A DNA stretch of 56,830 bases from the IMG/VR virus record IMGVR_UViG_3300025327_000035, positions 1-56,830 of that record. One strand, given 5' to 3'. The translations under genes and the position numbers were made by a program. Below, piece after piece: positions 1-56,830 of this stretch (positions are counted from its first letter, which is position 1; the number at the start of each line of letters is the position of its first letter). The stretch comes from a virus. The notes under the pieces were generated by a model. It was not told the DNA's origin. It was given only the letters and a program-made list of their open reading frames with translations, and did no database searches.

Positions 1-141
1 TAATACGCTGGGTCTGACCGTCGGCGGCTCAGAGGTCGTGAGTATTACGTCCAGCGGCCTCAACCTGGAAGGCGTCGCGTTCAACGGGCCAGTCGTCCTG
101 TTTGGCGGCCTGGTATCCAACGCCGTTACGCTAGCGCATGG
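1..141. repeat. terminal direct repeat, left copy (circular-assembly overlap)
   Basis: Bases 1-141 match bases 56690-56830 at every position except one (T at 127, A at 56816). The reading frame of a virion gene passes intact through the join. The simplest reading is that the contig represents a circular or circularly permuted genome of about 56,689 bp and that this repeat is assembly overlap. A real short terminal repeat cannot be excluded. Confidence 0.9.
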
Positions 142-322
142 CTTGGGAGCGACGCCGACCTTCGCCTTCTGCGGCTTAAATGGCGCGGGGGCGATCAGCC
201 AGACGATCTACATCACTTCAGCGCTGAGCGATGCCACCAACATCACGGTCAAGGTCATCGCTGGCAGCAGTGGCCTGGTATCGACCGACGACGTGACCGC
301 GCAATGCGTGGCAACGAAATGA
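2..322 (+). CDS. virion protein, C-terminal part (continues from 56466 across the circle junction)
   Basis: This is the 3' part of a gene that starts at 56466. Joined across the circle it encodes about 181 residues. The joined protein has an N-terminal hydrophobic segment, then a phage virion motif (PSLSFTDDPDVGLFR, followed by a TGG-like GGSEVVSI element) often seen in fibre, neck or decoration proteins, then a beta-rich C-terminus ending in VTAQCVATK. The strand, and the tail genes that follow, point to a structural role after the capsid gene. The specific function is not recognised. An internal ATG at 38 is a possible but less likely start. Confidence 0.75.
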   Translation, partial: NTLGLTVGGSEVVSITSSGLNLEGVAFNGPVVLFGGLVSNAVTLAHGLGATPTFAFCGLNGAGAISQTIYITSALSDATNITVKVIAGSSGLVSTDDVTAQCVATK

Positions 323-323
323 G

Positions 324-839
324 ATGTTTCGCATCGCGGCTTTCTCAACGGTGACCGGGCGGGAGGCCGTGTACAAGGCGACGGGTGTTGCGCCCCGGAC
401 ATTCCCGCCGTGGACACTGAAGGACTTTCAGCGTGACTGGCTCGAAACTTTCGACGTGCTCTATTTTCACCTGCACGGCGTCGAGGGCCAGCCATTCTGG
501 TATGGTGACGGCATGATTACGGCTATGAGCGTAGCGCAAATCAAGGAATGCGGCCTCGTGGGCCAGGTCGCCTTCGTCGCCAACTGCTTCGGCGGCGGCA
601 GCAAGATGGTCGAGGCGCTGCGCGGAGTCGGCGCGGTCGTCGTCGCTGGGCCGGGAAAGAACTTCACATCGCGCCGCCGAGTGCGCGGCGCGGATCGATT
701 GGGGATGCACTTCGTCCGGGCAATCCAGGCAGGCCATTCGCCCGCAGATGCCCTGGCGGATGCTAAACAACGCATCCGGTTATGGGCAGTATTCAGTCCA
801 CTCGAGCGCGACGCGCTCGAATTCAGCATCCAGGAGTGA
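324..839 (+). CDS. caspase-fold (CHAT/C25-like) putative cysteine peptidase
   Basis: 171 residues. The core reads like a small CHAT or caspase-type domain. A hydrophobic strand ends in His51-Gly52 (DVLYFHLHG), a second strand ends in Asn87-Cys88 (QVAFVANCFGGG), followed by an ALRGVGAVVVAGP strand and a C-terminal helix (GHSPADALADAKQRIR) like the helix that closes many CHAT domains. His51 and Cys88 would be the catalytic dyad. There is no signal peptide or membrane segment. It lies between virion genes, one base after the upstream stop and 3 bases before the next start, so it is probably co-transcribed late. It could process a virion protein or act on the host; a degenerate non-catalytic fold is also possible. 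The assignment is from motif pattern only. Confidence 0.55.
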   Translation: MFRIAAFSTVTGREAVYKATGVAPRTFPPWTLKDFQRDWLETFDVLYFHLHGVEGQPFWYGDGMITAMSVAQIKECGLVGQVAFVANCFGGGSKMVEALRGVGAVVVAGPGKNFTSRRRVRGADRLGMHFVRAIQAGHSPADALADAKQRIRLWAVFSPLERDALEFSIQE

Positions 840-842
840 CAC

Positions 843-1202
843 ATGAGCAACTACATCGTGATGGATTTCGACGAAGGCGAGGTGGGCGTCACGCTTGGCG
901 CGAACTATCGCTATTTCACCGTGCCGATCGATTTGACCATCGTCTACATGACCGTCTCGCCGTCTGCGGACGATGCGGGCTGCACGGTGGATCTCAACGA
1001 CGACGGCTCAGAAGCAATCGCGGCTGTCGATTGCTCCGATCAGAATGTGCCGGGACGCTGGCGCTCGACGCACGTCGGCGGGGCGAACGACCCGGTTTTC
1101 GTGGCGGCGGGCAGCCTGCTCAGCTTCGACGCTAACGCGGCGGCAGCCGATACCCGGATCGCAGTTCAGATCTGGGCGCTGCCCGGCTCGGTCGTCGGCT
1201 AA
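843..1202 (+). CDS. small beta-rich virion protein, unknown
   Basis: 119 residues, acidic, predicted mostly beta strand, with no signal peptide or membrane segment. The start is supported by GGAG about 6 bases upstream. A central hydrophobic pattern (RYFTVPIDLTIVYMTVSP) and a final IAVQIWAL strand suggest a compact beta sandwich of the type used for head decoration or neck proteins. Its place in the neck/tail operon makes a structural role likely, but I do not recognise the family. Confidence 0.6.
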   Translation: MSNYIVMDFDEGEVGVTLGANYRYFTVPIDLTIVYMTVSPSADDAGCTVDLNDDGSEAIAAVDCSDQNVPGRWRSTHVGGANDPVFVAAGSLLSFDANAAAADTRIAVQIWALPGSVVG

Positions 1203-1232
1203 AGACAACAACGCGATAACGGAGAGATCGAG

Positions 1233-1553
1233 ATGAATAAGGATGAGCTTATCGAAATGGCGGTCGAGGACTTCCTCGAAAAGCATGAGGCCGAGTATAA
1301 AGACCCCAAAAATCCGAAGGAGTACACCCGGCCATTCGAGGGTGAGCCTGATTTCCTGGTGACGAGCTTCTCACCGCTGGACGAGCCGAAGAGTGTCACC
1401 TTCGTGCTGCGCTCAGGCCACAAGCATAGCTTCACTGCGCCAGAGAGCAAGCCGAAGTCGGTGGCTCGCGCTGCAGGCCGTGGGCGCGGGGCGGGCCGTG
1501 GGCGTGCGGCGGCCGGCGAAGAGGAAGACGAAGCGGAAACGGGCGCAGGCTGA
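1233..1553 (+). CDS. conserved-looking acidic/basic small protein, unknown
   Basis: 106 residues. The N-terminal 70 residues have a helix (MNKDELIEMAVEDFLEKHE) and a globular stretch. The C-terminus is a low-complexity Gly-Arg-Ala run followed by an acidic Glu/Asp tail. GGAG lies 11 bases before the ATG. The charged, disordered tail suggests nucleic acid or protein binding. No family is recognised; position implies a neck or packaging-related accessory protein. Confidence 0.55.
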   Translation: MNKDELIEMAVEDFLEKHEAEYKDPKNPKEYTRPFEGEPDFLVTSFSPLDEPKSVTFVLRSGHKHSFTAPESKPKSVARAAGRGRGAGRGRAAAGEEEDEAETGAG

Positions 1554-1579
1554 TCGGCGTCACACAATAAGTTATTCAG

Positions 1580-1614
1580 GCGCGGCGGAAGCGGCATTAG
1601 ACCGCCCGCCGCGC
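1580..1614 (+). other. GC-rich intergenic hairpin
   Basis: A perfect 9-bp inverted repeat, GCGCGGCGG and CCGCCGCGC, flanks a 17-base loop. No clean T-run follows directly (tcttgcgtttt), so it may be a weak terminator, an mRNA-stabilising stem or an RNA processing site between two virion genes. Confidence 0.5.
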
Positions 1615-1639
1615 TCTTGCGTTTTCAGGAGTTGGCGAA

Positions 1640-1996
1640 ATGCTAGATTCACAGAGGCTCGATTTTACCACTACGGCCGGCGGCGCGGCCAGCGGAACGA
1701 CCGTGAATCTGAATGGCAAGCTGTATGGCTTTGCACTGATCCTCGGTACGGCCACGTCGCTCGATTTGACGATCGACAACGCCGAAGGCATCACGCTATT
1801 CAGCGATACGGGCCTGAATGCTGATGCGCCGCACCTCCCGCGTTTCGCGGTTGAAACCAACCTGGGCGCGGCCATCGTCTACGGTGCAGGCAATCCCGTA
1901 TCTGAGCCTGTACCCGTCGTCGGGCCGCTCACGCTAACGATCGCCAACGGCGGCGTTACAAAGACGGCCAGCGTGATTCTGTACATCGAACGGTGA
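1640..1996 (+). CDS. beta-rich virion protein, unknown
   Basis: 118 residues of alternating hydrophobic and polar strands (VNLNGKLYGFALILG, LTLTIANGG, SVILYIER) typical of a small beta-sandwich virion protein. AGGAG lies 10 bases upstream of the ATG. It precedes the head-tail adaptor gene, so a neck or decoration role is reasonable. No family recognised. Confidence 0.6.
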   Translation: MLDSQRLDFTTTAGGAASGTTVNLNGKLYGFALILGTATSLDLTIDNAEGITLFSDTGLNADAPHLPRFAVETNLGAAIVYGAGNPVSEPVPVVGPLTLTIANGGVTKTASVILYIER

Positions 1997-2005
1997 ATCT
2001 CGGGC

Positions 2006-3214
2006 ATGGCAACGCGCATTCTCCAGACGACTTTCGTCACCAAGCAGGACGCGATCCTGGCCGGCATCGACACGCGACAGATTACCGCCGCCGATAAGGT
2101 GCGCTCTCTGGATTCGGCGTTGGCGCGTTACAGCCGCGACAAGCCGCGTGTCGTGGCGGTGGATTTCGCCGGCACCGACGCTGCCTATTACGTTCTCTAC
2201 GGCCTGACGACCGAGATCCTCAACTCCACGCGCGACGCCAGCATCGACCTGACCTCCAGTGGCGCCGATCAACAGTTGGCTGTGTCGTTCACGCTGCCGC
2301 GTCGGATGCAGATTCACGCCGTCCGCTTCTTGCTGCGGCGAACGGGCAGCCTGGCAGGGACGCTGGCCTGCGAGATCCGCCTGCCTTCGGGCAGCCTGCC
2401 CTCAGCGCTGGCTGCGCAGACCTCTACTGCGCTGACTTCTGCCTCGGCGCTGCCGCTCGGATTTGAATCGGGCAAGACTGAGTTCCGCTTCGACACGCCA
2501 TTGGCGCTGGACGCGGGCACGTACTATGCGGCGCTCGTGCCATCCGGCTATGCCTACGTCAACGGCACAACCGAGATCGTCCTCGGTGTCGATCAATCGA
2601 GCGTGACGAACACGGTCTTCACCTATGGCGGCGCGGTCTGGACGGCCTACGGCACGGACTCGGCCGGCGTGATCGAGGTCGTCGCCTCGCTGCCCGATTG
2701 GGATTACGAGTTCTCAGACATCAAAGGCGCGGACATCCCGGCGCCGACGATCACCGAGAACGAGATACCGCAGCCACTGGAGGACGAGGATTTCGCGTTG
2801 TCGCGCGTTGGGGAGACGCAATACCTCTACCTGCCGAATCACAGCCCGGCATCGACCGACATGGTTCGCCTGCACTACTCGGGCCGCTACCTGTTTAACG
2901 GCTCGCCGCTGGCGGCAGACATCCCGGCGGCGCACTTCGAGGCAGTGTGCACGCTAGGGGTGTACTTCGTTTGTACATGGCTTGCGGCGAAGTATTCTCA
3001 AAATGTAGACAGTGGCTTGTCCGCTGATATTGTAGACCGGCGCAATCAAAGTGACGTGATGGCAAGCAGGGCCAAAGAATTCTTGAGCCAATACGAGGCC
3101 CTACTTGGAAGAGGAGAGGGGGCAACTATTGTCCCTGCCATGAAATTCGGGGATTTAGATCGGGGCACGTACTCGAACCGGGATTTCATTTATCACAACA
3201 GGCGAAGGCGATAG
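2006..3214 (+). CDS. head-tail adaptor (connector) protein with an inserted beta domain
   Basis: 402 residues. Residues 1-65 (DSALARYSRDKPRVVAVDF) and roughly 230-402 resemble the two halves of a common phage adaptor. The second half has an acidic EFSDIKG segment, LSRVGETQYLYLP, DMVRLHYSG, and a final helix pair ending in DIVDRRNQSDVMASRAKEF and FLSQYEALLG. Between them, about residues 70-225 form a jelly-roll-like insert containing FRFDTPLALDAGTYYAAL, which resembles carbohydrate-binding or jelly-roll folds. The C-terminal 60 codons are richer in A and T than the rest. The protein likely joins portal to tail; the insert may be exposed at the neck. Confidence 0.65.
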   Translation: MATRILQTTFVTKQDAILAGIDTRQITAADKVRSLDSALARYSRDKPRVVAVDFAGTDAAYYVLYGLTTEILNSTRDASIDLTSSGADQQLAVSFTLPRRMQIHAVRFLLRRTGSLAGTLACEIRLPSGSLPSALAAQTSTALTSASALPLGFESGKTEFRFDTPLALDAGTYYAALVPSGYAYVNGTTEIVLGVDQSSVTNTVFTYGGAVWTAYGTDSAGVIEVVASLPDWDYEFSDIKGADIPAPTITENEIPQPLEDEDFALSRVGETQYLYLPNHSPASTDMVRLHYSGRYLFNGSPLAADIPAAHFEAVCTLGVYFVCTWLAAKYSQNVDSGLSADIVDRRNQSDVMASRAKEFLSQYEALLGRGEGATIVPAMKFGDLDRGTYSNRDFIYHNRRRR

Positions 3215-3216
3215 GC

Positions 3217-3819
3217 ATGCCCACTCCCCCTCTTAGCCTTGAAATCGACACCTCGCAGATCGACAGCTTCGTCCAGCGCTTTCCGGTCTCCGGGCCGCGC
3301 ATCGCGGAGCGGGAGCTGCGCATCGGCTTGGATGACGCGCTCGGCTACACGGCGTCGCAGGTGGTGGACTTCACGCCGGTCAACACGGGCGTTCTGCGCG
3401 AGAGCGTCTACGACGAGATCGCCGGCATCAAGGTCGATGTCCTGGGCGGCACCGATCTGGAGGGCATCGTCTCCAGCAGTGACTACGAGCCGAAGGTGAA
3501 TGCGGTCGAGTTCGGGCGCAAGCCGGGCAAAATGCCACCGGTCGAGGCCATCGCGCTATGGGTGAGGCGCAAGGGACTGGCGGGCACGTACAGGGTCAAG
3601 ACAGGCAAGTCTGGCCGGCATGCGCGCATTGGCGGCCGCGAGAAGCAGCGCAAGGAAGACCTGAGCCTGGCCTGGGCGATCGCGATCCGCATCTCGCGGT
3701 TCGGCACGAAGGGCGCGTTCATGTTCGAGAAGGGCCTCGCGGCATCGGAAGCCTACATCGTCAAGGCGATGGATGCCGCGATCAACCGCATTCTAGCGGC
3801 GTGGTCGGGGATCAGGTGA
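3217..3819 (+). CDS. HK97 gp10-like head-tail joining protein
   Basis: 200 residues. Typical features of this family are an N-terminal helical region, the PVNTGVLRESV motif, a VEFGRKPGKMPPVEAIALWVRRKG segment (Gly-Pro-Pro turn followed by an amphipathic helix with Trp), and a C-terminal helix. The protein would act at the neck during joining of head and tail. It starts 3 bases after the adaptor gene stop and is followed 4 bases later by the tail terminator-like gene, the standard siphophage order. Confidence 0.8.
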   Translation: MPTPPLSLEIDTSQIDSFVQRFPVSGPRIAERELRIGLDDALGYTASQVVDFTPVNTGVLRESVYDEIAGIKVDVLGGTDLEGIVSSSDYEPKVNAVEFGRKPGKMPPVEAIALWVRRKGLAGTYRVKTGKSGRHARIGGREKQRKEDLSLAWAIAIRISRFGTKGAFMFEKGLAASEAYIVKAMDAAINRILAAWSGIR

Positions 3820-3822
3820 CGG

Positions 3823-4563
3823 ATGACCGTCTCTATCGACCCGGAATATGAGACATTCGAGCAGGTCGCGGCGCAAATCCGCACGGCGCTAGGGACAGGC
3901 GTCAAAGTCTTTGAGTCCGTCCCGTTCCTGCCGAACGCGGCGGACTTCGACAAGATCGCGTTGGCGACATTCGAGTCCGCGAGGATGGCCTACTTCTGGG
4001 TCGTGTTCGTGGATGGCGTCGATCCAGAACAGATCGCGACGATGCACCAGCGTGAGCGCATCCTGGCGACGATCTACGGCTACATGAGCCGGAGTGACAA
4101 GCCGGGCGAGCCGGATGCCAGCGACGCGAGCGTGTCCGTGCCGTTCGCATCTGGCACGGCGACGGGCGGCTCGACGACGACGCTCACAGATTCGGGCGCG
4201 GCGTTCACGGTGGACGAGTTCGCCAACAGCCATGAGCTGTGGGTGACCTACGCGGACGGCACGATTGACCACCGACGCATCCAGAGCAACACGGCGACGC
4301 AGTTGACTATGCGTCAGGCGTTCGGCACGGCCATTAGTGCCGGCGTCACTTATGAGGTATGGCTGCGACCAACCGAGTGGATCATGCGCGAGCAGGCGCG
4401 CAAAGTGCTGGACGCACTCACTACGAATCGCAGCGGCGGTGGAGCCTGGTCAGGCAACCTGCCAAATTACCGCATCGAGGCAATCACGCTATACGAGCGC
4501 GGCATGTGGCGCGTGTCTTTCTCGCAAACGAAAGACACGTCGAAGGGAAAGAGCTATGTCTAA
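3823..4563 (+). CDS. tail terminator-like protein with an inserted beta domain
   Basis: 246 residues. N-terminal helices (ETFEQVAAQIRTALG) and an FWVVFVDGVD strand, together with a C-terminal segment (LPNYRIEAITLYERGMWRVSFSQT), resemble a tail terminator that caps the tail tube. Residues about 105-180 contain a Gly/Thr-rich beta segment (TLTDSGAAF to TYEVWLRP) that looks like an added domain, as the same kind of motif recurs in other phage virion proteins. Position between the gp10-like and tail tube genes supports the call. Length is greater than the usual 120-150 residues because of the insert. Confidence 0.55.
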   Translation: MTVSIDPEYETFEQVAAQIRTALGTGVKVFESVPFLPNAADFDKIALATFESARMAYFWVVFVDGVDPEQIATMHQRERILATIYGYMSRSDKPGEPDASDASVSVPFASGTATGGSTTTLTDSGAAFTVDEFANSHELWVTYADGTIDHRRIQSNTATQLTMRQAFGTAISAGVTYEVWLRPTEWIMREQARKVLDALTTNRSGGGAWSGNLPNYRIEAITLYERGMWRVSFSQTKDTSKGKSYV

Positions 4564-4828
4564 AGCAACCCTATATTTCCCCGGCATCGAGACCGGGCAG
4601 GTCTCCGTCGGCTATTCCACAGTCGACGTCGTGGATCACATCGCGGAGATAGATGAGGCTGAGGCAGCGGTCATTGCCTACTGGCAGCAGACGGCCAGCG
4701 CCACGATCGTGTCAACTGCGCAGCCGACTGCCGCCATTGATCCCGGCATTAACCCGTTCGACCCCGCGAGGCGGAGCGTAGGCAGCGATCCGGACGAAGA
4801 TGAACTTTCCATAGGAGCATCGAAATGA
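4556..4828 (+). CDS. small tail-operon protein, unknown
   Basis: 90 residues, acidic. The ATG at 4556 is inside the stop region of the tail terminator gene (8-base overlap), with GAAGGGAAAGAG upstream, so it is probably translationally coupled. The C-terminus is Pro/Asp-rich and probably disordered. It precedes the tail tube gene with a 4-base ATGA overlap. Function unknown. Confidence 0.6.
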   Translation: MSKATLYFPGIETGQVSVGYSTVDVVDHIAEIDEAEAAVIAYWQQTASATIVSTAQPTAAIDPGINPFDPARRSVGSDPDEDELSIGASK

Positions 4829-6156
4829 CAGAGCAAGCAACCTGGCTCAGATGGCTGCGCATGGGACGCGAGAACGTCGCGTGGGGTACAGCCCCGGCCA
4901 ACGAGCTTGAATACAACATGAGTGGCGGGCTGTGGTATTCGTTCATCACCGCCTCGCAACTCGGCGCGCTCAAGCGCATTGAGGCAAAGCACCGCACCAA
5001 AGGCGCGACCGGGCAGCGCAGCCTCGACCAGCACCTGCCGGTAAGTGGCGCGCGCCGCAGCGAGGGCAGCCTCGACATTCCGTTCGTGTCCGACGTGGGC
5101 GGGCTGCTGCTGCGCACTGCGCTGGGCGCGGACTCGGCGGCGGACACGGACGATGTGATTCTGCTCACGGCGGGAGCCATCAACGAGACCCCTGAGACGT
5201 TCCTGGCTGCCGGCTTCGACAACCCCATCACGGCGAATCGCTACCCATACATCGAATGCGTCGTCACGGCGGCCGCGGCCTCGACGTTCATCGCTGGAAC
5301 CGTGGTGCTGACCGGCACCGACCCGGACGACCGGGCCATCACAGAGACGATCGTCACGCCGGCACTGGCCGCAACCGAGTCCTATACGGTTTACAGCAAA
5401 CTTTCGTACAAGACCTTGACCAGCATCGTCATCACCGGCTGGTCGAGCGGTACCGGCACACTCGTCGCAACGGCAATCCAGTACACGACGCACACGATCA
5501 CCTGCGCGGATACGAACGGCTCGCTCGCCATCGACGAGCACGGCGATCCGGCGGCGGCCAGCGGCAACATCTGGCGCTATACCGGCCTGGTCATCCCGCA
5601 ACTGAACCTGGCGTTTGCGGCAACCGAGGAAGAGGGCCTATTCGTCATCACGCCGACGCTGGCCGGCAAGTTCCCGACTGCAATCGCGGACCCAACCTAC
5701 CGCCTGCCCCCGCTCACGCCCTGGCCTTCGTGGATATGCTCGGTCACACGCGGCGGATCTGCCTACGCCAAGATTCAGGCAGCGAATTTCCAGATCAACA
5801 CAGGCACGCGCCTGCGCCGGGCGGCAACCGGCTCGCAGGACCCGGCCGGCAAGGTGGACGGCGGGCGAACGGTGCAGATCAGCGGAAGACTCTGGTTCGA
5901 CGACGAGACAGAATACGACGACTGGGTGAATAACGCGCTGGCAAATTACGAATTCACGTTTACCAGCCCGTATGCCGTTACATCTGCAATCAAGCAGAAC
6001 TTGTTACTGGAATGCACGGAATTCGTGTGGCTCACATACGACCCGGTCGAGGACGACGGCTTGATAGTCGCAGACTTCACCGCTTATAACAAAGCCCACG
6101 CCAGCGACAACGTGATTAAGGCTACGCTGATCAACACGAAGAACGGAGCGTACTGA
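4825..6156 (+). CDS. major tail (tube) protein
   Basis: 443 residues. It has features of large phage tail tube proteins: an N-terminal strand region, SLDIPFVSDVGGLLLRTALG, a central Ig-like or beta insert of about 100 residues (VVTAAAASTFIAGTVV to TITCADTNG), then a repeated core (QISGRLWFDDETEYDDW, YEFTFTSPYAV, LIVADFTAY). The ATG overlaps the previous stop (ATGA). Followed directly by the tail chaperone pair, as expected. The central insert probably decorates the outside of the tail. Confidence 0.75.
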   Translation: MTEQATWLRWLRMGRENVAWGTAPANELEYNMSGGLWYSFITASQLGALKRIEAKHRTKGATGQRSLDQHLPVSGARRSEGSLDIPFVSDVGGLLLRTALGADSAADTDDVILLTAGAINETPETFLAAGFDNPITANRYPYIECVVTAAAASTFIAGTVVLTGTDPDDRAITETIVTPALAATESYTVYSKLSYKTLTSIVITGWSSGTGTLVATAIQYTTHTITCADTNGSLAIDEHGDPAAASGNIWRYTGLVIPQLNLAFAATEEEGLFVITPTLAGKFPTAIADPTYRLPPLTPWPSWICSVTRGGSAYAKIQAANFQINTGTRLRRAATGSQDPAGKVDGGRTVQISGRLWFDDETEYDDWVNNALANYEFTFTSPYAVTSAIKQNLLLECTEFVWLTYDPVEDDGLIVADFTAYNKAHASDNVIKATLINTKNGAY

Positions 6157-6629
6157 TGGAGCCATTCAAGCAGCGGATTCGCATCGAACTGAGCAAGCTC
6201 AATCCGCAATACCCGGCCGGTCACACCTGGACGTTCTGGTCCTCGCCGACGATGAAGACCTTCCTCGCGCTGTTCGGCCCGGCTAACTACCTGCGTCTGA
6301 AAGAAGCGGATCAGCCGATGGACGAAGAGACCTACCGCGAAGCGGAAGACGCCTATTTCGCCGCCATCAGCGAATGCATCCTCGACACCGGCGAATCGAC
6401 CGACCTGGCCGGCCAGCCGCTCGATTTATCCACGCCCGAAAAGGCGCGCGCCGCGTTCGCCTCGGACGCTATCGACGTAGAGTTGCTCGGCGGCATCATC
6501 ACCGACTACACGAACTACCTGACCGAGCGTTACGGGAGCCTGCTAAAAAAAGCCGCAGCCTGGTCGGGAAGTACCGTTGGCAGCTCAGGCAACGGGCAGA
6601 CGGCTATCACGTCCCCGACGCCATCCTGA
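6156..6629 (+). CDS. tail assembly chaperone, zero-frame product (gpG-like)
   Basis: 157 residues, mostly helical and acidic, located between tail tube and tape measure genes, where phage lambda G sits. The start overlaps the tube gene stop (tgATGg). The codon pair AAA AAA at 6546-6551 sits in a canonical slippery heptamer, so some ribosomes should shift before reaching the stop at 6629. The last 25 residues (Ser/Gly/Thr-rich) are unlike the rest, as is usual for the sequence downstream of such a slip site. Confidence 0.75.
   Translation: MEPFKQRIRIELSKLNPQYPAGHTWTFWSSPTMKTFLALFGPANYLRLKEADQPMDEETYREAEDAYFAAISECILDTGESTDLAGQPLDLSTPEKARAAFASDAIDVELLGGIITDYTNYLTERYGSLLKKAAAWSGSTVGSSGNGQTAITSPTPS
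6545..6551 (+). promoter_or_regulatory. -1 ribosomal frameshift site A AAA AAA
   Basis: In the zero frame the bases read A AAA AAA followed by G, a canonical slippery heptamer. The -1 frame stays open from before the site to a stop at 6793. A possible stimulatory stem (CCGTTG 6574-6579 with CAACGG 6590-6595) starts 22 bases downstream, which is a little further than ideal. Confidence 0.75.
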
Positions 6630-6793
6630 GCAACGCCGAGGAGCGTCTCCCGTCCAGTTTTCATTCGGCCTCCCTCGCACGGCGATACAACATGGCGATC
6701 GGCGCCACCCTGACGCATTGGGATATAGAGCAGATGGGGCTGCTGGAGCGGGCCGAAATCATCCTCATCTCTGAGAATACGGACATCTTCTAG
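6551..6793 (+). CDS. tail assembly chaperone frameshift extension (gpT-like part of gpGT)
   Basis: A -1 shift at 6545-6551 adds 80 residues to the first 132 residues of the upstream gene, giving about 212 residues. The added part is globular (PDAILSNAEERLPSSFHSA, LTHWDIEQMGLLERAEIIL) and resembles the second half of many siphophage chaperones that wrap the tape measure protein. The stop at 6791-6793 shares its last base with the GTG start of the tape measure gene. The ORF has no good independent start after the slip. Confidence 0.7.
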   Translation, partial: SRSLVGKYRWQLRQRADGYHVPDAILSNAEERLPSSFHSASLARRYNMAIGATLTHWDIEQMGLLERAEIILISENTDIF

Positions 6794-8307
6794 TGGCCGG
6801 CGCACGAAAACCCTTCGACATCATCATCAGCAGCAAGTACACGCCGGGCGGCGTGCAGCAGGCCCTGCGCGGCCTCAAGAGCATCGGCGAGGCCGGCTTT
6901 TTCATCCGGCAGGGCCTTGTGCATCCGCTTCAGGCTGCCGTAGGCGCCATCTTTGACCTGATCGGCGCGGCCAACCCCGAGCGCATCCGGGCAATGCAGG
7001 AGGCGTTTGACGGCGTCAAGAATAGCATCGGACAATTGCTCGATCAGGTACTCGGCCCGACCATCGATGAACTAACCCGGATCATCAATCAGGCTACATT
7101 GCTGTCAAATGCTGAAAAAAGCTTGTCGCCTGTCTATGACGATTTGATCGAGCGCATGAAAGCGCGCGGGTTATCTGCGCGCGAAATGGCTGAGGAGATT
7201 CGCAAGGCGTCGGATAGCGCCGTCGAGGCGGCCCGCCGTGAGAAAGAGGAAAACCCATTTTATTTCATTGGTGTGAACGCAAGGGATTTTGCTATCACAT
7301 CAGTGCAATTCAGACAAGCCATTCTAGATTCCTCGAAATCACTAGAGGAATACATTGAACTGCTGCGCCGGGCCGGCATCCAGATCGGAGGCCTGGAACA
7401 AGAGGCACAGCGTTTCGCGCAGGCCAAAGGCTTGAAAATATTTTCACCGGAGGATATAGCGCAGGCGGGAGAGAATTTAGCGGCCCAGGTGCGCCAGATC
7501 GAGCAGCGCCTCACGGCCACGCGCTTTCAGTCCTATATCCAACGCGGGCGCTTGCTCGAGGACATCGCATTGCGCGAGGCAGACCGCCTGGCGGACATCG
7601 CGCGCCAGAACGCGCAGGCGATAGCGGACATCGACGCGCAGCGGGTCGAATCACTGGCGCAGGCGTCGGCAGGATTGGCGCAGCAGGTCGCCGACATCGA
7701 GCGCAATTCTGCGCGTGAGCGACTGCGCATTGAGGAGCAGTTCCAGGAGCGCCTACAGCAGATCAAGCGCTCGTCGGGCGAGTCCATCGAGGAGGCCATC
7801 CGCCGGCGCGACGCGCGCGCATTGGCCCAGGCGCTGCGCGCGCGTGACGAGCAGATCTCGGACGCCGAGCGCGGCCGCGACCAAGCCCTGCGCGACCAGG
7901 CCGAGGCCGCCGCCGAGCAGCGCGCCCAGGCTCAGCAGCAAGCCGCTGAGCAAAAGAGGGCCGCCGAGGATGCGGCTCGCCAGGCGCTGCAGGACCTGGA
8001 ACGCCGCAACCGCGAAGCGGCGGAAGAGGCGCAGCGCGCCTACGGCCGCCAATTGCGTGACTTCGACGTCGCAGCCGGCCGGCGCGAGGAGGACGTCAGG
8101 CGCCAGAACGAAAAAGAGAAATCGGCGGCACGCAGGCATTTCTACGACATCGAGACGGAATACCAGAAGCACCTGAAGCGATTAGAGCAGCTCGCGCACG
8201 TGGAGGCCAGTCCGCTGATGAAGGCGCTATCTGCGTTCGTCATTGGCAAGATTGAGGAGGAGCTGGCGAGCTTATTTGCGCAGCAGACGCCGGGCGGAAG
8301 GCGCTGA
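6793..8307 (+). CDS. tape measure protein
   Basis: 504 residues starting with GTG. The N-terminal 150 residues contain helices and one moderately hydrophobic segment (QAAVGAIFDLIGAANP). Residues about 200-480 are an almost continuous Ala/Gln/Arg/Glu-rich coiled coil (for example RDQALRDQAEAAAEQRAQ). Position after the chaperones and before tail tip genes supports tape measure. At the usual 1.5 angstrom per residue it would set a tail of roughly 75 nm, a short to medium siphovirus tail. No peptidase domain is visible. Confidence 0.75.
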   Translation: MAGARKPFDIIISSKYTPGGVQQALRGLKSIGEAGFFIRQGLVHPLQAAVGAIFDLIGAANPERIRAMQEAFDGVKNSIGQLLDQVLGPTIDELTRIINQATLLSNAEKSLSPVYDDLIERMKARGLSAREMAEEIRKASDSAVEAARREKEENPFYFIGVNARDFAITSVQFRQAILDSSKSLEEYIELLRRAGIQIGGLEQEAQRFAQAKGLKIFSPEDIAQAGENLAAQVRQIEQRLTATRFQSYIQRGRLLEDIALREADRLADIARQNAQAIADIDAQRVESLAQASAGLAQQVADIERNSARERLRIEEQFQERLQQIKRSSGESIEEAIRRRDARALAQALRARDEQISDAERGRDQALRDQAEAAAEQRAQAQQQAAEQKRAAEDAARQALQDLERRNREAAEEAQRAYGRQLRDFDVAAGRREEDVRRQNEKEKSAARRHFYDIETEYQKHLKRLEQLAHVEASPLMKALSAFVIGKIEEELASLFAQQTPGGRR

Positions 8308-8320
8308 GGGGTGATGCATC

Positions 8321-8653
8321 GTGGCAATGCAGATAGACGGGAACAACATGCCGCGCGATCCATACGACACGCGCTGGGAGCCGCGCGAGGTCATCGACCG
8401 GGCGCACAGCGGCAAGCCGCTGCGTGACGCCTATCGCCGCGTGCTGCTCATGTTCGACGACATGACGGTGAGCGATTTCGGCGCGATCGCGGCCTACGAC
8501 GACGGCTCGTCGCACACGATCAAAATCCCCCACCCCACTACGGCTGTCTACACCGATTACGCCGGGGCTTATATCCGCGTCTCCAGTCCTCATTCGTTCC
8601 AGGATGTTCACGCCGAGGACATCGAATTCGAGGTCAGCTGGCTGGTGGCATGA
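8321..8653 (+). CDS. small tail tip protein, unknown
   Basis: 110 residues starting at GTG 8321 (an in-frame ATG at 8327 or 8348 is possible). It has an amphipathic helix (REVIDRAHSGKPLRDAYRRV) followed by beta strands, and ends EDIEFEVSWLVA. It lies between the tape measure gene and the large tail tip protein with a 4-base ATGA overlap into the latter, where distal tail components are usually found. No clear family. Confidence 0.55.
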   Translation: MAMQIDGNNMPRDPYDTRWEPREVIDRAHSGKPLRDAYRRVLLMFDDMTVSDFGAIAAYDDGSSHTIKIPHPTTAVYTDYAGAYIRVSSPHSFQDVHAEDIEFEVSWLVA

Positions 8654-11600
8654 GAACCGCACTGACCGCTGACGAATTGACCCTCCTCCGTTCCGAAATC
8701 CACGGGACACGGCTGTACCTGGGCGTCCACAAGCCGGCCTCGATTTTCACCGCGCGAGTCAACGGCGCAGTGGTCTATCCCCTATTTCAAATCCCGTTCG
8801 ATGGCGGCAGCCCGACCACCGGCGCGATCATCAAGAGCGGCATGACGCTGTGGATCGGCTCGGCTGCCGGCCTGCGCGACAAGGGAACTATGCGCGTGCG
8901 CGGCGACCAGAGCGCTGCCGCGACCGGCAACCTGGTCGTGTCCGAGCTAGGCCAGTATGCAATAGACATTGATGACAACGACTTTTTAACCGTCGTCGAG
9001 GACTATCGCATCGGCGCAAAGTTCCCGCGCTACAGCGGCGGGGCCTGGCTGATGGACTACGACATCGCCTGGACGGATACGGGCTTGGGCAATAATGTTA
9101 AGCCGAACCAGGAGTACGGACCCCTCGCCCGCCTCGGCCCGGCGGCAGTGGGCTTTCTCGAGTCGAGCCTCTGCCGCCTGCGCTACGTCGGCGAGCGCAG
9201 CGCAGCCTACAGCCCGGGCAACTCCATCGGGACCTACGCCTGGACGTTTCCCGGCACAGCCTCGCCCGCCACATCGGCGGCGCAAGGCACGAGCGCATCC
9301 CCCATCACAGTCGATTACTCTGCGGCGATTCCCGGTGGCCGGTATCACGGCCTGACCGTGACCGAAAATACGACCACTAAGACGCACGTAGGTCGACGTC
9401 TGACATTCATCTTCGAGCGCAGCGGGGCAAATGCGCCTTACGACGCCGAGGTCATCGGCGCGATCGGCGGCGGACCGGAGCAGGGCGGATACACGGTCAC
9501 CGTGCGCGTGATCAACACGACCGCCGATCAGGACGATTTCCCGGACGGTGCGCACGTCGTCCTGTTCGAGGAGGCGTTCTACGCCGATGACGCAGGCAGC
9601 GGCAACATTGACCGATATTTCTACATTGACGACCGCGTCGGGACGTTTACGGTATCTGAGACGGTCACGGGCGGCACGTCAGGCGCGACCGGCACGGTCA
9701 TCTCGGCCTCGACGACACTCATCAAGATTCGCACGACGAAGGCATTCCACACGCAGGAAATCATCACAGGCGGCACGTCCGGCGCCACAGCCCGGCTGCG
9801 CAGCCCGAGTGTGGGCGGAAACACTCCCTATCGGACTGAGATTGTGCTGGAAGGCTGGATCGTCGACGAGACGGTGCACAAGAATCCTACGACAGGAGAC
9901 ATCGAATTCGAGATCGTGACGGTCGATGGCGTAATGCGCGGGGAGGAATCGTACCCGGTCGCGCTGACCAATCGCTCGACGACGACGACGCTCATCTCCT
10001 GGGAGGACTTTTACCAAATGACGCTCGACCGGGTGCTGTTGCACTTCTGCAAGTGGCGCTCGACGATCGGCGATGTCGTGGACGTGACGCTGCACGGCGA
10101 TTTGGTCAGCAGCTCGCCGGCCGGCGCCGAGGTCGTCAAATACTGCGATATGGATCAGACCAACCTGTTCGACCAAATCCACTCCTGGTACGCACTCACG
10201 ATGCTCGGATGGGTGTCGAGCGATCTACAGTCGGGACTCTATGGCGAGTTGGATGCGCAGATAGACGACACGACCCGGGCCGGGATACCGACCGCCTGGA
10301 CGATCGCGGCCGGCGACCGGGCGGGTACGCTCGAAATCAGACGGCGCGCGCATCGCAAGTCCAACGCGCAGGCGACGCTGTACGGCGTGGACTATCGCAC
10401 GCCGCGAGGCAGCCGCTCGCCAGACGATCCGCATGACTACCAGGGCGGGCTGGAGGAGATCCCGGCCGGCATCGCGGCGCCCGATCAGGCGACGCTCAAC
10501 CTGTGGACCGGGAACCTGCGCGCCAGGCGGAACAACGTCTACCCCAGCGTCGATCACCGCTGGACGGGCTATTGGCGCATCGACGCCGTGCCGCAATCGT
10601 ACATCGTCGAATCACTTGGCGCATCTGACACGATACGCGGGTTCGTGTGGTCGAGCCTCAGGCTCATTCCGCGCGATCTGCGCCTGGAGTATCGCGCGGG
10701 CATGCTGTTGGCCTCCAGCGACTGTGAGGGGGAGACGCAGGGCATCGGCGGCGCGACGATTACCTTCCCGCCCGTATCCGATCCGCCGCCGGCCGTCTCG
10801 CCACCGCCCGAAGAGATCGGCAAGCCGCCGGGCTGGGTGGGCGACGCGAGCGAGATCGCATTCATCGCCCGGACGGCGGCCCCGTCGCCGGTGGATCACA
10901 TCTTCTGGAGCGGCGATTTTTTCAAAGGCGGGCAGCCAACCTACCTCGAGGTGACCAAGCCGGCCGCCGTGGCGCTGCACGCGCTCGACGTGTTCCGGGA
11001 CGGATCGTTTATGTTCGTAGCGGACACCACGAATGGCGACATCTGGCAGACGGCGGACATCGGCAGCGCTTCCCCGGCGTGGACGAAAATCATGGACAAA
11101 GACACGACTGCGGCCATGGGAGAGACCGTCACGAACCTTGGCCCGATGCGCGCCGTGGGATTGGCAGTCTACGTAGCCGTGCAAACGGCCACGAAATACG
11201 GCGTCGGGAAATGGGACGGCAGCGCCTGGACGTTCACTGAGGTGTTGCATTTCGAGAGCATGGATTTCGTCGAGCCGCCCTTCCCGTCTCACTACTTCGG
11301 CTATCTCACGACCCCCATCAAGCTGCGCGTGGCGAGTCTCGCCGGCACAGTCGTGGACACGTACAACAACGAGTCAGCTAACCATTCCGCCTGGAGGCGG
11401 CACGATGCGGCCAGCGGCGATGCGATCAAGCGCTTCGCGGAAAATGTCGGCGTGTGGACCGTGCGTAACATGATGACGGGAACGAACATCTTCACGACCG
11501 TCGATCCGGCGGGCAGCGTCCTGCGCGGCGCGTTGTATGGGGATCAACTCTGCTTCCCGGACGGCAACGGCGTGGCGCGCATCGCCGACGACGGCGCGAC

Positions 11601-11826
11601 GTTCGCCGCGCGCTCGACCTGGCAGGCGGGGACGATCCTGCCCGCGCAGGTTCGCGGGGGTGATACGCTGGTCTGGCTCGTGAAGCAGACGGCGGCCAAT
11701 AACGTATTCGCGCGCATCAGCGACGATGGATTCGTTACGGCGGGCACGGACATGACCGGCAATTTCTGGGCAGACTTGTACAGCGGCGAGTTCAACCTGG
11801 TCGACGTCAGGCTTATCTTCAGGTAG
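8650..11826 (+). CDS. large tail tip / baseplate protein
   Basis: 1058 residues. The N-terminal part (to about 250) is beta-rich. Residues about 335-380 hold two copies of a Gly-Thr-Ser-Gly motif (VTGGTSGATG and ITGGTSGATA), a phage virion repeat. The middle has globular sequence with FYQMTLDRVLLHFCKWR. A Pro-rich linker (SDPPPAVSPPPEEIGKPP) around residue 715 leads to a C-terminal region with repeated blade-like strands (DIWQTADIGSASPAW, YVAVQTATKYGVGKWDG, VARIADDGATF) like a beta propeller. Position after the tape measure gene fits a tail hub or receptor-contact protein. Confidence 0.6.
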   Translation: MRTALTADELTLLRSEIHGTRLYLGVHKPASIFTARVNGAVVYPLFQIPFDGGSPTTGAIIKSGMTLWIGSAAGLRDKGTMRVRGDQSAAATGNLVVSELGQYAIDIDDNDFLTVVEDYRIGAKFPRYSGGAWLMDYDIAWTDTGLGNNVKPNQEYGPLARLGPAAVGFLESSLCRLRYVGERSAAYSPGNSIGTYAWTFPGTASPATSAAQGTSASPITVDYSAAIPGGRYHGLTVTENTTTKTHVGRRLTFIFERSGANAPYDAEVIGAIGGGPEQGGYTVTVRVINTTADQDDFPDGAHVVLFEEAFYADDAGSGNIDRYFYIDDRVGTFTVSETVTGGTSGATGTVISASTTLIKIRTTKAFHTQEIITGGTSGATARLRSPSVGGNTPYRTEIVLEGWIVDETVHKNPTTGDIEFEIVTVDGVMRGEESYPVALTNRSTTTTLISWEDFYQMTLDRVLLHFCKWRSTIGDVVDVTLHGDLVSSSPAGAEVVKYCDMDQTNLFDQIHSWYALTMLGWVSSDLQSGLYGELDAQIDDTTRAGIPTAWTIAAGDRAGTLEIRRRAHRKSNAQATLYGVDYRTPRGSRSPDDPHDYQGGLEEIPAGIAAPDQATLNLWTGNLRARRNNVYPSVDHRWTGYWRIDAVPQSYIVESLGASDTIRGFVWSSLRLIPRDLRLEYRAGMLLASSDCEGETQGIGGATITFPPVSDPPPAVSPPPEEIGKPPGWVGDASEIAFIARTAAPSPVDHIFWSGDFFKGGQPTYLEVTKPAAVALHALDVFRDGSFMFVADTTNGDIWQTADIGSASPAWTKIMDKDTTAAMGETVTNLGPMRAVGLAVYVAVQTATKYGVGKWDGSAWTFTEVLHFESMDFVEPPFPSHYFGYLTTPIKLRVASLAGTVVDTYNNESANHSAWRRHDAASGDAIKRFAENVGVWTVRNMMTGTNIFTTVDPAGSVLRGALYGDQLCFPDGNGVARIADDGATFAARSTWQAGTILPAQVRGGDTLVWLVKQTAANNVFARISDDGFVTAGTDMTGNFWADLYSGEFNLVDVRLIFR

Positions 11827-11832
11827 AGCATT

Positions 11833-14487
11833 ATGCCATCACTCAAACGCCTTCAGCGCCAATTTCAAGGCATCCAGGATACCCGGCAGCCCGTGCGCCA
11901 GAAGTTCCACGCGCTGATCGGGCATCCCGACGGCACGACCATCGAAGACCCGGAGTCGCCGGGATTCGTGTTCGTGCGCATCGACGGCGACGGCGATCGC
12001 GTCCGGCATGCGCTGTGCCGCAGCGTCCTGCCGCTCTACAACCAGCCCGTCATCGTCGCCTATAGCGATGAGAGGCCCCGCACGCTGGAAGTCGTCGATC
12101 TGAACATCGCCGCGCTTCCGCCGGCAGCGGACGGCGGGCCGTCCTGGGACGGCTCAGCCAGCCTGGGCAAGCATGCATCGCAACATGCGCTGCTCGGCGG
12201 CGACACGATCTGGATCCAAACTAAGCAGGTTTTGCCGCTGCGAACGCGACCGGCCGATCCGGCCTCAATGCGCGTCTTCGTGGAGTCGGGCGCGTATCAA
12301 TACGGGTCGGGCTTCAACTACTGGCCGGGCGGATACACCAGCGACATGACGGCGCACATACCTGCCACCGCCGACACGCAGCTTTTCCGCGTGATCTACA
12401 TCGATGCTGCGACGAACGCGCTGGCCTACGTCAACTCAGCGGAGACGGCAGACGATCTCTACCTGGCAAATTACGAGGACGTGCTCGATCTGATCCCGAC
12501 CAACTGCGTACCCCTGTCGGCTATCCGGCTCGCCAACGGCATGACGACCATCGTCGAGGTGGACATCTACGATCTGCGCTCGTTCGTGTCATCTGCGCCG
12601 GGCACGGTGGCGGCCGGCGGCGGGTCGGGCGTGCTGTGGGCGAATATCATTATCGTCGCGATCTCCGGTGGGGATTACACGCAAGTTCAACTGGCGCTGA
12701 ACGCAGCCAGCGGCGGGATGGTCTGGGTTGCGCCGGGGAACTACTCCGAGAACCTGACGCTGAAAGCGGGCGTCATCCTCTCCGGCATGACGCCCTCCGG
12801 ATACCAGGGCATCGCCTACATCGATCCGGCGTCAGGCGTGCCGATCACCACGTCGGTTACGGGCATCAATGAAATAGAGTATCTGCGCGTGTTGCCCGTG
12901 GCTGGGCAGATCGGCATCTCGATGGTATCTGGCCCGACACGGCTCGTCGTGGACAGCTGCCGGATCGAGGCCAGCGGCGCGGCGGCGGTCGGCGCGACGG
13001 GGGCAGACGCGAGCGCCGACCTGACGATGATCCATTGCATCGTCGTCGGCGCAATCAACACGAAGGCCGCGACGACGCTGCGCGACTGCACGATCACCGG
13101 GGACGTCGTGCAGTCCGCCGGCGCGGGCAACCTGACCCTCGACGGCGGGAGCATCAGCGGCGCGCTGACGACCGTCGCGGGCAGCACGATCACGCTGCGC
13201 AATCTGCCACAAGTCTCTGGCGTAGTCAGCGGCGCGGGAACGATCGTCGGGGCCTATATCAATTCGAGCGGCCATATCGTGTTCACGAACGGTACAGCCC
13301 TGAGCGGATTCGCCAATCCGACGGGCTTGATCAGTATGTCCGCTGTCAACGGTGCAGCGACGACAGCGACGCGCTCGGACGCGACGCATGCCATCGATCC
13401 GGCTATCGCGCCGACGTGGACAGGGGAGCACACGCACAACGCAAGACTCTTCGTGGACGGCGCATCCACGAAGGGCATCCTCGTGGGGAGTGGTGTTCTG
13501 CTCTACGAAGGGTCGGACTTCGAGAACTGCTTAGCCGTACGCAGCATCGTCATGGCCGAGGAGTTGGGCGGATCGCCGGACGATGCCATTTTCTACGCGA
13601 AGATGGCCGACACTGGGGGCGGCGATGCAAAGGTGGTACTCGCCGTCATCGGTGGATCGGGATGGCAGTTTGGCCTCGATAATTCGGACGGCGACATTCT
13701 CAAGATTGCTCAAACGACGCCAGGCGATCAAGCCTGGACGAATACCCGGTTTTCAATGGCATTGACCGGAGCACTGACGCTGCCGGGGGCGGCTCTCAAC
13801 ATCGGCAGCGCGTCCGGCGCAGCTGCGGGTGAGGCGCGGGCGAGCGTCGGCTTCGCGGCGCGCGTGGACGGTAGTGGGGGAGGATTCTACGCAGGTGTAG
13901 CCAGCGATGTGCAGATATATCGTCATGCAGCGAACGTGTGGCGCACACCGGCCACATTTATCATAGATGAACAATTGGGCATTGGTAATGCAGGCACGTT
14001 CTCGTATTCGCCTCTAACCAGTGTGTATGGGGTACACATCGATGCCCCATCTGGAACTCCCCGTGCAATTGTGTTTGTGGACTCTAACGCGTCAACTGAC
14101 GCCGCTGTATTCGCGATGGGTCACGCAGGCGCAGTCATTTGGCATTTCCAGAAATCCGGTGCAGGGAATTTTACTATCACGGAAACGGGGGTCGCTGATA
14201 GACTATTCATCAGCGCCGCGGCGGGGAATGTGGGTATCAATACAGGCACATTCGGGACCTCGGCAGCGGGTGTCTTGGGTATTCTCAATGTCGCCACTGT
14301 TCCATCCACATCACCCGCTAATATGATCCAGATCTACAGCAAGGATTCACCAGATGGTTCTGCAAATGCAACGCTCGCCATCAGGACTGAACAGGCAGTT
14401 GCAGCCATTGGCACATTCACACCCAGTCACAAATTAAGAATTTGGATCAATGAGGTGGCTTACGATATACAACTCGACGCAGTATGA
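11833..14487 (+). CDS. tail spike/fibre with right-handed beta-helix
   Basis: 884 residues. The N-terminal 270 residues probably attach to the tail. Residues about 275-470 look like a pectate-lyase-type beta helix, with the entry motif ISGGDYTQVQLALNAASGG and VWVAPGNYSENLTLKAGVIL, then short Thr/Gly/Val coils. The C-terminal half contains virion beta repeats. The last 250 codons are clearly richer in A and T than the neighbouring genes, as is common where receptor-binding tips are exchanged. It likely recognises or degrades a host surface polysaccharide; no catalytic residues are identified. Confidence 0.65.
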   Translation: MPSLKRLQRQFQGIQDTRQPVRQKFHALIGHPDGTTIEDPESPGFVFVRIDGDGDRVRHALCRSVLPLYNQPVIVAYSDERPRTLEVVDLNIAALPPAADGGPSWDGSASLGKHASQHALLGGDTIWIQTKQVLPLRTRPADPASMRVFVESGAYQYGSGFNYWPGGYTSDMTAHIPATADTQLFRVIYIDAATNALAYVNSAETADDLYLANYEDVLDLIPTNCVPLSAIRLANGMTTIVEVDIYDLRSFVSSAPGTVAAGGGSGVLWANIIIVAISGGDYTQVQLALNAASGGMVWVAPGNYSENLTLKAGVILSGMTPSGYQGIAYIDPASGVPITTSVTGINEIEYLRVLPVAGQIGISMVSGPTRLVVDSCRIEASGAAAVGATGADASADLTMIHCIVVGAINTKAATTLRDCTITGDVVQSAGAGNLTLDGGSISGALTTVAGSTITLRNLPQVSGVVSGAGTIVGAYINSSGHIVFTNGTALSGFANPTGLISMSAVNGAATTATRSDATHAIDPAIAPTWTGEHTHNARLFVDGASTKGILVGSGVLLYEGSDFENCLAVRSIVMAEELGGSPDDAIFYAKMADTGGGDAKVVLAVIGGSGWQFGLDNSDGDILKIAQTTPGDQAWTNTRFSMALTGALTLPGAALNIGSASGAAAGEARASVGFAARVDGSGGGFYAGVASDVQIYRHAANVWRTPATFIIDEQLGIGNAGTFSYSPLTSVYGVHIDAPSGTPRAIVFVDSNASTDAAVFAMGHAGAVIWHFQKSGAGNFTITETGVADRLFISAAAGNVGINTGTFGTSAAGVLGILNVATVPSTSPANMIQIYSKDSPDGSANATLAIRTEQAVAAIGTFTPSHKLRIWINEVAYDIQLDAV

Positions 14488-14545
14488 TTCTCGTCACGTA
14501 CACGCGTGCGCTCAGCCGCCGCCCGACATCGAATAGGAGGATCAA

Positions 14546-14971
14546 ATGAAAGTCCGTCTAGGAGACGTGGTCGATTCGCAACCCGCCATTGAGCAGGTCA
14601 TGGCGCTTAAGCTCTCACCGAAGGTGGGTTATCGCATCGGCAAGGCGTGCCGCCGCATCCAGCGCGAAACCGAAGAGTGGCAGCGGATCAGGCAGCCGCT
14701 TCTGGAAGAGTACGGCGTTCAGGATGCGGCGCGTCCGGGCTGGTTCAGCGTCGCGCCTGAAAACCTGGAGAGGTTCAACGCGGCGATGCGCGAGCTGAAC
14801 GACGTGGAGGTGGAGCTGGAAGGCGTCGAGCCGATACCCGTCGAGGCGCTGGGAGATATCGTAGTGCCCGTCGCCGCCATGACGCTGTTAGACTGGCTGT
14901 TCACGGAAGACGGACTCGCGCAGAAACCCGATAGGGCAGATGACAAGACAGTGGCGGATAGGGCCAGCTAG
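14546..14971 (+). CDS. small phage helical protein of the tail/lysis boundary
   Basis: 141 residues, mainly helical and charged. The pattern (KVRLGDVVDSQPAIEQVMALKL, a long helix with RRIQRETEEWQRIRQPLLEEYG, ENLERFNAAMRELNDVEVEL, then VEPIPVEALGDIVVPVAAM) is one I recognise from many siphophage genomes, but without a known function. AGGAGG lies 7 bases before the ATG. It is the last tail-region gene before a membrane protein gene with which it overlaps by 32 bases. Confidence 0.6.
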   Translation: MKVRLGDVVDSQPAIEQVMALKLSPKVGYRIGKACRRIQRETEEWQRIRQPLLEEYGVQDAARPGWFSVAPENLERFNAAMRELNDVEVELEGVEPIPVEALGDIVVPVAAMTLLDWLFTEDGLAQKPDRADDKTVADRAS

Positions 14972-15821
14972 AACACGAGCGGTTCTGGCTGTAGGGATTT
15001 CGATCGCGATTGGAGCAATCGCGATCGGACTGTCGCCCACGATGCCTTACATGATTGACTGGAGCGAGGTATTCCGCCCAGCGGCGTGGGCCATGCTGAA
15101 CGGCCAATCGCCCTACCTCGTCGAGGGCTACATGAATCCGCCGTGGGCCGCGCTGATGCTCGCACCGATTGCTGTTCTGCCGGAGGCGATTGGACGCACG
15201 GCTTTCGCAATCGTGTCACTCGTGGCTTGGCTATGGATTGGCTATCGCCTGTACGCAGACAGGCGGGCGCTGGTGCTGTCACTCTTCTCGCCGATGCTCA
15301 TCAACGGGCTTTTCTACGGCAACATCGATTGGCTGGCCGCGCTGGGCTTCGTGATGCCGCCGCCGGCGGGGTTGCTGTTCGCGGCGATCAAGCCGCAGAT
15401 CGGGGCAGGCTACCTGGTGTGGTGCGCAATCGAGGCGTGGCGCATCGGGCGATGGCGGACGGTCGCGGCCTGGTTCGGGCCGTTGCTCGTCGCGCTGGGC
15501 GTGAGCGTCGCAATCTACGGCGCATGGCCGGCGACCTGGGTATATGCGATGGAACAGGATCAAAGCTCCGTGGACTTGATCGGCGCGACCCGGATGCCTC
15601 TCTGGCCGTATCTGCTGCCCGTTGGCCTGACGATGATCGCACAGGCCATCCGGTCGCGCGAATCGCGCTGGGCGATGGCGGCCGGCCTGTGTCTATCGCC
15701 GCACGTGGTGAGCTATAGTCTACAGGCGCCGCTGATGCTCCTGACGCGCTCTTTCGCGCTCACACTGGCCGCCGTCGCCGGGAGCTGGCTGGCGGTCATC
15801 ATTCTGGTTTTGTCCAGGTAG
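14940..15821 (+). CDS. polytopic membrane protein, GT87/DUF2029-like glycosyltransferase
   Basis: 293 residues with about 7-8 predicted membrane helices (first at residues 14-31). The motif NPPWAALMLAPIAVLP resembles the YPP-x-ALLLAP-x-LP loop of polyprenyl-phosphate-sugar dependent mannosyltransferases of the GT-C fold, and LINGLFYGNIDWLAALG resembles the GQxN loop after the next helices. An acidic residue pair (PYMIDWSEVF) lies in the first outer loop, where the catalytic Asp of GT-C enzymes sits. It is shorter than the usual 400 residues. A role in changing host surface glycans and excluding other phages would fit; an unrelated membrane protein remains possible. Confidence 0.5.
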   Translation: MTRQWRIGPARTRAVLAVGISIAIGAIAIGLSPTMPYMIDWSEVFRPAAWAMLNGQSPYLVEGYMNPPWAALMLAPIAVLPEAIGRTAFAIVSLVAWLWIGYRLYADRRALVLSLFSPMLINGLFYGNIDWLAALGFVMPPPAGLLFAAIKPQIGAGYLVWCAIEAWRIGRWRTVAAWFGPLLVALGVSVAIYGAWPATWVYAMEQDQSSVDLIGATRMPLWPYLLPVGLTMIAQAIRSRESRWAMAAGLCLSPHVVSYSLQAPLMLLTRSFALTLAAVAGSWLAVIILVLSR

Positions 15822-15832
15822 GAGGAGAGGAG

Positions 15833-16138
15833 ATGTTCGTCGTGTTCTACGATCCACTGCGGTTGCTGAGCCGGTATGCGATCGTGGCCTGGTTCGAGCA
15901 GAGGTTCGGCAGAATCCCGCAGAGGATGTATGCGCCGGGCGACTTCGGACTGGCTTGGGCCTGGTGGCACGTGGGGTTCGTGACACCGGCTGAGGGCGAG
16001 ATGCTGCCGAGGCTCCCTACCCCGCCGGGCGAGAATCCATATCGGGACCCGGCGAACGATGTGGATTCACCTCTGTTTCGGGAGATACTTAGATTTTCGC
16101 CGAAGACAACATTCTTGCCAGTGGTGCTAAGGGGATGA
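15833..16138 (+). CDS. small protein, unknown
   Basis: 101 residues with aromatic-rich N-terminus (MFVVFYDPLRLLSRYAIVAWF) that may be membrane-associated, and a Pro-rich middle. AGGAGGAGAG immediately precedes the ATG. It follows the glycosyltransferase-like gene by 11 bases. No family recognised. Confidence 0.55.
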   Translation: MFVVFYDPLRLLSRYAIVAWFEQRFGRIPQRMYAPGDFGLAWAWWHVGFVTPAEGEMLPRLPTPPGENPYRDPANDVDSPLFREILRFSPKTTFLPVVLRG

Positions 16139-16284
16139 AGCATCGAGGCGCAGAAAACGAACCGGCCACGGGATCGCTATGCGTTGCCTGCGCCGATGAG
16201 AGCGATCGCGTGGTCCGGGTGCTCGGGTTGTCAGGTCCGCCGACAGAACAATTGTGCCACATGTGGCGGATTGTGTCAATGTGA
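16135..16284 (+). CDS. possible 49-residue Cys-containing ORF
   Basis: ATG overlaps the TGA of the previous gene (ATGA), which supports coupled translation. The peptide contains CVAC and a later Cys-His, with a short hydrophobic stretch (VVRVLGLSG). Its last part overlaps the operator-like repeats at 16252-16296. Too short for a firm call. Confidence 0.3.
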   Translation: MKHRGAENEPATGSLCVACADESDRVVRVLGLSGPPTEQLCHMWRIVSM

Positions 16285-16296
16285 CAAATTGTGTCA
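16252..16296. promoter_or_regulatory. operator-like triple repeat TTGTGYCA
   Basis: TTGTGCCA at 16252, TTGTGTCA at 16271 and TTGTGTCA at 16289 are spaced 19 and 18 bases apart. The first is part of a perfect palindrome GCCACATGTGGC (16256-16267). The second is part of a dyad TTGTnnCAnTGnnACAA (16271-16287). The spacing of about two helical turns suggests cooperative repressor binding before the early operon. Confidence 0.5.
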
Positions 16297-16388
16297 CTCA
16301 TCTGTAACGCGGTTTTTACGCATTTCTCACGATTTGGTAGTCTCTTTTCTAACCACTTCGCGGTATCTCATTGCAGGTAGCAACGGAT

Positions 16389-16447
16389 GCCCCGGCCGGC
16401 TAACTCGAAGGCGCAAGTCCCCCTCGCCTGCCCCCATCGGCCGGGGC
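16389..16447. other. long stem-loop in intergenic region
   Basis: A perfect 10-bp inverted repeat GCCCCGGCCG / CGGCCGGGGC encloses 39 bases with a smaller internal stem (GGCG/CGCC). There is no T-run after it. It lies between the operator-like repeats and the early promoter and may be a structured RNA, a terminator of the late operon or a protein-binding site. The rest of 16285-16640 shows no convincing gene. Confidence 0.45.
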
Positions 16448-16481
16448 GTCCGGTTTGCGGAAACTATAACCAATTTCTTAC

Positions 16482-16510
16482 TTGCAATTCCGAAAAGTGG
16501 GGCTATAATA
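16482..16510 (+). promoter_or_regulatory. sigma70-type early promoter
   Basis: TTGCAA (16482-16487) and TATAAT (16505-16510) are 17 bases apart. Transcription would begin near 16517 and read the operon that starts at 16647, leaving a leader of about 130 bases. No intrinsic terminator is seen in the leader. Confidence 0.7.
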
Positions 16511-16646
16511 ATGGCGTAGTTGTACTTAAGTGTCACATCCGGTCGCGCAACCTCCGCCAGAGCCTAACGCGAGCGGACCCTAATCAACCGAGAGCGCAGG
16601 ACTCCCCCACTCCATTCGTCCTCGCGCCCTCGCCCAGGAGGGTGCA

Positions 16647-17018
16647 GTGTCACAAACTATTGTTTCCATGTCAGCGCGAGCTGGCAAGTCTCCGCGACCC
16701 TGTCGTACCCCGGGCTGCAAGAATCTTGTTGTACCTCCCAAGCGCTTGTGTTCAGGCTGTCTCCGCAAGCATCGCAACGCCGCCGCGCGCGCGCGCAATG
16801 GCCGCAGTTTCGGATGGGGCGCGGCGCGTGTGCTGTCCTCGTCTGTGCTGCGCGCGTCGAGTGCCATCAGCGTGAATACGGATTTCTATCGAGATCGGCA
16901 GAAACGTGGCCCGAACGGCGAATGCCCGTTCTGTGGCCTCGTCAACTGTGCCTGCGCGTCGGAGTCCGAGATCCGGCGCGCGCGCCTGCCGGAGGTGGAC
17001 AGTGGCGACACAGACTGA
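16647..17018 (+). CDS. small zinc-finger-like protein
   Basis: 123 residues starting at GTG with AGGAGGG 5 bases upstream. Two cysteine clusters are seen: CRTPGC with LCSGC (residues about 19-41) and CPFC with NCAC (about 98-107), which could each bind zinc. A basic stretch (KHRNAAARARNGRSFGWG) lies between. Small zinc proteins of this kind at the start of early operons often act on host transcription or nucleases, but the family is not recognised. First gene after the early promoter. Confidence 0.6.
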   Translation: MSQTIVSMSARAGKSPRPCRTPGCKNLVVPPKRLCSGCLRKHRNAAARARNGRSFGWGAARVLSSSVLRASSAISVNTDFYRDRQKRGPNGECPFCGLVNCACASESEIRRARLPEVDSGDTD

Positions 17019-17178
17019 GGAACTGGCCGCGCTGAAAGAGTGCATCGCCGCATGGCATCAGGATCGCGCCGGGTGGCTTGCCCGGCACGGCGATGAGCCT
17101 TACCCGCACATGCTCACCATCCTCGACCTGGAGGATGCGCGCGACATGCTCTGCGTGGGGGTGGATGATGGCAGATGA
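17002..17178 (+). CDS. small early protein, unknown
   Basis: 58 residues. GTG at 17002 is chosen because GGAGGTGG lies 5 bases upstream; it overlaps the end of the previous gene by 17 bases. Acidic and helical (ATQTEELAALKECIAAW, MLTILDLEDARDML). Function unknown. Confidence 0.5.
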   Translation: MATQTEELAALKECIAAWHQDRAGWLARHGDEPYPHMLTILDLEDARDMLCVGVDDGR

Positions 17179-17377
17179 ATTTCGCGCTTTCGAGCAAAAA
17201 AACTCAACGCGCTATGTCGTCCATCTATTCAGCGGCCCGGAGCATTTCAAGACCTGGTGCCAGGCGCATTGGCCACAGCACATGGTCGCCGCCAGCGCCG
17301 TTCGCGGCGTATGCGAGCGCTATCCGGTAGACCATCGCTTCGAGAATGAGCAAGAAATCATGGAGGTGCAGACGTGA
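17168..17377 (+). CDS. small early protein, unknown
   Basis: 69 residues; starts at one of two adjacent ATGs (17165 or 17168) overlapping the upstream gene. Contains YVVHLFSGPEHFKTWCQAHWPQH. A similar phrase (ILSHIFESCDEFQKWAKTH type) occurs in the gene at 18129, so the two short proteins may be distant paralogues. The stop overlaps the next GTG start. Confidence 0.5.
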   Translation: MADEFRAFEQKNSTRYVVHLFSGPEHFKTWCQAHWPQHMVAASAVRGVCERYPVDHRFENEQEIMEVQT

Positions 17378-18132
17378 ACGACGAAAAGGCGATGGTTCAG
17401 CTTCAGGCCGCCACGGTCGCGGCGCTTCATCGCATCGCGACCGCGCTCGAGGCCATCGCGCTGAGTAAAGCGCCCGCCCCGAATTTCGTGAGGCCTCTCG
17501 GCGAATACGCTGAATTCGATTTTGATTCGATCGGCGCGAAAGTCGCCGCACGCGATCGGCACGGACCGACCACGCTGGAGTGGGGCGGCTATCAATGGAC
17601 GCGCCGTTCGCCGTCCAACAAGTTCGGATCGGCCATCTGGTTCTCGCGCCCGATTGGCAAGGCCGAGGATGGCAGTGTGCGCTATGCGCGCCTGATCACG
17701 TTCCGCGAGCCGAGCGAGGCTGAGCCTCTGCCTGAGAAGGTGGCCGAGAAAGTGAGAAACGGCGAATCGGCTGGCATCGGCAGGCAAGCTGCGACTCCCG
17801 GGCCCGAGCAGACACATCCAGCCGAAGAGACACAGGCTCACGCGCCGATCAACGCCGATGTGGCCCAAGCGAAGGCCAAGCTGCAGACCACGCCGGCCGC
17901 AAGCGATAACCGCAAGCTTGCGCGTATCATATCTGGTGCCTGGTTCGAGCGCGCGAAGAAGCTCGCGGCCCGGGTCTCATATTATCAGAAAGATGGCCAA
18001 CCCGACCTGTACCACCTGGCCGGCTCTGCATTGAAATGCGGATACCCGGAAATCACGGACGACAATCTTGCGGATGTGCTGCGCGCTCTGGAGCAGCACG
18101 CAATCGAGCAAACGGTCGAAGTGCCGGCATGA
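17374..18132 (+). CDS. early protein with conserved aromatic core, unknown
   Basis: 252 residues, GTG start with GGAGGTGCAGAC just upstream. Residues 1-35 form a helix. Residues about 65-110 form a compact aromatic-rich core (LEWGGYQWTRRSP, GSAIWFSRP, YARLITFRE). Residues 115-180 are a disordered, Pro/Glu/Ala-rich linker. The C-terminal 60 residues are helical (AWFERAKKLAARVSYYQ). The arrangement of small core, linker and C-terminal domain could suit a DNA-binding or recombination accessory protein, but no family is recognised. Confidence 0.5.
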   Translation: MNDEKAMVQLQAATVAALHRIATALEAIALSKAPAPNFVRPLGEYAEFDFDSIGAKVAARDRHGPTTLEWGGYQWTRRSPSNKFGSAIWFSRPIGKAEDGSVRYARLITFREPSEAEPLPEKVAEKVRNGESAGIGRQAATPGPEQTHPAEETQAHAPINADVAQAKAKLQTTPAASDNRKLARIISGAWFERAKKLAARVSYYQKDGQPDLYHLAGSALKCGYPEITDDNLADVLRALEQHAIEQTVEVPA

Positions 18133-18386
18133 GCTACCGGATCGCAGAAGAAACCCTGGCGGGTTACCTATCGCACATCTTCGAGTCGTGCGACGAATTC
18201 CAGAAGTGGGCAAAGACTCACCCTGGGCACGGGGAGATTGTGAGCCGGGCGCTCGCGGGAATGTCCGGTAGGCCAATGGCGGGGACGATCGACCATCGCG
18301 CCGACAAGCCCCCGATTGACCCTGTCGGGGGCCAGTGCCAGGAGGCAGAGGCGCCGGCGCCGGTGGAGAATGAAAGACTTTTCTGA
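18129..18386 (+). CDS. small early protein, unknown
   Basis: 85 residues; the ATG overlaps the previous stop (ATGA). N-terminal half folded (MSYRIAEETLAGYLSHIFES, DEFQKWAKTHPGHGEI), C-terminal half Pro/Gly-rich and probably disordered. Possible relative of the 17168 gene product. Function unknown. Confidence 0.5.
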   Translation: MSYRIAEETLAGYLSHIFESCDEFQKWAKTHPGHGEIVSRALAGMSGRPMAGTIDHRADKPPIDPVGGQCQEAEAPAPVENERLF

Positions 18387-18398
18387 AAGGAGAAAACC

Positions 18399-19247
18399 AT
18401 GATTCCCCAAGAGACTCAAGAGATGATCGCGCGCGGCACGGAGCGCATCCAGCAGGAGTGGAAGCGCCGTGACGAAGAGAAGGCGGCACAAGAGCAGGCT
18501 TATCAGGCCCAGGTCGCCGAGGCGTGGGATCGCTTCGAGGCTGGCGCAAGGGCCGCGCTACCGCCGGAGCTGCATCCGTTCTTGCGGATCGAGCGGAAGA
18601 ATGATCACGAGCCAGATCGATGGTGGGAGGTGGCCGAGATCCAGATCGAAGGATTGGTACCGATCCGGATCAGTCTTCATCGCGGAGACAATGGCGAATA
18701 CACATCGGCTACGAACGGGAAGAGGCTGATAGTCGCTGGCATGCGAGACGCCGAAATCTCCTGGAGCGACGGGCAGAATTACGGCAATACCCACAAGACC
18801 GACGATCTGGAAGAGGCGCTCGGCTTGGCGCGCCTGCGCCATGAGAAGCTGATACTCAACGAAGCCACAGTCGAAGCCGAGCAGGCCAGGCGAGAAGCAG
18901 AGTACCGGGAGATAGAGCGCAAACAGGCCGAGCGCCATGCGCGCAAACAGGCCGAAGATCAGCGCGAAGCGGATGCCAGGCGGGAGCTATTCGATTCGGT
19001 TGCCCGGGACCCTGTCGCGCTGGTAATGCTCCGCGTTTTCGTCGCGCTCCAGGGTGAGCGCGCAGAGTGGGAAGAGCGCCTGAGCCAATCTGCCGAAACG
19101 GCATCGGCGATCGAGTATTCCTACGATCAGCAGCTCGCCAATGTGCGCGCCAAAGAGAGCCGCGCGCTGCAGGAAGCCGACGATGCGCGCCGGCGCGCCG
19201 AGGATGCCGAATACGAGTTAGCCCGCGCGAAGCGGGCTGCGCGATAA
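18399..19247 (+). CDS. coiled-coil early protein, unknown
   Basis: 282 residues. A helical N-terminus, a globular middle (residues about 50-145, with RWWEVAEIQIEGLVPIRISL), then a long charged coiled coil (residues 150-282, many Ala/Glu/Arg/Gln heptads). AAGGAG lies 8 bases before the ATG. No motif of a known enzyme. Followed by a strong hairpin at 19268-19304. Confidence 0.55.
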   Translation: MIPQETQEMIARGTERIQQEWKRRDEEKAAQEQAYQAQVAEAWDRFEAGARAALPPELHPFLRIERKNDHEPDRWWEVAEIQIEGLVPIRISLHRGDNGEYTSATNGKRLIVAGMRDAEISWSDGQNYGNTHKTDDLEEALGLARLRHEKLILNEATVEAEQARREAEYREIERKQAERHARKQAEDQREADARRELFDSVARDPVALVMLRVFVALQGERAEWEERLSQSAETASAIEYSYDQQLANVRAKESRALQEADDARRRAEDAEYELARAKRAAR

Positions 19248-19267
19248 CAGTCGCTTTAGTCTTTGCT

Positions 19268-19304
19268 CCCCCGCCGCCGGCGTGCTCTCGCCCGGTGGCG
19301 GGGG
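19268..19304. other. strong GC hairpin between early genes
   Basis: CCCCCGCCGCCGG and CCGGTGGCGGGGG form a 13-bp stem with one G-U pair and an 11-base loop. No T-run follows, so it is not a standard intrinsic terminator. It may pause transcription or protect or process mRNA before the LuxR-type gene. Confidence 0.55.
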
Positions 19305-19318
19305 ATAGCGAGTCCTCA

Positions 19319-19666
19319 ATGAGCCACAGACACGATCTGACAAAGCGCGAGCGCCAGGCTGCTCGCCTGGTCGCGGCCGGCCTGACCAATCGAGAGATCG
19401 CCGAAAGACTTGGCGTCGAAACCGCGACGGCAAAGACGCATGTGAGCCAGGTCTTGCGCAAGCTGGGCGTGGAGAGCCGGGAAGATGTGCGCGAGCTGCC
19501 GGAGCCGAGCAACGGGCAACATTCTGCGTTTTCAAATGATGACGTGATCGAGATTTTATGGAGCATCCATGCGCTGATGCTGCGCAGGGGCAGCCCGGAG
19601 CTGGCGAGGATCGTCAACCGGGCCTTGCTCCATATCCGCCTGCACCGGAATGGGTACGAGCGATGA
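19319..19666 (+). CDS. LuxR/GerE-type HTH regulator
   Basis: 115 residues. Residues 6-50 are a LuxR C-terminal type HTH (LTKRERQAARLVAAGLTNRE, IAERLGVETATAKTHVSQVL). No receiver or ligand domain precedes it. The second half is a helical segment (DDVIEILWSIHALMLRR). Likely binds phage or host DNA as a small stand-alone regulator, possibly timing early or late genes. The ATG at 19319 was chosen because the HTH begins right after it and the upstream hairpin makes longer forms unlikely. Confidence 0.7.
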   Translation: MSHRHDLTKRERQAARLVAAGLTNREIAERLGVETATAKTHVSQVLRKLGVESREDVRELPEPSNGQHSAFSNDDVIEILWSIHALMLRRGSPELARIVNRALLHIRLHRNGYER

Positions 19667-20106
19667 AGGCAAGCAGCATCTTGACCATCTGCGCCGGGGG
19701 CGGATTCCGTTCCCGGATCATGGCCGTGCTGCTCGCGCAGCGAACGGGCCTGCGCACGGCCTACGCCGGCACGACGACGGACTGGCAGGGGCGTGTGAAC
19801 CCGCACGCCACGGCGGTCTTGGAGCATGCCGGCATCTATGATCGTCCGCTCATCTCTCACCAGGTTCGGGCCGATGAGATCACCGCCGCCGGCATCGTGA
19901 TCTGCGCCGAGCGCCGGCATCGCGAGCAGTTGTGTGAGATGTATCCCGAGGCAGCGGAGAAGATGTTCACATTGGCGGAATTGGCCGGCGTCGAGGACGT
20001 CGCCGATCCGACGCCGATCGCGCACCTGGGGCACCAGCTGACGCTCGACGAGCTGATGCCGACGTATCAGGAGATTCGTGCGGCAGTGGAGCGGATTGCG
20101 CTATGA
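19663..20106 (+). CDS. low-molecular-weight protein-tyrosine-phosphatase-like protein
   Basis: 147 residues, ATGA overlap with the HTH gene. The N-terminus has a strand then the P-loop C(x)5R(S): Cys10, Arg16 in ILTICAGGGFRSRIMAVLLA, matching the CTGNICRS loop of LMW phosphatases and arsenate reductases. Later, the segment AGIVICAERRHREQLCEMYP matches the family strand and helix, and the DPTP motif (near residue 115) corresponds to the loop with the general-acid Asp. It likely hydrolyses phosphate from protein, nucleotide or sugar phosphoesters. Length is normal. Its host target is unknown. Confidence 0.7.
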   Translation: MKASSILTICAGGGFRSRIMAVLLAQRTGLRTAYAGTTTDWQGRVNPHATAVLEHAGIYDRPLISHQVRADEITAAGIVICAERRHREQLCEMYPEAAEKMFTLAELAGVEDVADPTPIAHLGHQLTLDELMPTYQEIRAAVERIAL

Positions 20107-21137
20107 ACTTCCACGAAGTATCAAACTTATTCCCATTGATGTCGGACGAAGAGCTAGACGAGCTTGCAGACGACATCCAGGAAAATGGCCTCAAGGAGGC
20201 TATCTGTATTCACGACGGCAAGATCATTGATGGCCGCAATCGGTACCTGGCGTGCGAGCGCGCAGGCGTGGAGCCGCACTATCAGGAATGGGATGGCCAA
20301 GGCTCGCTGGTGTCGTTCGTCGTTTCGCTGAACCTCAAACGGCGCCATTTGAGTGAGAGCCAGCGCGCAATGGTCGCGGGGAAGTTGGCGAATATGCGTT
20401 CGGGTTCACGGACCGATCTTGTGAGAAATGGTGCGGAACCTCCCGCCAATTGGCGGGAGGTTAGTCAGACCGAAGCTGCAACCTTGCTTAATGTCGGCGA
20501 GCGCAGCGTGCAGCGCGCCAAGACGGTCATCGATCGCGGTGTACCCGAGCTTCAACAGGCCGTCGAGCACGGAGAGGTGTCTGTATTAGCCGCGTCCGAA
20601 ATCGCCCGCGCGCCACAGGAGAAGCAGCGCGAGCGCCTCAACGTGCACTTCTCAAGCAGCAGCGATGACCATAATACGCCGAGACATATACTCGACATGG
20701 TGATGGCTGTGATGGGCGAGATCGACCTCGACCCATGCAGCAACAGCAAGGAATCACCGAACGTCCCGGCCAAATACCATTACACAAAAAGCGACGATGG
20801 ATTAAGCAAAAAGTGGTTTGGCCGGGTCTATATGAATCCCCCTTACGGCGATGAAATCCCGAAATGGGTAGGCAAGCTGGTCGATACCTTCGAGTCAGGT
20901 GAAGTCAAGGAGGCCATCGCATTACTCCCGGCCAGGACGGACACCGCCTGGTTTAACCAGGTATGCAGCTACACTATTTGTTTTGTGCGAGGCCGGCTCA
21001 AATTCGGAGATGCGAATAACTCGGCCCCGTTCCCGTCCGCAGTTGTCTACCTCGGCTCTCGCTCGAAGCGCTTCATAAAAGCCTTTTCTGAGATTGGGCC
21101 GGTATTCCAAAGGGTCGATCGAGATGTACAAATTTGA
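20103..21137 (+). CDS. ParB-like nuclease domain fused to Dam-type DNA adenine methylase
   Basis: 344 residues. Residues 1-100 are a ParB/Srx-like domain (ENGLKEAICIHDGKIIDGRN, then RYLACERAGV and NLKRRHLSESQRA). An HTH-like linker follows (VSQTEAATLLNVGERSVQRAK). Residues 190-340 match the phage N6-adenine methylase family: NTPRHILDM, IDLDPCSN, YHYTKSDDGLSKKW, then motif IV NPPYG. The protein would methylate adenine in specific sites, perhaps to shield phage DNA from host restriction. ParB-methylase fusions are known in phages. Overlaps the phosphatase gene by 4 bases. Confidence 0.8.
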   Translation: MNFHEVSNLFPLMSDEELDELADDIQENGLKEAICIHDGKIIDGRNRYLACERAGVEPHYQEWDGQGSLVSFVVSLNLKRRHLSESQRAMVAGKLANMRSGSRTDLVRNGAEPPANWREVSQTEAATLLNVGERSVQRAKTVIDRGVPELQQAVEHGEVSVLAASEIARAPQEKQRERLNVHFSSSSDDHNTPRHILDMVMAVMGEIDLDPCSNSKESPNVPAKYHYTKSDDGLSKKWFGRVYMNPPYGDEIPKWVGKLVDTFESGEVKEAIALLPARTDTAWFNQVCSYTICFVRGRLKFGDANNSAPFPSAVVYLGSRSKRFIKAFSEIGPVFQRVDRDVQI

Positions 21138-21582
21138 TATACAGCTCGAAAAAGGCGAACTTCAAGAAAAACGCCTCGATGTGTTTTTCTCGAAGTGGTA
21201 CACCATCCGCAAGACTTCCCGGCAGATGCAGCGCGCGGGCATCGATCGGGTTTATCGGAGAAACGGCAAGGAGACGCGGATTGAATATAAGTCCGATTGG
21301 ACAGCCAGCAAAACGGGAAACGTGTTCATCGAGACGGTATCCGTGGATAGCGAAAATAAGCCGGGCTGGGCCTATACCTCACGAGCAGACATCTTGATCT
21401 ACCTGCTGCCTGATGACGATTTGGTCTACGTGGTAAAAATGAAAGACATTCGGAGCCACATTAAGGAATGGGCCAAGCGATACTCAGAGAAGTCGATCCA
21501 AAATCAGGGCTATTGCACGCGTGGACTGCCTGTCCCACAAATGGAGTTTGAAAAGCTTGCGGTTCAAGTATTGGTGATATAG
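21124..21582 (+). CDS. putative PD-(D/E)XK nuclease-like protein
   Basis: 152 residues from ATG 21124 (GATCGAG upstream). The segment GIDRVY followed by RIEYKSDW gives a D-x(n)-ExK pattern, typical of restriction-like nuclease folds; SKTGNVFIETVSVD adds a strand with Glu. It overlaps the methylase gene by 14 bases, so methylase and nuclease are linked, like a restriction-modification or repair pair. The motif is plausible but I cannot confirm the fold. It may instead be an inactive relative. Confidence 0.5.
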   Translation: MYKFDIQLEKGELQEKRLDVFFSKWYTIRKTSRQMQRAGIDRVYRRNGKETRIEYKSDWTASKTGNVFIETVSVDSENKPGWAYTSRADILIYLLPDDDLVYVVKMKDIRSHIKEWAKRYSEKSIQNQGYCTRGLPVPQMEFEKLAVQVLVI

Positions 21583-21590
21583 GCACGAGA

Positions 21591-22493
21591 ATGGCGATCA
21601 AAACTCAAATTGAGTGGTGTGATTCGACTGTCAACGCAATGGCCGGCTGCGACGGCTGTGAGCTGTGGATCCCGAAGGCCGGCGTCCACGACTGCTACGC
21701 AGGCGTCTTGACGGAGCGGTACGGGGGCCGCTCCGGCTGGCCCGCGTCATTCGATCAGCCCCGGCACTTCCCCGGACGCATTGAGGCGGCGCTGCGCTGG
21801 CCCGATCTGGCCGGAACGAAGCGCGCCGACAAACCGTGGCTCGACGGAATGCCGCGCTTGATCTTCCTCGACGACATGGGAGACACGTTCACAGAGAGCC
21901 TTGACGCGGACTGGCTGCCGCCGCTCATAGAGCCGATGGCCCGCGCACCGCACGTCTGGATTTTCCTGACGAAGCGGCCGCGGCGGATGCGCGCATTCTT
22001 CGAGCGGGTGGGCATCCCGGCCAACTTCTGGCTGGGCACGACCGTCACTGGCCCGGCGACGCTTGGCCGGCTGCGCGACTTGCAGAGGCTGCGCGACATC
22101 GGCGATAACATCCTGTGGTGCAGCTTCGAGCCACTGATGGCGCCGCTTGAGTTCTCTGTCCGACAGGGGAACGGGGTGTTTGAATCCAGGGAAGGTTTTG
22201 TCAACGACGAGCCGGTTGACCTCGATCTCGAGCCACTCATAGACTGGGCGGTAGTCGGCGGCGGCAGCCACATGAAGCGCAAGATGAAGCCAGAATGGGC
22301 TTACGATTTGATCCATTGGCTTGATGTGACCGACGTCCCGACATTCTTCAAACAATGGGGGGACTTGTCCGCGAACCCGGACCCGGGCGACCCGACCGCG
22401 CGGGAGAACGGCGGGTACGCGAAAGGCGGACGAACAATCGGCGGCAGGACGCTGAGCGAATTTCCGAAGGTGGTTGGACTTGAGCGACAATAG
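21591..22493 (+). CDS. phage Gp37/Gp68-like DUF5131 protein
   Basis: 300 residues. The start IEWCDSTVNAMAGCDGC, with VHDCYAG, corresponds to the family's conserved N-terminal Cys pattern (IEWTD-x-TWNP-x-GC and CYA). RLIFLDDMGDTF, IFLTKRPRRM, FWLGTTVT and WCSFEPLMAPL follow the usual motifs, and IDWAVVGGGS is also typical. These proteins resemble radical SAM enzymes with unproven function, widespread in phages and in some defence contexts. It is 8 bases after the nuclease-like gene. Confidence 0.75.
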   Translation: MAIKTQIEWCDSTVNAMAGCDGCELWIPKAGVHDCYAGVLTERYGGRSGWPASFDQPRHFPGRIEAALRWPDLAGTKRADKPWLDGMPRLIFLDDMGDTFTESLDADWLPPLIEPMARAPHVWIFLTKRPRRMRAFFERVGIPANFWLGTTVTGPATLGRLRDLQRLRDIGDNILWCSFEPLMAPLEFSVRQGNGVFESREGFVNDEPVDLDLEPLIDWAVVGGGSHMKRKMKPEWAYDLIHWLDVTDVPTFFKQWGDLSANPDPGDPTARENGGYAKGGRTIGGRTLSEFPKVVGLERQ

Positions 22494-22686
22494 CCGCCTG
22501 CAAATTATCACAGAAGCTCGCGCCATCATCGGCGGCGACGACGTGCCGCTGTGGTCGGTCGTCGCCGCGCTGGCGCTCGGCTATCAGGGAGAAGGCGTCG
22601 TGCTGCATGTGGCGCGTGTCATCCTGGAGTGGCACGATCTGTATGCCGTGAAAACGGATCGCGCTGCCAAGATCGGGCCAAGGTGA
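22480..22686 (+). CDS. small early protein, unknown
   Basis: 68 residues from TTG 22480, chosen for GAAGGTGG 7 bases upstream. Overlaps the DUF5131 gene by 14 bases. Two helices (LQIITEARAIIGG, VVLHVARVILEWHDLYAV). No family recognised. Ends just before a strong promoter. Confidence 0.45.
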   Translation: MSDNSRLQIITEARAIIGGDDVPLWSVVAALALGYQGEGVVLHVARVILEWHDLYAVKTDRAAKIGPR

Positions 22687-22703
22687 AACGGATAAATTCC
22701 ATG

Positions 22704-22732
22704 TTGACAACAATTCAAAGCGGGCTTATACT
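22704..22732 (+). promoter_or_regulatory. sigma70-type promoter
   Basis: TTGACA (22704-22709) and TATACT (22727-22732) separated by 17 bases, close to consensus. It would start transcription near 22739, about 20 bases before the GTG of the excisionase-like gene at 22761. Confidence 0.75.
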
Positions 22733-22760
22733 GCGTCGCAACTGTCACATAGGGGGCGCA

Positions 22761-23000
22761 GTGAAAAGAGAGCGAATCTTGAACATTCGCGAAGTTGCCG
22801 AAGTCTTTGGCGTATCGACGAGGACAATCCTGCGCAGGCTGGCGGTCGGATGGCTCCCCGGCGCGTATAAGTCCGGTCCGGGGAAGACATCGAAGTGGCT
22901 GTTTCCCGAAAGATCGGTAAACGCGCAGATCGAGGAACAGCAGTCAGAGCGTGCCTTGACAGCGCCGCAGAAGAAGCGGCGCGCACAGTCCGAGGACTGA
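22761..23000 (+). CDS. MerR/excisionase-like HTH protein
   Basis: 79 residues from GTG 22761 (GGGGGCG upstream). The N-terminal HTH (NIREVAEVFGVSTRTILRRL, then a GW-x-PGAYKSG wing and WLFP) is the small MerR-like HTH used by excisionases and phage regulators. The C-terminus is charged. It has its own promoter and is followed by a terminator at 23231, so it forms a short unit. Next to the tRNA-half-like element at 23144, which would suit an excisionase, though the integrase gene is 11 kb away. Confidence 0.6.
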   Translation: MKRERILNIREVAEVFGVSTRTILRRLAVGWLPGAYKSGPGKTSKWLFPERSVNAQIEEQQSERALTAPQKKRRAQSED

Positions 23001-23143
23001 ACGCGCCGCCGCGCTTCGGCCACTACCCTGATAGCCCCCTCCGCCAAGAGCCGGGCTGATCAAGGCACCCTAACAACCGAGTAGCGCTTGCACGACATCC
23101 CCATGCGTAGGGGATGGTGTGCCCCATTTGGCCGACGGCCTCA

Positions 23144-23188
23144 GCAGGGGCTTATGAGTCCCCTGCTCTGCCACTGAGCTACGCCGCC
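23144..23188 (-). other. tRNA-Met(CAT)-like 5' half, candidate attP core
   Basis: Read on the - strand, 23188-23144 starts GGCGGCGTA, then a perfect D arm (GCTC-AGTGGCA-GAGC), then an anticodon arm with CTCATAA loop (anticodon CAT). The expected T arm and 3' acceptor strand (CGCCGCC) are absent after it. It is therefore half of a tRNA, not a gene. A - strand TATAAT (23225-23220) lies upstream. Such partial tRNA identity is typical of att sites. Confidence 0.45.
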
Positions 23189-23230
23189 AGCGCCAAATGA
23201 GCAAAGCGCTTCGGACTGGATTATATCACG

Positions 23231-23258
23231 AAACTCTACGCAGGTAGAGTTTTTGTTT
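23231..23258 (+). terminator. intrinsic terminator
   Basis: AAACTCTAC and GTAGAGTTT form a perfect 9-bp stem with a 4-base loop, followed by TTGTTT. It ends transcription from the excisionase-like gene. The 230 bases between 23001 and 23230 hold only the tRNA-half-like element and a short hairpin (CATCCCC/GGGGATG, 23096-23116). Confidence 0.8.
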
Positions 23259-23282
23259 CGACATTCAGTTCAGGAGCTAACG

Positions 23283-23486
23283 ATGCAATACGATCTATAT
23301 AAAGTGTTTACAAAGGATTCTTTGAGAGCGACGGTCTACGTCGCGTCCAATGAGGATCCTGACTTCGAGATTCGACGTTGGCTGGGCCAACAGAACGTGG
23401 CGCCGGCAAACGTGTCGAGCATTTCTCCGGCCGGATACCGGACGGAAGATGTCCGGCCGAAGAACACGCCGTTCGTGGCGAGCTAG
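23283..23486 (+). CDS. small protein, unknown
   Basis: 67 residues. AGGAG lies 7 bases before ATG 23283. It starts directly after the terminator at 23231. Predicted beta-alpha fold (YDLYKVFTKDSLRATVYVAS). Function unknown; it opens the replication module. Confidence 0.55.
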   Translation: MQYDLYKVFTKDSLRATVYVASNEDPDFEIRRWLGQQNVAPANVSSISPAGYRTEDVRPKNTPFVAS

Positions 23487-23495
23487 GAGAGCGCA

Positions 23496-23705
23496 ATGAG
23501 TGCAGAACTGGCGAAAGCGTATTGGCTCGTCCTTGGTAGTGGCTGGACCGACGATGGGGCGCGCCAACGTTTCAAGGAAAAGTTTGGATACCATGCGGAA
23601 CAGGTCATCCGAGAGAAGGGCTATGCGTGGGTCGGTCCGATCAAAGAGGCAACATTGAAGCCGACACCCAGGCCAGAGCCGACGCCGGACTTGATTGTTC
23701 TATAA
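23496..23705 (+). CDS. small protein, unknown
   Basis: 69 residues with GGAGAG upstream. Helical (AKAYWLVLGSGWTDDGARQR, FKEKFGYHAEQVIREKG) with a Pro-rich tail. Function unknown. Immediately followed by the replication initiator ORF. Confidence 0.5.
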   Translation: MSAELAKAYWLVLGSGWTDDGARQRFKEKFGYHAEQVIREKGYAWVGPIKEATLKPTPRPEPTPDLIVL

Positions 23706-24647
23706 ATGGATCGAGCCACGTCCCCCAACGTGGCCCGCTCCCCCAAGGTGGTGCAGTTGCTGACATACCTGCACCCCCAGTATACACCCGTCTGTCAAGA
23801 CAGGCAATGGGGGTCAATGATGAGTGTCAAGGCAATGACTGCCGTATTCGATGCGCGCAGACTGACTCCAACCGAAAAGCTAGTGCTCTTGGCGCTGGCC
23901 GATCATGCCTCCGAGGATGGATTGAATATCTATCCGAGTGTGGAGACTGTGTGTAAGAAGACCGCATTAGGAGACCGCACAGTAAGGCGCACCATCAAGT
24001 CGCTGAGAAGCGAAAAGAGAGGCATCCTGTTTCTGGTCAGGCGAAAAGGGCGACTGCAAAATGAATACGGCATGAATCTGGCGAAGTTGCAAGACCTGCC
24101 AGACGATCCACTGAGACCTGCCACTGTGGCAGGTCAAGACCTGTCAGACGATCCACTGAGACCTGCCACTGTGGCAGGTAAATCATCAGTAGAATCGTCA
24201 GATCATCCATCAGGAAATCTTAACGCTGCTACGCCGCGTAACGCTCGCCCGCAAGACCTGCACTTTGAAGCTCTCTCGGATGTCTCAAACCTGACACCGC
24301 CCGGGCGGGACTGGAAGCAGCTCACGCGGACCGCCGCCGGCCAGCTCAACCGCTACGCCAAAGAGCTGAGAGACGCCGGCGCGACACCGGAACAGATCGC
24401 GGCCTTTGGGCCGTGGTGGTACGCAAACGATTGGCGCGGCCAGAAGCGACAGCCGCCGAAGCCGGCGGACGTAGCCAGAGAGTGGCCGCGCTACAGGAAC
24501 GGAGATCGAACGAATGGAACACATCAGCAAAGCACTGGCCCGTTTGCAGGACTCGATCCCGCCGAGCGCGAACGGCTCCAGGCGCTCGCCGACAAGATCA
24601 ACGCTCGACGAGCGGCGAAGCGCGCAGCGCAGCGCGGCGCTGCGTGA
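23706..24647 (+). CDS. replication initiator-like protein (lambda O-like, wHTH)
   Basis: 313 residues from 23706, but the conserved part begins with MSVKAMTAVF, so ATG 23817 or 23820 (preceded by GGGGG) is a likely start. Residues 45-130 are a winged HTH (RLTPTEKLVLLALADHASED, CKKTALGDRTVRRTIKSL) as in phage initiators. A linker encoded by two 45-base repeats follows (QDLPDDPLRPATVAG twice). The C-terminal part is helical (RYAKELRDAGATPEQIAAFG). A DnaC-like loader gene overlaps its 3' end by 134 bases, as in lambda O-P order. It probably binds the repeats in its own gene to start replication. Confidence 0.65.
   Translation: MDRATSPNVARSPKVVQLLTYLHPQYTPVCQDRQWGSMMSVKAMTAVFDARRLTPTEKLVLLALADHASEDGLNIYPSVETVCKKTALGDRTVRRTIKSLRSEKRGILFLVRRKGRLQNEYGMNLAKLQDLPDDPLRPATVAGQDLSDDPLRPATVAGKSSVESSDHPSGNLNAATPRNARPQDLHFEALSDVSNLTPPGRDWKQLTRTAAGQLNRYAKELRDAGATPEQIAAFGPWWYANDWRGQKRQPPKPADVAREWPRYRNGDRTNGTHQQSTGPFAGLDPAERERLQALADKINARRAAKRAAQRGAA
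23792..23803. promoter_or_regulatory. small inverted repeat before the probable initiator start
   Basis: CTGTC-AA-GACAG lies 13 bases before the ATG at 23817. It could be a binding site for autoregulation. Short, so weak evidence. Confidence 0.25.
24090..24179. repeat. two 45-bp tandem repeats with 19-bp palindromes, candidate replication origin
   Basis: Units 24090-24134 and 24135-24179 differ at one base. Each ends in ACCTGCCACTGTGGCAGGT, a perfect 9-bp inverted repeat around one base. Extra half-sites (GACCTGCC, GACCTGTC) begin each unit. A stretch richer in A and T follows (24180-24232). This mimics the iterons and AT-rich part of lambda ori, which also lie inside the initiator gene. Confidence 0.65.
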
Positions 24648-25368
24648 GTACGCCGAGCTGCTGGGATCGACGCCCGGCATCGAGCGTTGTCCGAAGTGTG
24701 ACGGCTCCGGCGTCGTGGTCGATCCGCTTGGCTTCGGGCATTCGTGCCCGGAGTGTGAGCCTCGTCGGCAGGCCGAGCGGATGCAGGTGATGTCGGGCCT
24801 GAACGCCGACGAGCGCGCTGTTCGGCTCGACGACGTCGACTTCACCGGCGGCGGCACGGATGGACTGATCGTCGCGGCGCGGACGTTCCTGGTGCGGCCC
24901 GCCGGCATCCTGACACTGTGGGGCGGTCCGGGCAACGCCAAGACAATGGTGCTGCAGGCCATCGTCGGCGAGTGCCTGGCGCGCAGCGTGCCGGCGGTGT
25001 ACACGACATTCTACGATCTCGCGGGTTACGTGCGCGAGGCGTTCCGGGACGACAGCGAATCGGCCTGGCGGCGCATGCAGCGATTCCAGTCGGTGCGCGT
25101 GCTGTGCATTGACGAGCTGGACAAGGTGAAGGATACAAGTTGGTTGCGCGAGCTCGAGACAGCGATCATCGACAAGCGCTACCGCGATGGCCTGGCTGGT
25201 CTGACTGGAACGGTGATCGCCATGAATGAATCACCTGACTCATTGCCGGAGTGGATCAAGAGCCGGCTGCGGGATGGGCGCAATCGGATCGTGCACAATT
25301 CCGATCCGGATGTGCGGACGGCGATGTCGGATGAGAGCGGTCCGAGCGCGCGGCCGGCGGGGTTGTGA
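24514..25368 (+). CDS. DnaC-like helicase loader ATPase
   Basis: 284 residues. Residues 59-81 form a zinc-binding knuckle pair (CPKC and CPEC). Walker A is GGPGNAKT (137-144), Walker B is VLCIDELD (196-203), followed by sensor and arginine-finger regions (TGTVIAMNESPDSLP, SRLRDGRNRIV). These are hallmarks of DnaC/DnaI-type AAA+ loaders that place replicative helicase on the origin. The N-terminal zinc part resembles DnaI. It overlaps the initiator gene by 134 bases. Confidence 0.8.
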   Translation: MEHISKALARLQDSIPPSANGSRRSPTRSTLDERRSAQRSAALREYAELLGSTPGIERCPKCDGSGVVVDPLGFGHSCPECEPRRQAERMQVMSGLNADERAVRLDDVDFTGGGTDGLIVAARTFLVRPAGILTLWGGPGNAKTMVLQAIVGECLARSVPAVYTTFYDLAGYVREAFRDDSESAWRRMQRFQSVRVLCIDELDKVKDTSWLRELETAIIDKRYRDGLAGLTGTVIAMNESPDSLPEWIKSRLRDGRNRIVHNSDPDVRTAMSDESGPSARPAGL

Positions 25369-25369
25369 T

Positions 25370-25564
25370 ATGACGATGAAGCAAGACGGAAACGTGAATC
25401 AAAGTTACATCGACCTGATCGTCGAAGCGTGGCACGAGCTGCAGGAGATCGAGGCGGGCCATGCCGCCAGGATCGACGGATGGCATCTCAAATGGTCGGC
25501 GCGATCCATCAGGGTTGGAGATCGCGAGGCGATGATCAGGAATCTGAAGAAGGCCAAAGTGTGA
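25370..25564 (+). CDS. small protein, unknown
   Basis: 64 residues from ATG 25370, overlapping the previous stop context (GTGATATGA). Helical (YIDLIVEAWHELQEIEAGHA, REAMIRNLKKAKV). Follows the loader gene, so may be a replication accessory. No family recognised. Confidence 0.45.
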   Translation: MTMKQDGNVNQSYIDLIVEAWHELQEIEAGHAARIDGWHLKWSARSIRVGDREAMIRNLKKAKV

Positions 25565-25668
25565 CCTGCGGCCCCGATGGGCGCATAGAGTCTCTAGGTC
25601 AGCCCGGGCCGGCCAGTCACGGCCTGGGCGCCTGCACCTGCCCGCGCGGGCGGGAGGGCCGGGAGTGA
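25561..25668 (+). CDS. possible 35-residue Cys-containing ORF
   Basis: GTG start overlaps the previous TGA (GTGTGA). The peptide begins MTCGPDGRIESLGQPGPA and has CTCP near the end, suggesting a small metal-binding protein. No other support. Confidence 0.25.
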   Translation: MTCGPDGRIESLGQPGPASHGLGACTCPRGREGRE

Positions 25669-25732
25669 TGCGCACCGAGTAGGCCGCTGAATCCAAATCG
25701 GCGAATGTGGTTGGAGATACAAAAAGGGACTC

Positions 25733-25756
25733 AGGGCAGAGGGCTGGCTCTGCCCT
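25733..25756 (+). other. perfect hairpin just upstream of a ribosome binding site
   Basis: AGGGCAGAG and CTCTGCCCT form a 9-bp stem with a 6-base loop, ending 5 bases before GAGGAGG and the ATG at 25772. No T-run. The sequence GGGCAGAG recurs in the hairpin at 56425-56450 upstream of another gene. Confidence 0.5.
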
Positions 25757-25771
25757 CCTTGAGGAGGAACA

Positions 25772-26008
25772 ATGGCGATCAACTCATACACATTACGGTC
25801 GGACGCAGATAGATTAGCGCAGGGACAAGCCGCAGGCGCATGGGATGGTGTTGTCAACCGCCTGCGCGAAGCGGCTGATGAGATTGATCGCTTGCGCACG
25901 GATTGTGCCGTGAAGCAAGGCGCGATAGATGCGATGTGCGGGGCGCTTGGCGTCAAGACGGTGCGCGAGGCGATGGCTGCGATCAATAAGCTGCACCTGA
26001 AAGGGTAG
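25772..26008 (+). CDS. small helical protein, unknown
   Basis: 78 residues with GAGGAGG 5 bases before the ATG. A single predicted coiled coil (WDGVVNRLREAADEIDRLR). It is the first gene of the export/ATPase block. Function unknown. Confidence 0.55.
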   Translation: MAINSYTLRSDADRLAQGQAAGAWDGVVNRLREAADEIDRLRTDCAVKQGAIDAMCGALGVKTVREAMAAINKLHLKG

Positions 26009-26017
26009 GGGGATAAT

Positions 26018-26983
26018 GTGAAAACGATTTCCGCTGTTTTTCTGCTCGTGGCGCTCGTGCTCACCGGCTGTGTATCGGCCGAAGACCAAATCGCGTTGAT
26101 CAACGCGCGCCGCGCCGATGAGCAGAAACGCATCGATCAAGCGGCATACGAGACCATTGCGCCGGCGCTGGCGCAACTCGACCTGGAGGCGCAGCAGGCT
26201 GAGCAGGACCTGCGCATCGCGCAGGAGCGCCAAGTCAGCGTCGAGGAGCACGAGACACGCATGACGCAGATCTTGGCTGAGCGGACTGCGCTGATCGCAG
26301 GCATCCAAGTCGACGTGGCCGGCAAGGTGAACCGGCTCAACGCTGACTACGAGCGCCAAATCGCGCAGATTCGCCAGCAGACCGACCAGGCGAATGCTGA
26401 AGGATGGGGGAAGGTACTCATCATCGGCGGATTCTCGGCCTCGGTCACGCTGCTAATGCTTGCTCTGGTCTTTCTGATCAAGGCACAGGGCCAGGCCTAT
26501 GTGTTGAGGACTCAGACCGAGGCGCGCAGGCTGCAGGCGGACGCGAATGGCAAGTACGGTCTGGTGGCCGTCGATCAGGATACGTTTTTCGACGCCGACA
26601 TGCGTACCGGTGCGGTGACCTCATTTGATCGTATACCCTGGGCGATCAAGTTGGCGCTGTTGTGGATGGCTTGGAAGAGTGGCAAGCTCGACCTCGATCA
26701 GTGGCGCGAGGTTACACGCACGCGAGCTAGCTTCACCGACGACGATCTTAGCGAAGAAAGCCGGCTGGCCATCTATCAGGCCAATAAGGCGCATCAGATC
26801 GTCGCCGCCGCGACGAAGCCCGGAGCACAAGCGAATGACAAGATCGCTGGCGCGGTCCAGGGCCGTGTCGCCGGCGCGGTGAGCGGCCTGTTCGGCGGCG
26901 CATCGCAGGCGCTGCGCCTGATACGGACCGATGACCCGCTCGAGCTGGAATGGGTGCAGAAACATCTGCGCAATGGAGAATAG
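26018..26983 (+). CDS. lipoprotein-like coiled-coil membrane protein
   Basis: 321 residues from GTG. Residues 1-18 are a lipoprotein signal with lipobox LTGC (Cys18). A coiled coil (residues 22-125) follows, then a strong membrane helix (VLIIGGFSASVTLLMLALVF, residues about 132-156), then a soluble C-terminal part with helices and a Gly/Ala-rich segment (AGAVQGRVAGAVSGLFGGAS). The lipid anchor plus a second helix would place the coiled coil outside and the C-terminus inside the cell. Unusual for a phage; next to another exported coiled-coil protein and two DNA-pump-like ATPases. Could be superinfection exclusion or part of a transport assembly. Confidence 0.6.
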   Translation: MKTISAVFLLVALVLTGCVSAEDQIALINARRADEQKRIDQAAYETIAPALAQLDLEAQQAEQDLRIAQERQVSVEEHETRMTQILAERTALIAGIQVDVAGKVNRLNADYERQIAQIRQQTDQANAEGWGKVLIIGGFSASVTLLMLALVFLIKAQGQAYVLRTQTEARRLQADANGKYGLVAVDQDTFFDADMRTGAVTSFDRIPWAIKLALLWMAWKSGKLDLDQWREVTRTRASFTDDDLSEESRLAIYQANKAHQIVAAATKPGAQANDKIAGAVQGRVAGAVSGLFGGASQALRLIRTDDPLELEWVQKHLRNGE

Positions 26984-26985
26984 CC

Positions 26986-27198
26986 ATGAACAAAAGCCTC
27001 ACTGTGGTTTCATCTCATGGAACAGAGATTGTTTTTGACTTGGATAATGGCATGAAGTGGTCACGCGGGGAGGATGGTCGCGTCACCATCGAAAACCTCG
27101 ATGGCCTGATTGCCATTGTCCCGATCGACTGGTGCGTGACCGGTATCGAGCGCAGTAAGCTCACCGTAATATCTCCCGATGGCGAGGAGCGGCAATGA
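26986..27198 (+). CDS. small protein, unknown
   Basis: 70 residues from ATG 26986 (GGAGAATAGCC upstream). Beta-rich (KSLTVVSSHGTEIVFDLD, GLIAIVPIDWCVTGIE). Lies between the two membrane protein genes and overlaps the next start (ATGA), so it is probably part of the same unit. Confidence 0.55.
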   Translation: MNKSLTVVSSHGTEIVFDLDNGMKWSRGEDGRVTIENLDGLIAIVPIDWCVTGIERSKLTVISPDGEERQ

Positions 27199-28025
27199 GA
27201 CGATGTTTGATTCTCGTCTTGCTGGGCTTGGCATTCATTGTGCCAGCGGCTCATGCGCAGGATCCAAGCCCGACGCTCGACCCAGTTGCCCAGGCCGAGG
27301 CATTGCAGGCCCAGGCCGATCGCGCGCTGTCCGAGGCGCAGGCCGCGGCCGGCCAGGCGTCTTCGTTGCGCGCCCAGGCAGCGCAGGCGGACGCGCGCGC
27401 GGCCCAGGCGCGTTCCGCTGCGCAATTGGCGCTGGCCGAAGCCGAGCGCTTGCGCCTCGTCGGCGCGCTGAGCGAAGCCCAGGCAGCCATCGAGCAAGCG
27501 CGACTGGCCGAGCAGCAGGCCGCGCAGATCGAGGTCGAGGCTGCTCAGGCCCGGGCGCTGTACGACGAGGCTTACATGCGCGCGCTTGGCGCGATCGCCA
27601 ATGCCGAAGAGGCAATGAAGAGCGCCGGGATCTCCGTGGCAAACGTCGAAGCGCTTCGCGCTCAACTTGCCGCGATGCAGAGCGATCTGCGTGTGGCCGA
27701 AGAGCGATCGCGCATCCTGGCAATCGCCGGCGCCGGCCTGTTCGCGCTGGTGGCACTCAGCGCGCTCGCGGCATTGCAGATCATGCGCCATCAGCGTCGA
27801 ATGATCATCGGAAGCGTCGACGTCGCCGTGCGGTCGCTGTCCCGCGAGCGGGCGCAGGTCACGGAGATGCTTATGCACATGCTGGCCAGCATCGGCGGCA
27901 AAGACGGAGAGACGATCATCGATCACGGCGCGCCGGCGCTCGACGGGGACGATCTATTCATCCGGCGCTACGCCGATGCGCCGGAGCACATCGTCGAAGG
28001 CTTGAAAGATTTATTCCATGACTAA
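27195..28025 (+). CDS. exported coiled-coil membrane protein
   Basis: 276 residues. Signal peptide MRRCLILVLLGLAFIVPAAHA with a cleavage site after AHA. A long Ala/Gln-rich coiled coil (25-170) follows, then a membrane helix (ILAIAGAGLFALVALSALAAL, about 174-195), and a cytosolic C-terminus ending DLFHD. The layout mirrors the lipoprotein at 26018. Overlaps the FtsK-like gene by 8 bases, so the membrane protein and the ATPase are coupled, as for an anchor and motor. Confidence 0.65.
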   Translation: MRRCLILVLLGLAFIVPAAHAQDPSPTLDPVAQAEALQAQADRALSEAQAAAGQASSLRAQAAQADARAAQARSAAQLALAEAERLRLVGALSEAQAAIEQARLAEQQAAQIEVEAAQARALYDEAYMRALGAIANAEEAMKSAGISVANVEALRAQLAAMQSDLRVAEERSRILAIAGAGLFALVALSALAALQIMRHQRRMIIGSVDVAVRSLSRERAQVTEMLMHMLASIGGKDGETIIDHGAPALDGDDLFIRRYADAPEHIVEGLKDLFHD

Positions 28026-29565
28026 CACCGCATTGGCGGTTATATCCGACGCGGACATCTTCAAGGCCGCCAGCCGGCTTGCTCGTGGCCTGGAGAGCCA
28101 TCCCTCGCTGCGCCACGATAACGGCGACGGCTCGATCTTTCGCGTGACGATTATGCAGGATGTCACGCTGATCGCCAATCGCTATCTGCTCGTGCCGGTC
28201 GACCTGAATCGCCTGTGGCACTTCGACAAGAGCCGTCTGCGCCGGCCCCGACTGCTGGAGCACCTGGAGATCGAGGTTGGAATGCCTGTCAGGTATATCG
28301 CATCCGATCGGGGCTTCTTCTATGTACTCGAGTGGAACTCCGGGCGCGGGAATGGCGCGCCGGCCCGGGCCATAGCGCTGCCGGGGATGGTGGCACTGCC
28401 GTCTGTCGAGCGCGATCGGTTCGCGCTGGGCGTTGCCGATCACGGGCCGCTGCTTGCCGAGCGCCGCGAGCTGCGTGGTGTGGTCGTCGGCGGCGGGCCT
28501 CGCACGGGCAAGACGAGCCTGCTGCGCTCGCTGGCTTACCAGGCTGTGAGCAATGGCTGGATATTGTATCTGGCAGATAAGCCGCTCGGAAACACGTTCA
28601 TGCCGGCGCTGTGGTCGCGTGTGCCGAGCGTCGCAGGCATTGCCACGAATGGATCTGAAATCGATGAGCTGCTCACGGACATTGACGATCAGTGCAGCCG
28701 GCGCGCTGCGCTGTTCGCTGAGGCGGCGCGCAATTACATTCCACCCGAAGACCTGGAGCAGTTCAACGAATGGACCGGCTCGCGCTTGCCGCCGATCCTG
28801 TTCGCGGCTGACGAGTTCAATACGTTCAGCCACTACATCTCGATGGAGCGGTTCGCCGACATCGCGCGCCGCAATCAGAAATACGGGTTGATGATTGTCA
28901 TCGCTGCGCACGAGTGGAAGAGCGACGCCATCAGCAAGTCGCTTTCCGAACTTCTGGAGACGCGCATCTGCTTCCACATGGCGAGCCGTGAGGCAATCCG
29001 CGCGGTGATGCCGTTTGTCAGCCCGGCGCAGGTGGCACAGCTCGGCCGTATCGCCGAGCAGGGCAGGGTGGCGATCAATCTGATGGGTCATCACTCGCTG
29101 ATGCAGGCTTACTATCTCGATCCGGAGCGGCTGTCGGCGATGGCCGTGAGCCAGGCCGTCGAGAAGCCGCGTGTGACGCTCACAACGAATGAGCAGGAGA
29201 TCGCCCGCGCGGCGATCGAGGAACTGGACGGTTACTTCTCCATTGAAAAGCTGGCCGCGCTCGGCATCAGCCGGCGCCAGATTGTCAAAGCGTCGAAGGC
29301 GTGGGCAGACCGGGGCTGGCTTGGACCGGTGACGGACAGGGGACGAGCTTTGACAGATCGCTTCGCCGATGATACCGGCCTGGAGCAGGGTAGGCCCCAA
29401 GAGGCCCCAGGGCGATCAGACCGATCAGACGATCAGGGCGATCAGACCGATCAGGCCCCCGAAACATTGGGCTTTGCCGGCAGAGCGACGGAGCGCGACA
29501 TCGCGTTCGCGGAGGGTCTGATCGCCCGCAGAGGGGGTCTGAACGCCGGTCTGACCGGGGTCTGA
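28018..29565 (+). CDS. FtsK/TraB-like DNA-translocating ATPase
   Basis: 515 residues. Walker A GGGPRTGKTS (158-167), Walker B ILFAADEF (260-267), and a later glutamine/arginine region (RRNQKYGLMIVIAAHEW) match the FtsK-SpoIIIE superfamily. Residues about 395-455 look like a winged helix (IEELDGYFSIEKLAALGISR, KAWADRGWLG), as in the DNA-reading gamma domain of FtsK and in TraB. The C-terminal 60 residues are encoded by a repeat array at 29413-29581. No membrane helix is present; the upstream exported protein may anchor it. It would pump double-stranded DNA. Confidence 0.75.
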   Translation: MTNTALAVISDADIFKAASRLARGLESHPSLRHDNGDGSIFRVTIMQDVTLIANRYLLVPVDLNRLWHFDKSRLRRPRLLEHLEIEVGMPVRYIASDRGFFYVLEWNSGRGNGAPARAIALPGMVALPSVERDRFALGVADHGPLLAERRELRGVVVGGGPRTGKTSLLRSLAYQAVSNGWILYLADKPLGNTFMPALWSRVPSVAGIATNGSEIDELLTDIDDQCSRRAALFAEAARNYIPPEDLEQFNEWTGSRLPPILFAADEFNTFSHYISMERFADIARRNQKYGLMIVIAAHEWKSDAISKSLSELLETRICFHMASREAIRAVMPFVSPAQVAQLGRIAEQGRVAINLMGHHSLMQAYYLDPERLSAMAVSQAVEKPRVTLTTNEQEIARAAIEELDGYFSIEKLAALGISRRQIVKASKAWADRGWLGPVTDRGRALTDRFADDTGLEQGRPQEAPGRSDRSDDQGDQTDQAPETLGFAGRATERDIAFAEGLIARRGGLNAGLTGV

Positions 29566-29581
29566 CCGCCCCGATCAGACC
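29413..29581. repeat. ten short repeats CGATCAGACC at the FtsK-like gene 3' end
   Basis: Direct copies start at 29413, 29422, 29430, 29439 and 29448 (period 8-9, overlapping). Inverted copies GGTCTGAYCG or GGTCTGAACG start at 29515, 29536, 29548 and 29559, and a final direct copy lies at 29572-29581. The copies run over the stop codon at 29563-29565 into non-coding DNA, so they are conserved as DNA rather than as protein. Confidence 0.75.
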
Positions 29582-29593
29582 AGGGGATTACAC

Positions 29594-29704
29594 ATGAAAG
29601 CTGTCATGGCGATCGCCTTGATCATGGAGAACAAGGCAAAGGCGGTGCTGGCGGTGATTGACGCGGAGCGGCCGCCGGCATGCGAGTGCGGGAGGTGCTC
29701 GTGA
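29594..29704 (+). CDS. small Cys-containing protein, unknown
   Basis: 36 residues (MKAVMAIALIMENKAKAV, then CECGRC near the end). It starts 12 bases after the last repeat and its TGA overlaps the GTG of the next gene (GTGA). The CxCxxC may bind metal. Upstream bases AGGGGATTACAC give a weak ribosome site. Confidence 0.35.
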   Translation: MKAVMAIALIMENKAKAVLAVIDAERPPACECGRCS

Positions 29705-30021
29705 GCGACAGAGAACAGCGATACATCGTGACCTCGCGCGATTTCAGTGGCGGCGTCACCATCTGGTACGTGAAGGATTCGCGCGTCGTCGCCGGCGGCG
29801 AGCCAGCTATCGTCGCACGTTGCAATAATGAATCAGACGCGCGGCTGGTGCGGGACGCGCTGAATGCTCCCGCCGATGCCGAGGCGTTCCTGCGGCACTG
29901 GCTGCGCGAGCGGATGCAGGCCGATGGGGCGCTGGTGGAGATGGCGATACGCGATTTCCGGGAGTGGCAGAGATCCCGGATTTCGGGAGTCTCATCAGGC
30001 CCCAAAAGTGCCCCCGGTTAA
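29701..30021 (+). CDS. small protein, unknown
   Basis: 106 residues; GTG 29701 is chosen for GGGAGG 6 bases upstream. N-terminal beta strands (QRYIVTSRDFSGGVTIWYVK) then helices (RLVRDALNAPADAEAFLR, EMAIRDFREWQ). No family recognised. Confidence 0.5.
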   Translation: MSDREQRYIVTSRDFSGGVTIWYVKDSRVVAGGEPAIVARCNNESDARLVRDALNAPADAEAFLRHWLRERMQADGALVEMAIRDFREWQRSRISGVSSGPKSAPG

Positions 30022-30060
30022 ACGGAGAAGCCCGTCACGATTCGTGACAGAGGTCGAACG

Positions 30061-30531
30061 ATGCCTGATACGTTTCCGCCCAAATTTGGAGGAAAATTCA
30101 AATTCTATCGCACGCGCGATCTGGCCCGATTTCTGACGAGGCTTCACGAGCGGGAAAGGCTTTCGTGGCGCGACATCGCTCAAGAGAAATTCGGTAATGG
30201 GATACCGCCTGGCACGCTATGCCGAATCGCAAAAGGCGACTATGATCCGAGACACAACAGCATTCGAGAGAAGCTTGGCTTGCCAAAAACGATCAGGCTC
30301 GTGGTGTTGAATGGTCATATCCGCGAAGGCGCGGTTGTTCTGGGTCATTCGCGTCGGTGTGCCTGGCGGCGATGTCGTGTGCACTTCGTCGGCGACGCAA
30401 GCCGGCGATACTGCTCGGATGAATGCGGTCGCCAGGCTCACGCTGATCAGCGGAAGCGATCAGCAAAAGAGCGCCGCGAGCGGGCGCGCCGGCTGGTGGC
30501 TCGCAAGCGGAACGAAAAGCGGAGGAAATGA
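30061..30531 (+). CDS. HTH protein with C-terminal zinc ribbon
   Basis: 156 residues. Residues 20-60 look like an HTH (LARFLTRLHERERLSWRDIA, then IPPGTLCRIAKGDYDP). Residues 98-125 hold CAWRRC and RYCSDECG, a likely zinc ribbon, followed by a highly basic tail. Likely a DNA-binding regulator or accessory protein. It sits between the two ATPase genes and next to the repeat array, so it is a candidate to bind those repeats. Confidence 0.55.
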   Translation: MPDTFPPKFGGKFKFYRTRDLARFLTRLHERERLSWRDIAQEKFGNGIPPGTLCRIAKGDYDPRHNSIREKLGLPKTIRLVVLNGHIREGAVVLGHSRRCAWRRCRVHFVGDASRRYCSDECGRQAHADQRKRSAKERRERARRLVARKRNEKRRK

Positions 30532-30532
30532 C

Positions 30533-32203
30533 ATGCTCAAAATATCCGATCGCCTTTCGCTTCCTGTCGAAGCGATCACCCAAACGTTTGGCATTCTGGC
30601 CGTGCGTGGCGCCGGCAAGTCTAATCTGGCCGCCGTGATGGCTGAGGAGATGTTCGATGCTCGTCTGCCATTCGTGGTCATCGATCCGGTCGGCGCATGG
30701 TGGGGCCTGCGCTCGTCAGGCGATGGCCGTTCTGCCGGCATCCCGGTTCCGATCTTCGGCGGCCGGCATGGGGATGTGCCGCTTGAACGCGCAGGCGGGA
30801 ACCTGATCGCGGATCTCGTCGTCGAGCATCGGCTTAGTTGCGTTCTGGACGTCAGTGAGCTAAGCGAAGGCGACAAGGTGCGTTTCTTGTGCGACTTCGC
30901 CGAGCGTCTCTATCGGCGCAACACAGAGCCGTTACATCTCTTCTTGGAGGAGGCCGACGATTATGCTCCGCAGCGTCCCATGCGCGAGCAGGCGAGACTA
31001 TTACGCGCCTGGGAAAACATCGTGCGCCGTGGCCGGGCGCGCGGCCTGGGCATCACGATGGTCACACAGCGGAGCGCCGCATTAAACAAGAATGTGCTCA
31101 CGCAGATCGAGACGCTATTCGTGCTGCGCACCACGTCACCGCAAGACCGTAAGGCGATTGCGGCTTGGGTTGAATACTACGATCAGAGCCGTGACGTGCT
31201 CGAATCGCTTCCCAGCCTGATGAACGGCGAGGCGTGGGTTTGGTCGCCGTACTTTCTCAAGACGATCAAGCGAGTCCATATTCGCCGCCGTCGCACATTC
31301 GACAGCGCTGCAACGCCGAAGCAGATACGCGGTGGTCGAAAGCCCGCGACGCTGGCGGACGTCGACCTGGCTGCTATCGGCGAACGAATGCAGGATACAA
31401 TCGAGCGCGCGAAGGAAATCGATCCGACGGAGCTTCAAAAGCGCATCGCCGATCTAGAGCGCCGATTACGCGCACAGCCGAAGCCAGAAATTGAGCGCGT
31501 GGTTGATCGAATCGAGATTCCAATTTTCAAGGACAGCGAGGTGGCACGGCTCGAAAAGGCCGTTGCCGGCATCCAGGAATTCGGCGCGCAATTGGTGAAT
31601 GTGGCGCAGGAAATCAGCGGCGCGCTGCGGGCGGTGACGACCAGGCCAATGCCTGCACCTGTGAATCCGGTTTGGGTGCGTCCCGTGGTTTCCCCTGCCC
31701 CACGTGCGGCCAGGACGGAAGCAGCTGAGGCAGATGTCAAGCTGCCAAAGGCGGAACGATCGATCTTATCTGTGCTGGCACAGTATTATCCGCAAGGACG
31801 AAACAAGACGCAGCTCGCGATCCTGGCCGGCTACTCTGTGAAGGGTGGGGGATTCAACAATGCGATCGGCGCGTTGCGCTCCTATGGATTCATTCGCGGT
31901 GGCAAAGAGCACATCGAGATCACAGACGCCGGTCTGTCTGCAATCGGCAGCGATTGGGAGCTACTGCCGACCGGTCGGGTACTGATCGATTATTGGCTGC
32001 GTGAGTTGCCGAAGGCCGAGCGGTCGATCCTGAGTGTGCTGGTGGACGCATATCCGAATGCAGTCGAGAAGACCGCGCTTGCCGAGGCGGCCGGCTATCA
32101 GGTCGGAGGCGGTGGATTCAACAATGCGCTTGGCAAGCTGCGCACGCTCGAGTTGGCGAGAGGACGAAATGAGATCCGGGCGAGTGATGCGCTGTTTGAA
32201 TGA
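30533..32203 (+). CDS. HerA-like hexameric ATPase with tandem C-terminal winged helices
   Basis: 556 residues from ATG 30533 (GGAGGAA upstream); a longer frame opens at 30311 but overlaps the previous gene. Walker A GAGKSN (26-31), Walker B LHLFLEEAD (134-142), then a TMVTQRSAALNKNVLTQI segment and LRTTSPQDR with an arginine finger, match HerA/DUF87 ATPases. A coiled coil follows (280-330). Two similar winged-helix units (LPKAERSILSVLAQYY and LPKAERSILSVLVDAY, about 90 residues apart) end the protein and may bind DNA. It probably moves DNA or another polymer through a ring. Confidence 0.75.
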   Translation: MLKISDRLSLPVEAITQTFGILAVRGAGKSNLAAVMAEEMFDARLPFVVIDPVGAWWGLRSSGDGRSAGIPVPIFGGRHGDVPLERAGGNLIADLVVEHRLSCVLDVSELSEGDKVRFLCDFAERLYRRNTEPLHLFLEEADDYAPQRPMREQARLLRAWENIVRRGRARGLGITMVTQRSAALNKNVLTQIETLFVLRTTSPQDRKAIAAWVEYYDQSRDVLESLPSLMNGEAWVWSPYFLKTIKRVHIRRRRTFDSAATPKQIRGGRKPATLADVDLAAIGERMQDTIERAKEIDPTELQKRIADLERRLRAQPKPEIERVVDRIEIPIFKDSEVARLEKAVAGIQEFGAQLVNVAQEISGALRAVTTRPMPAPVNPVWVRPVVSPAPRAARTEAAEADVKLPKAERSILSVLAQYYPQGRNKTQLAILAGYSVKGGGFNNAIGALRSYGFIRGGKEHIEITDAGLSAIGSDWELLPTGRVLIDYWLRELPKAERSILSVLVDAYPNAVEKTALAEAAGYQVGGGGFNNALGKLRTLELARGRNEIRASDALFE

Positions 32204-32373
32204 GGGCGGCTCAATGCCTGTCGAGAATGCAATCGTGGTAAGCGGGATAGAACCCCGACCACATAACTAGCGACAAGGCCACTTATCGTTAGTGCGGTAT
32301 AGGTCCTTACACGCTACCGGGAACCTCTCATAAAAAAGATTATGTTCAATACTTGCTTAGCCGCTGATAGTAT

Positions 32374-32607
32374 ATGCGCGATTTTCCCCCTGCCCCGCCT
32401 GGCCTGACCCATTACTGGTACTGGCGCATCCGCAAATGGCACCCTGAGCGCTTCGGCCAGCCGTGCCGCATCCTGGCGCGCGGCAAGCTGAACACCGTCC
32501 TCGTTGAATTCGAGGACGGCTACCGAATGACCACGAGCCGATGGTTCGTGCGGCGCATGACTCCAGGCGCGGCCCAGCCCGTGCGGGCTGCGTTCGGCGA
32601 GAAGTAG
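32374..32607 (+). CDS. small aromatic-rich protein, unknown
   Basis: 77 residues (HYWYWRIRKWHPERFGQPCR, LVEFEDGYRMTTSRWF) of a pattern often found in small phage genes. No strong ribosome site precedes the ATG. The 170 bases before it (32204-32373) show no gene and no clear promoter. It is followed by an intrinsic terminator. Confidence 0.5.
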   Translation: MRDFPPAPPGLTHYWYWRIRKWHPERFGQPCRILARGKLNTVLVEFEDGYRMTTSRWFVRRMTPGAAQPVRAAFGEK

Positions 32608-32626
32608 AACGCGCGTGCAGGGGCTG

Positions 32627-32655
32627 GCCCGGCCGGAGCGCCGGGCTTTGTGTTT
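32627..32655 (+). terminator. intrinsic terminator
   Basis: GCCCGGC and GCCGGGC form a 7-bp GC stem with a 6-base loop, followed by TTTGTGTTT. It ends the transcript of the gene at 32374 and separates it from the regulated promoter at 32705. Confidence 0.65.
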
Positions 32656-32690
32656 ACAGCGTTTTCGCTGCGGAATTTCTAACCAATTTT

Positions 32691-32726
32691 CAGGTAATTC
32701 CCTATTGACAAATAGGTAATTACCTG
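32691..32726. promoter_or_regulatory. 36-bp dyad operator over a promoter
   Basis: CAGGTAATT-C-CCTATT faces AATAGG-T-AATTACCTG across four central bases, so two 16-base arms match at 15 of 16 positions. A smaller perfect palindrome AGGTAATTACCT (32714-32725) sits within. The -35 hexamer lies at the centre and the -10 starts right after it, so a bound protein would block RNA polymerase. Confidence 0.75.
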
Positions 32727-32732
32727 TATAAT
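32705..32732 (+). promoter_or_regulatory. consensus sigma70-type promoter
   Basis: TTGACA (32705-32710) and TATAAT (32727-32732), both perfect, with a 16-base spacer. Drives the gene at 32766 and probably the following small genes. This is the strongest promoter in the window by sequence. Confidence 0.8.
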
Positions 32733-32765
32733 AAAGGCAAGATTGAGAAAGGAAAGGAGATAGCA

Positions 32766-32984
32766 ATGAATCAAGCACAGAAATTCGATGGTAAGTATGT
32801 TGATGTTTCGGAAATCCTAGCCGCTGGCGCGGTGTGGGATGAAATCGGGAACGTCTACATGTTCCCGGATCATAGCATCGGTGGATTCACCGACATTCGC
32901 AACGGCGGCGCGGAGCGCACTGTTACCGGAGAAAAGATTTTCCATTTAGTTGGCGGCGACATTCACCCCGATTACGCTGACTGA
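32766..32984 (+). CDS. small protein under a repressible promoter, unknown
   Basis: 72 residues. GGAAAGGAGA gives a strong ribosome site. The protein is beta-rich and acidic (KFDGKYVDVSEILAAGAVWD, GGFTDIRNGGAERTVTGEK). Its strong, apparently repressed promoter suggests a lysogeny-related or early control role. Its codon use and flanks are richer in A and T than neighbours. No family recognised. Confidence 0.6.
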   Translation: MNQAQKFDGKYVDVSEILAAGAVWDEIGNVYMFPDHSIGGFTDIRNGGAERTVTGEKIFHLVGGDIHPDYAD

Positions 32985-33014
32985 CCTGCTGCACCTCGGG
33001 GGCCGTGGATTGAT

Positions 33015-33389
33015 ATGACCAAGAAGCGCGTTCGACGACCAATAGTATCCGGCCTCCGCGTGAATGGCAAACCCGTTCACGCGGAGGCCGGCGTGCGCGA
33101 AGTCTGTCGCGCGCTCCAGTACGTCGCCACGACCGGCAGCGGCGCAGGCGTGGAGCCAGCGCCGCGCCAATTGCTGGAGGCCATCGGCACGGGCCAGGCG
33201 GCGGTGTTCAACATCCACGACGACTCGGCGCTGGAACTCGCGCCGGTGCTGCGACAGATGGCGCAGCGGGCTGATGCCGAAGATGACAATGATCTGGCGT
33301 CCATTCTCGCAGCGGTGGCAACCGCGCTGGAGATGGCACGAAAGCTTGCCAAGGCCGACGAAGAGCACAGGAAGCCGCGCGGGAAGTAG
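33015..33389 (+). CDS. small protein with an internal DNA inverted repeat
   Basis: 124 residues, basic start (MTKKRVRRPIVSGLRVNGKP), then helices and an acidic, helical C-terminus (LASILAAVATALEMARKLAK). Codons 12-26 contain a perfect 16-bp inverted repeat (33049-33091). Weak ribosome site. Function unknown. Confidence 0.5.
   Translation: MTKKRVRRPIVSGLRVNGKPVHAEAGVREVCRALQYVATTGSGAGVEPAPRQLLEAIGTGQAAVFNIHDDSALELAPVLRQMAQRADAEDDNDLASILAAVATALEMARKLAKADEEHRKPRGK
33049..33091. repeat. perfect 16-bp inverted repeat inside a gene
   Basis: CCGGCCTCCGCGTGAA (33049-33064) and TTCACGCGGAGGCCGG (33076-33091) are perfect reverse complements separated by 11 bases. Very stable as RNA hairpin or DNA cruciform. 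There is no T-run, so it is not a terminator. Confidence 0.8.
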
Positions 33390-33414
33390 CAGCGTTGCGG
33401 TGGTTGAGGATGAA

Positions 33415-33768
33415 ATGAAATTACAAGAATTTTCTTTCCTGCTCAAGGCCAAATATCCTGATGCCGAATGCTGCCGCAATCGTGAATTCGGCGGCACGCC
33501 AGTGAATAATGGTTTGGCAATCGCCTTCAAGCCTGACGGCAAGGTCTATCATTATCGCGGCTCATTCGATTCGATTGCGGTTCAGCTGAAGCTAGTATCT
33601 GTCTTCTCGGTGCGACGGGGTGGTGAAATTATCGGAGAAGCGTTCACGCACGAGGAAGCTGAAACCATTCTCGTGCGTGAGCAGGCGCGATACGCCGAGA
33701 TGGCCGCGAGATGGCCGTATAGTTGGAATCATGGCCGCGATACATTTGACATCGTGCAGACACAGTAG
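33415..33768 (+). CDS. small protein, unknown
   Basis: 117 residues from ATG 33415 (TTGAGGATGAA upstream). Alpha/beta pattern (LQEFSFLLKAKYPDAECC, LAIAFKPDGKVYHYRG, EEAETILVREQARYAEMAAR). No family recognised. Confidence 0.5.
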   Translation: MKLQEFSFLLKAKYPDAECCRNREFGGTPVNNGLAIAFKPDGKVYHYRGSFDSIAVQLKLVSVFSVRRGGEIIGEAFTHEEAETILVREQARYAEMAARWPYSWNHGRDTFDIVQTQ

Positions 33769-33817
33769 TTGTTGCGGCCCAGGCCGCCGGGAGCGCCCGT
33801 GACAGCGCGGAGAGGAA

Positions 33818-34117
33818 ATGCCAACGGCATCATGGGGAAACGGTGGTTGGGCGGATTTGGTCAATGTCGGGGATGTAAGAGTTTTGCTCATCCGCGCCGG
33901 ACGCGGGCCGTATGCGTCCAGGCAGCGTCCGGCCAGTGAGGCCGGATGGACGAAAGATGAATTGAGGGAGATCGCCGTGGAGGCGGTCGAGAAGGCAAAG
34001 TTTCTCGAATACGGCATTTTGTCCCTCTGCGTGAACTTGAGTCGGGGCTGCATTCTCAGCGGCTCAAATTCGTGGAAGACGACAGGTAGAATCGAAATCA
34101 AGTTGCCGCCAAAGTAG
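33818..34117 (+). CDS. small protein, unknown
   Basis: 99 residues; GGAGAGGAA precedes the ATG. One helix (KDELREIAVEAVEKAKF) and beta segments (GDVRVLLIRAGRG, GRIEIKLPPK). Last + strand gene before the integrase, followed by a terminator. Confidence 0.5.
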   Translation: MPTASWGNGGWADLVNVGDVRVLLIRAGRGPYASRQRPASEAGWTKDELREIAVEAVEKAKFLEYGILSLCVNLSRGCILSGSNSWKTTGRIEIKLPPK

Positions 34118-34143
34118 CGCGGTTTACACTCCGACCAATCCCC

Positions 34144-34177
34144 GCAGGCCACGTCGCGTATCGCGTGGCCTGCTTTT
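34144..34177 (+). terminator. intrinsic terminator between convergent genes
   Basis: GCAGGCCACG and CGTGGCCTGC form a 10-bp stem with a 10-base loop that could pair further, followed by TTTT. It would end + strand transcripts before the integrase gene. Confidence 0.75.
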
Positions 34178-34190
34178 CATCCCCCCTACC

Positions 34191-35132
34191 CTACTCTTTC
34201 TCCGGCGGCAGCCACGACACCTCATTATGCCGCCGGTGTATCTCTTCCTCATAGTAGATCGCATAAAACGTCAACGTCGTCCTGACATCCTCGTGACCGA
34301 GGATCTCCTGCAGCTCGCGCGGATTCGCGCCGCGCTGGATGGCGCCGCGTGCGAAGCCGTGCCGGAAGGCGTGCGGATTGAATCGGCCCGTCACGCCAGC
34401 GCGACGCGCCAGGCGCTTGAGCACCTGGTAGATGCCGCCGGTCGTCAGCGGTCTGCCATGCACGCCGACGAAGATGAGCGGCCCGGCGTCAGTCGGCCGC
34501 TCCTCGTCGATGTAGCGCCGCAGCGCATTCGCGGCGCGCTCGGGCAGATGCACGCGCCTGGCCTTGTCGCCTTTCTCGCGCACGAGGATAACACGCGCGT
34601 CGAGGTCGACGTCGTCCACCCGCAGGCCGGCCAGGCCGCCGGCGCGGATCGCCGTGCCGGCAAGCACACAGACGATGGCGTAGTCGCGCAGCCCCCGCTT
34701 GCTTCCAGCGGGGGGCTGCGCCGCATCGAGCAGGCGCAGCAGGTCGTCGAAGCGCAGGTCTCGCGGCGGCATTTTCGGAAGCTTCGGTCGCTTGAGGCGG
34801 TGCGCGGGATTGGCGGTGATGACCCGCTCCTCGACGAGCCAGTTGAAAAAGCGCTTCCAGGCGCGCACATGCTTGTGGAGCGTGTAAACGGAGAGGCCGC
34901 CGGACTGCGCCGGGCGCGAGGGATGATCGGCGTAGCGCGTCGTGCGGTCGCGGAGTTGGGCGTAGACCAGGCGCAGATCGTCTATCGTGACCTCGCCGAC
35001 GGGCTTGTCAATTGCGCGCAGCGGGCGCAGGCACTTCTCGTAATCGGCGACAGTAGCGGGCTTCACCTCCAGGCCGACGGCAAACAGGAATCGGTCGATG
35101 GCCTGCGAGATGTGAAGAGTGTCGGCCGGCAT
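34191..35132 (-). CDS. int: tyrosine recombinase integrase
   Basis: 313 residues. Residues 1-125 are a SAM-like core-binding domain (YEKCLRPLRAIDKPVGEVTI and VRAWKRFFNWLVEERVIT). The catalytic domain has the expected residues: Arg in TAIRAGGLAGLR, Lys in EKGDKARRVHLP, HAFRH (His and Arg), His in ILGHEDVRTTLTFY, then a Tyr in the following segment. It should integrate the phage into the host chromosome at an att site, so the phage is probably temperate. It is the only core gene on the - strand. Its attachment site is not obvious beside it; a tRNA-half-like element lies at 23144. Confidence 0.9.
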   Translation of the reverse strand: MPADTLHISQAIDRFLFAVGLEVKPATVADYEKCLRPLRAIDKPVGEVTIDDLRLVYAQLRDRTTRYADHPSRPAQSGGLSVYTLHKHVRAWKRFFNWLVEERVITANPAHRLKRPKLPKMPPRDLRFDDLLRLLDAAQPPAGSKRGLRDYAIVCVLAGTAIRAGGLAGLRVDDVDLDARVILVREKGDKARRVHLPERAANALRRYIDEERPTDAGPLIFVGVHGRPLTTGGIYQVLKRLARRAGVTGRFNPHAFRHGFARGAIQRGANPRELQEILGHEDVRTTLTFYAIYYEEEIHRRHNEVSWLPPEKE

Positions 35133-35291
35133 GAATGTAGTGTATGCGATTTGGTTAGCCGATCAGTTGGGGATTGGTGAGTTGCGATCATGTTACAGGC
35201 GGCTGTGTTTTGTCAAGGCGGTATAACAGCACGGTATGAATTTGGTCGGGGATGGTTTCGCTTGGAGCAGTTGTGCGGTAAAGTGATTGGC

Positions 35292-35477
35292 ATGGCCTCG
35301 CAAATTTCGTCGTCGAACGATGATTCATCGTCGTCGACGCAGTTCGACAAGCAATTTTGGTCAGAGTATCGGGAAAGCCTGATAGCTGAGGTGCGCGCGT
35401 TGCAAAGGCGGATCAAGGCGATCGAGCGCAGCATGCAGAATCCTCGGCGTGTTGACACAAAACAGGAAAAGCAGTAA
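35292..35477 (+). CDS. small helical protein, unknown
   Basis: 61 residues from ATG 35292 (ATG 35190 would give 95). A Ser-rich start is followed by a charged helix (WSEYRESLIAEVRALQRRIK). Its TAA overlaps the -10 of the late promoter. No strong ribosome site; the start is uncertain. Confidence 0.4.
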   Translation: MASQISSSNDDSSSSTQFDKQFWSEYRESLIAEVRALQRRIKAIERSMQNPRRVDTKQEKQ

Positions 35478-35480
35478 ACT
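35452..35480 (+). promoter_or_regulatory. sigma70-type promoter, candidate late promoter
   Basis: TTGACA (35452-35457) and TAAACT (35475-35480), 17-base spacer. Start would be near 35487, about 65 bases before an intrinsic terminator and 120 bases before the holin gene. Confidence 0.75.
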
Positions 35481-35550
35481 GAGCGCAATCGAATAGCCGC
35501 GCCGGTCCGATGTTGAGGCCGGTCAGGCTTCATGACACGGAGCACCGCGT

Positions 35551-35582
35551 AACGCGCAGCCCGGATTGGGTGGCGCGTTTTT
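35551..35582 (+). terminator. intrinsic terminator in the lysis-operon leader
   Basis: AACGCGCAGCCC and GGGTGGCGCGTT pair with two internal mismatches around a 5-base loop, followed by TTT GCG after a T-run of five. It lies between promoter and holin, so late expression probably needs antitermination or readthrough. Confidence 0.7.
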
Positions 35583-35607
35583 GCGTCTCCATCACGAGGA
35601 GGACATC

Positions 35608-35910
35608 ATGCTTACCGCAGAGCAACTCGCTGCAATCGCCGGCGCGATTCTCTCTCTGGTGCTGAGTTACGTTCCGGGTCTCAGCGATTGGTACGGCGGC
35701 CTCGACGCGACGAAGAAACGTCTCGCGATGGCCGCCTTGCTTTTCGTGTCGGCGGCCGGTGTCCTGGGCCTGTCGTGCGCAGACGTGCTCGATCTCGTCG
35801 AGTGTACGACCTTCGGCGCGGTCGAGTTGGTGAAGATCTTTATCGCGGCGCTGATGGCCAACCAGGCAATTTACCTGATCAGTCCGAAGCGCGCGGGCGG
35901 CGCTTCTTGA
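35608..35910 (+). CDS. putative holin
   Basis: 100 residues with GAGGAGG before ATG 35608. Three hydrophobic segments: residues 7-24 (LAAIAGAILSLVLSYVPG), 38-55 (RLAMAALLFVSAAGVLG), and 72-88 (VKIFIAALMANQAIYLI). Small size, three membrane helices and a basic C-terminus (SPKRAGG) suit a class I holin that opens the membrane for the endolysin encoded 1.3 kb downstream. Sequence family not named, but the pattern matches small phage membrane proteins in lysis cassettes. Confidence 0.65.
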   Translation: MLTAEQLAAIAGAILSLVLSYVPGLSDWYGGLDATKKRLAMAALLFVSAAGVLGLSCADVLDLVECTTFGAVELVKIFIAALMANQAIYLISPKRAGGAS

Positions 35911-35991
35911 GGCCGGGCGGGGTATTGCGGCAGGGGCGCCCGGCCGGCGCGGCTTTCGCCGCGTTCCTCCTACCCCTGCCGCTTCGCAATC

Positions 35992-36774
35992 ATGCCGAGA
36001 CCAGGAGTTACGCAACTATTGCACGAGCTGAATGACGAGGCGCGTATTCTGGTCGCCAACTCGCCGGACATCATGATCCGGCTCAACCTGGACGGCACGA
36101 TCGGCTGGGTCAACCCGGCATGGACGCATCAAATCGGTCACCCGTCTGCGGAGGTGAAAGACAAGCCGTTCACGGAATTCGTGCATCGCGACGACGTTGG
36201 CCTGCTGTCGAGCGCATTCGCGCATCTGCGCACGGAAGACCTGACGCGCCGCACACGGTTCAGAATGCTCACGAAAGCCGGCGGCGAGCTGTGGGTTGGG
36301 GCACGAGGCTCGTTCTTCAACGGCCTGGGACGGGCCTACCTGATCATCCGGGATGTAAGCCTGTCGATGGCTTACGAGCGTGAGTTGGAGCGTGAGCGTG
36401 GACGGTTCGAGACGTTGCTGCGATATTCGATGATTGGCGTCTCGACGCTCGACGCGACGGGAATCATCACCTACCAGTCGCCGACCTCGTTCGACATTCT
36501 GGGGTACGAGCCGGAAGAGCTGATCGGAAAAAACGCCTTCGAATTCACGCATCCGGAAGAGCGCATGGTGCAAGGGAAGATTTTCGCGAGCTTACTGGCG
36601 GACCCGGGTGGCCGGCGGCGCTCGATAGCACAGTGGCGGCATCGGTCGGGCGTGTACATTCCTCTCGTTGTGCATGCGTGGAATCTGTTGAACGAAGAGG
36701 CCGTACAGGCAATCGTGATCAACTTCTGGCGCAGCGACCGTCCGATCGGGTTCGGGGGCGGAGGCAATGAGTGA
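35992..36774 (+). CDS. double-PAS sensor protein without output domain
   Basis: 260 residues. PAS 1 (residues about 12-125): SPDIMIRLNLDGTIGWVNPA, then a helical region, FVHRDDVGLLSSAF, RFRMLTKAGGELWVGARGSF and AYLIIRDVS. A linker helix (ERELERERGRFETLLRYS) leads to PAS 2 (about 140-250): IGVSTLDATGIITYQSPTS, ILGYEPEELIGKNAFEFTHP, then IPLVVHAW and AIVINFWRSDR. No kinase, cyclase or HTH part follows. It may sense a small ligand, redox state or light by a bound cofactor and bind another protein. Placed between holin and endolysin genes, it could tune lysis. Confidence 0.75.
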   Translation: MPRPGVTQLLHELNDEARILVANSPDIMIRLNLDGTIGWVNPAWTHQIGHPSAEVKDKPFTEFVHRDDVGLLSSAFAHLRTEDLTRRTRFRMLTKAGGELWVGARGSFFNGLGRAYLIIRDVSLSMAYERELERERGRFETLLRYSMIGVSTLDATGIITYQSPTSFDILGYEPEELIGKNAFEFTHPEERMVQGKIFASLLADPGGRRRSIAQWRHRSGVYIPLVVHAWNLLNEEAVQAIVINFWRSDRPIGFGGGGNE

Positions 36775-37225
36775 TGCCACGCCACCGCCGTTTGATCTGT
36801 CCGCTATCCGATATATTGCCGACGAGGTCGTTCGGGTTCGCAGCGAACTCAACGGACTACGAGATACGATCGGTGCGAGGCTGCTGCAGCAAGACGAGGC
36901 GGTAAGGCACGTCCTCTCTATCTCCGGCGATATGGAGCGCGTGCATCGCCTGATGGAAACGCACGCGAAGCTCTGGAACGAGCTAAGCGACGAGGTGCGT
37001 ACCTGGACGGCGCTGCGCGGAAGGGACATCGAAGTGCTGAGGCGAGACTTGGAGAAAACGGAGAGCGACGCGAAAGAGCATCGCGCCATGCACGAAAGAG
37101 GCGCAGGCGAAATGGTTGCGGTGACGACAGCGCGCATCGACAGCCGCACGCGCGTCTTGCTGGCGCTCATCGCGCTGGGCCAATTCGTGCTGGGCGTGCT
37201 GATCGGTCGAGGCACGGCGCCATGA
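36767..37225 (+). CDS. coiled-coil, tail-anchored membrane protein of lysis cassette
   Basis: 152 residues. A long charged coiled coil (residues 20-120) ends in a membrane helix (VLLALIALGQFVLGVLIG, 129-146) near the C-terminus. GGAGG precedes ATG 36767; the start overlaps the PAS gene by 8 bases. The layout resembles XhlA-type haemolysin or spanin-like lysis helpers. It might also partner the PAS protein. Confidence 0.6.
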   Translation: MSDATPPPFDLSAIRYIADEVVRVRSELNGLRDTIGARLLQQDEAVRHVLSISGDMERVHRLMETHAKLWNELSDEVRTWTALRGRDIEVLRRDLEKTESDAKEHRAMHERGAGEMVAVTTARIDSRTRVLLALIALGQFVLGVLIGRGTAP

Positions 37226-37881
37226 CGTACCGGAATCTGGCGATCTCCATAGAGCGCAACGTCGTCGGCGGTTATCGCGCGACGGATAACCGCAGTCAGG
37301 TAATGGGCTTCGGCTCATCGGAGGCCGAGGCGCTTCTCGAATACTATGCCGCAGCCGTGCAGGCCAACGTATTCGACGCCGACGATCTCACTCCCCTGCT
37401 CCAACGCGTTAAGCTCCTGTGGCCCACGGACTTCAAGGTCTACACGCAGAGATTCGGCGAACGACCGGAGTTCTACGCCAAATTCAGGCTTCCCGGTCAC
37501 GAGGGCGTGGACATCCGTGCTCCGTTCGGGGCGCCAGTGCGGGCCTGCGCGCGGGGTGTGGTGACGATGGCCGGCTGGCATCCTAAGCGCGGCCGCGATC
37601 ATCCATATGGTTTCCAGGTGCGCATTCGCCACGTTTTCGCCGACGGTGAGTACGAGACGATCTATGCGCATCTACGGGAAGACTCGGCCGTCGTCAAGGT
37701 CGGCGACGAGGTGCACGCCGGCATTCAGATCGCCAGCGCAGACAGCACCGGCAATTCGAGCGCGGCGCATCTCCATCTGTCGCTCAAGAAGATCGGCGCG
37801 AAGAACGGGGGCTACGGCGAGCTGATCGACCCGGCACCGTTTTTCGTGGATGGGCCTTTCACGGGCCAGGAGACGGGGTGA
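37222..37881 (+). CDS. M23-family endolysin
   Basis: 219 residues. The N-terminal 80 residues are an unrecognised domain. Residues 85-210 are an M23 metallopeptidase: H93-EGV-D97 in LPGHEGVDIRAPFGAPV, YAHL (His150) and AHLHLSL (His183, His185), the zinc-binding and catalytic set of lysostaphin-type enzymes. It should cut peptide cross-links of peptidoglycan at lysis. No signal peptide, so holin-dependent. The start overlaps the preceding gene (ATGA). Confidence 0.85.
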   Translation: MTYRNLAISIERNVVGGYRATDNRSQVMGFGSSEAEALLEYYAAAVQANVFDADDLTPLLQRVKLLWPTDFKVYTQRFGERPEFYAKFRLPGHEGVDIRAPFGAPVRACARGVVTMAGWHPKRGRDHPYGFQVRIRHVFADGEYETIYAHLREDSAVVKVGDEVHAGIQIASADSTGNSSAAHLHLSLKKIGAKNGGYGELIDPAPFFVDGPFTGQETG

Positions 37882-38090
37882 GCCGGGATGTGCGAAACGG
37901 TGAGTTGGACGCGCAGATCCTCGAAGCGATGTACACCGGGGATGCGCGGCGCATCATTACCCTGCTCGGCGAGAAATATGGTCTGCGAATGAGCGAGGAC
38001 GAGATCCGGGCGGGGATAGAGCACTTGCTGATGATCGTAAATCTGCCGCTACGAAAGCGCGCGGACGAGCAGAACGGGGATACTCCATGA
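37878..38090 (+). CDS. small protein, unknown
   Basis: 70 residues, GTG start overlapping the endolysin stop. Helical (GELDAQILEAMYTGDARRII, EDEIRAGIEHLLMIVNLPL). The stop overlaps the next start. Function unknown. Confidence 0.5.
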   Translation: MSRDVRNGELDAQILEAMYTGDARRIITLLGEKYGLRMSEDEIRAGIEHLLMIVNLPLRKRADEQNGDTP

Positions 38091-38410
38091 CAGACCTCAT
38101 TGCACAGGCAATGAACCTGAGAGAGAGATTGGCGGCGCACGTTTCCCGGCATGCAGACGGCGAGGACGATGCGCTCGAATGCGTCAGGCTGGCGGATCAA
38201 CTACTGCATGCCATCCGGGACATCCGCGTGAACGCAAGCGCGGACGCTGCGCTCCAGGAAGCCAACGAGATCGCCGTAATCATTGGTCAGTATCCGCGCA
38301 TGATGAACTCGGACGAGTACCACGGCAAGCTTGCCGAGCATGGGCGCCGGCTGCGCGCGTTGCTGAATGCTGCCGGCTATCCGGCGCCGGGCAGCGTGCC
38401 GCCGGAATAA
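38087..38410 (+). CDS. small helical protein, unknown
   Basis: 107 residues, ATGA overlap upstream. Helical and acidic (LIAQAMNLRERLAAHVSRHA, ALQEANEIAVIIGQ). Function unknown. Lies between lysis and terminase genes. Confidence 0.5.
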   Translation: MTDLIAQAMNLRERLAAHVSRHADGEDDALECVRLADQLLHAIRDIRVNASADAALQEANEIAVIIGQYPRMMNSDEYHGKLAEHGRRLRALLNAAGYPAPGSVPPE

Positions 38411-38416
38411 GGAGGC

Positions 38417-38650
38417 ATGAAGATGTTTCATTGGAATCACGGTTGGTTCTTTAGGCGATTGCCGAATGGATCGGTTCACATTCAAAAAAGGAAGACGGCT
38501 CACGACAATGCCGAGGTGGAGGTAGAGGCGACAATTCCCGCTGCGGAATGGGCGAGCGTTGTCGCGGCAGTGTCGCAATGGGGTGAATCGGGTCCAACCT
38601 GGCAGATTGCGTTGGCGTTCCACGGCGAGATACACCACGATCCGGTCTGA
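38417..38650 (+). CDS. small protein, unknown
   Basis: 77 residues, AAGGAGG upstream. Beta-hairpin-rich start (FHWNHGWFFRRLPNGSVHIQ) and helix (PAAEWASVVAAVSQWGE). Function unknown. Confidence 0.5.
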   Translation: MKMFHWNHGWFFRRLPNGSVHIQKRKTAHDNAEVEVEATIPAAEWASVVAAVSQWGESGPTWQIALAFHGEIHHDPV

Positions 38651-38654
38651 GGGG

Positions 38655-38852
38655 ATGCGGATGCTCAACGATTTCGAGATAGCCGGGCTATACGGGCCTC
38701 GGCGCGGCGGGAACGTGAGGCGTGGCGAGATGGCTGGCCGACTTGCTCGCGCGCTTCGTGACTTGGCTGCTTGGCCGTATGCGGCCGACGCCTTGATGTG
38801 GCTGGCGTACCTGACAGTCGCAGCGGTGATTGTGGCGGCGGTTTTCTCATGA
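38655..38852 (+). CDS. small membrane protein, unknown
   Basis: 65 residues from ATG 38655. A basic N-terminal half and a single C-terminal membrane helix (ALMWLAYLTVAAVIVAAVF). Possibly a lysis or exclusion accessory. Overlaps the next ORF by 4 bases. Confidence 0.45.
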   Translation: MRMLNDFEIAGLYGPRRGGNVRRGEMAGRLARALRDLAAWPYAADALMWLAYLTVAAVIVAAVFS

Positions 38853-38953
38853 TACGACAGGGACTCATTGACGGCGTGCTCATGCTCGCGCTTGCCCTCG
38901 TGGTGGTGGCGCTGTTTGCCGTGAACCTCGCCGCGCAGGGGCTTTGCCGATGA
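38849..38953 (+). CDS. 34-residue membrane peptide
   Basis: One membrane helix (GVLMLALALVVVALFAVNLA) flanked by basic residues. ATGA overlaps on both sides (38849 and 38950) support real translation. Function unknown. Confidence 0.4.
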   Translation: MIRQGLIDGVLMLALALVVVALFAVNLAAQGLCR

Positions 38954-39435
38954 CCAGGGATAGCCGGCGTAAAAAGCAAGCACGCGCCAGACGCATGCCA
39001 AAGCCTGAGAGCGAGCGCAACAAGTTCAAGCCCGAGCGGGCCGCGGCAATCCTCGTCGAGGCGGCATTCATGAGCGATGAGAAAGCCGCGCGTAAGTGGC
39101 GCGTCAGCGTTCGCTCTATTACTAACTGGCGTAATCGCCTCGACGACGACGCAGAGTTTGCAGCCATTTTCCACCATAAAAAAGACATCTTCGAGGCGAA
39201 CTGGGCGCTTGAGCTATTGCCGGCAATTTATTCGGCGATCGACTATCTTAAGCGTGCCGCACAGGCAAAGCGATATAGCCATCAGATGATTCACTCCATC
39301 GCCGGCGCGCTCAAGATTTTAAGCGAGGTGATGGTCACGAAAGAGTATCTGGATGCTCGGTCTGCTAGACAGCGTGGAGAAGAGGACCAAGCGCTTGGAG
39401 CGCTGGAAACCCACCGCCACGCATCGAACGAATAA
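38950..39435 (+). CDS. terminase small subunit
   Basis: 161 residues from ATG 38950. A basic start, then a HTH (AAILVEAAFMSDEKAARKWR, VSVRSITNWRNRLDDD), then a helical oligomerisation region. It likely recognises the packaging site and forms a ring. It directly precedes and overlaps the large subunit gene by 83 bases, as small terminases do. Confidence 0.7.
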   Translation: MTRDSRRKKQARARRMPKPESERNKFKPERAAAILVEAAFMSDEKAARKWRVSVRSITNWRNRLDDDAEFAAIFHHKKDIFEANWALELLPAIYSAIDYLKRAAQAKRYSHQMIHSIAGALKILSEVMVTKEYLDARSARQRGEEDQALGALETHRHASNE

Positions 39436-41068
39436 AATCCAATCGGGCATCGGCCTTCTCGACTGGACGCGCCGCTATCGTCCCCTGCTCATCCCGGGCC
39501 GGCCATTCGACATCGAGCGGCATGCCTACCTGGTTGACATCTACAACTATACCGGCCACTCGATGGTCATAGACAAGGCCGGCCAGATGGGCGCCAGCGA
39601 GTACCTGATCGGCTACGCCTTCCACGCCGCCGACCAGCGCGACGCGACCGTGCTGTACGTGTTCCCGACCGACACGCACGTGAGCGACTTCTCCAGCGCA
39701 CGCATCGGCCCGGCCATCGAGGCCAGTGAGTACCTCGACAGCATCGTGATCGAAGGCTCGGGCGACAGGCGCGGCGCCGACCGCGTGACGCTCAAGCGCG
39801 TGCGGAATCGGTTCATCTATTTACGCGGCGGGAAGGTCGATCTGGACGGCCGGGCGGCGCAGCTCAAGGCCGTCGACGCCGATGTGCTCATTCTCGACGA
39901 GGTGGACGAGATGGATCCGCGTGCGCCGGCCATCGCGGTCAAGCGCTTGGGCCATAGCCTGATCGCCGAGGAGCGCAAAGTCAGCACGCCGACCTACGCC
40001 GGCATGGGCATCCACGCCGAGTGGCTGGAGAGCGACCAGCGCGAATGGCATGTGGCATGCGGGCGATGCGGGGAGTGGCAGCCGTTGACCGTCGACCAGG
40101 TCGTCACGGGATGGGATGCGCTGGGCCGGCCAGTCGCCTGGCACGGGCAAGACGAAGTCCGGGCCTGGGCCGCCTGCCGGAAGTGCGGGCGCGAGATCGA
40201 CCGGCTCGGGCCTGGGCGCTGGATTGCCACGTATCCCGAACGCGTGGTAGCTGGCTTCCATCTCACGAAGCTGTTCAGCCCGACAGTCGAGCTGGTCGCG
40301 ATCGTCCAGGCGCTCAATACCGTCGATGAGACGAAACGCAAGGAAGCATTCAACCAGGACTTGGCGCTGCCGTACACGCCGCGCGGCGGCCAGCTCACGG
40401 ACGAGGTGCTCGACCGGTGCCGGCGGGATTACGCACATGGGCCGGTCAAAGGCGAGCCTCGCGCGGTTGCGGGAATCGATGTGGGGCGCGTGCTGCATGT
40501 GGTCATTCGCGGACCGGCCCACCCTGAGACGGGCGAGCGCCCGCAGCGCTTCGCCGGCGAGGTGGACTGGGATGAGGCGGGCCGGCTGATGCAGGTCTTC
40601 GATGTGCGCAAGGCAGTGATGGATGCTCTGCCGGAGACGGCGAAGGCGCGTGAATTCCAGCAGGATTTTCGGGGACGGGTGTGGCTGACCTACTATGGCC
40701 AGCAGCGCGTTGGCTCGAAGAAAGCTGGAGCCATCCAGTGGAATCACGATGAAGGCGTGGTTGACCTGGATCGGACGCGCACGCTCGATGCGTTGTTTGC
40801 CGCGCTGTCTGACGAAAAGCTCACGCTGCCGGCCAACGCGCGGGCTATCCCGGACTACTACGCGCACATGAAAGCGCCGATCCGGGTGCTGGAGGATGGC
40901 CCGGGCGGGGAGAAAGTCGCGCGGTATGTCGAGACCACAGACGACCACTTCGCGCACGCGGAGAACTACTGTATGGTTGCAGGCGAGACGACCGAGCCGG
41001 CTTCGGCAACAGCGGTCAGGCGCGACGTTCACGCCGCGCGCCCGCGCAGTAGCTGGCAGAGAGGGTAA
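39353..41068 (+). CDS. terL: terminase large subunit (GpA-like)
   Basis: 571 residues. ATPase: a Walker A-like segment DKAGQMGASEY (74-84) lacks the usual GKS lysine position but resembles that of GpA-type terminases. Walker B is VLILDEVDE (178-186). A zinc-binding pair follows (CGRC, 236-239; CRKC, 275-278), typical of the lambda gpA family. The nuclease begins AGIDVGR (Asp376). It cuts and pumps phage DNA into the prohead. Start at 39353 overlaps the small subunit gene. Confidence 0.85.
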   Translation: MLGLLDSVEKRTKRLERWKPTATHRTNKIQSGIGLLDWTRRYRPLLIPGRPFDIERHAYLVDIYNYTGHSMVIDKAGQMGASEYLIGYAFHAADQRDATVLYVFPTDTHVSDFSSARIGPAIEASEYLDSIVIEGSGDRRGADRVTLKRVRNRFIYLRGGKVDLDGRAAQLKAVDADVLILDEVDEMDPRAPAIAVKRLGHSLIAEERKVSTPTYAGMGIHAEWLESDQREWHVACGRCGEWQPLTVDQVVTGWDALGRPVAWHGQDEVRAWAACRKCGREIDRLGPGRWIATYPERVVAGFHLTKLFSPTVELVAIVQALNTVDETKRKEAFNQDLALPYTPRGGQLTDEVLDRCRRDYAHGPVKGEPRAVAGIDVGRVLHVVIRGPAHPETGERPQRFAGEVDWDEAGRLMQVFDVRKAVMDALPETAKAREFQQDFRGRVWLTYYGQQRVGSKKAGAIQWNHDEGVVDLDRTRTLDALFAALSDEKLTLPANARAIPDYYAHMKAPIRVLEDGPGGEKVARYVETTDDHFAHAENYCMVAGETTEPASATAVRRDVHAARPRSSWQRG

Positions 41069-41070
41069 AC

Positions 41071-43770
41071 ATGCCTAGGCCGAAACGCCCTGACACCATC
41101 TCCCGCTCACACTTCAACCGTACCGTACGCGCCCTACGCCGCGACATGGACGCTCTGCGCGCCGATTCCAAGAAGCGCATCCGCGAGGCCTACGCCTCCG
41201 GTCTCGACGACGGCAACGACGAGCCGCGATTCACTTCCGGCGGCAGAGTCTTTGGGCGCGGCTACCGCTCGATGCGGATGACGGTCCGCGACGAGACCTC
41301 GACCAGCCAGGAAGCGGCCATTGAGCGCAGCTACCGCCAATGGGCGACGAACCCGCTCGCGCGTTCCATCGCCGACATACGCACAGATTACGTCTGGGGC
41401 GACGGGGCAACCGTCACCGCCGATCACGAGGATGTCCAAGCCATCCTGGATAGGCACCTGAAAGACGAGGTCAACGACTGGCAGGGCAAAGGCGAGCAGC
41501 GTGTGCGCGACCTGGGACTGTACGGCGAACTAGTGATAGAGGCATTCGTCCGCTACGACGGCGTCCTGGGTGACGGGCGCGTGCGTCTGGGCGCGATCGA
41601 TGCAGCCGAGATCGACCAGATCGTCACCGACGCGGAGAACCGCGAGGAGATCGTCGCCATCCGGCTCAAGGCCATTGCCGGCGAGAATCAGAACGCCGGG
41701 CGGCTATTGAAGGTCATCGCCGAGGACGAAGCGACCGGGCGGCTCGTCGGCGTCCGGCACGAGGCGCTCGCGGCAGGCCGGCAATACGACGCCGATCAAA
41801 TCATCCGGCGCGCTGGCCGGCGCTGGCGCGTGACCGAGGCGAATCAGACGACCGATCGTTTCGCGTCTGGCTGGGGCAATGTCCGGGTAACTGAATGCTG
41901 CTATGGCCGGGCCTGGCGCGTGAGCGAGGCGACCGGCGGCATCATGTATCAGGACCACGTCGGGCGCGAGGTAAACGGCGAGCCATACGACGGCCAGTGC
42001 TTCATCGTCCAAGTCAACAAGACGAGCATTGGCTTGCGTGGACGACCGGATGGCCTGGCGTTGATCGACTGGCTCGACCGCTATGACCAGATGTTCTTCG
42101 ATATTCTGGAGCACGCGGCGTTGCTCAAGGACATCGTGTGGAATCTGTTGGCTAAAGGCGCAGACGATGCGATGGTAGCGAGAAGGGTTCGAGAATTTCA
42201 GGACGCTGTCTCACGCTCCGGTAAGGTCTTTGGTCACAACGAAGAAGTTGATCTGGCTCCACTTAACCCCGACCTCAAAGGCGCCGACTGGGACGCGTTG
42301 AGCGAGACTGTCCTGAAGCTCATCTCCGGCGGCGCGCGCATCCCGGTCTACATGCTCGGCTCAGGCGGCGACGCGAACCTGGCGACCGCGACCGCCCAGG
42401 GCAGCCCGACCTATAGAGGATTCAAGACCCGGCAAGGCATTGTGCGTCGAATGCTTGAGCGCGCCCTGACCTACGTCGTCGATTGCGCCGTCGAGGCCCG
42501 GCGTCTGCCGGAGTGGATCGAGCTGCTCGACGAGAATGGCGAGCCGAAGATGGACAAGCACGGCAACCCGGTTCGCGTCCGGGTGCGCGAGGCATTCACC
42601 GTCCAAATGCCGGAAATCTCACCGAAGGACACGGCGGCGGCGGCGACTGTGTTCGCGTCCATCGTCACGGCGGTGACGACCGCGTACGGCATGAAGCTCA
42701 TGCCTCTGCAAACAGCGATTGAGCTGATCGCACGCGGGGCAGAGCTGCTTGGCGTCGAAATCGACATCGACAAGGTCGTCGAGGCGCTGAGCGAGATGGC
42801 CGCGCCGGACACGAGCGGCCTGGCTGATGCGCTGGATAGGATAGGCACCAGTGAGCCAGCGGCGGCAGTTCAATTAACCCCCTCTATGGTCCAGGGGGCA
42901 CTGCAAATCGTTCAGCAGGTATCCGCTGGTGAATTGCCGTATGAGGCTGGTCTCAATACCCTAGTTACGCTATTTGGGATCAGCGAAGATGCAGCCAGGA
43001 GTTTGCTTGGCGGCGGCAATGGGCGGAAACCCGGCTCTGATCTATCTGCGTTGCTGGCGGTGATGAATGAGGGCGCACGGCAGGAGCCGAAGGGGAATGG
43101 AGACAAACACGCCATAGAGATGCGTATCACGCATCTTCACGACGAGCGCGCAATGGAGGAGGCATCCATGCTGAAATTCTACGAGATGATGCGCGAATAC
43201 GAGTCGAGGATCAACGGCCTCCTGGCCCAGATGGAGGATTCACGCCGGAGCGATGAGATACGCCGGGTGCTCGAATCGATCCGGCTCGCACAAGCAGAAG
43301 CTATGGCATTATTCCAGTCAGGTCCATCTCGAGCAAGCGAGGCCCAGTCGCCCGTTACGGTTCAAATCCAACCCAACGAAGAAGTTCTTTCGAGAGCGTT
43401 CCAGACTATGCCCGCTCCTGTGGTGAATGTGCCTGCTCCCGTGGTGAACGTCGAAATGCCCGTGGGCGATCTGGTCGAAGCGCTGAAGCGCGTGGCTGAA
43501 TCGGGCCGATCGGGTAATACTCAGATCGCGCAGATGATCGACCTCCTGGGCCGGATCCAGGAAGCAGCGCAGTCGAGCGATGTGCAGCCGATTATCAACA
43601 TCACTGTGCCGGAGCAGCCGCCGCCGGTTGTGTTGAACACGATAAATGTTCCGCCGCAGCCTGCTCCTAATGTCACGGTGGAAATTCCTGAGCAGAAGCC
43701 CGTCACGAAGCGGGTCATCCGCGATAGGCAGGGAAATATCACGGAAATCAAAGAAGAGCCGGAGGGATAA
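41071..43770 (+). CDS. portal protein with long C-terminal extension
   Basis: 899 residues. The first 500 residues follow portal patterns: YRQWATNPLARSIADIRTDY near the start, GLYGELVIEAFVRYDG, FIVQVNKTSIGLRGRP, and FFDILEHAALLKDIVWNLL. Residues 560-899 are an extension with helices, Pro/Val repeats (PAPVVNVPAPVVNVEMP), and an end that reads TKRVIRDRQGNITEIKEE, a phrase common at the ends of portal-associated phage proteins. Position after TerL supports portal. The extension may act in scaffolding or tail joining. Confidence 0.8.
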   Translation: MPRPKRPDTISRSHFNRTVRALRRDMDALRADSKKRIREAYASGLDDGNDEPRFTSGGRVFGRGYRSMRMTVRDETSTSQEAAIERSYRQWATNPLARSIADIRTDYVWGDGATVTADHEDVQAILDRHLKDEVNDWQGKGEQRVRDLGLYGELVIEAFVRYDGVLGDGRVRLGAIDAAEIDQIVTDAENREEIVAIRLKAIAGENQNAGRLLKVIAEDEATGRLVGVRHEALAAGRQYDADQIIRRAGRRWRVTEANQTTDRFASGWGNVRVTECCYGRAWRVSEATGGIMYQDHVGREVNGEPYDGQCFIVQVNKTSIGLRGRPDGLALIDWLDRYDQMFFDILEHAALLKDIVWNLLAKGADDAMVARRVREFQDAVSRSGKVFGHNEEVDLAPLNPDLKGADWDALSETVLKLISGGARIPVYMLGSGGDANLATATAQGSPTYRGFKTRQGIVRRMLERALTYVVDCAVEARRLPEWIELLDENGEPKMDKHGNPVRVRVREAFTVQMPEISPKDTAAAATVFASIVTAVTTAYGMKLMPLQTAIELIARGAELLGVEIDIDKVVEALSEMAAPDTSGLADALDRIGTSEPAAAVQLTPSMVQGALQIVQQVSAGELPYEAGLNTLVTLFGISEDAARSLLGGGNGRKPGSDLSALLAVMNEGARQEPKGNGDKHAIEMRITHLHDERAMEEASMLKFYEMMREYESRINGLLAQMEDSRRSDEIRRVLESIRLAQAEAMALFQSGPSRASEAQSPVTVQIQPNEEVLSRAFQTMPAPVVNVPAPVVNVEMPVGDLVEALKRVAESGRSGNTQIAQMIDLLGRIQEAAQSSDVQPIINITVPEQPPPVVLNTINVPPQPAPNVTVEIPEQKPVTKRVIRDRQGNITEIKEEPEG

Positions 43771-43773
43771 AAC

Positions 43774-44370
43774 ATGGCTACCTTCACATGGAATGCATTC
43801 ATTGGGGCCGTCCCAGCCTGGACAGACATCGCCGCGAACACAATTGTGTTCTCATCGTCGCCAACTGATTTGGCAACGAATATCACCGTCGCGGCGTTCA
43901 ACGATGGCACCCACGTCGGCAACGGAGATCCAGGCACTGACCAATGTGGGGCCAACCATCAGAACAACAACAAGTATCTCACTGATACTACGATCTCCAT
44001 CAATGGAGGTGGCAGCGAGACGCTCAATGACACTAACCTGACTGCCAACGAATGTACGCTTCAGGTGAACTTCTCGCATGGATCGGCGGTGGCGCTATCG
44101 AGTGTTCTGTTCTACTGCTTCGACGGCGCGACGACTACTGTCCGTGCACCGGGGCTGGACGTGTACGACTTCGAGCGGGGTGTGGGTGGCTCGGCCTGGG
44201 TGAAGATCAACGATGACAGCGGGGCAGTGGGTGGTTCCGGCAGCGGCGACAGCTTCGCGAACCGCACAGCGGCCACATCGCACGATTATTACATCGCGCT
44301 GAGCGCATCACCGGAGTCGGTTGGAGCGAAGGCGAGCTTCGATTTCGGGATGTCGCTCGTTTACAGTTAG
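43774..44370 (+). CDS. virion protein, unknown
   Basis: 198 residues, beta-rich with many Asn, Thr, Gly. The C-terminal half (LDVYDFERGVGGSAWVKIND, SHDYYIALSASPESVGAKAS) resembles phage proteins found next to portal genes. Likely a head decoration or fibre component. GGAGG lies 11 bases upstream. Family not named. Confidence 0.55.
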   Translation: MATFTWNAFIGAVPAWTDIAANTIVFSSSPTDLATNITVAAFNDGTHVGNGDPGTDQCGANHQNNNKYLTDTTISINGGGSETLNDTNLTANECTLQVNFSHGSAVALSSVLFYCFDGATTTVRAPGLDVYDFERGVGGSAWVKINDDSGAVGGSGSGDSFANRTAATSHDYYIALSASPESVGAKASFDFGMSLVYS

Positions 44371-44406
44371 ATAACGTTTTCATGGTATGTAGTAAGGGAG
44401 ATCAAG

Positions 44407-44640
44407 ATGGCGAACAGTTCGATTGACTTCCATACCTATGGTCGCAACGAGCGCGGATTCGGCGAGTCTCTGCGATGCGTCTGTGATCCATGCCTGAACC
44501 TGGCTCCGTATCACTTGAGGCTAACCGAGTGCAGGGTGGAAGGCGAGGTCATCTTGTTCGACGGAGATGTATGCAAAAAGCATGCGCGCATCAAGGTCAC
44601 GGAGTTGGCTCCTGCTTATGTGGATAGCATACCTGTCTAA
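44407..44640 (+). CDS. small Cys/His protein, copy A
   Basis: 77 residues, GGGAGATCAAG upstream. Cys25, Cys30-type cluster (RCVCDPC) and a second CKKH suggest a zinc site. It is 50 percent or more identical in pattern to the next 77-residue protein (copy B): IDFHTYG against IDFLTYG, APYHL-x-LTE and ELAPAYV shared. The pair arose by tandem duplication. Confidence 0.6.
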   Translation: MANSSIDFHTYGRNERGFGESLRCVCDPCLNLAPYHLRLTECRVEGEVILFDGDVCKKHARIKVTELAPAYVDSIPV

Positions 44641-44701
44641 CGGCGAGACCGTGCACGAATCGGCTCCGAAGCAGAACGAGCTGTCGCTGACGTACTCATA
44701 A
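44618..44701 (+). pseudogene. truncated copy of the gene at 44922
   Basis: ATG 44618 starts MWIAYLSNGETVHESAPKQN, matching MWIASLSNGETVSETAPRQN of the intact gene at 44922, then reads ELSLTYS and stops. The same overlapping start inside the preceding Cys gene is kept. It is the remnant of a partial tandem duplication. Confidence 0.65.
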
Positions 44702-44710
44702 GGAGGGAAT

Positions 44711-44944
44711 GTGGGCAACAAAGGGATTGATTTTCTAACCTATGGATTCAAGGATCGTGGGCCGGGGGAGCATCCTTGTGCGTTCTGCAAATATCATGCA
44801 CCTTACCATCTAACGCTGACTGAACGCACAACAGAGGGGATGGTCACGCTGATCGACGAGGATGTATGCCCTGATCACGTACGTGAGAAGATTGCGGAAT
44901 TGGCACCGGCCTACGTGGGCTATGTGGATAGCGTCGCTCAGTAA
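44711..44944 (+). CDS. small Cys/His protein, copy B
   Basis: 77 residues, GTG start with AGGAGGG 3 bases upstream. CAFC and CPDH form the likely metal site. Paralogue of the 44407 product. Its 3' end overlaps the next gene's start, as in copy A. Function unknown. Confidence 0.6.
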   Translation: MGNKGIDFLTYGFKDRGPGEHPCAFCKYHAPYHLTLTERTTEGMVTLIDEDVCPDHVREKIAELAPAYVGYVDSVAQ

Positions 44945-45311
44945 CGGCGAGACGGTAAGCGAGACTGCGCCTCGGCAGAACGAGTTGTCGCCGTGGCAGC
45001 ACCTGCTCATGCGCTGCAAGGCCGACAACCTGCGTATCACGCAGTTGCGCTTGCAGGTCGCGGGTCGCACGTTCCACGCGATCCCGAATGCAGATGGGTA
45101 TGTCTGCGCGTATGAGGTGCGATCAGCACTCAATAGCAAGCAGCAGCAGACATTTCAGATTGTTGGATCAGTGGACACAGACCTCGGCTTAGTGTTTGTG
45201 ACGAAGGTCAACCAGCAAGGTGATAGTTGGCAAGAGGTGCGTCCGCTGGGCAGTTTACATGTGCATAGCACGGTGCGTGAGCAGAGGGACTTGATCGTTA
45301 GGAACCACTAG
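44922..45311 (+). CDS. virion-module protein, unknown
   Basis: 129 residues from ATG 44922, overlapping copy B. N-terminal phrase SNGETVSETAPRQNELSPWQ, then LRITQLRLQVAGRTFHAIPN, a Tyr/Cys-rich YVCAYEV and C-terminal beta strands. Intact relative of the truncated ORF at 44618. Family not recognised. Confidence 0.5.
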   Translation: MWIASLSNGETVSETAPRQNELSPWQHLLMRCKADNLRITQLRLQVAGRTFHAIPNADGYVCAYEVRSALNSKQQQTFQIVGSVDTDLGLVFVTKVNQQGDSWQEVRPLGSLHVHSTVREQRDLIVRNH

Positions 45312-45337
45312 CGTACATCTGACACGGTAGGTGCATA

Positions 45338-45376
45338 TACCTCATTTGAGGTAGGGAGGATGACATGGCTATTTGT
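45338..45376 (+). other. orphan ribosome binding site and start codon at the HNH insertion
   Basis: TAGGGAGGATGAC leads to ATG 45365, but the frame ends after 24 codons inside the antisense HNH gene. A short stem TACCTC-ATTT-GAGGTA (45338-45353) precedes it. This may be the original start of a downstream virion gene, split off when the HNH gene inserted. Confidence 0.4.
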
Positions 45377-45891
45377 TACTTCGCGAATCTTCCGTTCTTG
45401 TCTCTAGCTCGGCTCAGATTATGCAGTTTCGAGTGTTGAGACTTTGTTAGAACTCGCAAATTTTGGGAAAGGTTATTGAAGGGATTATCGTCAATATGAT
45501 GCACGACTTCGTTAGCTTTCAAGGACCTACCTATCATCTTCTCGGCAACCAGAATATAGTCGAAGACCCTGCCTCGTCCTGGAACATAGGTGGTCGGTCT
45601 ACCGACCCTGATGCCGTGTTTGGTTTTTGTACGAGAAATCTTAATTTTGAACTCATTGGTCGGAGGGTTTTCTTTCCAGCGATGCTTTGTCGCCTCGCTT
45701 ATTTTCTGTCTATGTTCTGGAGATTTTCCGCCCAAGAACCCTCTCCACTTAGGAGCGCGTTCGATGCCGAACATGATTAGGCGGTTTCTTACAGTATTTC
45801 GAGATACTCCCAATCGTTTCGCTATAGATTGCAGAGAGTTGTCTGGGTACACAGATCGAAGCCAGTCCGGGTCATTCAGATGTCTATTCAT
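45376..45891 (-). CDS. HNH homing endonuclease
   Basis: 171 residues from ATG 45891 on the - strand. Residues 8-40 hold an HTH (NSLQSIAKRLGVSRNTVRNR). A middle linker has NUMOD-like sequence (GKSPEHRQKISEATKHRW). The HNH core is VVHHIDDNPFNNLSQNLRVL followed by LTKSQHSKLH. Much richer in A and T than its surroundings and antisense to the virion operon, all typical of a mobile intergenic endonuclease gene. Confidence 0.8.
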   Translation of the reverse strand: MNRHLNDPDWLRSVYPDNSLQSIAKRLGVSRNTVRNRLIMFGIERAPKWRGFLGGKSPEHRQKISEATKHRWKENPPTNEFKIKISRTKTKHGIRVGRPTTYVPGRGRVFDYILVAEKMIGRSLKANEVVHHIDDNPFNNLSQNLRVLTKSQHSKLHNLSRARDKNGRFAK

Positions 45892-45898
45892 AGAATAG

Positions 45899-45927
45899 AT
45901 AGTAACACGAACGTAGTAAGTTGTCAA
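45899..45927 (-). promoter_or_regulatory. promoter of the HNH gene
   Basis: On the - strand TTGACA (45927-45922) and TACTAT (45904-45899), 17-base spacer. The predicted start falls at about 45892, one base before ATG 45891, so the mRNA would be nearly leaderless. This favours 45891 over the longer frame from 45927. Confidence 0.65.
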
Positions 45928-45946
45928 ACTGCAAAAGGAGAGTACG

Positions 45947-47434
45947 ATGTCACAATACTATGTCCGCAAGAGTGGTAATGACTCTAACGATGGCCTATCT
46001 CCCGCGACTGCTTGGCTCACCATTGGCAAGGCGCTCGGCGCGTCGGGGATTTCGAGCGGGGATACGGTGTACATCGGCTCTGGAGTATACAGAGAGAAAG
46101 TAAACTGCAACTTGGTTTCTCCGACTGCGGAGACGTTTGTGATCGGCGATATGCTAGGAGAACATACGGGAGATGTACCAGGGCAAATACGATTAACTAA
46201 TTATCTTACCAATGACAAGACCGCACCGACCGATCAGGCATTACTTGAATTGAATGGGAGAGATTATTTGACATTCCAAAATATAATGTTCCATATATAT
46301 TCTAACTCCGAGATTTATCCAATAGATACAGGTATCACGCTTTCCGCCTACATCAAGTTTATTGAGTGCACATTCTTTGGTCAGAATGTAGCTAATCTTG
46401 ATGCCCCATTCCTATACGTTATCGGCGCAACAGACACACCGGTTCATTGGCTGATCAGTAGGTGTTATTTCTTTGCACCTGGCTATCGAGCCGTTTCCCT
46501 CGATTATTCTGGGCTTACCCATACGGCTGATTTCGATGCCGATTTTCAAATATTGAACTGTGTCTCTGTATTTTCTACTTCACTCTTCCATATCAATGCT
46601 GGTTCATTTGGTTCACCCCGATACCAGGCATGTGGGGAAATTGTTAGAGGATGTTCAATATTCACGAACTCGTTTGCTATGTACTATACTGTGGCTGCCT
46701 CGACTAGAGTTCCATCTATACCTGCGCGCTTTGAGGGTAATTTCGTGATTACCCATGACTTCTCTGCTCCCTCTTTGCAAGCAGATGGCACAGGCCAGAT
46801 AATAGCTGAGAAGAATCTTATCGTCTCAGGTTACCCCTATCTCAATGTTACTGAGGGAGCAGGAAGCGTTAGCAATGGAAGCTATGCCGTCCTGTTTGAT
46901 ACGGGACAGGAGACATTATTGGGACTGAATCCTAAACCCATATTCACCCCATCAGATAGTAGCCCGCTACTGGGATTTGGAACAGTATTTGGGGGGCCCA
47001 CTGTTGATGTACTGAATCGCCCTCGCCCTGCGGGGGGGCAATCCACTCTAAATGCAGTTGGTGCATATGAACGCCACGACACTGGCATTGAGGATACTTC
47101 CGTTTATGATTCTGCGCCTTCCAGCGTCAAGATCATCGGCCCTGGCGACCACGATTTCGAGTTGCCAGTCAATCCAGTTGCCACCAATATCACCATCATG
47201 GTGCAATACGATGCTAATCACGGAGAGACTAATAAGCCGCAGGTGCAGCTATTGGCAAATCCGTTGATTGGCGTATCTGCTGAGACCAAGACTCTGACTG
47301 AAGTCGCGGATATCTGGGAGAAGATAGAGTTCACGCAATTCACGCCGACTGGTTACGGTGTAGTGACGCTACGCTGCATCAGCCGAGCCGCAGCGGGAAA
47401 CGGACAAGCCTGGTTTGATTCGATAACCGTATGA
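45947..47434 (+). CDS. right-handed beta-helix virion protein
   Basis: 495 residues, AAAGGAGAG upstream. It begins with the parallel beta-helix entry motif [20 protein letters not shown] then LTIGKAL and [15 protein letters not shown], as in pectate-lyase-like and DUF1565-type proteins. Coils of about 20-25 residues run to residue 350. The last 120 residues are a beta-sandwich ([38 protein letters not shown]) like a carbohydrate-binding module. Richer in A and T than neighbours. Probably a second surface-binding spike or decoration protein, encoded in the head module. Confidence 0.65.
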
Positions 47435-47444
47435 GGCAAGGCGA

Positions 47445-47906
47445 ATGATTATTCTGACTCGGCGCGGCTTCCTAAAAATTTCATCGGTTCTGGCTGTTGC
47501 CCTGTATCTACCCAGACTCCTGATCGTTGCGACACGCGATCAGCTTAGAACGATGTACGGCTTTTACTTCAAGCCATCCGGCGATCCGATGAGACGACTG
47601 TGGCCCTCCAATCAGGTTACGATTCCGACTCAAACACCAACTATGACTGATACGCCAACTCTGACTTCAACTCTGACACCTACGCCAACGGACACGGCGA
47701 CGCCCACTCAGACTCTGACTCCGACGTCTACGTCTACATCGACTGATACGGCAACCGCTACCGCGACGCTTGCACCGACTAACACACCGACGCCGACCAG
47801 AACACCCACACCTACACTGATTCCTACGTCAACGCCGACTGCAACGCCCTCGCCGACAGGGACGTTTACGCCGACTCCCACGAGAACGAAGCGACCGAAG
47901 CGATGA
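47445..47906 (+). CDS. Tat-signal protein with Thr-Pro-rich tail
   Basis: 153 residues. Residues 5-11 are TRRGFLK, a twin-arginine motif, followed by a hydrophobic core ([17 protein letters not shown]). A segment [12 protein letters not shown] follows, then about 85 residues made of Thr-Pro, Thr-Asp and Ser repeats ending in a basic tail. Thr-Pro tails of this kind are frequent in exported proteins of Chloroflexota. The DNA around 47568-47584 is repeated at 47935. It may be a phage protein exported into the host envelope or a fused and diverging virion gene. Confidence 0.6.
47568..47584 (+). repeat. 17-bp direct repeat (copy 1; copy 2 at 47935-47951)
   Basis: TTCAAGCCATCCGGCGA is identical in both places and encodes the same FKPSG phrase (YFKPSGDP and YFKPSGEP). 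It marks duplication or recombination between the two neighbouring genes. Confidence 0.7.
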
Positions 47907-47907
47907 C

Positions 47908-48717
47908 ATGCCTAACAGCAACAGTTTGGATTATTTCAAGCCATCCGGCGAGCCGCTCAGACGGCTCGATGGAGCAAGCACGCAATCTGCTGGCCCTGTG
48001 CCCGTCTTCCGCTCGGTGGGTGCATATGGGTTTGGTACAACTTCTTGCGTTGCCGCTGTCCCGACGGGTGGAGCTGCGCCACAGGCAAATGACATCTTGG
48101 TTATTGTGGTCGAGTCTACCGATTCGACGACCGCTGCCGGCACGCCCAACACCCCGTCTGGTTGGACTAAGCTGTTTGAGGAGACCCAGGGGGATGGGGC
48201 AACGGGCGTCACCACGCTCACTGTATTCGGTAAACGTGCGGGAGCCGGTGAGACGGATGTCACAATCGACGGCGTTGGCAATCATTGCAGCGCCAGTATG
48301 TACGTTGTCGAAGGGTGCATTACGACAGGCGATGCCTGGACGGTCGGAGCGGGCAACGGGGCGAATAGCGGCAATGGCACGTTGCTTGGCGTCACGACGC
48401 CATCAGACAATTGCCTCGTCCTGGCTCTATGTGGAACAACACGAGATGCCAATAGCTCTGCCACATTCTCGGCCTGGACGAACGCTAATCTCGCCAATCT
48501 CACGGAGCGGGGCGACAATACCAGAAACACTGGAGCAGGCGGTGGGCATGGCATTGCGATGGGCGAGAAAACCACAGCCGGTGATACCGGCAGCACCACT
48601 GTTACCATCTCCGTCTCGCAGCAGTGGCGCGGCGTCCAGATTGCGCTTAGGCCACCTGAAGTGACGCAGACGCAAGCGCCACGCTCGGCGCACCAGTACC
48701 GGCTGAGGAGGCGTTAG
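47908..48717 (+). CDS. virion protein with beta-sandwich domain
   Basis: 269 residues starting LDYFKPSGEPLRRL. Residues 30-245 form a beta-rich domain (NDILVIVVESTDST, GWTKLFEETQ, CLVLALCGTTRDA, VTISVSQQWRGVQIALRP) related in pattern to residues 1-210 of the gene at 49818. Likely virion-attached. The start lies one base after the Tat gene stop. Confidence 0.55.
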   Translation: MPNSNSLDYFKPSGEPLRRLDGASTQSAGPVPVFRSVGAYGFGTTSCVAAVPTGGAAPQANDILVIVVESTDSTTAAGTPNTPSGWTKLFEETQGDGATGVTTLTVFGKRAGAGETDVTIDGVGNHCSASMYVVEGCITTGDAWTVGAGNGANSGNGTLLGVTTPSDNCLVLALCGTTRDANSSATFSAWTNANLANLTERGDNTRNTGAGGGHGIAMGEKTTAGDTGSTTVTISVSQQWRGVQIALRPPEVTQTQAPRSAHQYRLRRR

Positions 48718-48720
48718 GCC

Positions 48721-49671
48721 GTGTGGCTCAAGCAGAACACCGCGATCACGTTTAGGATGGGGCCGTTTGTAGATTCCACAGACGGTTTCACGCCAGAGAC
48801 GTTGTTAACCATCACGCAGCCCGATGTGAGGGTCAGCAAGGCAGGCGCCGCGTTCGCACAGAAGAGCGACACAGGCGGCGCCACGCATGACGAGAACGGT
48901 TGGTATTCTATACCGCTCAATGCGACTGACACAAATACATTGGGGCTGTTCAGCGTGGCGATCTACGAGGTGGGCGCGCTTCCTGTATGGCGGGATTTCA
49001 TGGTCGTGCCCGCGAATGTTTATGACTCACTCGTTGGTGGAAGCGACGCGCTACAAGTGCACACTAATGAGATTACGAACGACCTTATCACTGCTGCTGC
49101 TATCGCCAATGGTGCCATTGATGCTGCCACGTTCGCGGCTGGCGCGATCGACGCCGCTGCCATTGCGACAGATGCTATCGGCGCAGCCGAACTCGCCGCT
49201 GATGCTATCGCGGAGATCGCAGACGCGATGTGGGACGAGGCGCGCAGTGGACATGTCGCAGCCGGTTCATTTGGTGAGGGCGTCGCATCTGTTCAGGGTA
49301 ACGTCACCGGTTCGGTTGCTTCTGTATCCGGTGGTGTGGGTGGGAGTGTGTCTGGATCGGTTGTTGGATCGGTCGGATCAGTTGACACTGGTGGAATCAC
49401 CGCTGCGTCTATCGCCACAGGAGCATTCGATGCAGATGCACTGGCTGATGATGCTGCTGCAGAAATCGCTGATAAGGTTCTGGGTCGAAACATCGCGGGC
49501 GGCTCGGATACGGGCCGCACAGTCAAGCAAGCGTTGCGGATCCTCAGGAATCGCCGGGCTATTGCCGCTGGGACTTTGACCGTCTATCAAGAGGACGACT
49601 CGACGCCGGACTGGACGGCTGCCGTGACTACTGCGGCGGGTAATCCAGTCAACTCGGTTGATCCGGCATGA
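48721..49671 (+). CDS. fibre-like virion protein
   Basis: 316 residues, GTG start. Residues 1-105 match a domain frequent in phages: MWLKQNTAITFRMGPFVDST, then LSK-like VRVSKAGAAFAQK, GWYSIPLNATDTNTLGLFSV, and VWRDFMVVPANVYDSLV. Residues 120-250 are Ala/Ile/Asp repeats (AIDAAAIATDAIGAAELAAD) and Gly/Ser/Val runs, like trimeric fibre shafts. The C-terminus is a short domain (KQALRILRNRRAIAAGTLTV). Probably a fibre or neck protein. Confidence 0.65.
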   Translation: MWLKQNTAITFRMGPFVDSTDGFTPETLLTITQPDVRVSKAGAAFAQKSDTGGATHDENGWYSIPLNATDTNTLGLFSVAIYEVGALPVWRDFMVVPANVYDSLVGGSDALQVHTNEITNDLITAAAIANGAIDAATFAAGAIDAAAIATDAIGAAELAADAIAEIADAMWDEARSGHVAAGSFGEGVASVQGNVTGSVASVSGGVGGSVSGSVVGSVGSVDTGGITAASIATGAFDADALADDAAAEIADKVLGRNIAGGSDTGRTVKQALRILRNRRAIAAGTLTVYQEDDSTPDWTAAVTTAAGNPVNSVDPA

Positions 49672-49858
49672 TGTAGATTATGAGATAGCACACGCGGCCT
49701 GGCCCTCGCTCGTCATCATGACGAGTGCCCCTACGGGAGTCTGGGTTTGGCATGGAGACTTGGGCTATGGTGTCTCAGCACCGAACCTTAACAACTGTAG
49801 CACGAAGGTAGCGGAAGATGACTGCCCCTGTCGTCCGCGCCACGGCCACGCCGCATAA
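49658..49858 (+). CDS. possible small ORF between virion genes
   Basis: Frame open from TTG 49658 to 49858 (66 residues) with aromatic segment GVWVWHGDLGYGV and Cys residues at the end. It overlaps both neighbours and has no good ribosome site. It fills the 146-base gap 49672-49817; it may be non-coding. Confidence 0.2.
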   Translation: MIRHDVDYEIAHAAWPSLVIMTSAPTGVWVWHGDLGYGVSAPNLNNCSTKVAEDDCPCRPRHGHAA

Positions 49859-51962
49859 GTTCACGGCTACCGATACGGTCACCATCACGAAGCCATCTGG
49901 CACAGTGGATGGCGATCTGCTCGTATTCGTCCTGGAGTCGGCTGAGGCGGCGACGGATGTCAGCACCTGGCCGGACGGGAGCTGGGTTCCGGGCCATCGC
50001 ACAACAGGCAGTGGTCAATGCGGGCTGATCGGCTATAAATTGGTCGCTTCGAGCGAGCCGAGTTCGTGGACGTTCACGCTAAACGGGGCTCGCAACGGCA
50101 TTGCCACCGTAGTTGTTATAGATGGCTCTACGACAGCCAACACTCTGTCCGGCACTGAAGCCGGTCAGCAAACAGCCAATGGGACCTCGCACGCGACCCC
50201 CAATATCACGACGGATGTTGCCGATTGCCTGCTTCTGACGCACTACGGCTCGGACAGCGGTGGCTCACGCACTTGGACGCAGGGCAGCGACACGGAGTTG
50301 ATGGACGACGAGGAGACGAGCCTGTGGGTGAGCTTGGCGATCTTCTCCGCTGTCGCGGCGACCGCAGATACATATTCCAAGACCGGCACGTCGAGCGCGA
50401 ACTGCATAGGCGATACCGGTATCATGGCGATCCGTCCCGTGTCGGGGACACAGGTAAGCGACAACCAGACCGCGTATCTCAAGGGACGTGACACTGCCAG
50501 CGATAATCAGCCCGCCTATACAAAGGGACGGGATGTATCTAGCGACAACCAACCGGCTTATCTCCGGGGCCGAGCTGCTGCCAGCGATAATCAGTCCGCG
50601 TACCTCAAAGGCCGGGACGCGGCGAGTGACTCACAGCCCGCCTACCTGTTCGGCGTCGAGGCGGCAAGTGACAGTCAGACAGCTTATTTGCGAGGTGAGG
50701 CACCTGCCAGCGACAATCAGGCGGCATACACGCGGGGGCGCGATACTGCAAGCGACAACCAGATCGCTTATCTCAGGGGCCGCGACTCCGCAGTCGATAG
50801 CCAGCCCGCTTACGCGAGGGGCAAAGATACTGCTGTCGATAATCAGCACGCGTACGTCAACGGTCAGGCTGCTGCGAGTGACAATCAGACCGCTTATCTG
50901 AACGCAGTATCGGCAGGCACTCCGGCTAGTAGCGGGCAGATCGCATATCTAAGGGGGCAGGATACTGCCACTGACGGTCAACCTGCTTATCTCAGAGGGG
51001 TAGCCTCTGCCGAAGACTCGCAACTAGCCTACTTGTCAGGTGCAGCCTCAACAGCCGACAGCCAGGCTGCTTACCTGAGAAGTGAGGCCCAGGCGAGCGA
51101 TTCGCAATTATCGTATCTGGTTGGATCGGAAGTTGCAAGTGATAGCCAGCCTGCCTACCTCGAAGCCCAAGCGACAGCTAGCGACAATCAACCTGCCTAT
51201 CTGTCTGGGCCAGTCGAGGACGCGGGTGCGCTCGATGCGATTGATGGATCGCTGTTCTGGTCAACGACAGGTGCAGTCGAGGCAAGCGATGGCCAGCCCG
51301 CTTACCTGAGAGGGCAGGATACCGCCAGTGGCTCTCAAGCAGCTTACCTGAGTGGCCTGGCAGTCACCAGCGACGCGCAACCGGCCTATCTCAGCGGTTC
51401 AGACACGGCGACGGATTCGCAGCCCGCTCACCTGCGCGGGCAAGATGTAGCAGTAGGTTCTCAGCCGGCTTACCTATCCGGTGTAACGGGCGCAGTTGGA
51501 TCGCAGGTAGTCTATCTGCGAGGGGAAGATGCCGCCGCAGATTCGCAATCGGCCTATCTCGTTGGGAGTGATGTTGCATCTGATGCACAGATCGCGTATG
51601 CCCGTGGACAAGATGCAGCAACGAGCGCACAACCAGCCTATCTCGCTGGACGCGACACGGCGGTCGATTCGCAATCGGCGTACCTGCGAGGCTCAGCGGC
51701 AGCGAGCGACTCGCAGCCGGCCTATCTCTCTGGCGCGTCAGGCGGAACCGAGACCAGCGATAACCAGCCCGCTTATCTTGCTGGCACGGCGACGGCGGCT
51801 GATTCGCAACCCGCATATTTATGGAGTGGTCAGGCTGTAAGCGATTCACAATCTGCATACCTCAATGGCGTGCAACCTCTTGGCCGCTCGAGGGACTGGC
51901 GTCGTGTTAAGGCGCAGCGAAAACAGAAGGAAGAAGAAGAAATTATCATCATCGAATCCTAG
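49818..51962 (+). CDS. virion protein with 32 tandem 14-residue repeats
   Basis: 714 residues. Residues 1-211 form a beta-sandwich domain (DGDLLVFVLESAEAATD, WTFTLNGARNGIATVVVIDG, CLLLTHYGSDSG) similar to the 47908 product. Residues 213-686 are 32 units of consensus SDNQPAYLRGRDTA, with Asp2, Gln4, Ala6, Tyr7 and Gly9 most constant. Units 11 and 29 carry 3 extra residues and unit 18 carries about 20. The end is basic then acidic (KAQRKQKEEEEIIIIES). The regular repeat suggests a stacked fibre or solenoid on the virion that can lengthen or shorten by recombination. Confidence 0.75.
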   Translation: MTAPVVRATATPHKFTATDTVTITKPSGTVDGDLLVFVLESAEAATDVSTWPDGSWVPGHRTTGSGQCGLIGYKLVASSEPSSWTFTLNGARNGIATVVVIDGSTTANTLSGTEAGQQTANGTSHATPNITTDVADCLLLTHYGSDSGGSRTWTQGSDTELMDDEETSLWVSLAIFSAVAATADTYSKTGTSSANCIGDTGIMAIRPVSGTQVSDNQTAYLKGRDTASDNQPAYTKGRDVSSDNQPAYLRGRAAASDNQSAYLKGRDAASDSQPAYLFGVEAASDSQTAYLRGEAPASDNQAAYTRGRDTASDNQIAYLRGRDSAVDSQPAYARGKDTAVDNQHAYVNGQAAASDNQTAYLNAVSAGTPASSGQIAYLRGQDTATDGQPAYLRGVASAEDSQLAYLSGAASTADSQAAYLRSEAQASDSQLSYLVGSEVASDSQPAYLEAQATASDNQPAYLSGPVEDAGALDAIDGSLFWSTTGAVEASDGQPAYLRGQDTASGSQAAYLSGLAVTSDAQPAYLSGSDTATDSQPAHLRGQDVAVGSQPAYLSGVTGAVGSQVVYLRGEDAAADSQSAYLVGSDVASDAQIAYARGQDAATSAQPAYLAGRDTAVDSQSAYLRGSAAASDSQPAYLSGASGGTETSDNQPAYLAGTATAADSQPAYLWSGQAVSDSQSAYLNGVQPLGRSRDWRRVKAQRKQKEEEEIIIIES
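50454..51876 (+). repeat. 32-unit 42-bp coding tandem repeat
   Basis: Codons 213-686 of the gene at 49818. Units vary in DNA sequence more than in protein, so the array is old and under selection for the protein pattern. Period is 42 bases except for three insertions. Confidence 0.85.
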
Positions 51963-51973
51963 AAGGAAATGCT

Positions 51974-52900
51974 ATGCCCGATTCCCCACGTCCCGGCACT
52001 AAGACCGACTACATTCGGCGCATCGACGACCTGGTGAACCAGGTCAAGCGCATGGAGGATGAGGCGGCGCGCCGGGCGGCCCGGTTGTTGCTGGAAGCCC
52101 AGCGCGAGATTACGCAGCGCGTGATCACGGCCGAAGGCTGGCGGCTGGAGAATTTGCAATCGCTCCAGCGGCAGGTCAACGACATCCTGGCTCGCTTCGA
52201 GCGGGAATACACTGCCGCGCTATCGGGCATCCAGGTGGACGCTTACCAGCTCGGCGCCGAATCGGTTGACGATCCCCTGCGCGTCAGCGGCGTGACGCTG
52301 GCGCCGGCGCGCCTGAATCCAGCCGTGATTTCAGTCCTGCAGGGCTTCTCTGCCGACCTGATCCGCAACGTCTCGGCAGAAACGCGTGCGGCAGTGAATG
52401 CGACGATCGCTCAATCGCTTCTCGGCCTGCAATCGCCGTTCGAGGCGCAGAAACGCATCACGCAGATCATCGGCGCGCACGACCGGCTCGGCGAGTTGAC
52501 CGGCATCAGCGCGCGGGCGGAATCTCAATTCCGAACCGAGACCGGGCGGGTCTACTCGATTGCGACACAGGCCCGGCAGGAACAGGTCGCGGAGTTGGTG
52601 CCGGACTTAATGAAGGCATGGGTTGCGACGGGCGATACACGCACGCGCAGCGGGCACTTGGACGCGCACGGACAGACGGTGAAAGTAGACGAGTTCTTCG
52701 AGGTTGCGCCCTACCGGGGCGCGCCAAAGGAACGGCTGAAGTTTCCGCGTGATCCACGGGGCAGTGCGGCCAATACGATCAATTGCCGCTGCCGGCCCGT
52801 GACCTGGCGCGCCGGCTACGGCGAAATCTTGCCGCGTACAACAGCGCGAGTCGAGAAGGAACGCGAGAGGCGGGCGAATGAATTTGCGTGGACGACCTAA
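51974..52900 (+). CDS. MuF/SPP1 gp7-like head morphogenesis protein
   Basis: 308 residues, AAGGAAATGCT upstream. The N-terminal 200 residues are helical (VKRMEDEAARRAARLLLEAQ, LSGIQVDAYQLGAES). The C-terminal MuF-type part reads WVATGDTRTRSGHLDAHGQT, then VDEFFEV, KFPRDPRGSAANTINCRCRP, with the expected His, Asp and CRC. Minor head protein bound to portal; often ejected or needed for DNA entry. Follows the repeat protein by 11 bases. Confidence 0.8.
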   Translation: MPDSPRPGTKTDYIRRIDDLVNQVKRMEDEAARRAARLLLEAQREITQRVITAEGWRLENLQSLQRQVNDILARFEREYTAALSGIQVDAYQLGAESVDDPLRVSGVTLAPARLNPAVISVLQGFSADLIRNVSAETRAAVNATIAQSLLGLQSPFEAQKRITQIIGAHDRLGELTGISARAESQFRTETGRVYSIATQARQEQVAELVPDLMKAWVATGDTRTRSGHLDAHGQTVKVDEFFEVAPYRGAPKERLKFPRDPRGSAANTINCRCRPVTWRAGYGEILPRTTARVEKERERRANEFAWTT

Positions 52901-53141
52901 ACCAAAGCCGTCACTGTATGCGCATGGCGGCACGGCGACCCGTGCCAATGGCCGCCTTCGACAGCCGCATTTTCAACATGATATTCCGCCAAGGGTGGCA
53001 AAACTCATGATCGATTACGCGCGGGAGATTGTGCGCATGTCGCCGGCGCGGTACGAATTGCATATGCGCTCAATAGAGTCCATTATCATGCATTCCCAGG
53101 ACAAAAGACAACATGGAATCTCTGCGAAAACAACTGATTGA
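52878..53141 (+). CDS. small head-module protein, unknown
   Basis: 87 residues, overlapping the MuF gene by 23 bases (GAGAGGCGGGCG upstream). A Pro/basic start, then PPRVAKLMIDYAREIVRMSP. Function unknown. Confidence 0.45.
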   Translation: MNLRGRPKPKPSLYAHGGTATRANGRLRQPHFQHDIPPRVAKLMIDYAREIVRMSPARYELHMRSIESIIMHSQDKRQHGISAKTTD

Positions 53142-53391
53142 AGCTGGTGTCTGGTCGGCTACCGATGCGCGCGATCCGTCAGTCGATTTACTTGCGGCTT
53201 ACGAATTGCGCGATTACATCGTCAAACACCATCTCGCAGGCGATTACGAGCGCGCATTGCTGGACATATTGGAAGAAGTCAACGGCTTTCAGACCACCAT
53301 GTTTGATCTTGTCTTTGCTGCACCATTCCATCGCTGTAAGGCGCTTTTGCGCGTAGTTCTGGTGGGGGACTTGACATTTGGACAAATCTGA
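53113..53391 (+). CDS. small head-module protein, unknown
   Basis: 92 residues, helical and acidic (VDLLAAYELRDYIVKHHLAG, ERALLDILEEVNGFQ). Overlaps the previous gene by 29 bases. Its stop lies inside the spacer of the promoter at 53371. Function unknown. Confidence 0.4.
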   Translation: MESLRKQLIEAGVWSATDARDPSVDLLAAYELRDYIVKHHLAGDYERALLDILEEVNGFQTTMFDLVFAAPFHRCKALLRVVLVGDLTFGQI

Positions 53392-53398
53392 GTAAGAT
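53371..53398 (+). promoter_or_regulatory. candidate promoter for the capsid gene
   Basis: TTGACA (53371-53376) is perfect; TAAGAT (53393-53398) is a moderate -10 at 16 bases. Start would be near 53405, giving a leader of about 175 bases with two terminators before the capsid ATG. Confidence 0.5.
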
Positions 53399-53470
53399 AT
53401 TCATAATCGAATAGGCTAAAGTCCCTTCAATCGCGCCCGAATGGGCGAGGAGCCAAACAAAAGGATTTCT

Positions 53471-53507
53471 AGGGCGACCAGGCTGAATAGCTTGGCCGCC
53501 CTTTTTA
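53471..53507 (+). terminator. intrinsic terminator 1 in the capsid leader
   Basis: AGGGCGACCAGGCT and AGCTTGGCCGCCCT form a 14-base stem with one mismatch and one G-U pair, a 4-base loop, then TTTTT. Upstream a smaller stem CGCCC-GAAT-GGGCG (53432-53445 region) overlaps a GAGGAG. Confidence 0.8.
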
Positions 53508-53516
53508 TTGCTTTAC

Positions 53517-53553
53517 AACGGGCGACCGGCAGACAGCCGGTCGTTCGTTTTTT
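53517..53553 (+). terminator. intrinsic terminator 2 in the capsid leader
   Basis: AACGGGCGACCGGC and GCCGGTCGTTCGTT form a 14-bp stem with two G-U pairs, a 5-base loop, and end in a T-run. It stops 26 bases before the capsid ATG, leaving no room for another promoter in between. Confidence 0.75.
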
Positions 53554-53578
53554 GTTGCACGGCAGCAGGTAACAGTCT

Positions 53579-56404
53579 ATGCCTTACGAGATCAGAGAAG
53601 AGAACGGCAAATTCTGCCTCTACAAGGAGTCCGGCGGCGATTCGCTGGGATGCCACGAGTCGCGCGATGCGGCGATGGCACAGATGCGCGCCATTTACGC
53701 CAACGAGGCCACTCAAGAAAATCTCGTCCTGGCTGATAGCGATTTGAGCGCCGGCCGGCGCGTCTTCGAGTTGGATACCAGCGACCCCGGCTTCTTCACC
53801 AACTGCATGAGCGACGCCGAGATGGTGGAGCACTACGGGGACGAGGAACGCCGCGCCCGTGTGTGCGCCACGCTCCACAAGAAAATCACCGGCATCTCCC
53901 CCGTTGAGCACGAGAGCGTGAATCCGGCCATGGCTCAGGAATCCTTCACCGCCCAGCGCGTCACCCTCTCTGACATCCACTTCGGCGCGCCGGCTGACAA
54001 AACCGGCCGCTCGTGGGACGTCATCATTATCGGGCCTGAGAAGCCTGACGATGTAGTGACCGTGGATGGCACAACGTATGTCCGCTCGAAAAACGGCAGG
54101 CTCTGGTCGGCGACGGCACTCGAGGCCGCGGTCCCAATGTTCGAGGGCGCCAAGAGTTACGACGACCACCTGACTGACGCAGAATTCGCACAGCGCGGCG
54201 GCATGCGTCCGCCCGGGCGTGATTGGCTCGGCTCATTCGTCAATGTGCATTGGGACCGCGTCGCAAACAGCCTGCGCGCCGTGTTCAAGGTCGTCGACGA
54301 CGCCTTCGCACGCAAGCTCGTCCGTGCGCAAGAGGGCGACGTCCTCAACACGATCGGCCTGAGCATTGACGTGCTCCGCGACTTCGTTCGCCGGCGCATC
54401 GGTGAGTCGGTTGTGGAATTGGTTCACAAGATCACCCGCGTCATTTCGGTGGACGCGGTAGGCGATCCAGCAGCAGGCGGTCGATTCGTCCGTGCGCTGG
54501 AATCCATTCAACACGTGCAGCACGCACGGGAGGCAAACATGGAAGAGGTTCTCAATCAGGTCGAGCAATTGATCGCAGCGGTCGACGCCAGCATGCTGCC
54601 GGATGAAGCGAAGGCCAAGCTCAAGGCGCTACTGGAAGAGATTAAGGCGGGACTGGCCGCACCCCCTGAGGAGGGCATGCCAGCCGAGGAAATCCCACAG
54701 GCGCAAGAGGCGAAGATCGCGGCGGCGAAATATGCGCTCCGCACGATCGAGTCTGTGGTCAAGGCCGCTGGCGTGAAGCCGGCGCCGGTCTCTGCGCCAG
54801 CCATCCCGGGCCTGGCCGAAGTGCAGCGCATCCTCGACGAGGCCAAGCGCGCATCCGAGGCAGCCAAGCACGAAGCCGATCGCATCCTCGAGGCGGCCAA
54901 GATCGCCCAGGCGCAACAGACACTTGATGCGATGCTGGCCGGCTCGGGCCTGCCCGAGCCGATCCGCAAGCTGATCCACAAGCAGTATGCCGGCCGCGCC
55001 TTCGAGGCCACCGATCTCCAGGTGATCATCGAAGATCATCGCACCGCGCAGTTGGCAATCGACGAGAGCGGCCAGGGCCAGGTCACAGGTCACGGCGGCG
55101 CGCGTCCTCGCGTCAAGGTCGGCGTCAACGAGGCCGACCAGTTCACGCTCGGATTCGTGCGCCGGGTGTGGGGTCCGAACGGCCTGCGGAAGTTCCGCGA
55201 GGCGCTGGGCATGAAGTGGAAGGATGGCGCTCCAGTGATCGGCAACGGCCAGGACGCGGCGCAAGACCCATCCTTCGCGCTGGCCGTGCGCGCAATCGAG
55301 GGCTGGAAGGCCGGCGGCTTCTCGATGTCGTCCGTGCCACTCTACACCGGCCTCGACGAGTGGTACTGGGACCTGACCGGCGGCGGCGACCGCAACCAGG
55401 CCGATTTCTTCGGCGAAGGCCGGTTCAGCGCCCGGGCGCTGGAAGCGAATCTTAGCACCGGAACGCTCGCCTCGATCGTAAAAAACGCGGTCAACGTTTT
55501 ACTCGCGGCAGATTACGCTGTGCAAGAGCAGTGGTGGGCTGATCTCGTCGAGGAGATGGACGTCGACACCTACGATACGGCGACTCTTGTTCGCCTGTTC
55601 GGTGTGTCGGCGCTTTCCGTGGTCAATGAGGGTGCGGCCTATCCCGAGATCGATTGGGAAGACGAGGAGGAGACAGCCACGGGAGTCAAGCGCGGGAATA
55701 CCGTAGGGATTACACTCGAAACCTTCCTGCGCGACAAGATCAAGAAACTCCAAACCATGCCGGAGCGTCTCAGTAAATCCTGGTACAACACCATCGCCGA
55801 TCGCGTGGCGCAGGTGTTCACCACCAACAGCGCAGCCGGCCCGGTGCTGTCGGACTCTGGCGCGCTATTCAACGCGACGGCCGCGACCAGCGCGGGCGGC
55901 CATGCGAATCTGCTGACGGCGGCGCTGGCTTACGCCGCGCTCGACGCAGCGGTGACGGCGATGAAGAAACAAACCGATCAGCCGCTCGGCGCCGGTCGGC
56001 GACTCGGCGTGGAGAACTTCCCCATACATTTGCTGACCCCCATCGATCTCACCACAGCAGGAGAGAGAATCATCAACAGCGACAAGATCCCGGGCAGCGC
56101 CAACAATGACGACAACCCGTACTATAAGAAGATCAAGGTAACGGAGATCCCGGTATGGACAGATGCGACGGACTGGGCATTGCTCGCCAAGCCGGGCGGC
56201 GTCAGCCCGATCAAGCTCATTTGGCTGCGCGGCAAGCGCACGCCGGAGCTGTTCGAGGCGCGTACCGAAGAGGGCGGATTGCTTCTCACTAACGATACGA
56301 TTCTCTACAAGGTCCGCCAGTTCGGCTTCGAGTTCTCGTCTACGTATCGGGTGGCTCCGGTCGCCGACTGGCGCTCGATTCACAAGAGCAACGTGGCCGG
56401 GTAA
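53579..56404 (+). CDS. maturation protease - scaffold - major capsid polyprotein (Mu gpT-like)
   Basis: 941 residues. Residues 1-45 are a small domain (EENGKFCLYKESGGDSLGCH). Residues about 120-310 are a prohead protease: MFEGAKSYDDHLTDAEF (Asp-His), LGSFVNVHW, NTIGLSIDVL (GLSI), and ISVDAVGDPAAGGRFVRALE at its end. Residues 315-480 are an acidic, Ala/Glu-rich scaffold-like coiled coil. Residues about 500-941 resemble Mu-type major head proteins (VWTDATDWALLAKPGGVSPI, KLIWLRGKRTPELFEAR). Fusion implies self-cleavage during head maturation. The ribosome site is weak (CAGCAGGTAACAGTCT). Confidence 0.75.
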   Translation: MPYEIREENGKFCLYKESGGDSLGCHESRDAAMAQMRAIYANEATQENLVLADSDLSAGRRVFELDTSDPGFFTNCMSDAEMVEHYGDEERRARVCATLHKKITGISPVEHESVNPAMAQESFTAQRVTLSDIHFGAPADKTGRSWDVIIIGPEKPDDVVTVDGTTYVRSKNGRLWSATALEAAVPMFEGAKSYDDHLTDAEFAQRGGMRPPGRDWLGSFVNVHWDRVANSLRAVFKVVDDAFARKLVRAQEGDVLNTIGLSIDVLRDFVRRRIGESVVELVHKITRVISVDAVGDPAAGGRFVRALESIQHVQHAREANMEEVLNQVEQLIAAVDASMLPDEAKAKLKALLEEIKAGLAAPPEEGMPAEEIPQAQEAKIAAAKYALRTIESVVKAAGVKPAPVSAPAIPGLAEVQRILDEAKRASEAAKHEADRILEAAKIAQAQQTLDAMLAGSGLPEPIRKLIHKQYAGRAFEATDLQVIIEDHRTAQLAIDESGQGQVTGHGGARPRVKVGVNEADQFTLGFVRRVWGPNGLRKFREALGMKWKDGAPVIGNGQDAAQDPSFALAVRAIEGWKAGGFSMSSVPLYTGLDEWYWDLTGGGDRNQADFFGEGRFSARALEANLSTGTLASIVKNAVNVLLAADYAVQEQWWADLVEEMDVDTYDTATLVRLFGVSALSVVNEGAAYPEIDWEDEEETATGVKRGNTVGITLETFLRDKIKKLQTMPERLSKSWYNTIADRVAQVFTTNSAAGPVLSDSGALFNATAATSAGGHANLLTAALAYAALDAAVTAMKKQTDQPLGAGRRLGVENFPIHLLTPIDLTTAGERIINSDKIPGSANNDDNPYYKKIKVTEIPVWTDATDWALLAKPGGVSPIKLIWLRGKRTPELFEARTEEGGLLLTNDTILYKVRQFGFEFSSTYRVAPVADWRSIHKSNVAG

Positions 56405-56424
56405 TCCAAACAACGACCGATGAC

Positions 56425-56450
56425 GGGTAGGGCAGAGTTCCGCCCTACCC
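56425..56450 (+). other. perfect intergenic hairpin after the capsid gene
   Basis: GGGTAGGGC and GCCCTACCC form a 9-bp stem with an 8-base loop, 16 bases before ATG 56466. No T-run. Shares GGGCAGAG with the hairpin at 25733. May stabilise the abundant capsid mRNA. Confidence 0.55.
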
Positions 56451-56465
56451 TGCCGGAGAAAACAC

Positions 56466-56830
56466 ATGAACTTCGATCTCAGGGGCATCAAGGGCATTCT
56501 CGTCTCACTCGCCGCCGCAGTCGCGCTGGTGTTGTCCGTGCTGAATGCCGTGATCGGTGTTCTGCCGGGTGATGTCGAGACGCTCGGCACGACCAATTTC
56601 GACACGCTTCAGGTCGAGTCTGGCTCAGCATCTGCGCCATCGCTATCGTTCACCGACGACCCGGACGTTGGTCTCTTCAGGCGGGCGGCTAATACGCTGG
56701 GTCTGACCGTCGGCGGCTCAGAGGTCGTGAGTATTACGTCCAGCGGCCTCAACCTGGAAGGCGTCGCGTTCAACGGGCCAGTCGTCCTGTTTGGCGGCCT
56801 GGTATCCAACGCCGTAACGCTAGCGCATGG
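56466..56830 (+). CDS. virion protein, N-terminal part (continues at base 2)
   Basis: First part of the gene that crosses the circle junction; joined length about 181 residues. Begins MNFDLRGIKGILVSLAAAVA, with a membrane-like segment at residues 9-33, then a short spacer and PSLSFTDDPDVGLFRRA, a phage virion motif. GGAGAAAACAC precedes ATG 56466. Directly after the capsid gene, so likely head decoration, fibre or neck related. Confidence 0.7.
   Translation, partial: MNFDLRGIKGILVSLAAAVALVLSVLNAVIGVLPGDVETLGTTNFDTLQVESGSASAPSLSFTDDPDVGLFRRAANTLGLTVGGSEVVSITSSGLNLEGVAFNGPVVLFGGLVSNAVTLAH
56690..56830. repeat. terminal direct repeat, right copy
   Basis: Same 141 bases as 1-141 apart from A at 56816 (T at 127); the change is silent (GTA and GTT, both Val). 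Confidence 0.9.

Follow-up and report, generated by a model that had tools for sequence, protein, structure and literature searches.

A probable lambda-like replication origin within the initiator gene of an uncultured phage

Results

The initiator gene and its surroundings

The window, as we call the whole stretch of DNA that was analysed, is a virus sequence record of 56,830 bases that is classed as linear. Its first and last 141 bases (1-141 and 56690-56830) form a direct terminal repeat that agrees at 140 of 141 bases, the one mismatch falling at position 127. It is therefore likely that the record, though classed as linear, holds a whole genome whose ends are redundant. Terminase, portal and head genes are present together with an integrase on the minus strand (34191-35132), and the virus is therefore probably a temperate tailed phage.

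The initiator gene lies at 23820-24647 on the plus strand and encodes a protein of 275 residues. The open frame itself begins at 23706; we took as the start the ATG that aligns with the MSVKAM of its relatives. The protein matched HTH_36 (6.6e-13) and PHROG families 1032, 391, 270, 8540 and 678, which carry the names replication initiation or O-like. Its matches to phrog_391 and phrog_678 scored 4e-15 and 2.8e-13, and lambda O matches both of these families too.

A structure model built from 50 sequences (mean pLDDT 77.8) predicted a winged-helix DNA-binding domain at residues 1-91 (23820-24092, plus strand; block pLDDT values of 88-98 for residues 1-90), with helices at residues 41-48 and 52-63, the latter being the predicted recognition helix, and a beta wing at residues 70-85. 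Residues 101-140 have a pLDDT of about 50 and form a predicted disordered linker. A predicted helical C-terminal domain, modelled with moderate confidence, spans residues 147-226 (24258-24497, plus strand) and is a candidate contact for the helicase loader. Searching solved structures for the initiator with phmmer gave no match, and Foldseek gave none in the PDB at E <= 0.001, its best entries there being winged-helix proteins, some of them named Rep or initiator. In BFVD, 81 Foldseek matches passed E <= 0.001; most of these were phage helix-turn-helix proteins, and one, ranked 33rd, bore the name replication protein O.

The initiator gene is followed on the plus strand by a DnaC-like AAA+ helicase loader gene (24514-25368; AAA, 1.8e-5; phrog_50, DnaC-like helicase loader, 6.3e-23), just as the first-pass annotation of this DNA had proposed. 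If translation begins at its first ATG, the loader gene shares 134 bases with the initiator gene (24514-24647). Our scan of the larger ORFs turned up no phage helicase, primase or polymerase, and we found no relatives of the loader in viral contigs.

Several other features of the record deserve mention. A minus-strand stretch at 23129-23188 resembles a tRNA, with a CAT anticodon by eye; it reached 23.7 bits with the Rfam tRNA model, for which the gathering score is 29, and ARAGORN found no tRNA in the record. This stretch is perhaps a degraded tRNA or the remnant of an attachment site. The ORF at 20103-21137 combines an N-terminal ParB-like region and a Dam-type DNA methyltransferase in a single frame. 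Another, of 941 residues (53579-56404), matches head maturation protease and major head families in its C-terminal third and may be a fused head protein. Between genes, at 16244-16300, there are three short ATTGTGTCACATGTGACA-like palindromic repeats that could be an operator or other binding site. When we sought them in the contig that carries a related initiator (L002, described below), the sole match was 18 nt in unrelated sequence. We considered the repeats as a second origin and set this reading aside.

An array of four iterons lies in the predicted linker of the initiator

Codons 91-121 of the initiator gene hold a repeat array that sits behind the winged helix, mostly in the low-confidence linker before the C-terminal part. 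The earlier placement of the repeats in the linker of a winged-helix initiator was thus borne out, with the winged helix (1-91) upstream and low pLDDT over residues 101-140. The two 45-bp copies occupy 24090-24134 and 24135-24179 and differ at a single base (44 of 45 alike, 98%); each contains a perfect 9+1+9 palindrome, ACCTGCCAC-T-GTGGCAGGT (24116-24134 and 24161-24179). The heptamer AGACCTG starts at 24092, 24114, 24137 and 24159, with spacings of 22, 23 and 22 nt and in frames 2, 0, 2 and 0. The array, annotated at first as two 45-bp repeats, is therefore more aptly described as four iterons of 22-23 bp: the near identity of the copies and the palindrome in each of them hold, but the unit is shorter. 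An iteron pair measures 22 + 23 = 45 nt, or 15 codons, so that a pair can duplicate without a frame shift, and this is also why 45-bp units were perceived at first.

All four iterons lie on the plus strand. Iterons 1 (24092-24113) and 3 (24137-24158) have the left half-site only and lack the right arm. Iterons 2 (24114-24136) and 4 (24159-24179) carry the two palindromes, so that perfect dyad symmetry is found in two of the four. Reading the sequence revealed no adenine runs within the iterons.

We asked how often such an arrangement arises by chance. With up to three mismatches allowed, the palindrome has no other occurrence in the window, and shuffled sequences average 0.01 matches. When codons were shuffled with the protein preserved, 3 of 5000 trials contained two palindromes with arms of at least 9, and 10 of 5000 contained four copies of one 7-mer inside 90 nt that used more than one frame. 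In a generic scan for arrays, 3 of 200 shuffles equalled the window's own array, against 0 of 60 in a smaller scan. The FtsK/SpoIIIE-like ORF at 28018-29565 also passed the codon-shuffle repeat test when used as a control; tandem repeats lie near the end of this gene, at 29413-29586. Apart from the array, the only close direct-repeat family of at least 24 nt in the window is an in-frame 42-nt repeat at 50.5 kb, where tandem protein repeats of 14 residues occupy 50457-50876 within ORF 49818-51962. In other viral contigs, the exact palindrome was found at one locus (L003), as a single copy in unrelated sequence.

The array is bordered on its right by a stretch richer in A and T, as the first-pass annotation had it. 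A+T content is 0.60 over the 50 nt at 24180-24229 (plus strand), a candidate DNA unwinding element, compared with 0.394 on average in the window. The enrichment is modest; 0.60 is reached by 2.1% of all 50-mers in the window. Of all 45-mers in the gene, the one with the highest A+T content begins at 24179, where the array ends on its right. GC skew had been suggested as a further check. It is positive on both sides of 24.1 kb, with neither a minimum nor a switch there, and this test therefore lends an origin no support.

A related initiator conserves the DNA of the array more than its peptide

A 35,774-base contig, L002, encodes an initiator that is 65% identical to that of the window. It has four iterons in the same place, spaced by 31, 23 and 22 nt, in the same frame order of 2, 0, 2, 0. 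The L002 iteron is AGACCTGACACAGGATCAGGT-like; its iterons 1 and 3 align with iterons 1 and 3 of the window. The first L002 copy reads ACTTGA...TCAAGT and the last ACCTGA...TCAGGT, a paired change that preserves the dyad. The most A+T-rich 45-mer of L002 lies to the left of its array.

Comparing DNA and protein between relatives had been proposed as a means of finding conserved repeats beneath a changing peptide, and this is the pattern we obtained. Where the two proteins have the same amino acid, the codons are identical at 21 of 26 positions in the array and right flank versus 46 of 128 elsewhere (Fisher P = 5e-5), the codons of the right flank being among those conserved. Amino-acid identity, on the other hand, is 20/34 in the array, 73/89 in the winged helix and 63/92 in the C-terminal part. 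Because array codons are conserved while array amino acids change, the comparison gives what selection on the DNA, and not on the peptide, would produce in a linker that tolerates change.

Iteron arrays recur across O-like initiators

We collected relatives of the initiator from viral contigs, phages and plasmids, keeping 80 of 179 relatives in the larger search. A scan of genome contigs with an alignment of two sequences yielded 47 pattern matches, none of them a relative. The winged-helix family spans 88 phage records, with O-like or 'primosomal protein I' initiators of Pseudomonas, Vibrio and enteric phages. We first examined 22 genes; in 17 of them the array was unmatched by any of 60 codon shuffles. 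One of the 17 was lambda O (J02459), a positive control in which the four annotated iterons were recovered. At the same cut-off (0/60), arrays were present in 16 of 21 initiators without lambda, a partly redundant set, versus 4 of 68 neighbouring ORFs.

The full collection comprised 130 genes, from which 5 shorter than 130 residues were dropped and the rest grouped into 67 clusters at 60% identity. Calling an array when no more than 1 of 200 codon shuffles reached it, we found iteron arrays in 51 of the 67 clusters, a cut-off that differs from the 0/60 applied to the 68 control ORFs; the other 16 gave no array by this cut. The window's own cluster, at 3/200, falls outside the 51. At least three iteron copies are present in 46 of the 51 arrays, mixed reading frames occur in 43, and the first iteron lies at codon 76-120 in 49. 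The spacing is 22 or 23 nt in 62 of 132 cases, and many others are near 33 or 44.

The DNA sequences of the iterons vary among the 51 arrays, and the A+T-rich flank lies on the same side. Mean A+T is 0.567 in the right flank, 0.475 in the left flank and 0.451 over the gene (n=51). At third codon positions the values are 0.635, 0.400 and 0.406 (n=51), so the excess on the right is not simply due to the amino acids of the linker. Dyad symmetry reached p < 0.05 in 11 of 19 arrays tested singly; lambda itself gave p 0.21, and the test is therefore conservative or the symmetry imperfect.

We also looked at the gene directly after the initiator in 20 cases, namely the window, L002 and 18 small-gap cases out of 38. 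It belonged to the DnaC-like loader family in 7 and was DnaB-like helicase in 2. Pairing of the initiator with a replication gene thus recurs, though it is not universal.

The recognition helix covaries with the iteron

We compared the iterons with the helix predicted to read them, using the 51 arrays plus those of the window and L002, both placed by hand (n=53). Similarity over residues 50-63 correlated with iteron similarity (Mantel r = 0.36, p = 0.0005), and the correlation persisted in a partial test that controlled for GC content and for the whole rest of the domain (r = 0.31, p = 0.0005), with the reservation that Mantel tests remove shared ancestry only in part. Other regions of the domain gave r of about 0.11 or less. 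In these sequence comparisons, the covariation links the repeats with the protein whose gene contains them. Iterons carried GAC/GTC in 23 of 27 arrays with Arg at residue 57 and in 9 of 26 without it, in an exploratory search whose motifs and residue were picked after viewing the covariation list. Arg57 ranked first for GACA/TGTC and GAC/GTC, not for GCAG/CTGC.

Discussion

Taken together, these results make it very probable that the segment from 24090 to about 24230 is the replication origin of the phage, lying inside the initiator gene and working like lambda ori. Its support is computational: the anatomy of the array, conservation of DNA over peptide, the layout seen across the class and the covariation of helix and iteron. 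Dimer binding, strand opening, helicase loading and a replication start at the array we infer by analogy. In this reading the initiator, probably dimeric, would use its N-terminal winged helix to bind the four iterons in the DNA of its own linker, and the assembled complex would strain and open the A+T-rich stretch on the right. The C-terminal part may then recruit the DnaC-like loader made from the next gene; the loader would put a host DnaB-type helicase on the opened strand, and the host replisome would copy the phage circle.

Could the array be an operator instead, through which the initiator represses its own transcription and that of the loader while replication starts elsewhere? Palindromes for a winged helix do resemble operators, the covariation of helix and iteron fits any binding role, and the intergenic palindromic repeats at 16.2 kb could be another such site. 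However, an origin better accounts for the mid-gene place behind the DNA-binding domain in most clusters (codon 76-120, 49/51), for the common 22-23 nt pitch and for the one-sided A+T-rich flank, and the 16.2-kb repeats have nothing in the L002 contig except the unrelated 18-nt match. We consider an operator improbable. More improbable still is a neutral or protein-level repeat, for which 45 bp would have been duplicated recently in a linker under no constraint and the copy retained or tolerated as peptide. Such an event would suit copies that agree at 44 of 45 bases, a length that is a multiple of 3 and a linker predicted to be disordered, but the 22/23-nt sub-repeat alternates between two frames and therefore encodes different peptides, L002 keeps the DNA rather than the peptide, and neighbouring ORFs seldom show arrays (4/68).

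The array might also act as RNA, as a hairpin in the initiator mRNA serving as an attenuator or in translation control, and RNA from the window does fold unusually well (z -4.6). The L002 array does not (z -1.4, with 16 of 200 shuffles as good), and a strong fold in one but not the other is therefore evidence against an RNA role. No terminator-like site was found at the array, and its Rfam matches are mostly to microRNA families and far below gathering scores, which is what a bare inverted repeat would produce. Of the readings weighed here, we give this one the least credence.

Accounts of the lambda and Stx-phage origins describe four iterons at a pitch of about 20-24 nt in the initiator gene, with dyad symmetry and adenine runs (bent DNA), an A+T-rich region to their right and the loader gene next (PMC7466680, PMC6022878). 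The array of our phage shows most of the testable features that define an origin of the lambda type: four iterons inside an O-like initiator gene that shares PHROG families 391 and 678 with lambda O, an A+T-rich right side and an adjoining loader gene. It differs in that the iteron sequence is unrelated, only two of four iterons are palindromic and adenine runs, a trait we do not treat as defining the class, are lacking. The loader is also different, being AAA+ and DnaC-like; lambda P is not known to be of this type. The first-pass annotation had likewise seen the lambda arrangement with unrelated sequences. The layout, the O-like families and the loader uphold this view, as does the lack of relation to the lambda iterons, but the sequences do not stand alone: the core of the L002 iteron, TGACACAGGATCA, is also present in the iterons of a distant initiator, L098, so iterons of this type are not isolated.

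Phage SPP1 offers a likeness of layout. According to the part of the SPP1 literature cited here, oriL lies in gene 38, where direct repeats and an A+T-rich unwinding element are found in the gene of the origin-binding protein, and the phage has a helicase loader, gp39, its own DnaB-type helicase, gp40, and a second origin, oriR (PMC6316719). Repeats and an A+T-rich element within such a gene, and a helicase loader, are common to both phages; oriR and gp40 set SPP1 apart, as we found no phage helicase among the ORFs scanned. In the winged-helix family of our initiator, most of the O-like or 'primosomal protein I' initiators examined have arrays at the same place, examples being those of Riah (L045), mEp021 (L046), vB_Pae_BR141b (L049) and PseuP_224 (L050). 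They differ in iteron sequence (GCAG..CTGC types, for instance), and PseuP_224 has a DnaB-type helicase annotated downstream. A limited search of open-licence PMC full text, which is not proof of absence, turned up no survey of intragenic iterons across the O-like initiator family. The arrangement of an origin within its initiator is already known; of more interest are how broad the class is and that helix and iteron covary.

For a temperate phage that has not been cultured, these findings point to one specific origin that can be put to the test. They also show the arrangement of lambda, commonly described as a trait of lambdoid phages, in divergent phages from the environment whose iterons are quite different. 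Since the DNA-binding domain and its target sites occupy adjoining codons, they could move jointly by recombination, and they form a natural data set for learning the DNA specificity of winged helices. A broader reading, which we hold tentatively and with somewhat less than even confidence, is that O-like initiators across tailed phages are one large class of self-contained cassettes, each with its own origin and a near-fixed pitch of 22-23 bp, in which the iteron follows from the recognition helix through a code that can be read, Arg57 with GAC/GTC being one example. If so, origins would be predictable from protein sequence, and binding domain and sites would move between phages as one piece.

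What the first reader, a model, noticed from the sequence alone, without database searches (positions are those of the whole stretch)
29413..29581. Ten short repeats at the 3' end of an FtsK-like gene: a possible clt-like DNA transfer or loading site
Seen: CGATCAGACC occurs six times in direct and four times in inverted orientation within 169 bp, overlapping the last 50 codons, the stop codon and non-coding DNA. Known: Streptomyces conjugative plasmids use an FtsK-like TraB whose C-terminal winged helix binds 8-bp repeats (clt), located close to traB. Inferred: this phage FtsK-like protein, which has a winged helix at residues 395-455, may read these repeats to load on and pump its own DNA. 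A partition site, origin or operator are alternatives.
Basis: partly seen in the sequence, partly recalled or inferred. Interest (0 to 1): 0.85.

Follow-up and report, generated by a model that had tools for sequence, protein, structure and literature searches.

The report
Docking repeats for phage DNA pump
A phage that probably infects Chloroflexota bacteria carries, at the very end of its gene for an FtsK-like DNA-pumping motor, a cluster of short DNA repeats that most likely serve as the docking site for that same motor; distant relatives of the motor carry matching clusters at the same place, as some Streptomyces conjugative plasmids do.

Summary
The array is real. It is the strongest repeat cluster at any gene end in this 56.7-kb, effectively complete phage genome. 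Host: probably Chloroflexota, from terminase relatives. The FtsK-like protein ends in a winged helix (AlphaFold pLDDT 86; FtsK-gamma-like) and follows genes for two membrane-anchor proteins. FtsK-like genes with a C-terminal helix-turn-helix in other Chloroflexota phages and mobile elements mostly carry short-repeat arrays at the same place, with element-specific sequences. Eight whose motors form one clade with the window's share one unit, CGnyCARRCCG, at ~9-bp spacing, despite ~25% protein identity to it and different downstream genes. A motif learned without the window picks this array as the best site in its genome. Best reading: a self-encoded recognition/loading site (clt-like) for the FtsK-like motor. 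Binding is untested, and whether the pump serves cell-to-cell transfer or segregation is open. A conserved RNA hairpin and a ParA/ParM centromere are disfavoured. It is a new variant of the Streptomyces TraB-clt arrangement, outside Actinobacteria and in phages.

The parts
29413..29457 (+). left half of the array: five direct units CGATCAGACC / ..GACG / ..GGGC / ..GACC / ..GGCC at 29413, 29422, 29430, 29439, 29448
   Evidence: leave-one-out motif from other elements scores this region highest in the genome
29515..29568 (-). right half of the array: four inverted units (CGATCAGACC, CGTTCAGACC, CGGTCAGACC, CGGTCAGACC on the - strand) at 29515, 29536, 29548, 29559; the last contains the ftsK stop codon
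29572..29581 (+). sixth direct unit, in the short gap after the stop codon, next to a possible ribosome-binding site AGGGG
28018..29565 (+). FtsK-like motor, 515 aa: Walker A GGPRTGKT, Walker B LFAADEF, no transmembrane helix; C-terminal winged helix at about residues 390-455, then a low-complexity tail encoded by the array
   Evidence: phrog_1358 E 1.3e-13; weak PDB matches to FtsK/SpoIIIE-type 4n1a and TcpA 6o1x; winged helix pLDDT 86.4, pTM 0.75, Foldseek matches to RuvB and FtsK-gamma winged helices
27195..28025 (+). probable membrane anchor, overlapping the ftsK start: signal peptide, Ala-rich coiled coil, TM helix 174-192, cytoplasmic tail
   Evidence: hydropathy only; same order upstream of relatives, fused into the motor in L060, L059, L161
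26018..26983 (+). second probable anchor: lipoprotein signal (LTGC), charged helical stretch, TM helix 133-151
   Evidence: hydropathy only
30311..32203 (+). HerA/DUF87-like ATPase downstream (real start probably near 30530)
24090..24179 (+). a different repeat cluster (two 45-bp units with CCTGCCACTGTGGCAGG palindromes) inside the O-like initiator gene 23706-24647: the better origin candidate

Best explanation
The array is the cognate recognition and loading site of the FtsK-like motor whose gene it closes. The C-terminal winged helix reads a ~10-bp unit (family consensus CGnyCARRCCG). Many units about one helical turn apart gather several subunits and nucleate the motor ring on this DNA molecule only; membrane-anchor proteins encoded just upstream tie the motor to the membrane, and ATP-driven translocation moves the phage or element DNA. 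Shown here by sequence: array, motor, winged helix, anchors, conservation of position, and co-inheritance of repeat sequence with the motor clade. Inferred: binding, loading, pumping. The purpose (spread between cells of a filament, TraB-like, or segregation of an extrachromosomal prophage) is undecided.
For: Arrays at the 3' end of FtsK-like genes with a C-terminal HTH/winged helix in other Chloroflexota phages and mobile elements; gene-end enrichment against 690 other gene ends: class I p=0.002, class II p=8e-5, window rank 1/58. CARRCC within 150 bp of the stop: window 8 (expected 0.9, P 6e-6), L172 8 (P 7e-5), L171 6 (P 2e-3), L163 5 (P 2e-3), L170 5 (P 3e-3); 0-2 at class II and HTH-less genes. 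The eight sharing this unit form one clade (94/93; 1 change against 6.8 when shuffled) with shared unit and ~9-bp spacing. Leave-one-out motif: no other 170-bp stretch scores as high in 4 of 7 contigs, window included (94.7 bits, next 48.1). In the closest pair, L158/L169, most differences inside the array exchange A and G at the R positions or restore a unit. Winged helix, FtsK-gamma-like. Anchors upstream or fused. Precedent: pWTY27 clt covers 16 bp of the traA end plus 159 bp, four TGACACC repeats and inverted repeats, footprinted by TraA (PMC3583192).
Against: No binding or transfer data. The generic array score is not significant for several members (L135, L169, L171, L172, L157), whose units are degenerate, and L059 (G010) has an HTH but no visible array. 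The three scored genes of the HTH-less class also lie above the controls (p=0.02), mainly through L166, which is doubtful as an FtsK. Column-shuffled motifs do as well in 5-18 of 200 cases, so the leave-one-out result is strong only in combination. Unit lists and the clade label were drawn up after looking at the sequences; the motif noted beforehand (CARAC) gives only P 0.01-0.25 in the four later-fetched clade members.
Confidence: 0.7

Rival explanations
1. Centromere (parS/parC-like site) for a ParA or ParM partition system of an extrachromosomal prophage.
For: In several mobile elements the array lies between the FtsK-like gene and a ParA (L211) or actin-like ParM gene (L200, L205) close downstream, and ParA or ParM genes lie a little further away in L201, L206, L210 and L214; ParA/ParM also occur in phage contigs G035, G008 and G006. 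parC of ParM systems is a repeat array upstream of parM (established knowledge).
Against: The window has neither ParA (PF13614) nor actin-like (PF17989) genes, and neither was found in G005, G019, G021, G027, G028 and G030, which carry arrays (some are fragments). The shared unit CARRCC occurs with ParA, ParM or neither downstream, but follows the FtsK clade.
Confidence: 0.12
2. Replication origin (iterons).
For: Direct repeats with ~9-bp spacing inside the replication region, 5 kb from an O-like initiator and a DnaC-like loader.
Against: A separate repeat cluster lies inside the O-like initiator gene itself (24090-24179), as in lambda-type origins, and G005 and G007 have such clusters in short wHTH initiator-like genes too; GC skew does not change sign at 29.4 kb.
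Confidence: 0.05
3. RNA element: terminator, attenuator or protective hairpin at the end of the ftsK message.
For: The window array folds far better than shuffles (-102.7 against -73 kcal/mol, z -6.6).
Against: Relatives with the same units in direct orientation show no such structure (z +1.6, -1.9, +0.3, -2.2, -0.1); no T-run follows the last stem in the window.
Confidence: 0.05
4. Operator by which the motor or another phage protein regulates the downstream genes or its own operon; loading is not its role.
For: The last unit abuts the ribosome-binding site of the next ORF (29594); winged helices are commonly regulators; Streptomyces Kor repressors bind near tra genes (established knowledge).
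Against: The position at the 3' end of the motor gene is kept although the downstream genes differ; the number of units (4-10) is high for an operator.
Confidence: 0.08

Closest known systems
TraB-clt of Streptomyces conjugative plasmids (pSVH1, pJV1, pWTY27)
   Same: FtsK-type motor with C-terminal winged helix; plasmid-specific 7-9-bp repeats next to, or overlapping the end of, the tra gene; repeat sequence differs between plasmids (PMC3583192)
   Different: Carriers here are phages and mobile elements of Chloroflexota; the motor does not pass the NCBIfam TraB model; membrane anchor encoded by separate genes; motor domain nearest to EccC/EssC-type FtsK models
FtsK-gamma / KOPS and SpoIIIE / SRS
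   Same: winged helix at the C-terminus of a DNA translocase reading short asymmetric sites; fold match to 2ve8, 2j5o, 2ve9
   Different: KOPS are scattered and polarised over the chromosome; here one dense array, both orientations in the window
TcpA (pCW3) and ICEBs1 ConQ FtsK-like coupling proteins
   Same: FtsK/HerA-fold motors of mobile elements; weak sequence match to TcpA 6o1x
   Different: those work with a relaxase and a type IV secretion channel (from general knowledge), not sought systematically here, and I know of no repeat arrays at their gene ends
Samaravirus small terminase with FtsK-gamma domain (PMC8190038)
   Same: phage protein with a KOPS-type winged helix
   Different: there the domain is fused to TerS; here it is on its own motor, and the phage has a standard large terminase (39353-41068)

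Membership tests
FtsK-HerA superfamily motors | Walker A/B motor core matching FtsK/SpoIIIE models | tested here: met
   window phrog_1358 E 1.3e-13; no Pfam FtsK_SpoIIIE hit for the window itself, but relatives E 3e-7 to 2e-34
Streptomyces TraB (NCBIfam NF041214) | score above the curated cut-off (800 bits) | tested here: not met
   window no hit; relatives at most 15-28 bits
clt locus | several 7-9-bp direct repeats, with inverted repeats, adjoining or overlapping the tra gene | tested here: met
   precedent PMC3583192
clt locus | bound by the Tra motor's C-terminal domain | not testable with these tools
   only co-inheritance of motif and motor clade
clt locus | required in cis for DNA transfer | not testable with these tools
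   needs a transfer assay
FtsK-gamma domain | winged-helix fold of the gamma type | tested here: inconclusive
   winged helix pLDDT 86; FtsK-gamma among the Foldseek hits, prob 0.97, but E about 0.1 and RuvB ranks higher; hhalign against Chloroflexota FtsK-gamma 59%, E 9e-5; no Pfam FtsK_gamma hit
KOPS | dispersed, strand-biased over the genome | tested here: not met
   CARACC 7 in the 300-bp array region, 0.2 per 300 bp elsewhere
ParABS / ParMRC centromere | ParA or ParM encoded in the same genome | tested here: not met
   no PF13614 or PF17989 match in the window
iteron origin | repeats next to or inside the initiator gene | tested here: not met
   initiator-gene cluster is at 24090-24179, 5 kb away, with a different sequence

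The most novel reading that the evidence does not exclude
Chloroflexota phages and mobile elements carry an independent, TraB-like double-stranded DNA pump with its own docking site, letting a phage genome move from cell to cell along a filament without a virion; the DNA-reading domain and its repeats are exchanged together like a lock and key.
Probability: 0.2. Interest if true: 0.9.

Novelty: new variant of a known kind. Interest (0 to 1): 0.66.

Why it matters
It extends a motor-plus-docking-site arrangement known from Streptomyces plasmids to phages and mobile elements of a deeply branching, often filamentous phylum with few genetic tools, and gives a natural series of paired winged helices and repeat sequences. 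That series makes the recognition code of FtsK-type loading domains testable, and raises the question why a virion-forming phage needs a membrane-tied DNA pump.

Tried and rejected
Direct searches with the window's FtsK protein found no relatives in IMG/VR, INPHARED, PLSDB or GTDB genomes; relatives came only through the terminase and a PHROG profile. The HerA neighbour led to MW202482, whose 'chromosome segregation protein' is SbcC/SMC-like by its sequence, not FtsK. A first k-mer score was swamped by GC-rich words and replaced. A structure from the single C-terminal sequence was poor and its fold matches meaningless. Copies at 11 and 56700 are one and the same place, because the contig ends repeat. 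An RNA-hairpin reading was rejected as not conserved. Viral scans with L135, L163 and L172 gave no new relatives.

Full report
OBSERVATION. Exact CGATCAGACC occurs four times in the whole genome, all in the array: 3 direct and 1 inverted. With one mismatch there are 17 hits in the window against 6.2 +/- 2.4 in shuffles, none of which reaches 17, and 9 of the 17 lie in these 169 bp. The count of six direct and four inverted needs copies with up to two mismatches. Spacing is 9, 8, 9, 9 bp on the left and 21, 12, 11 on the right. The array starts after the codons of the winged helix, covers the low-complexity tail and the stop codon, and ends next to a possible ribosome-binding site of the next small ORF.

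CONTEXT. The record is a virus contig whose first and last 141 bp are the same but for one base, so the map is effectively closed; the two apparent outliers at its ends are one site. It encodes large terminase, portal and head proteins, an O-like initiator and DnaC-like loader, then two membrane-anchor candidates (26018-26983, 27195-28025), the FtsK-like motor (28018-29565), the array, and a HerA-like ATPase. Eight of nine terminase relatives in GTDB genomes are in Chloroflexota MAGs, one in Planctomycetota, so the host is most likely a Chloroflexota bacterium.

THE MOTOR. It matches phrog_1358 (FtsK/SpoIIIE-like, 1.3e-13). Its C-terminal 80 residues, modelled with one relative, give a confident winged helix (H-E-H-H-E-E-H, pLDDT 86.4). 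Foldseek finds the winged helices of RuvB and, with probability 0.97, FtsK-gamma including the KOPS-bound form (E-values are only 0.02-0.15, so this supports a winged helix rather than a particular family). A profile comparison with the gamma domains of Chloroflexota FtsK gives 59%, E 9e-5.

RELATIVES. The protein itself has no close relative in any collection searched. Terminase relatives searched with the PHROG profile gave FtsK-like genes in ten other phage contigs, and the MAGs added mobile elements. At the 3' ends of those with a C-terminal HTH, short repeats recur, different in each: GCTACC/GGTAGC (G006, G027), a GCTACTACTACTGCTAAC inverted pair (G008), CGACACACG (G019), GATRTCAC (G021), CGACAGAC (G030), GGGTGCAG (G028), TGACAAAC (G053), GGTAAC (G054), GGCGGAY (G249). 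These lists were read by eye. G010 has an HTH and no visible array, and in G005 the repeats lie upstream of the HTH codons. FtsK-like genes without the HTH (L137, L151, L156, L162) show none by eye; that contrast rests on few cases and is descriptive. L166, scored in that class, has a high generic score but is not clearly an FtsK.

STATISTICS. A score for local enrichment of any 7-mer at gene ends, relative to the rest of the contig, puts the window's ftsK end first of 58, and class I (p=0.0024) and class II (p=8e-5) above 690 other gene ends. Several members with degenerate units do not stand out by this score. A specific test does better: CARRCC within 150 bp of the stop is enriched in the window (8 against 0.9), L163, L170, L171 and L172, and at background in class II and HTH-less genes. 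The eight proteins assigned to this unit form one clade (94/93); the assignment was made partly from the wHTH alignment, so this is support, not proof. A motif built from the other six elements and run over the window's genome finds the array as the single best stretch (94.7 bits, next 48.1); the same holds for L163, L170 and L172, and the other three lie within the top 1.2%. Column-shuffled motifs match this in 2.5-9% of trials per element, which combined over seven elements is unlikely by chance. In the close pair L158/L169 the differences in the array mostly exchange A and G at the R positions or restore a unit, while changing the encoded tail residues: this suggests selection on the DNA rather than on the tail peptide.

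MECHANISM. Motor, winged helix, array next to its own gene, and membrane anchors just upstream (fused with the motor in G008, G010 and L161) together suggest a membrane-tied DNA pump that loads on the DNA molecule carrying its gene. This is how TraB and clt are understood in Streptomyces; in pWTY27 the clt covers 16 bp inside the end of traA and 159 bp beyond, with four TGACACC repeats and inverted repeats footprinted by TraA (PMC3583192). Binding and pumping are inferred. The neighbours in some elements (ParA, ParM, tyrosine recombinase, DnaA_N) make segregation of an extrachromosomal element a serious alternative purpose, compatible with the same loading site.

RIVALS. A ParA/ParM centromere is unlikely in the window, which has neither gene, and the unit follows the motor, not the downstream gene. 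An origin is better placed in the O-like gene. RNA structure is strong in the window (z -6.6) but absent in relatives with the same units. An operator role cannot be excluded.

MEMBERSHIP. It works like TraB-clt, but the motor is not a member of the TraB model family, and the functional tests that define clt cannot be run here. Hence: new variant of a known kind. In five literature searches I found no description of such arrays in Chloroflexota phages; the library lacks most subscription papers.

Noticed in passing
window 24090-24179: Two 45-bp tandem units with CCTGCCACTGTGGCAGG palindromes inside the O-like initiator gene: probable lambda-type origin. G005 (about 25848) and G007 (about 511) have direct/inverted arrays inside similar short wHTH genes.
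   Followed up: partly
window 1-141 and 56690-56830: 141-bp terminal repeat with one mismatch: the contig closes to a circle or terminally redundant genome of about 56.7 kb.
   Followed up: yes
window 49818-51962: Protein built of 14-residue repeats (42-bp DNA repeats, about SDNQPAYLKGRDTA); function unknown.
   Followed up: no
window 20103-21137: ParB-like N-terminal domain fused to a Dam-type adenine methyltransferase.
   Followed up: no
window 17374-18132: DdrB-like protein (PF12747, E 3e-10), a family best known from Deinococcus as a single-strand binding protein.
   Followed up: no
G006 about 23966 (L043): A second direct/inverted array (ACTGTCTCAC) right after an AAA replication-helicase-like gene: the strongest gene-end array in that phage, stronger than the one at its ftsK.
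   Followed up: partly
L199, L200, L201, L211: Recurrent cassette in Chloroflexota MAGs in varying combinations: DnaA_N protein, lipoprotein/TM anchor, FtsK-wHTH with array, ParA or actin-like ParM, tyrosine recombinase; looks like a plasmid or integrative element family that I could not name.
   Followed up: partly
L008/L038 (IMGVR_UViG_3300002407_000043): 17.4-kb contig with window proteins 35992-53391 at about 100% identity: the same phage in another record.
   Followed up: partly
window 35992-36774 and 19558-20106: Phage-borne PAS-domain protein and low-molecular-weight protein-tyrosine phosphatase.
   Followed up: no
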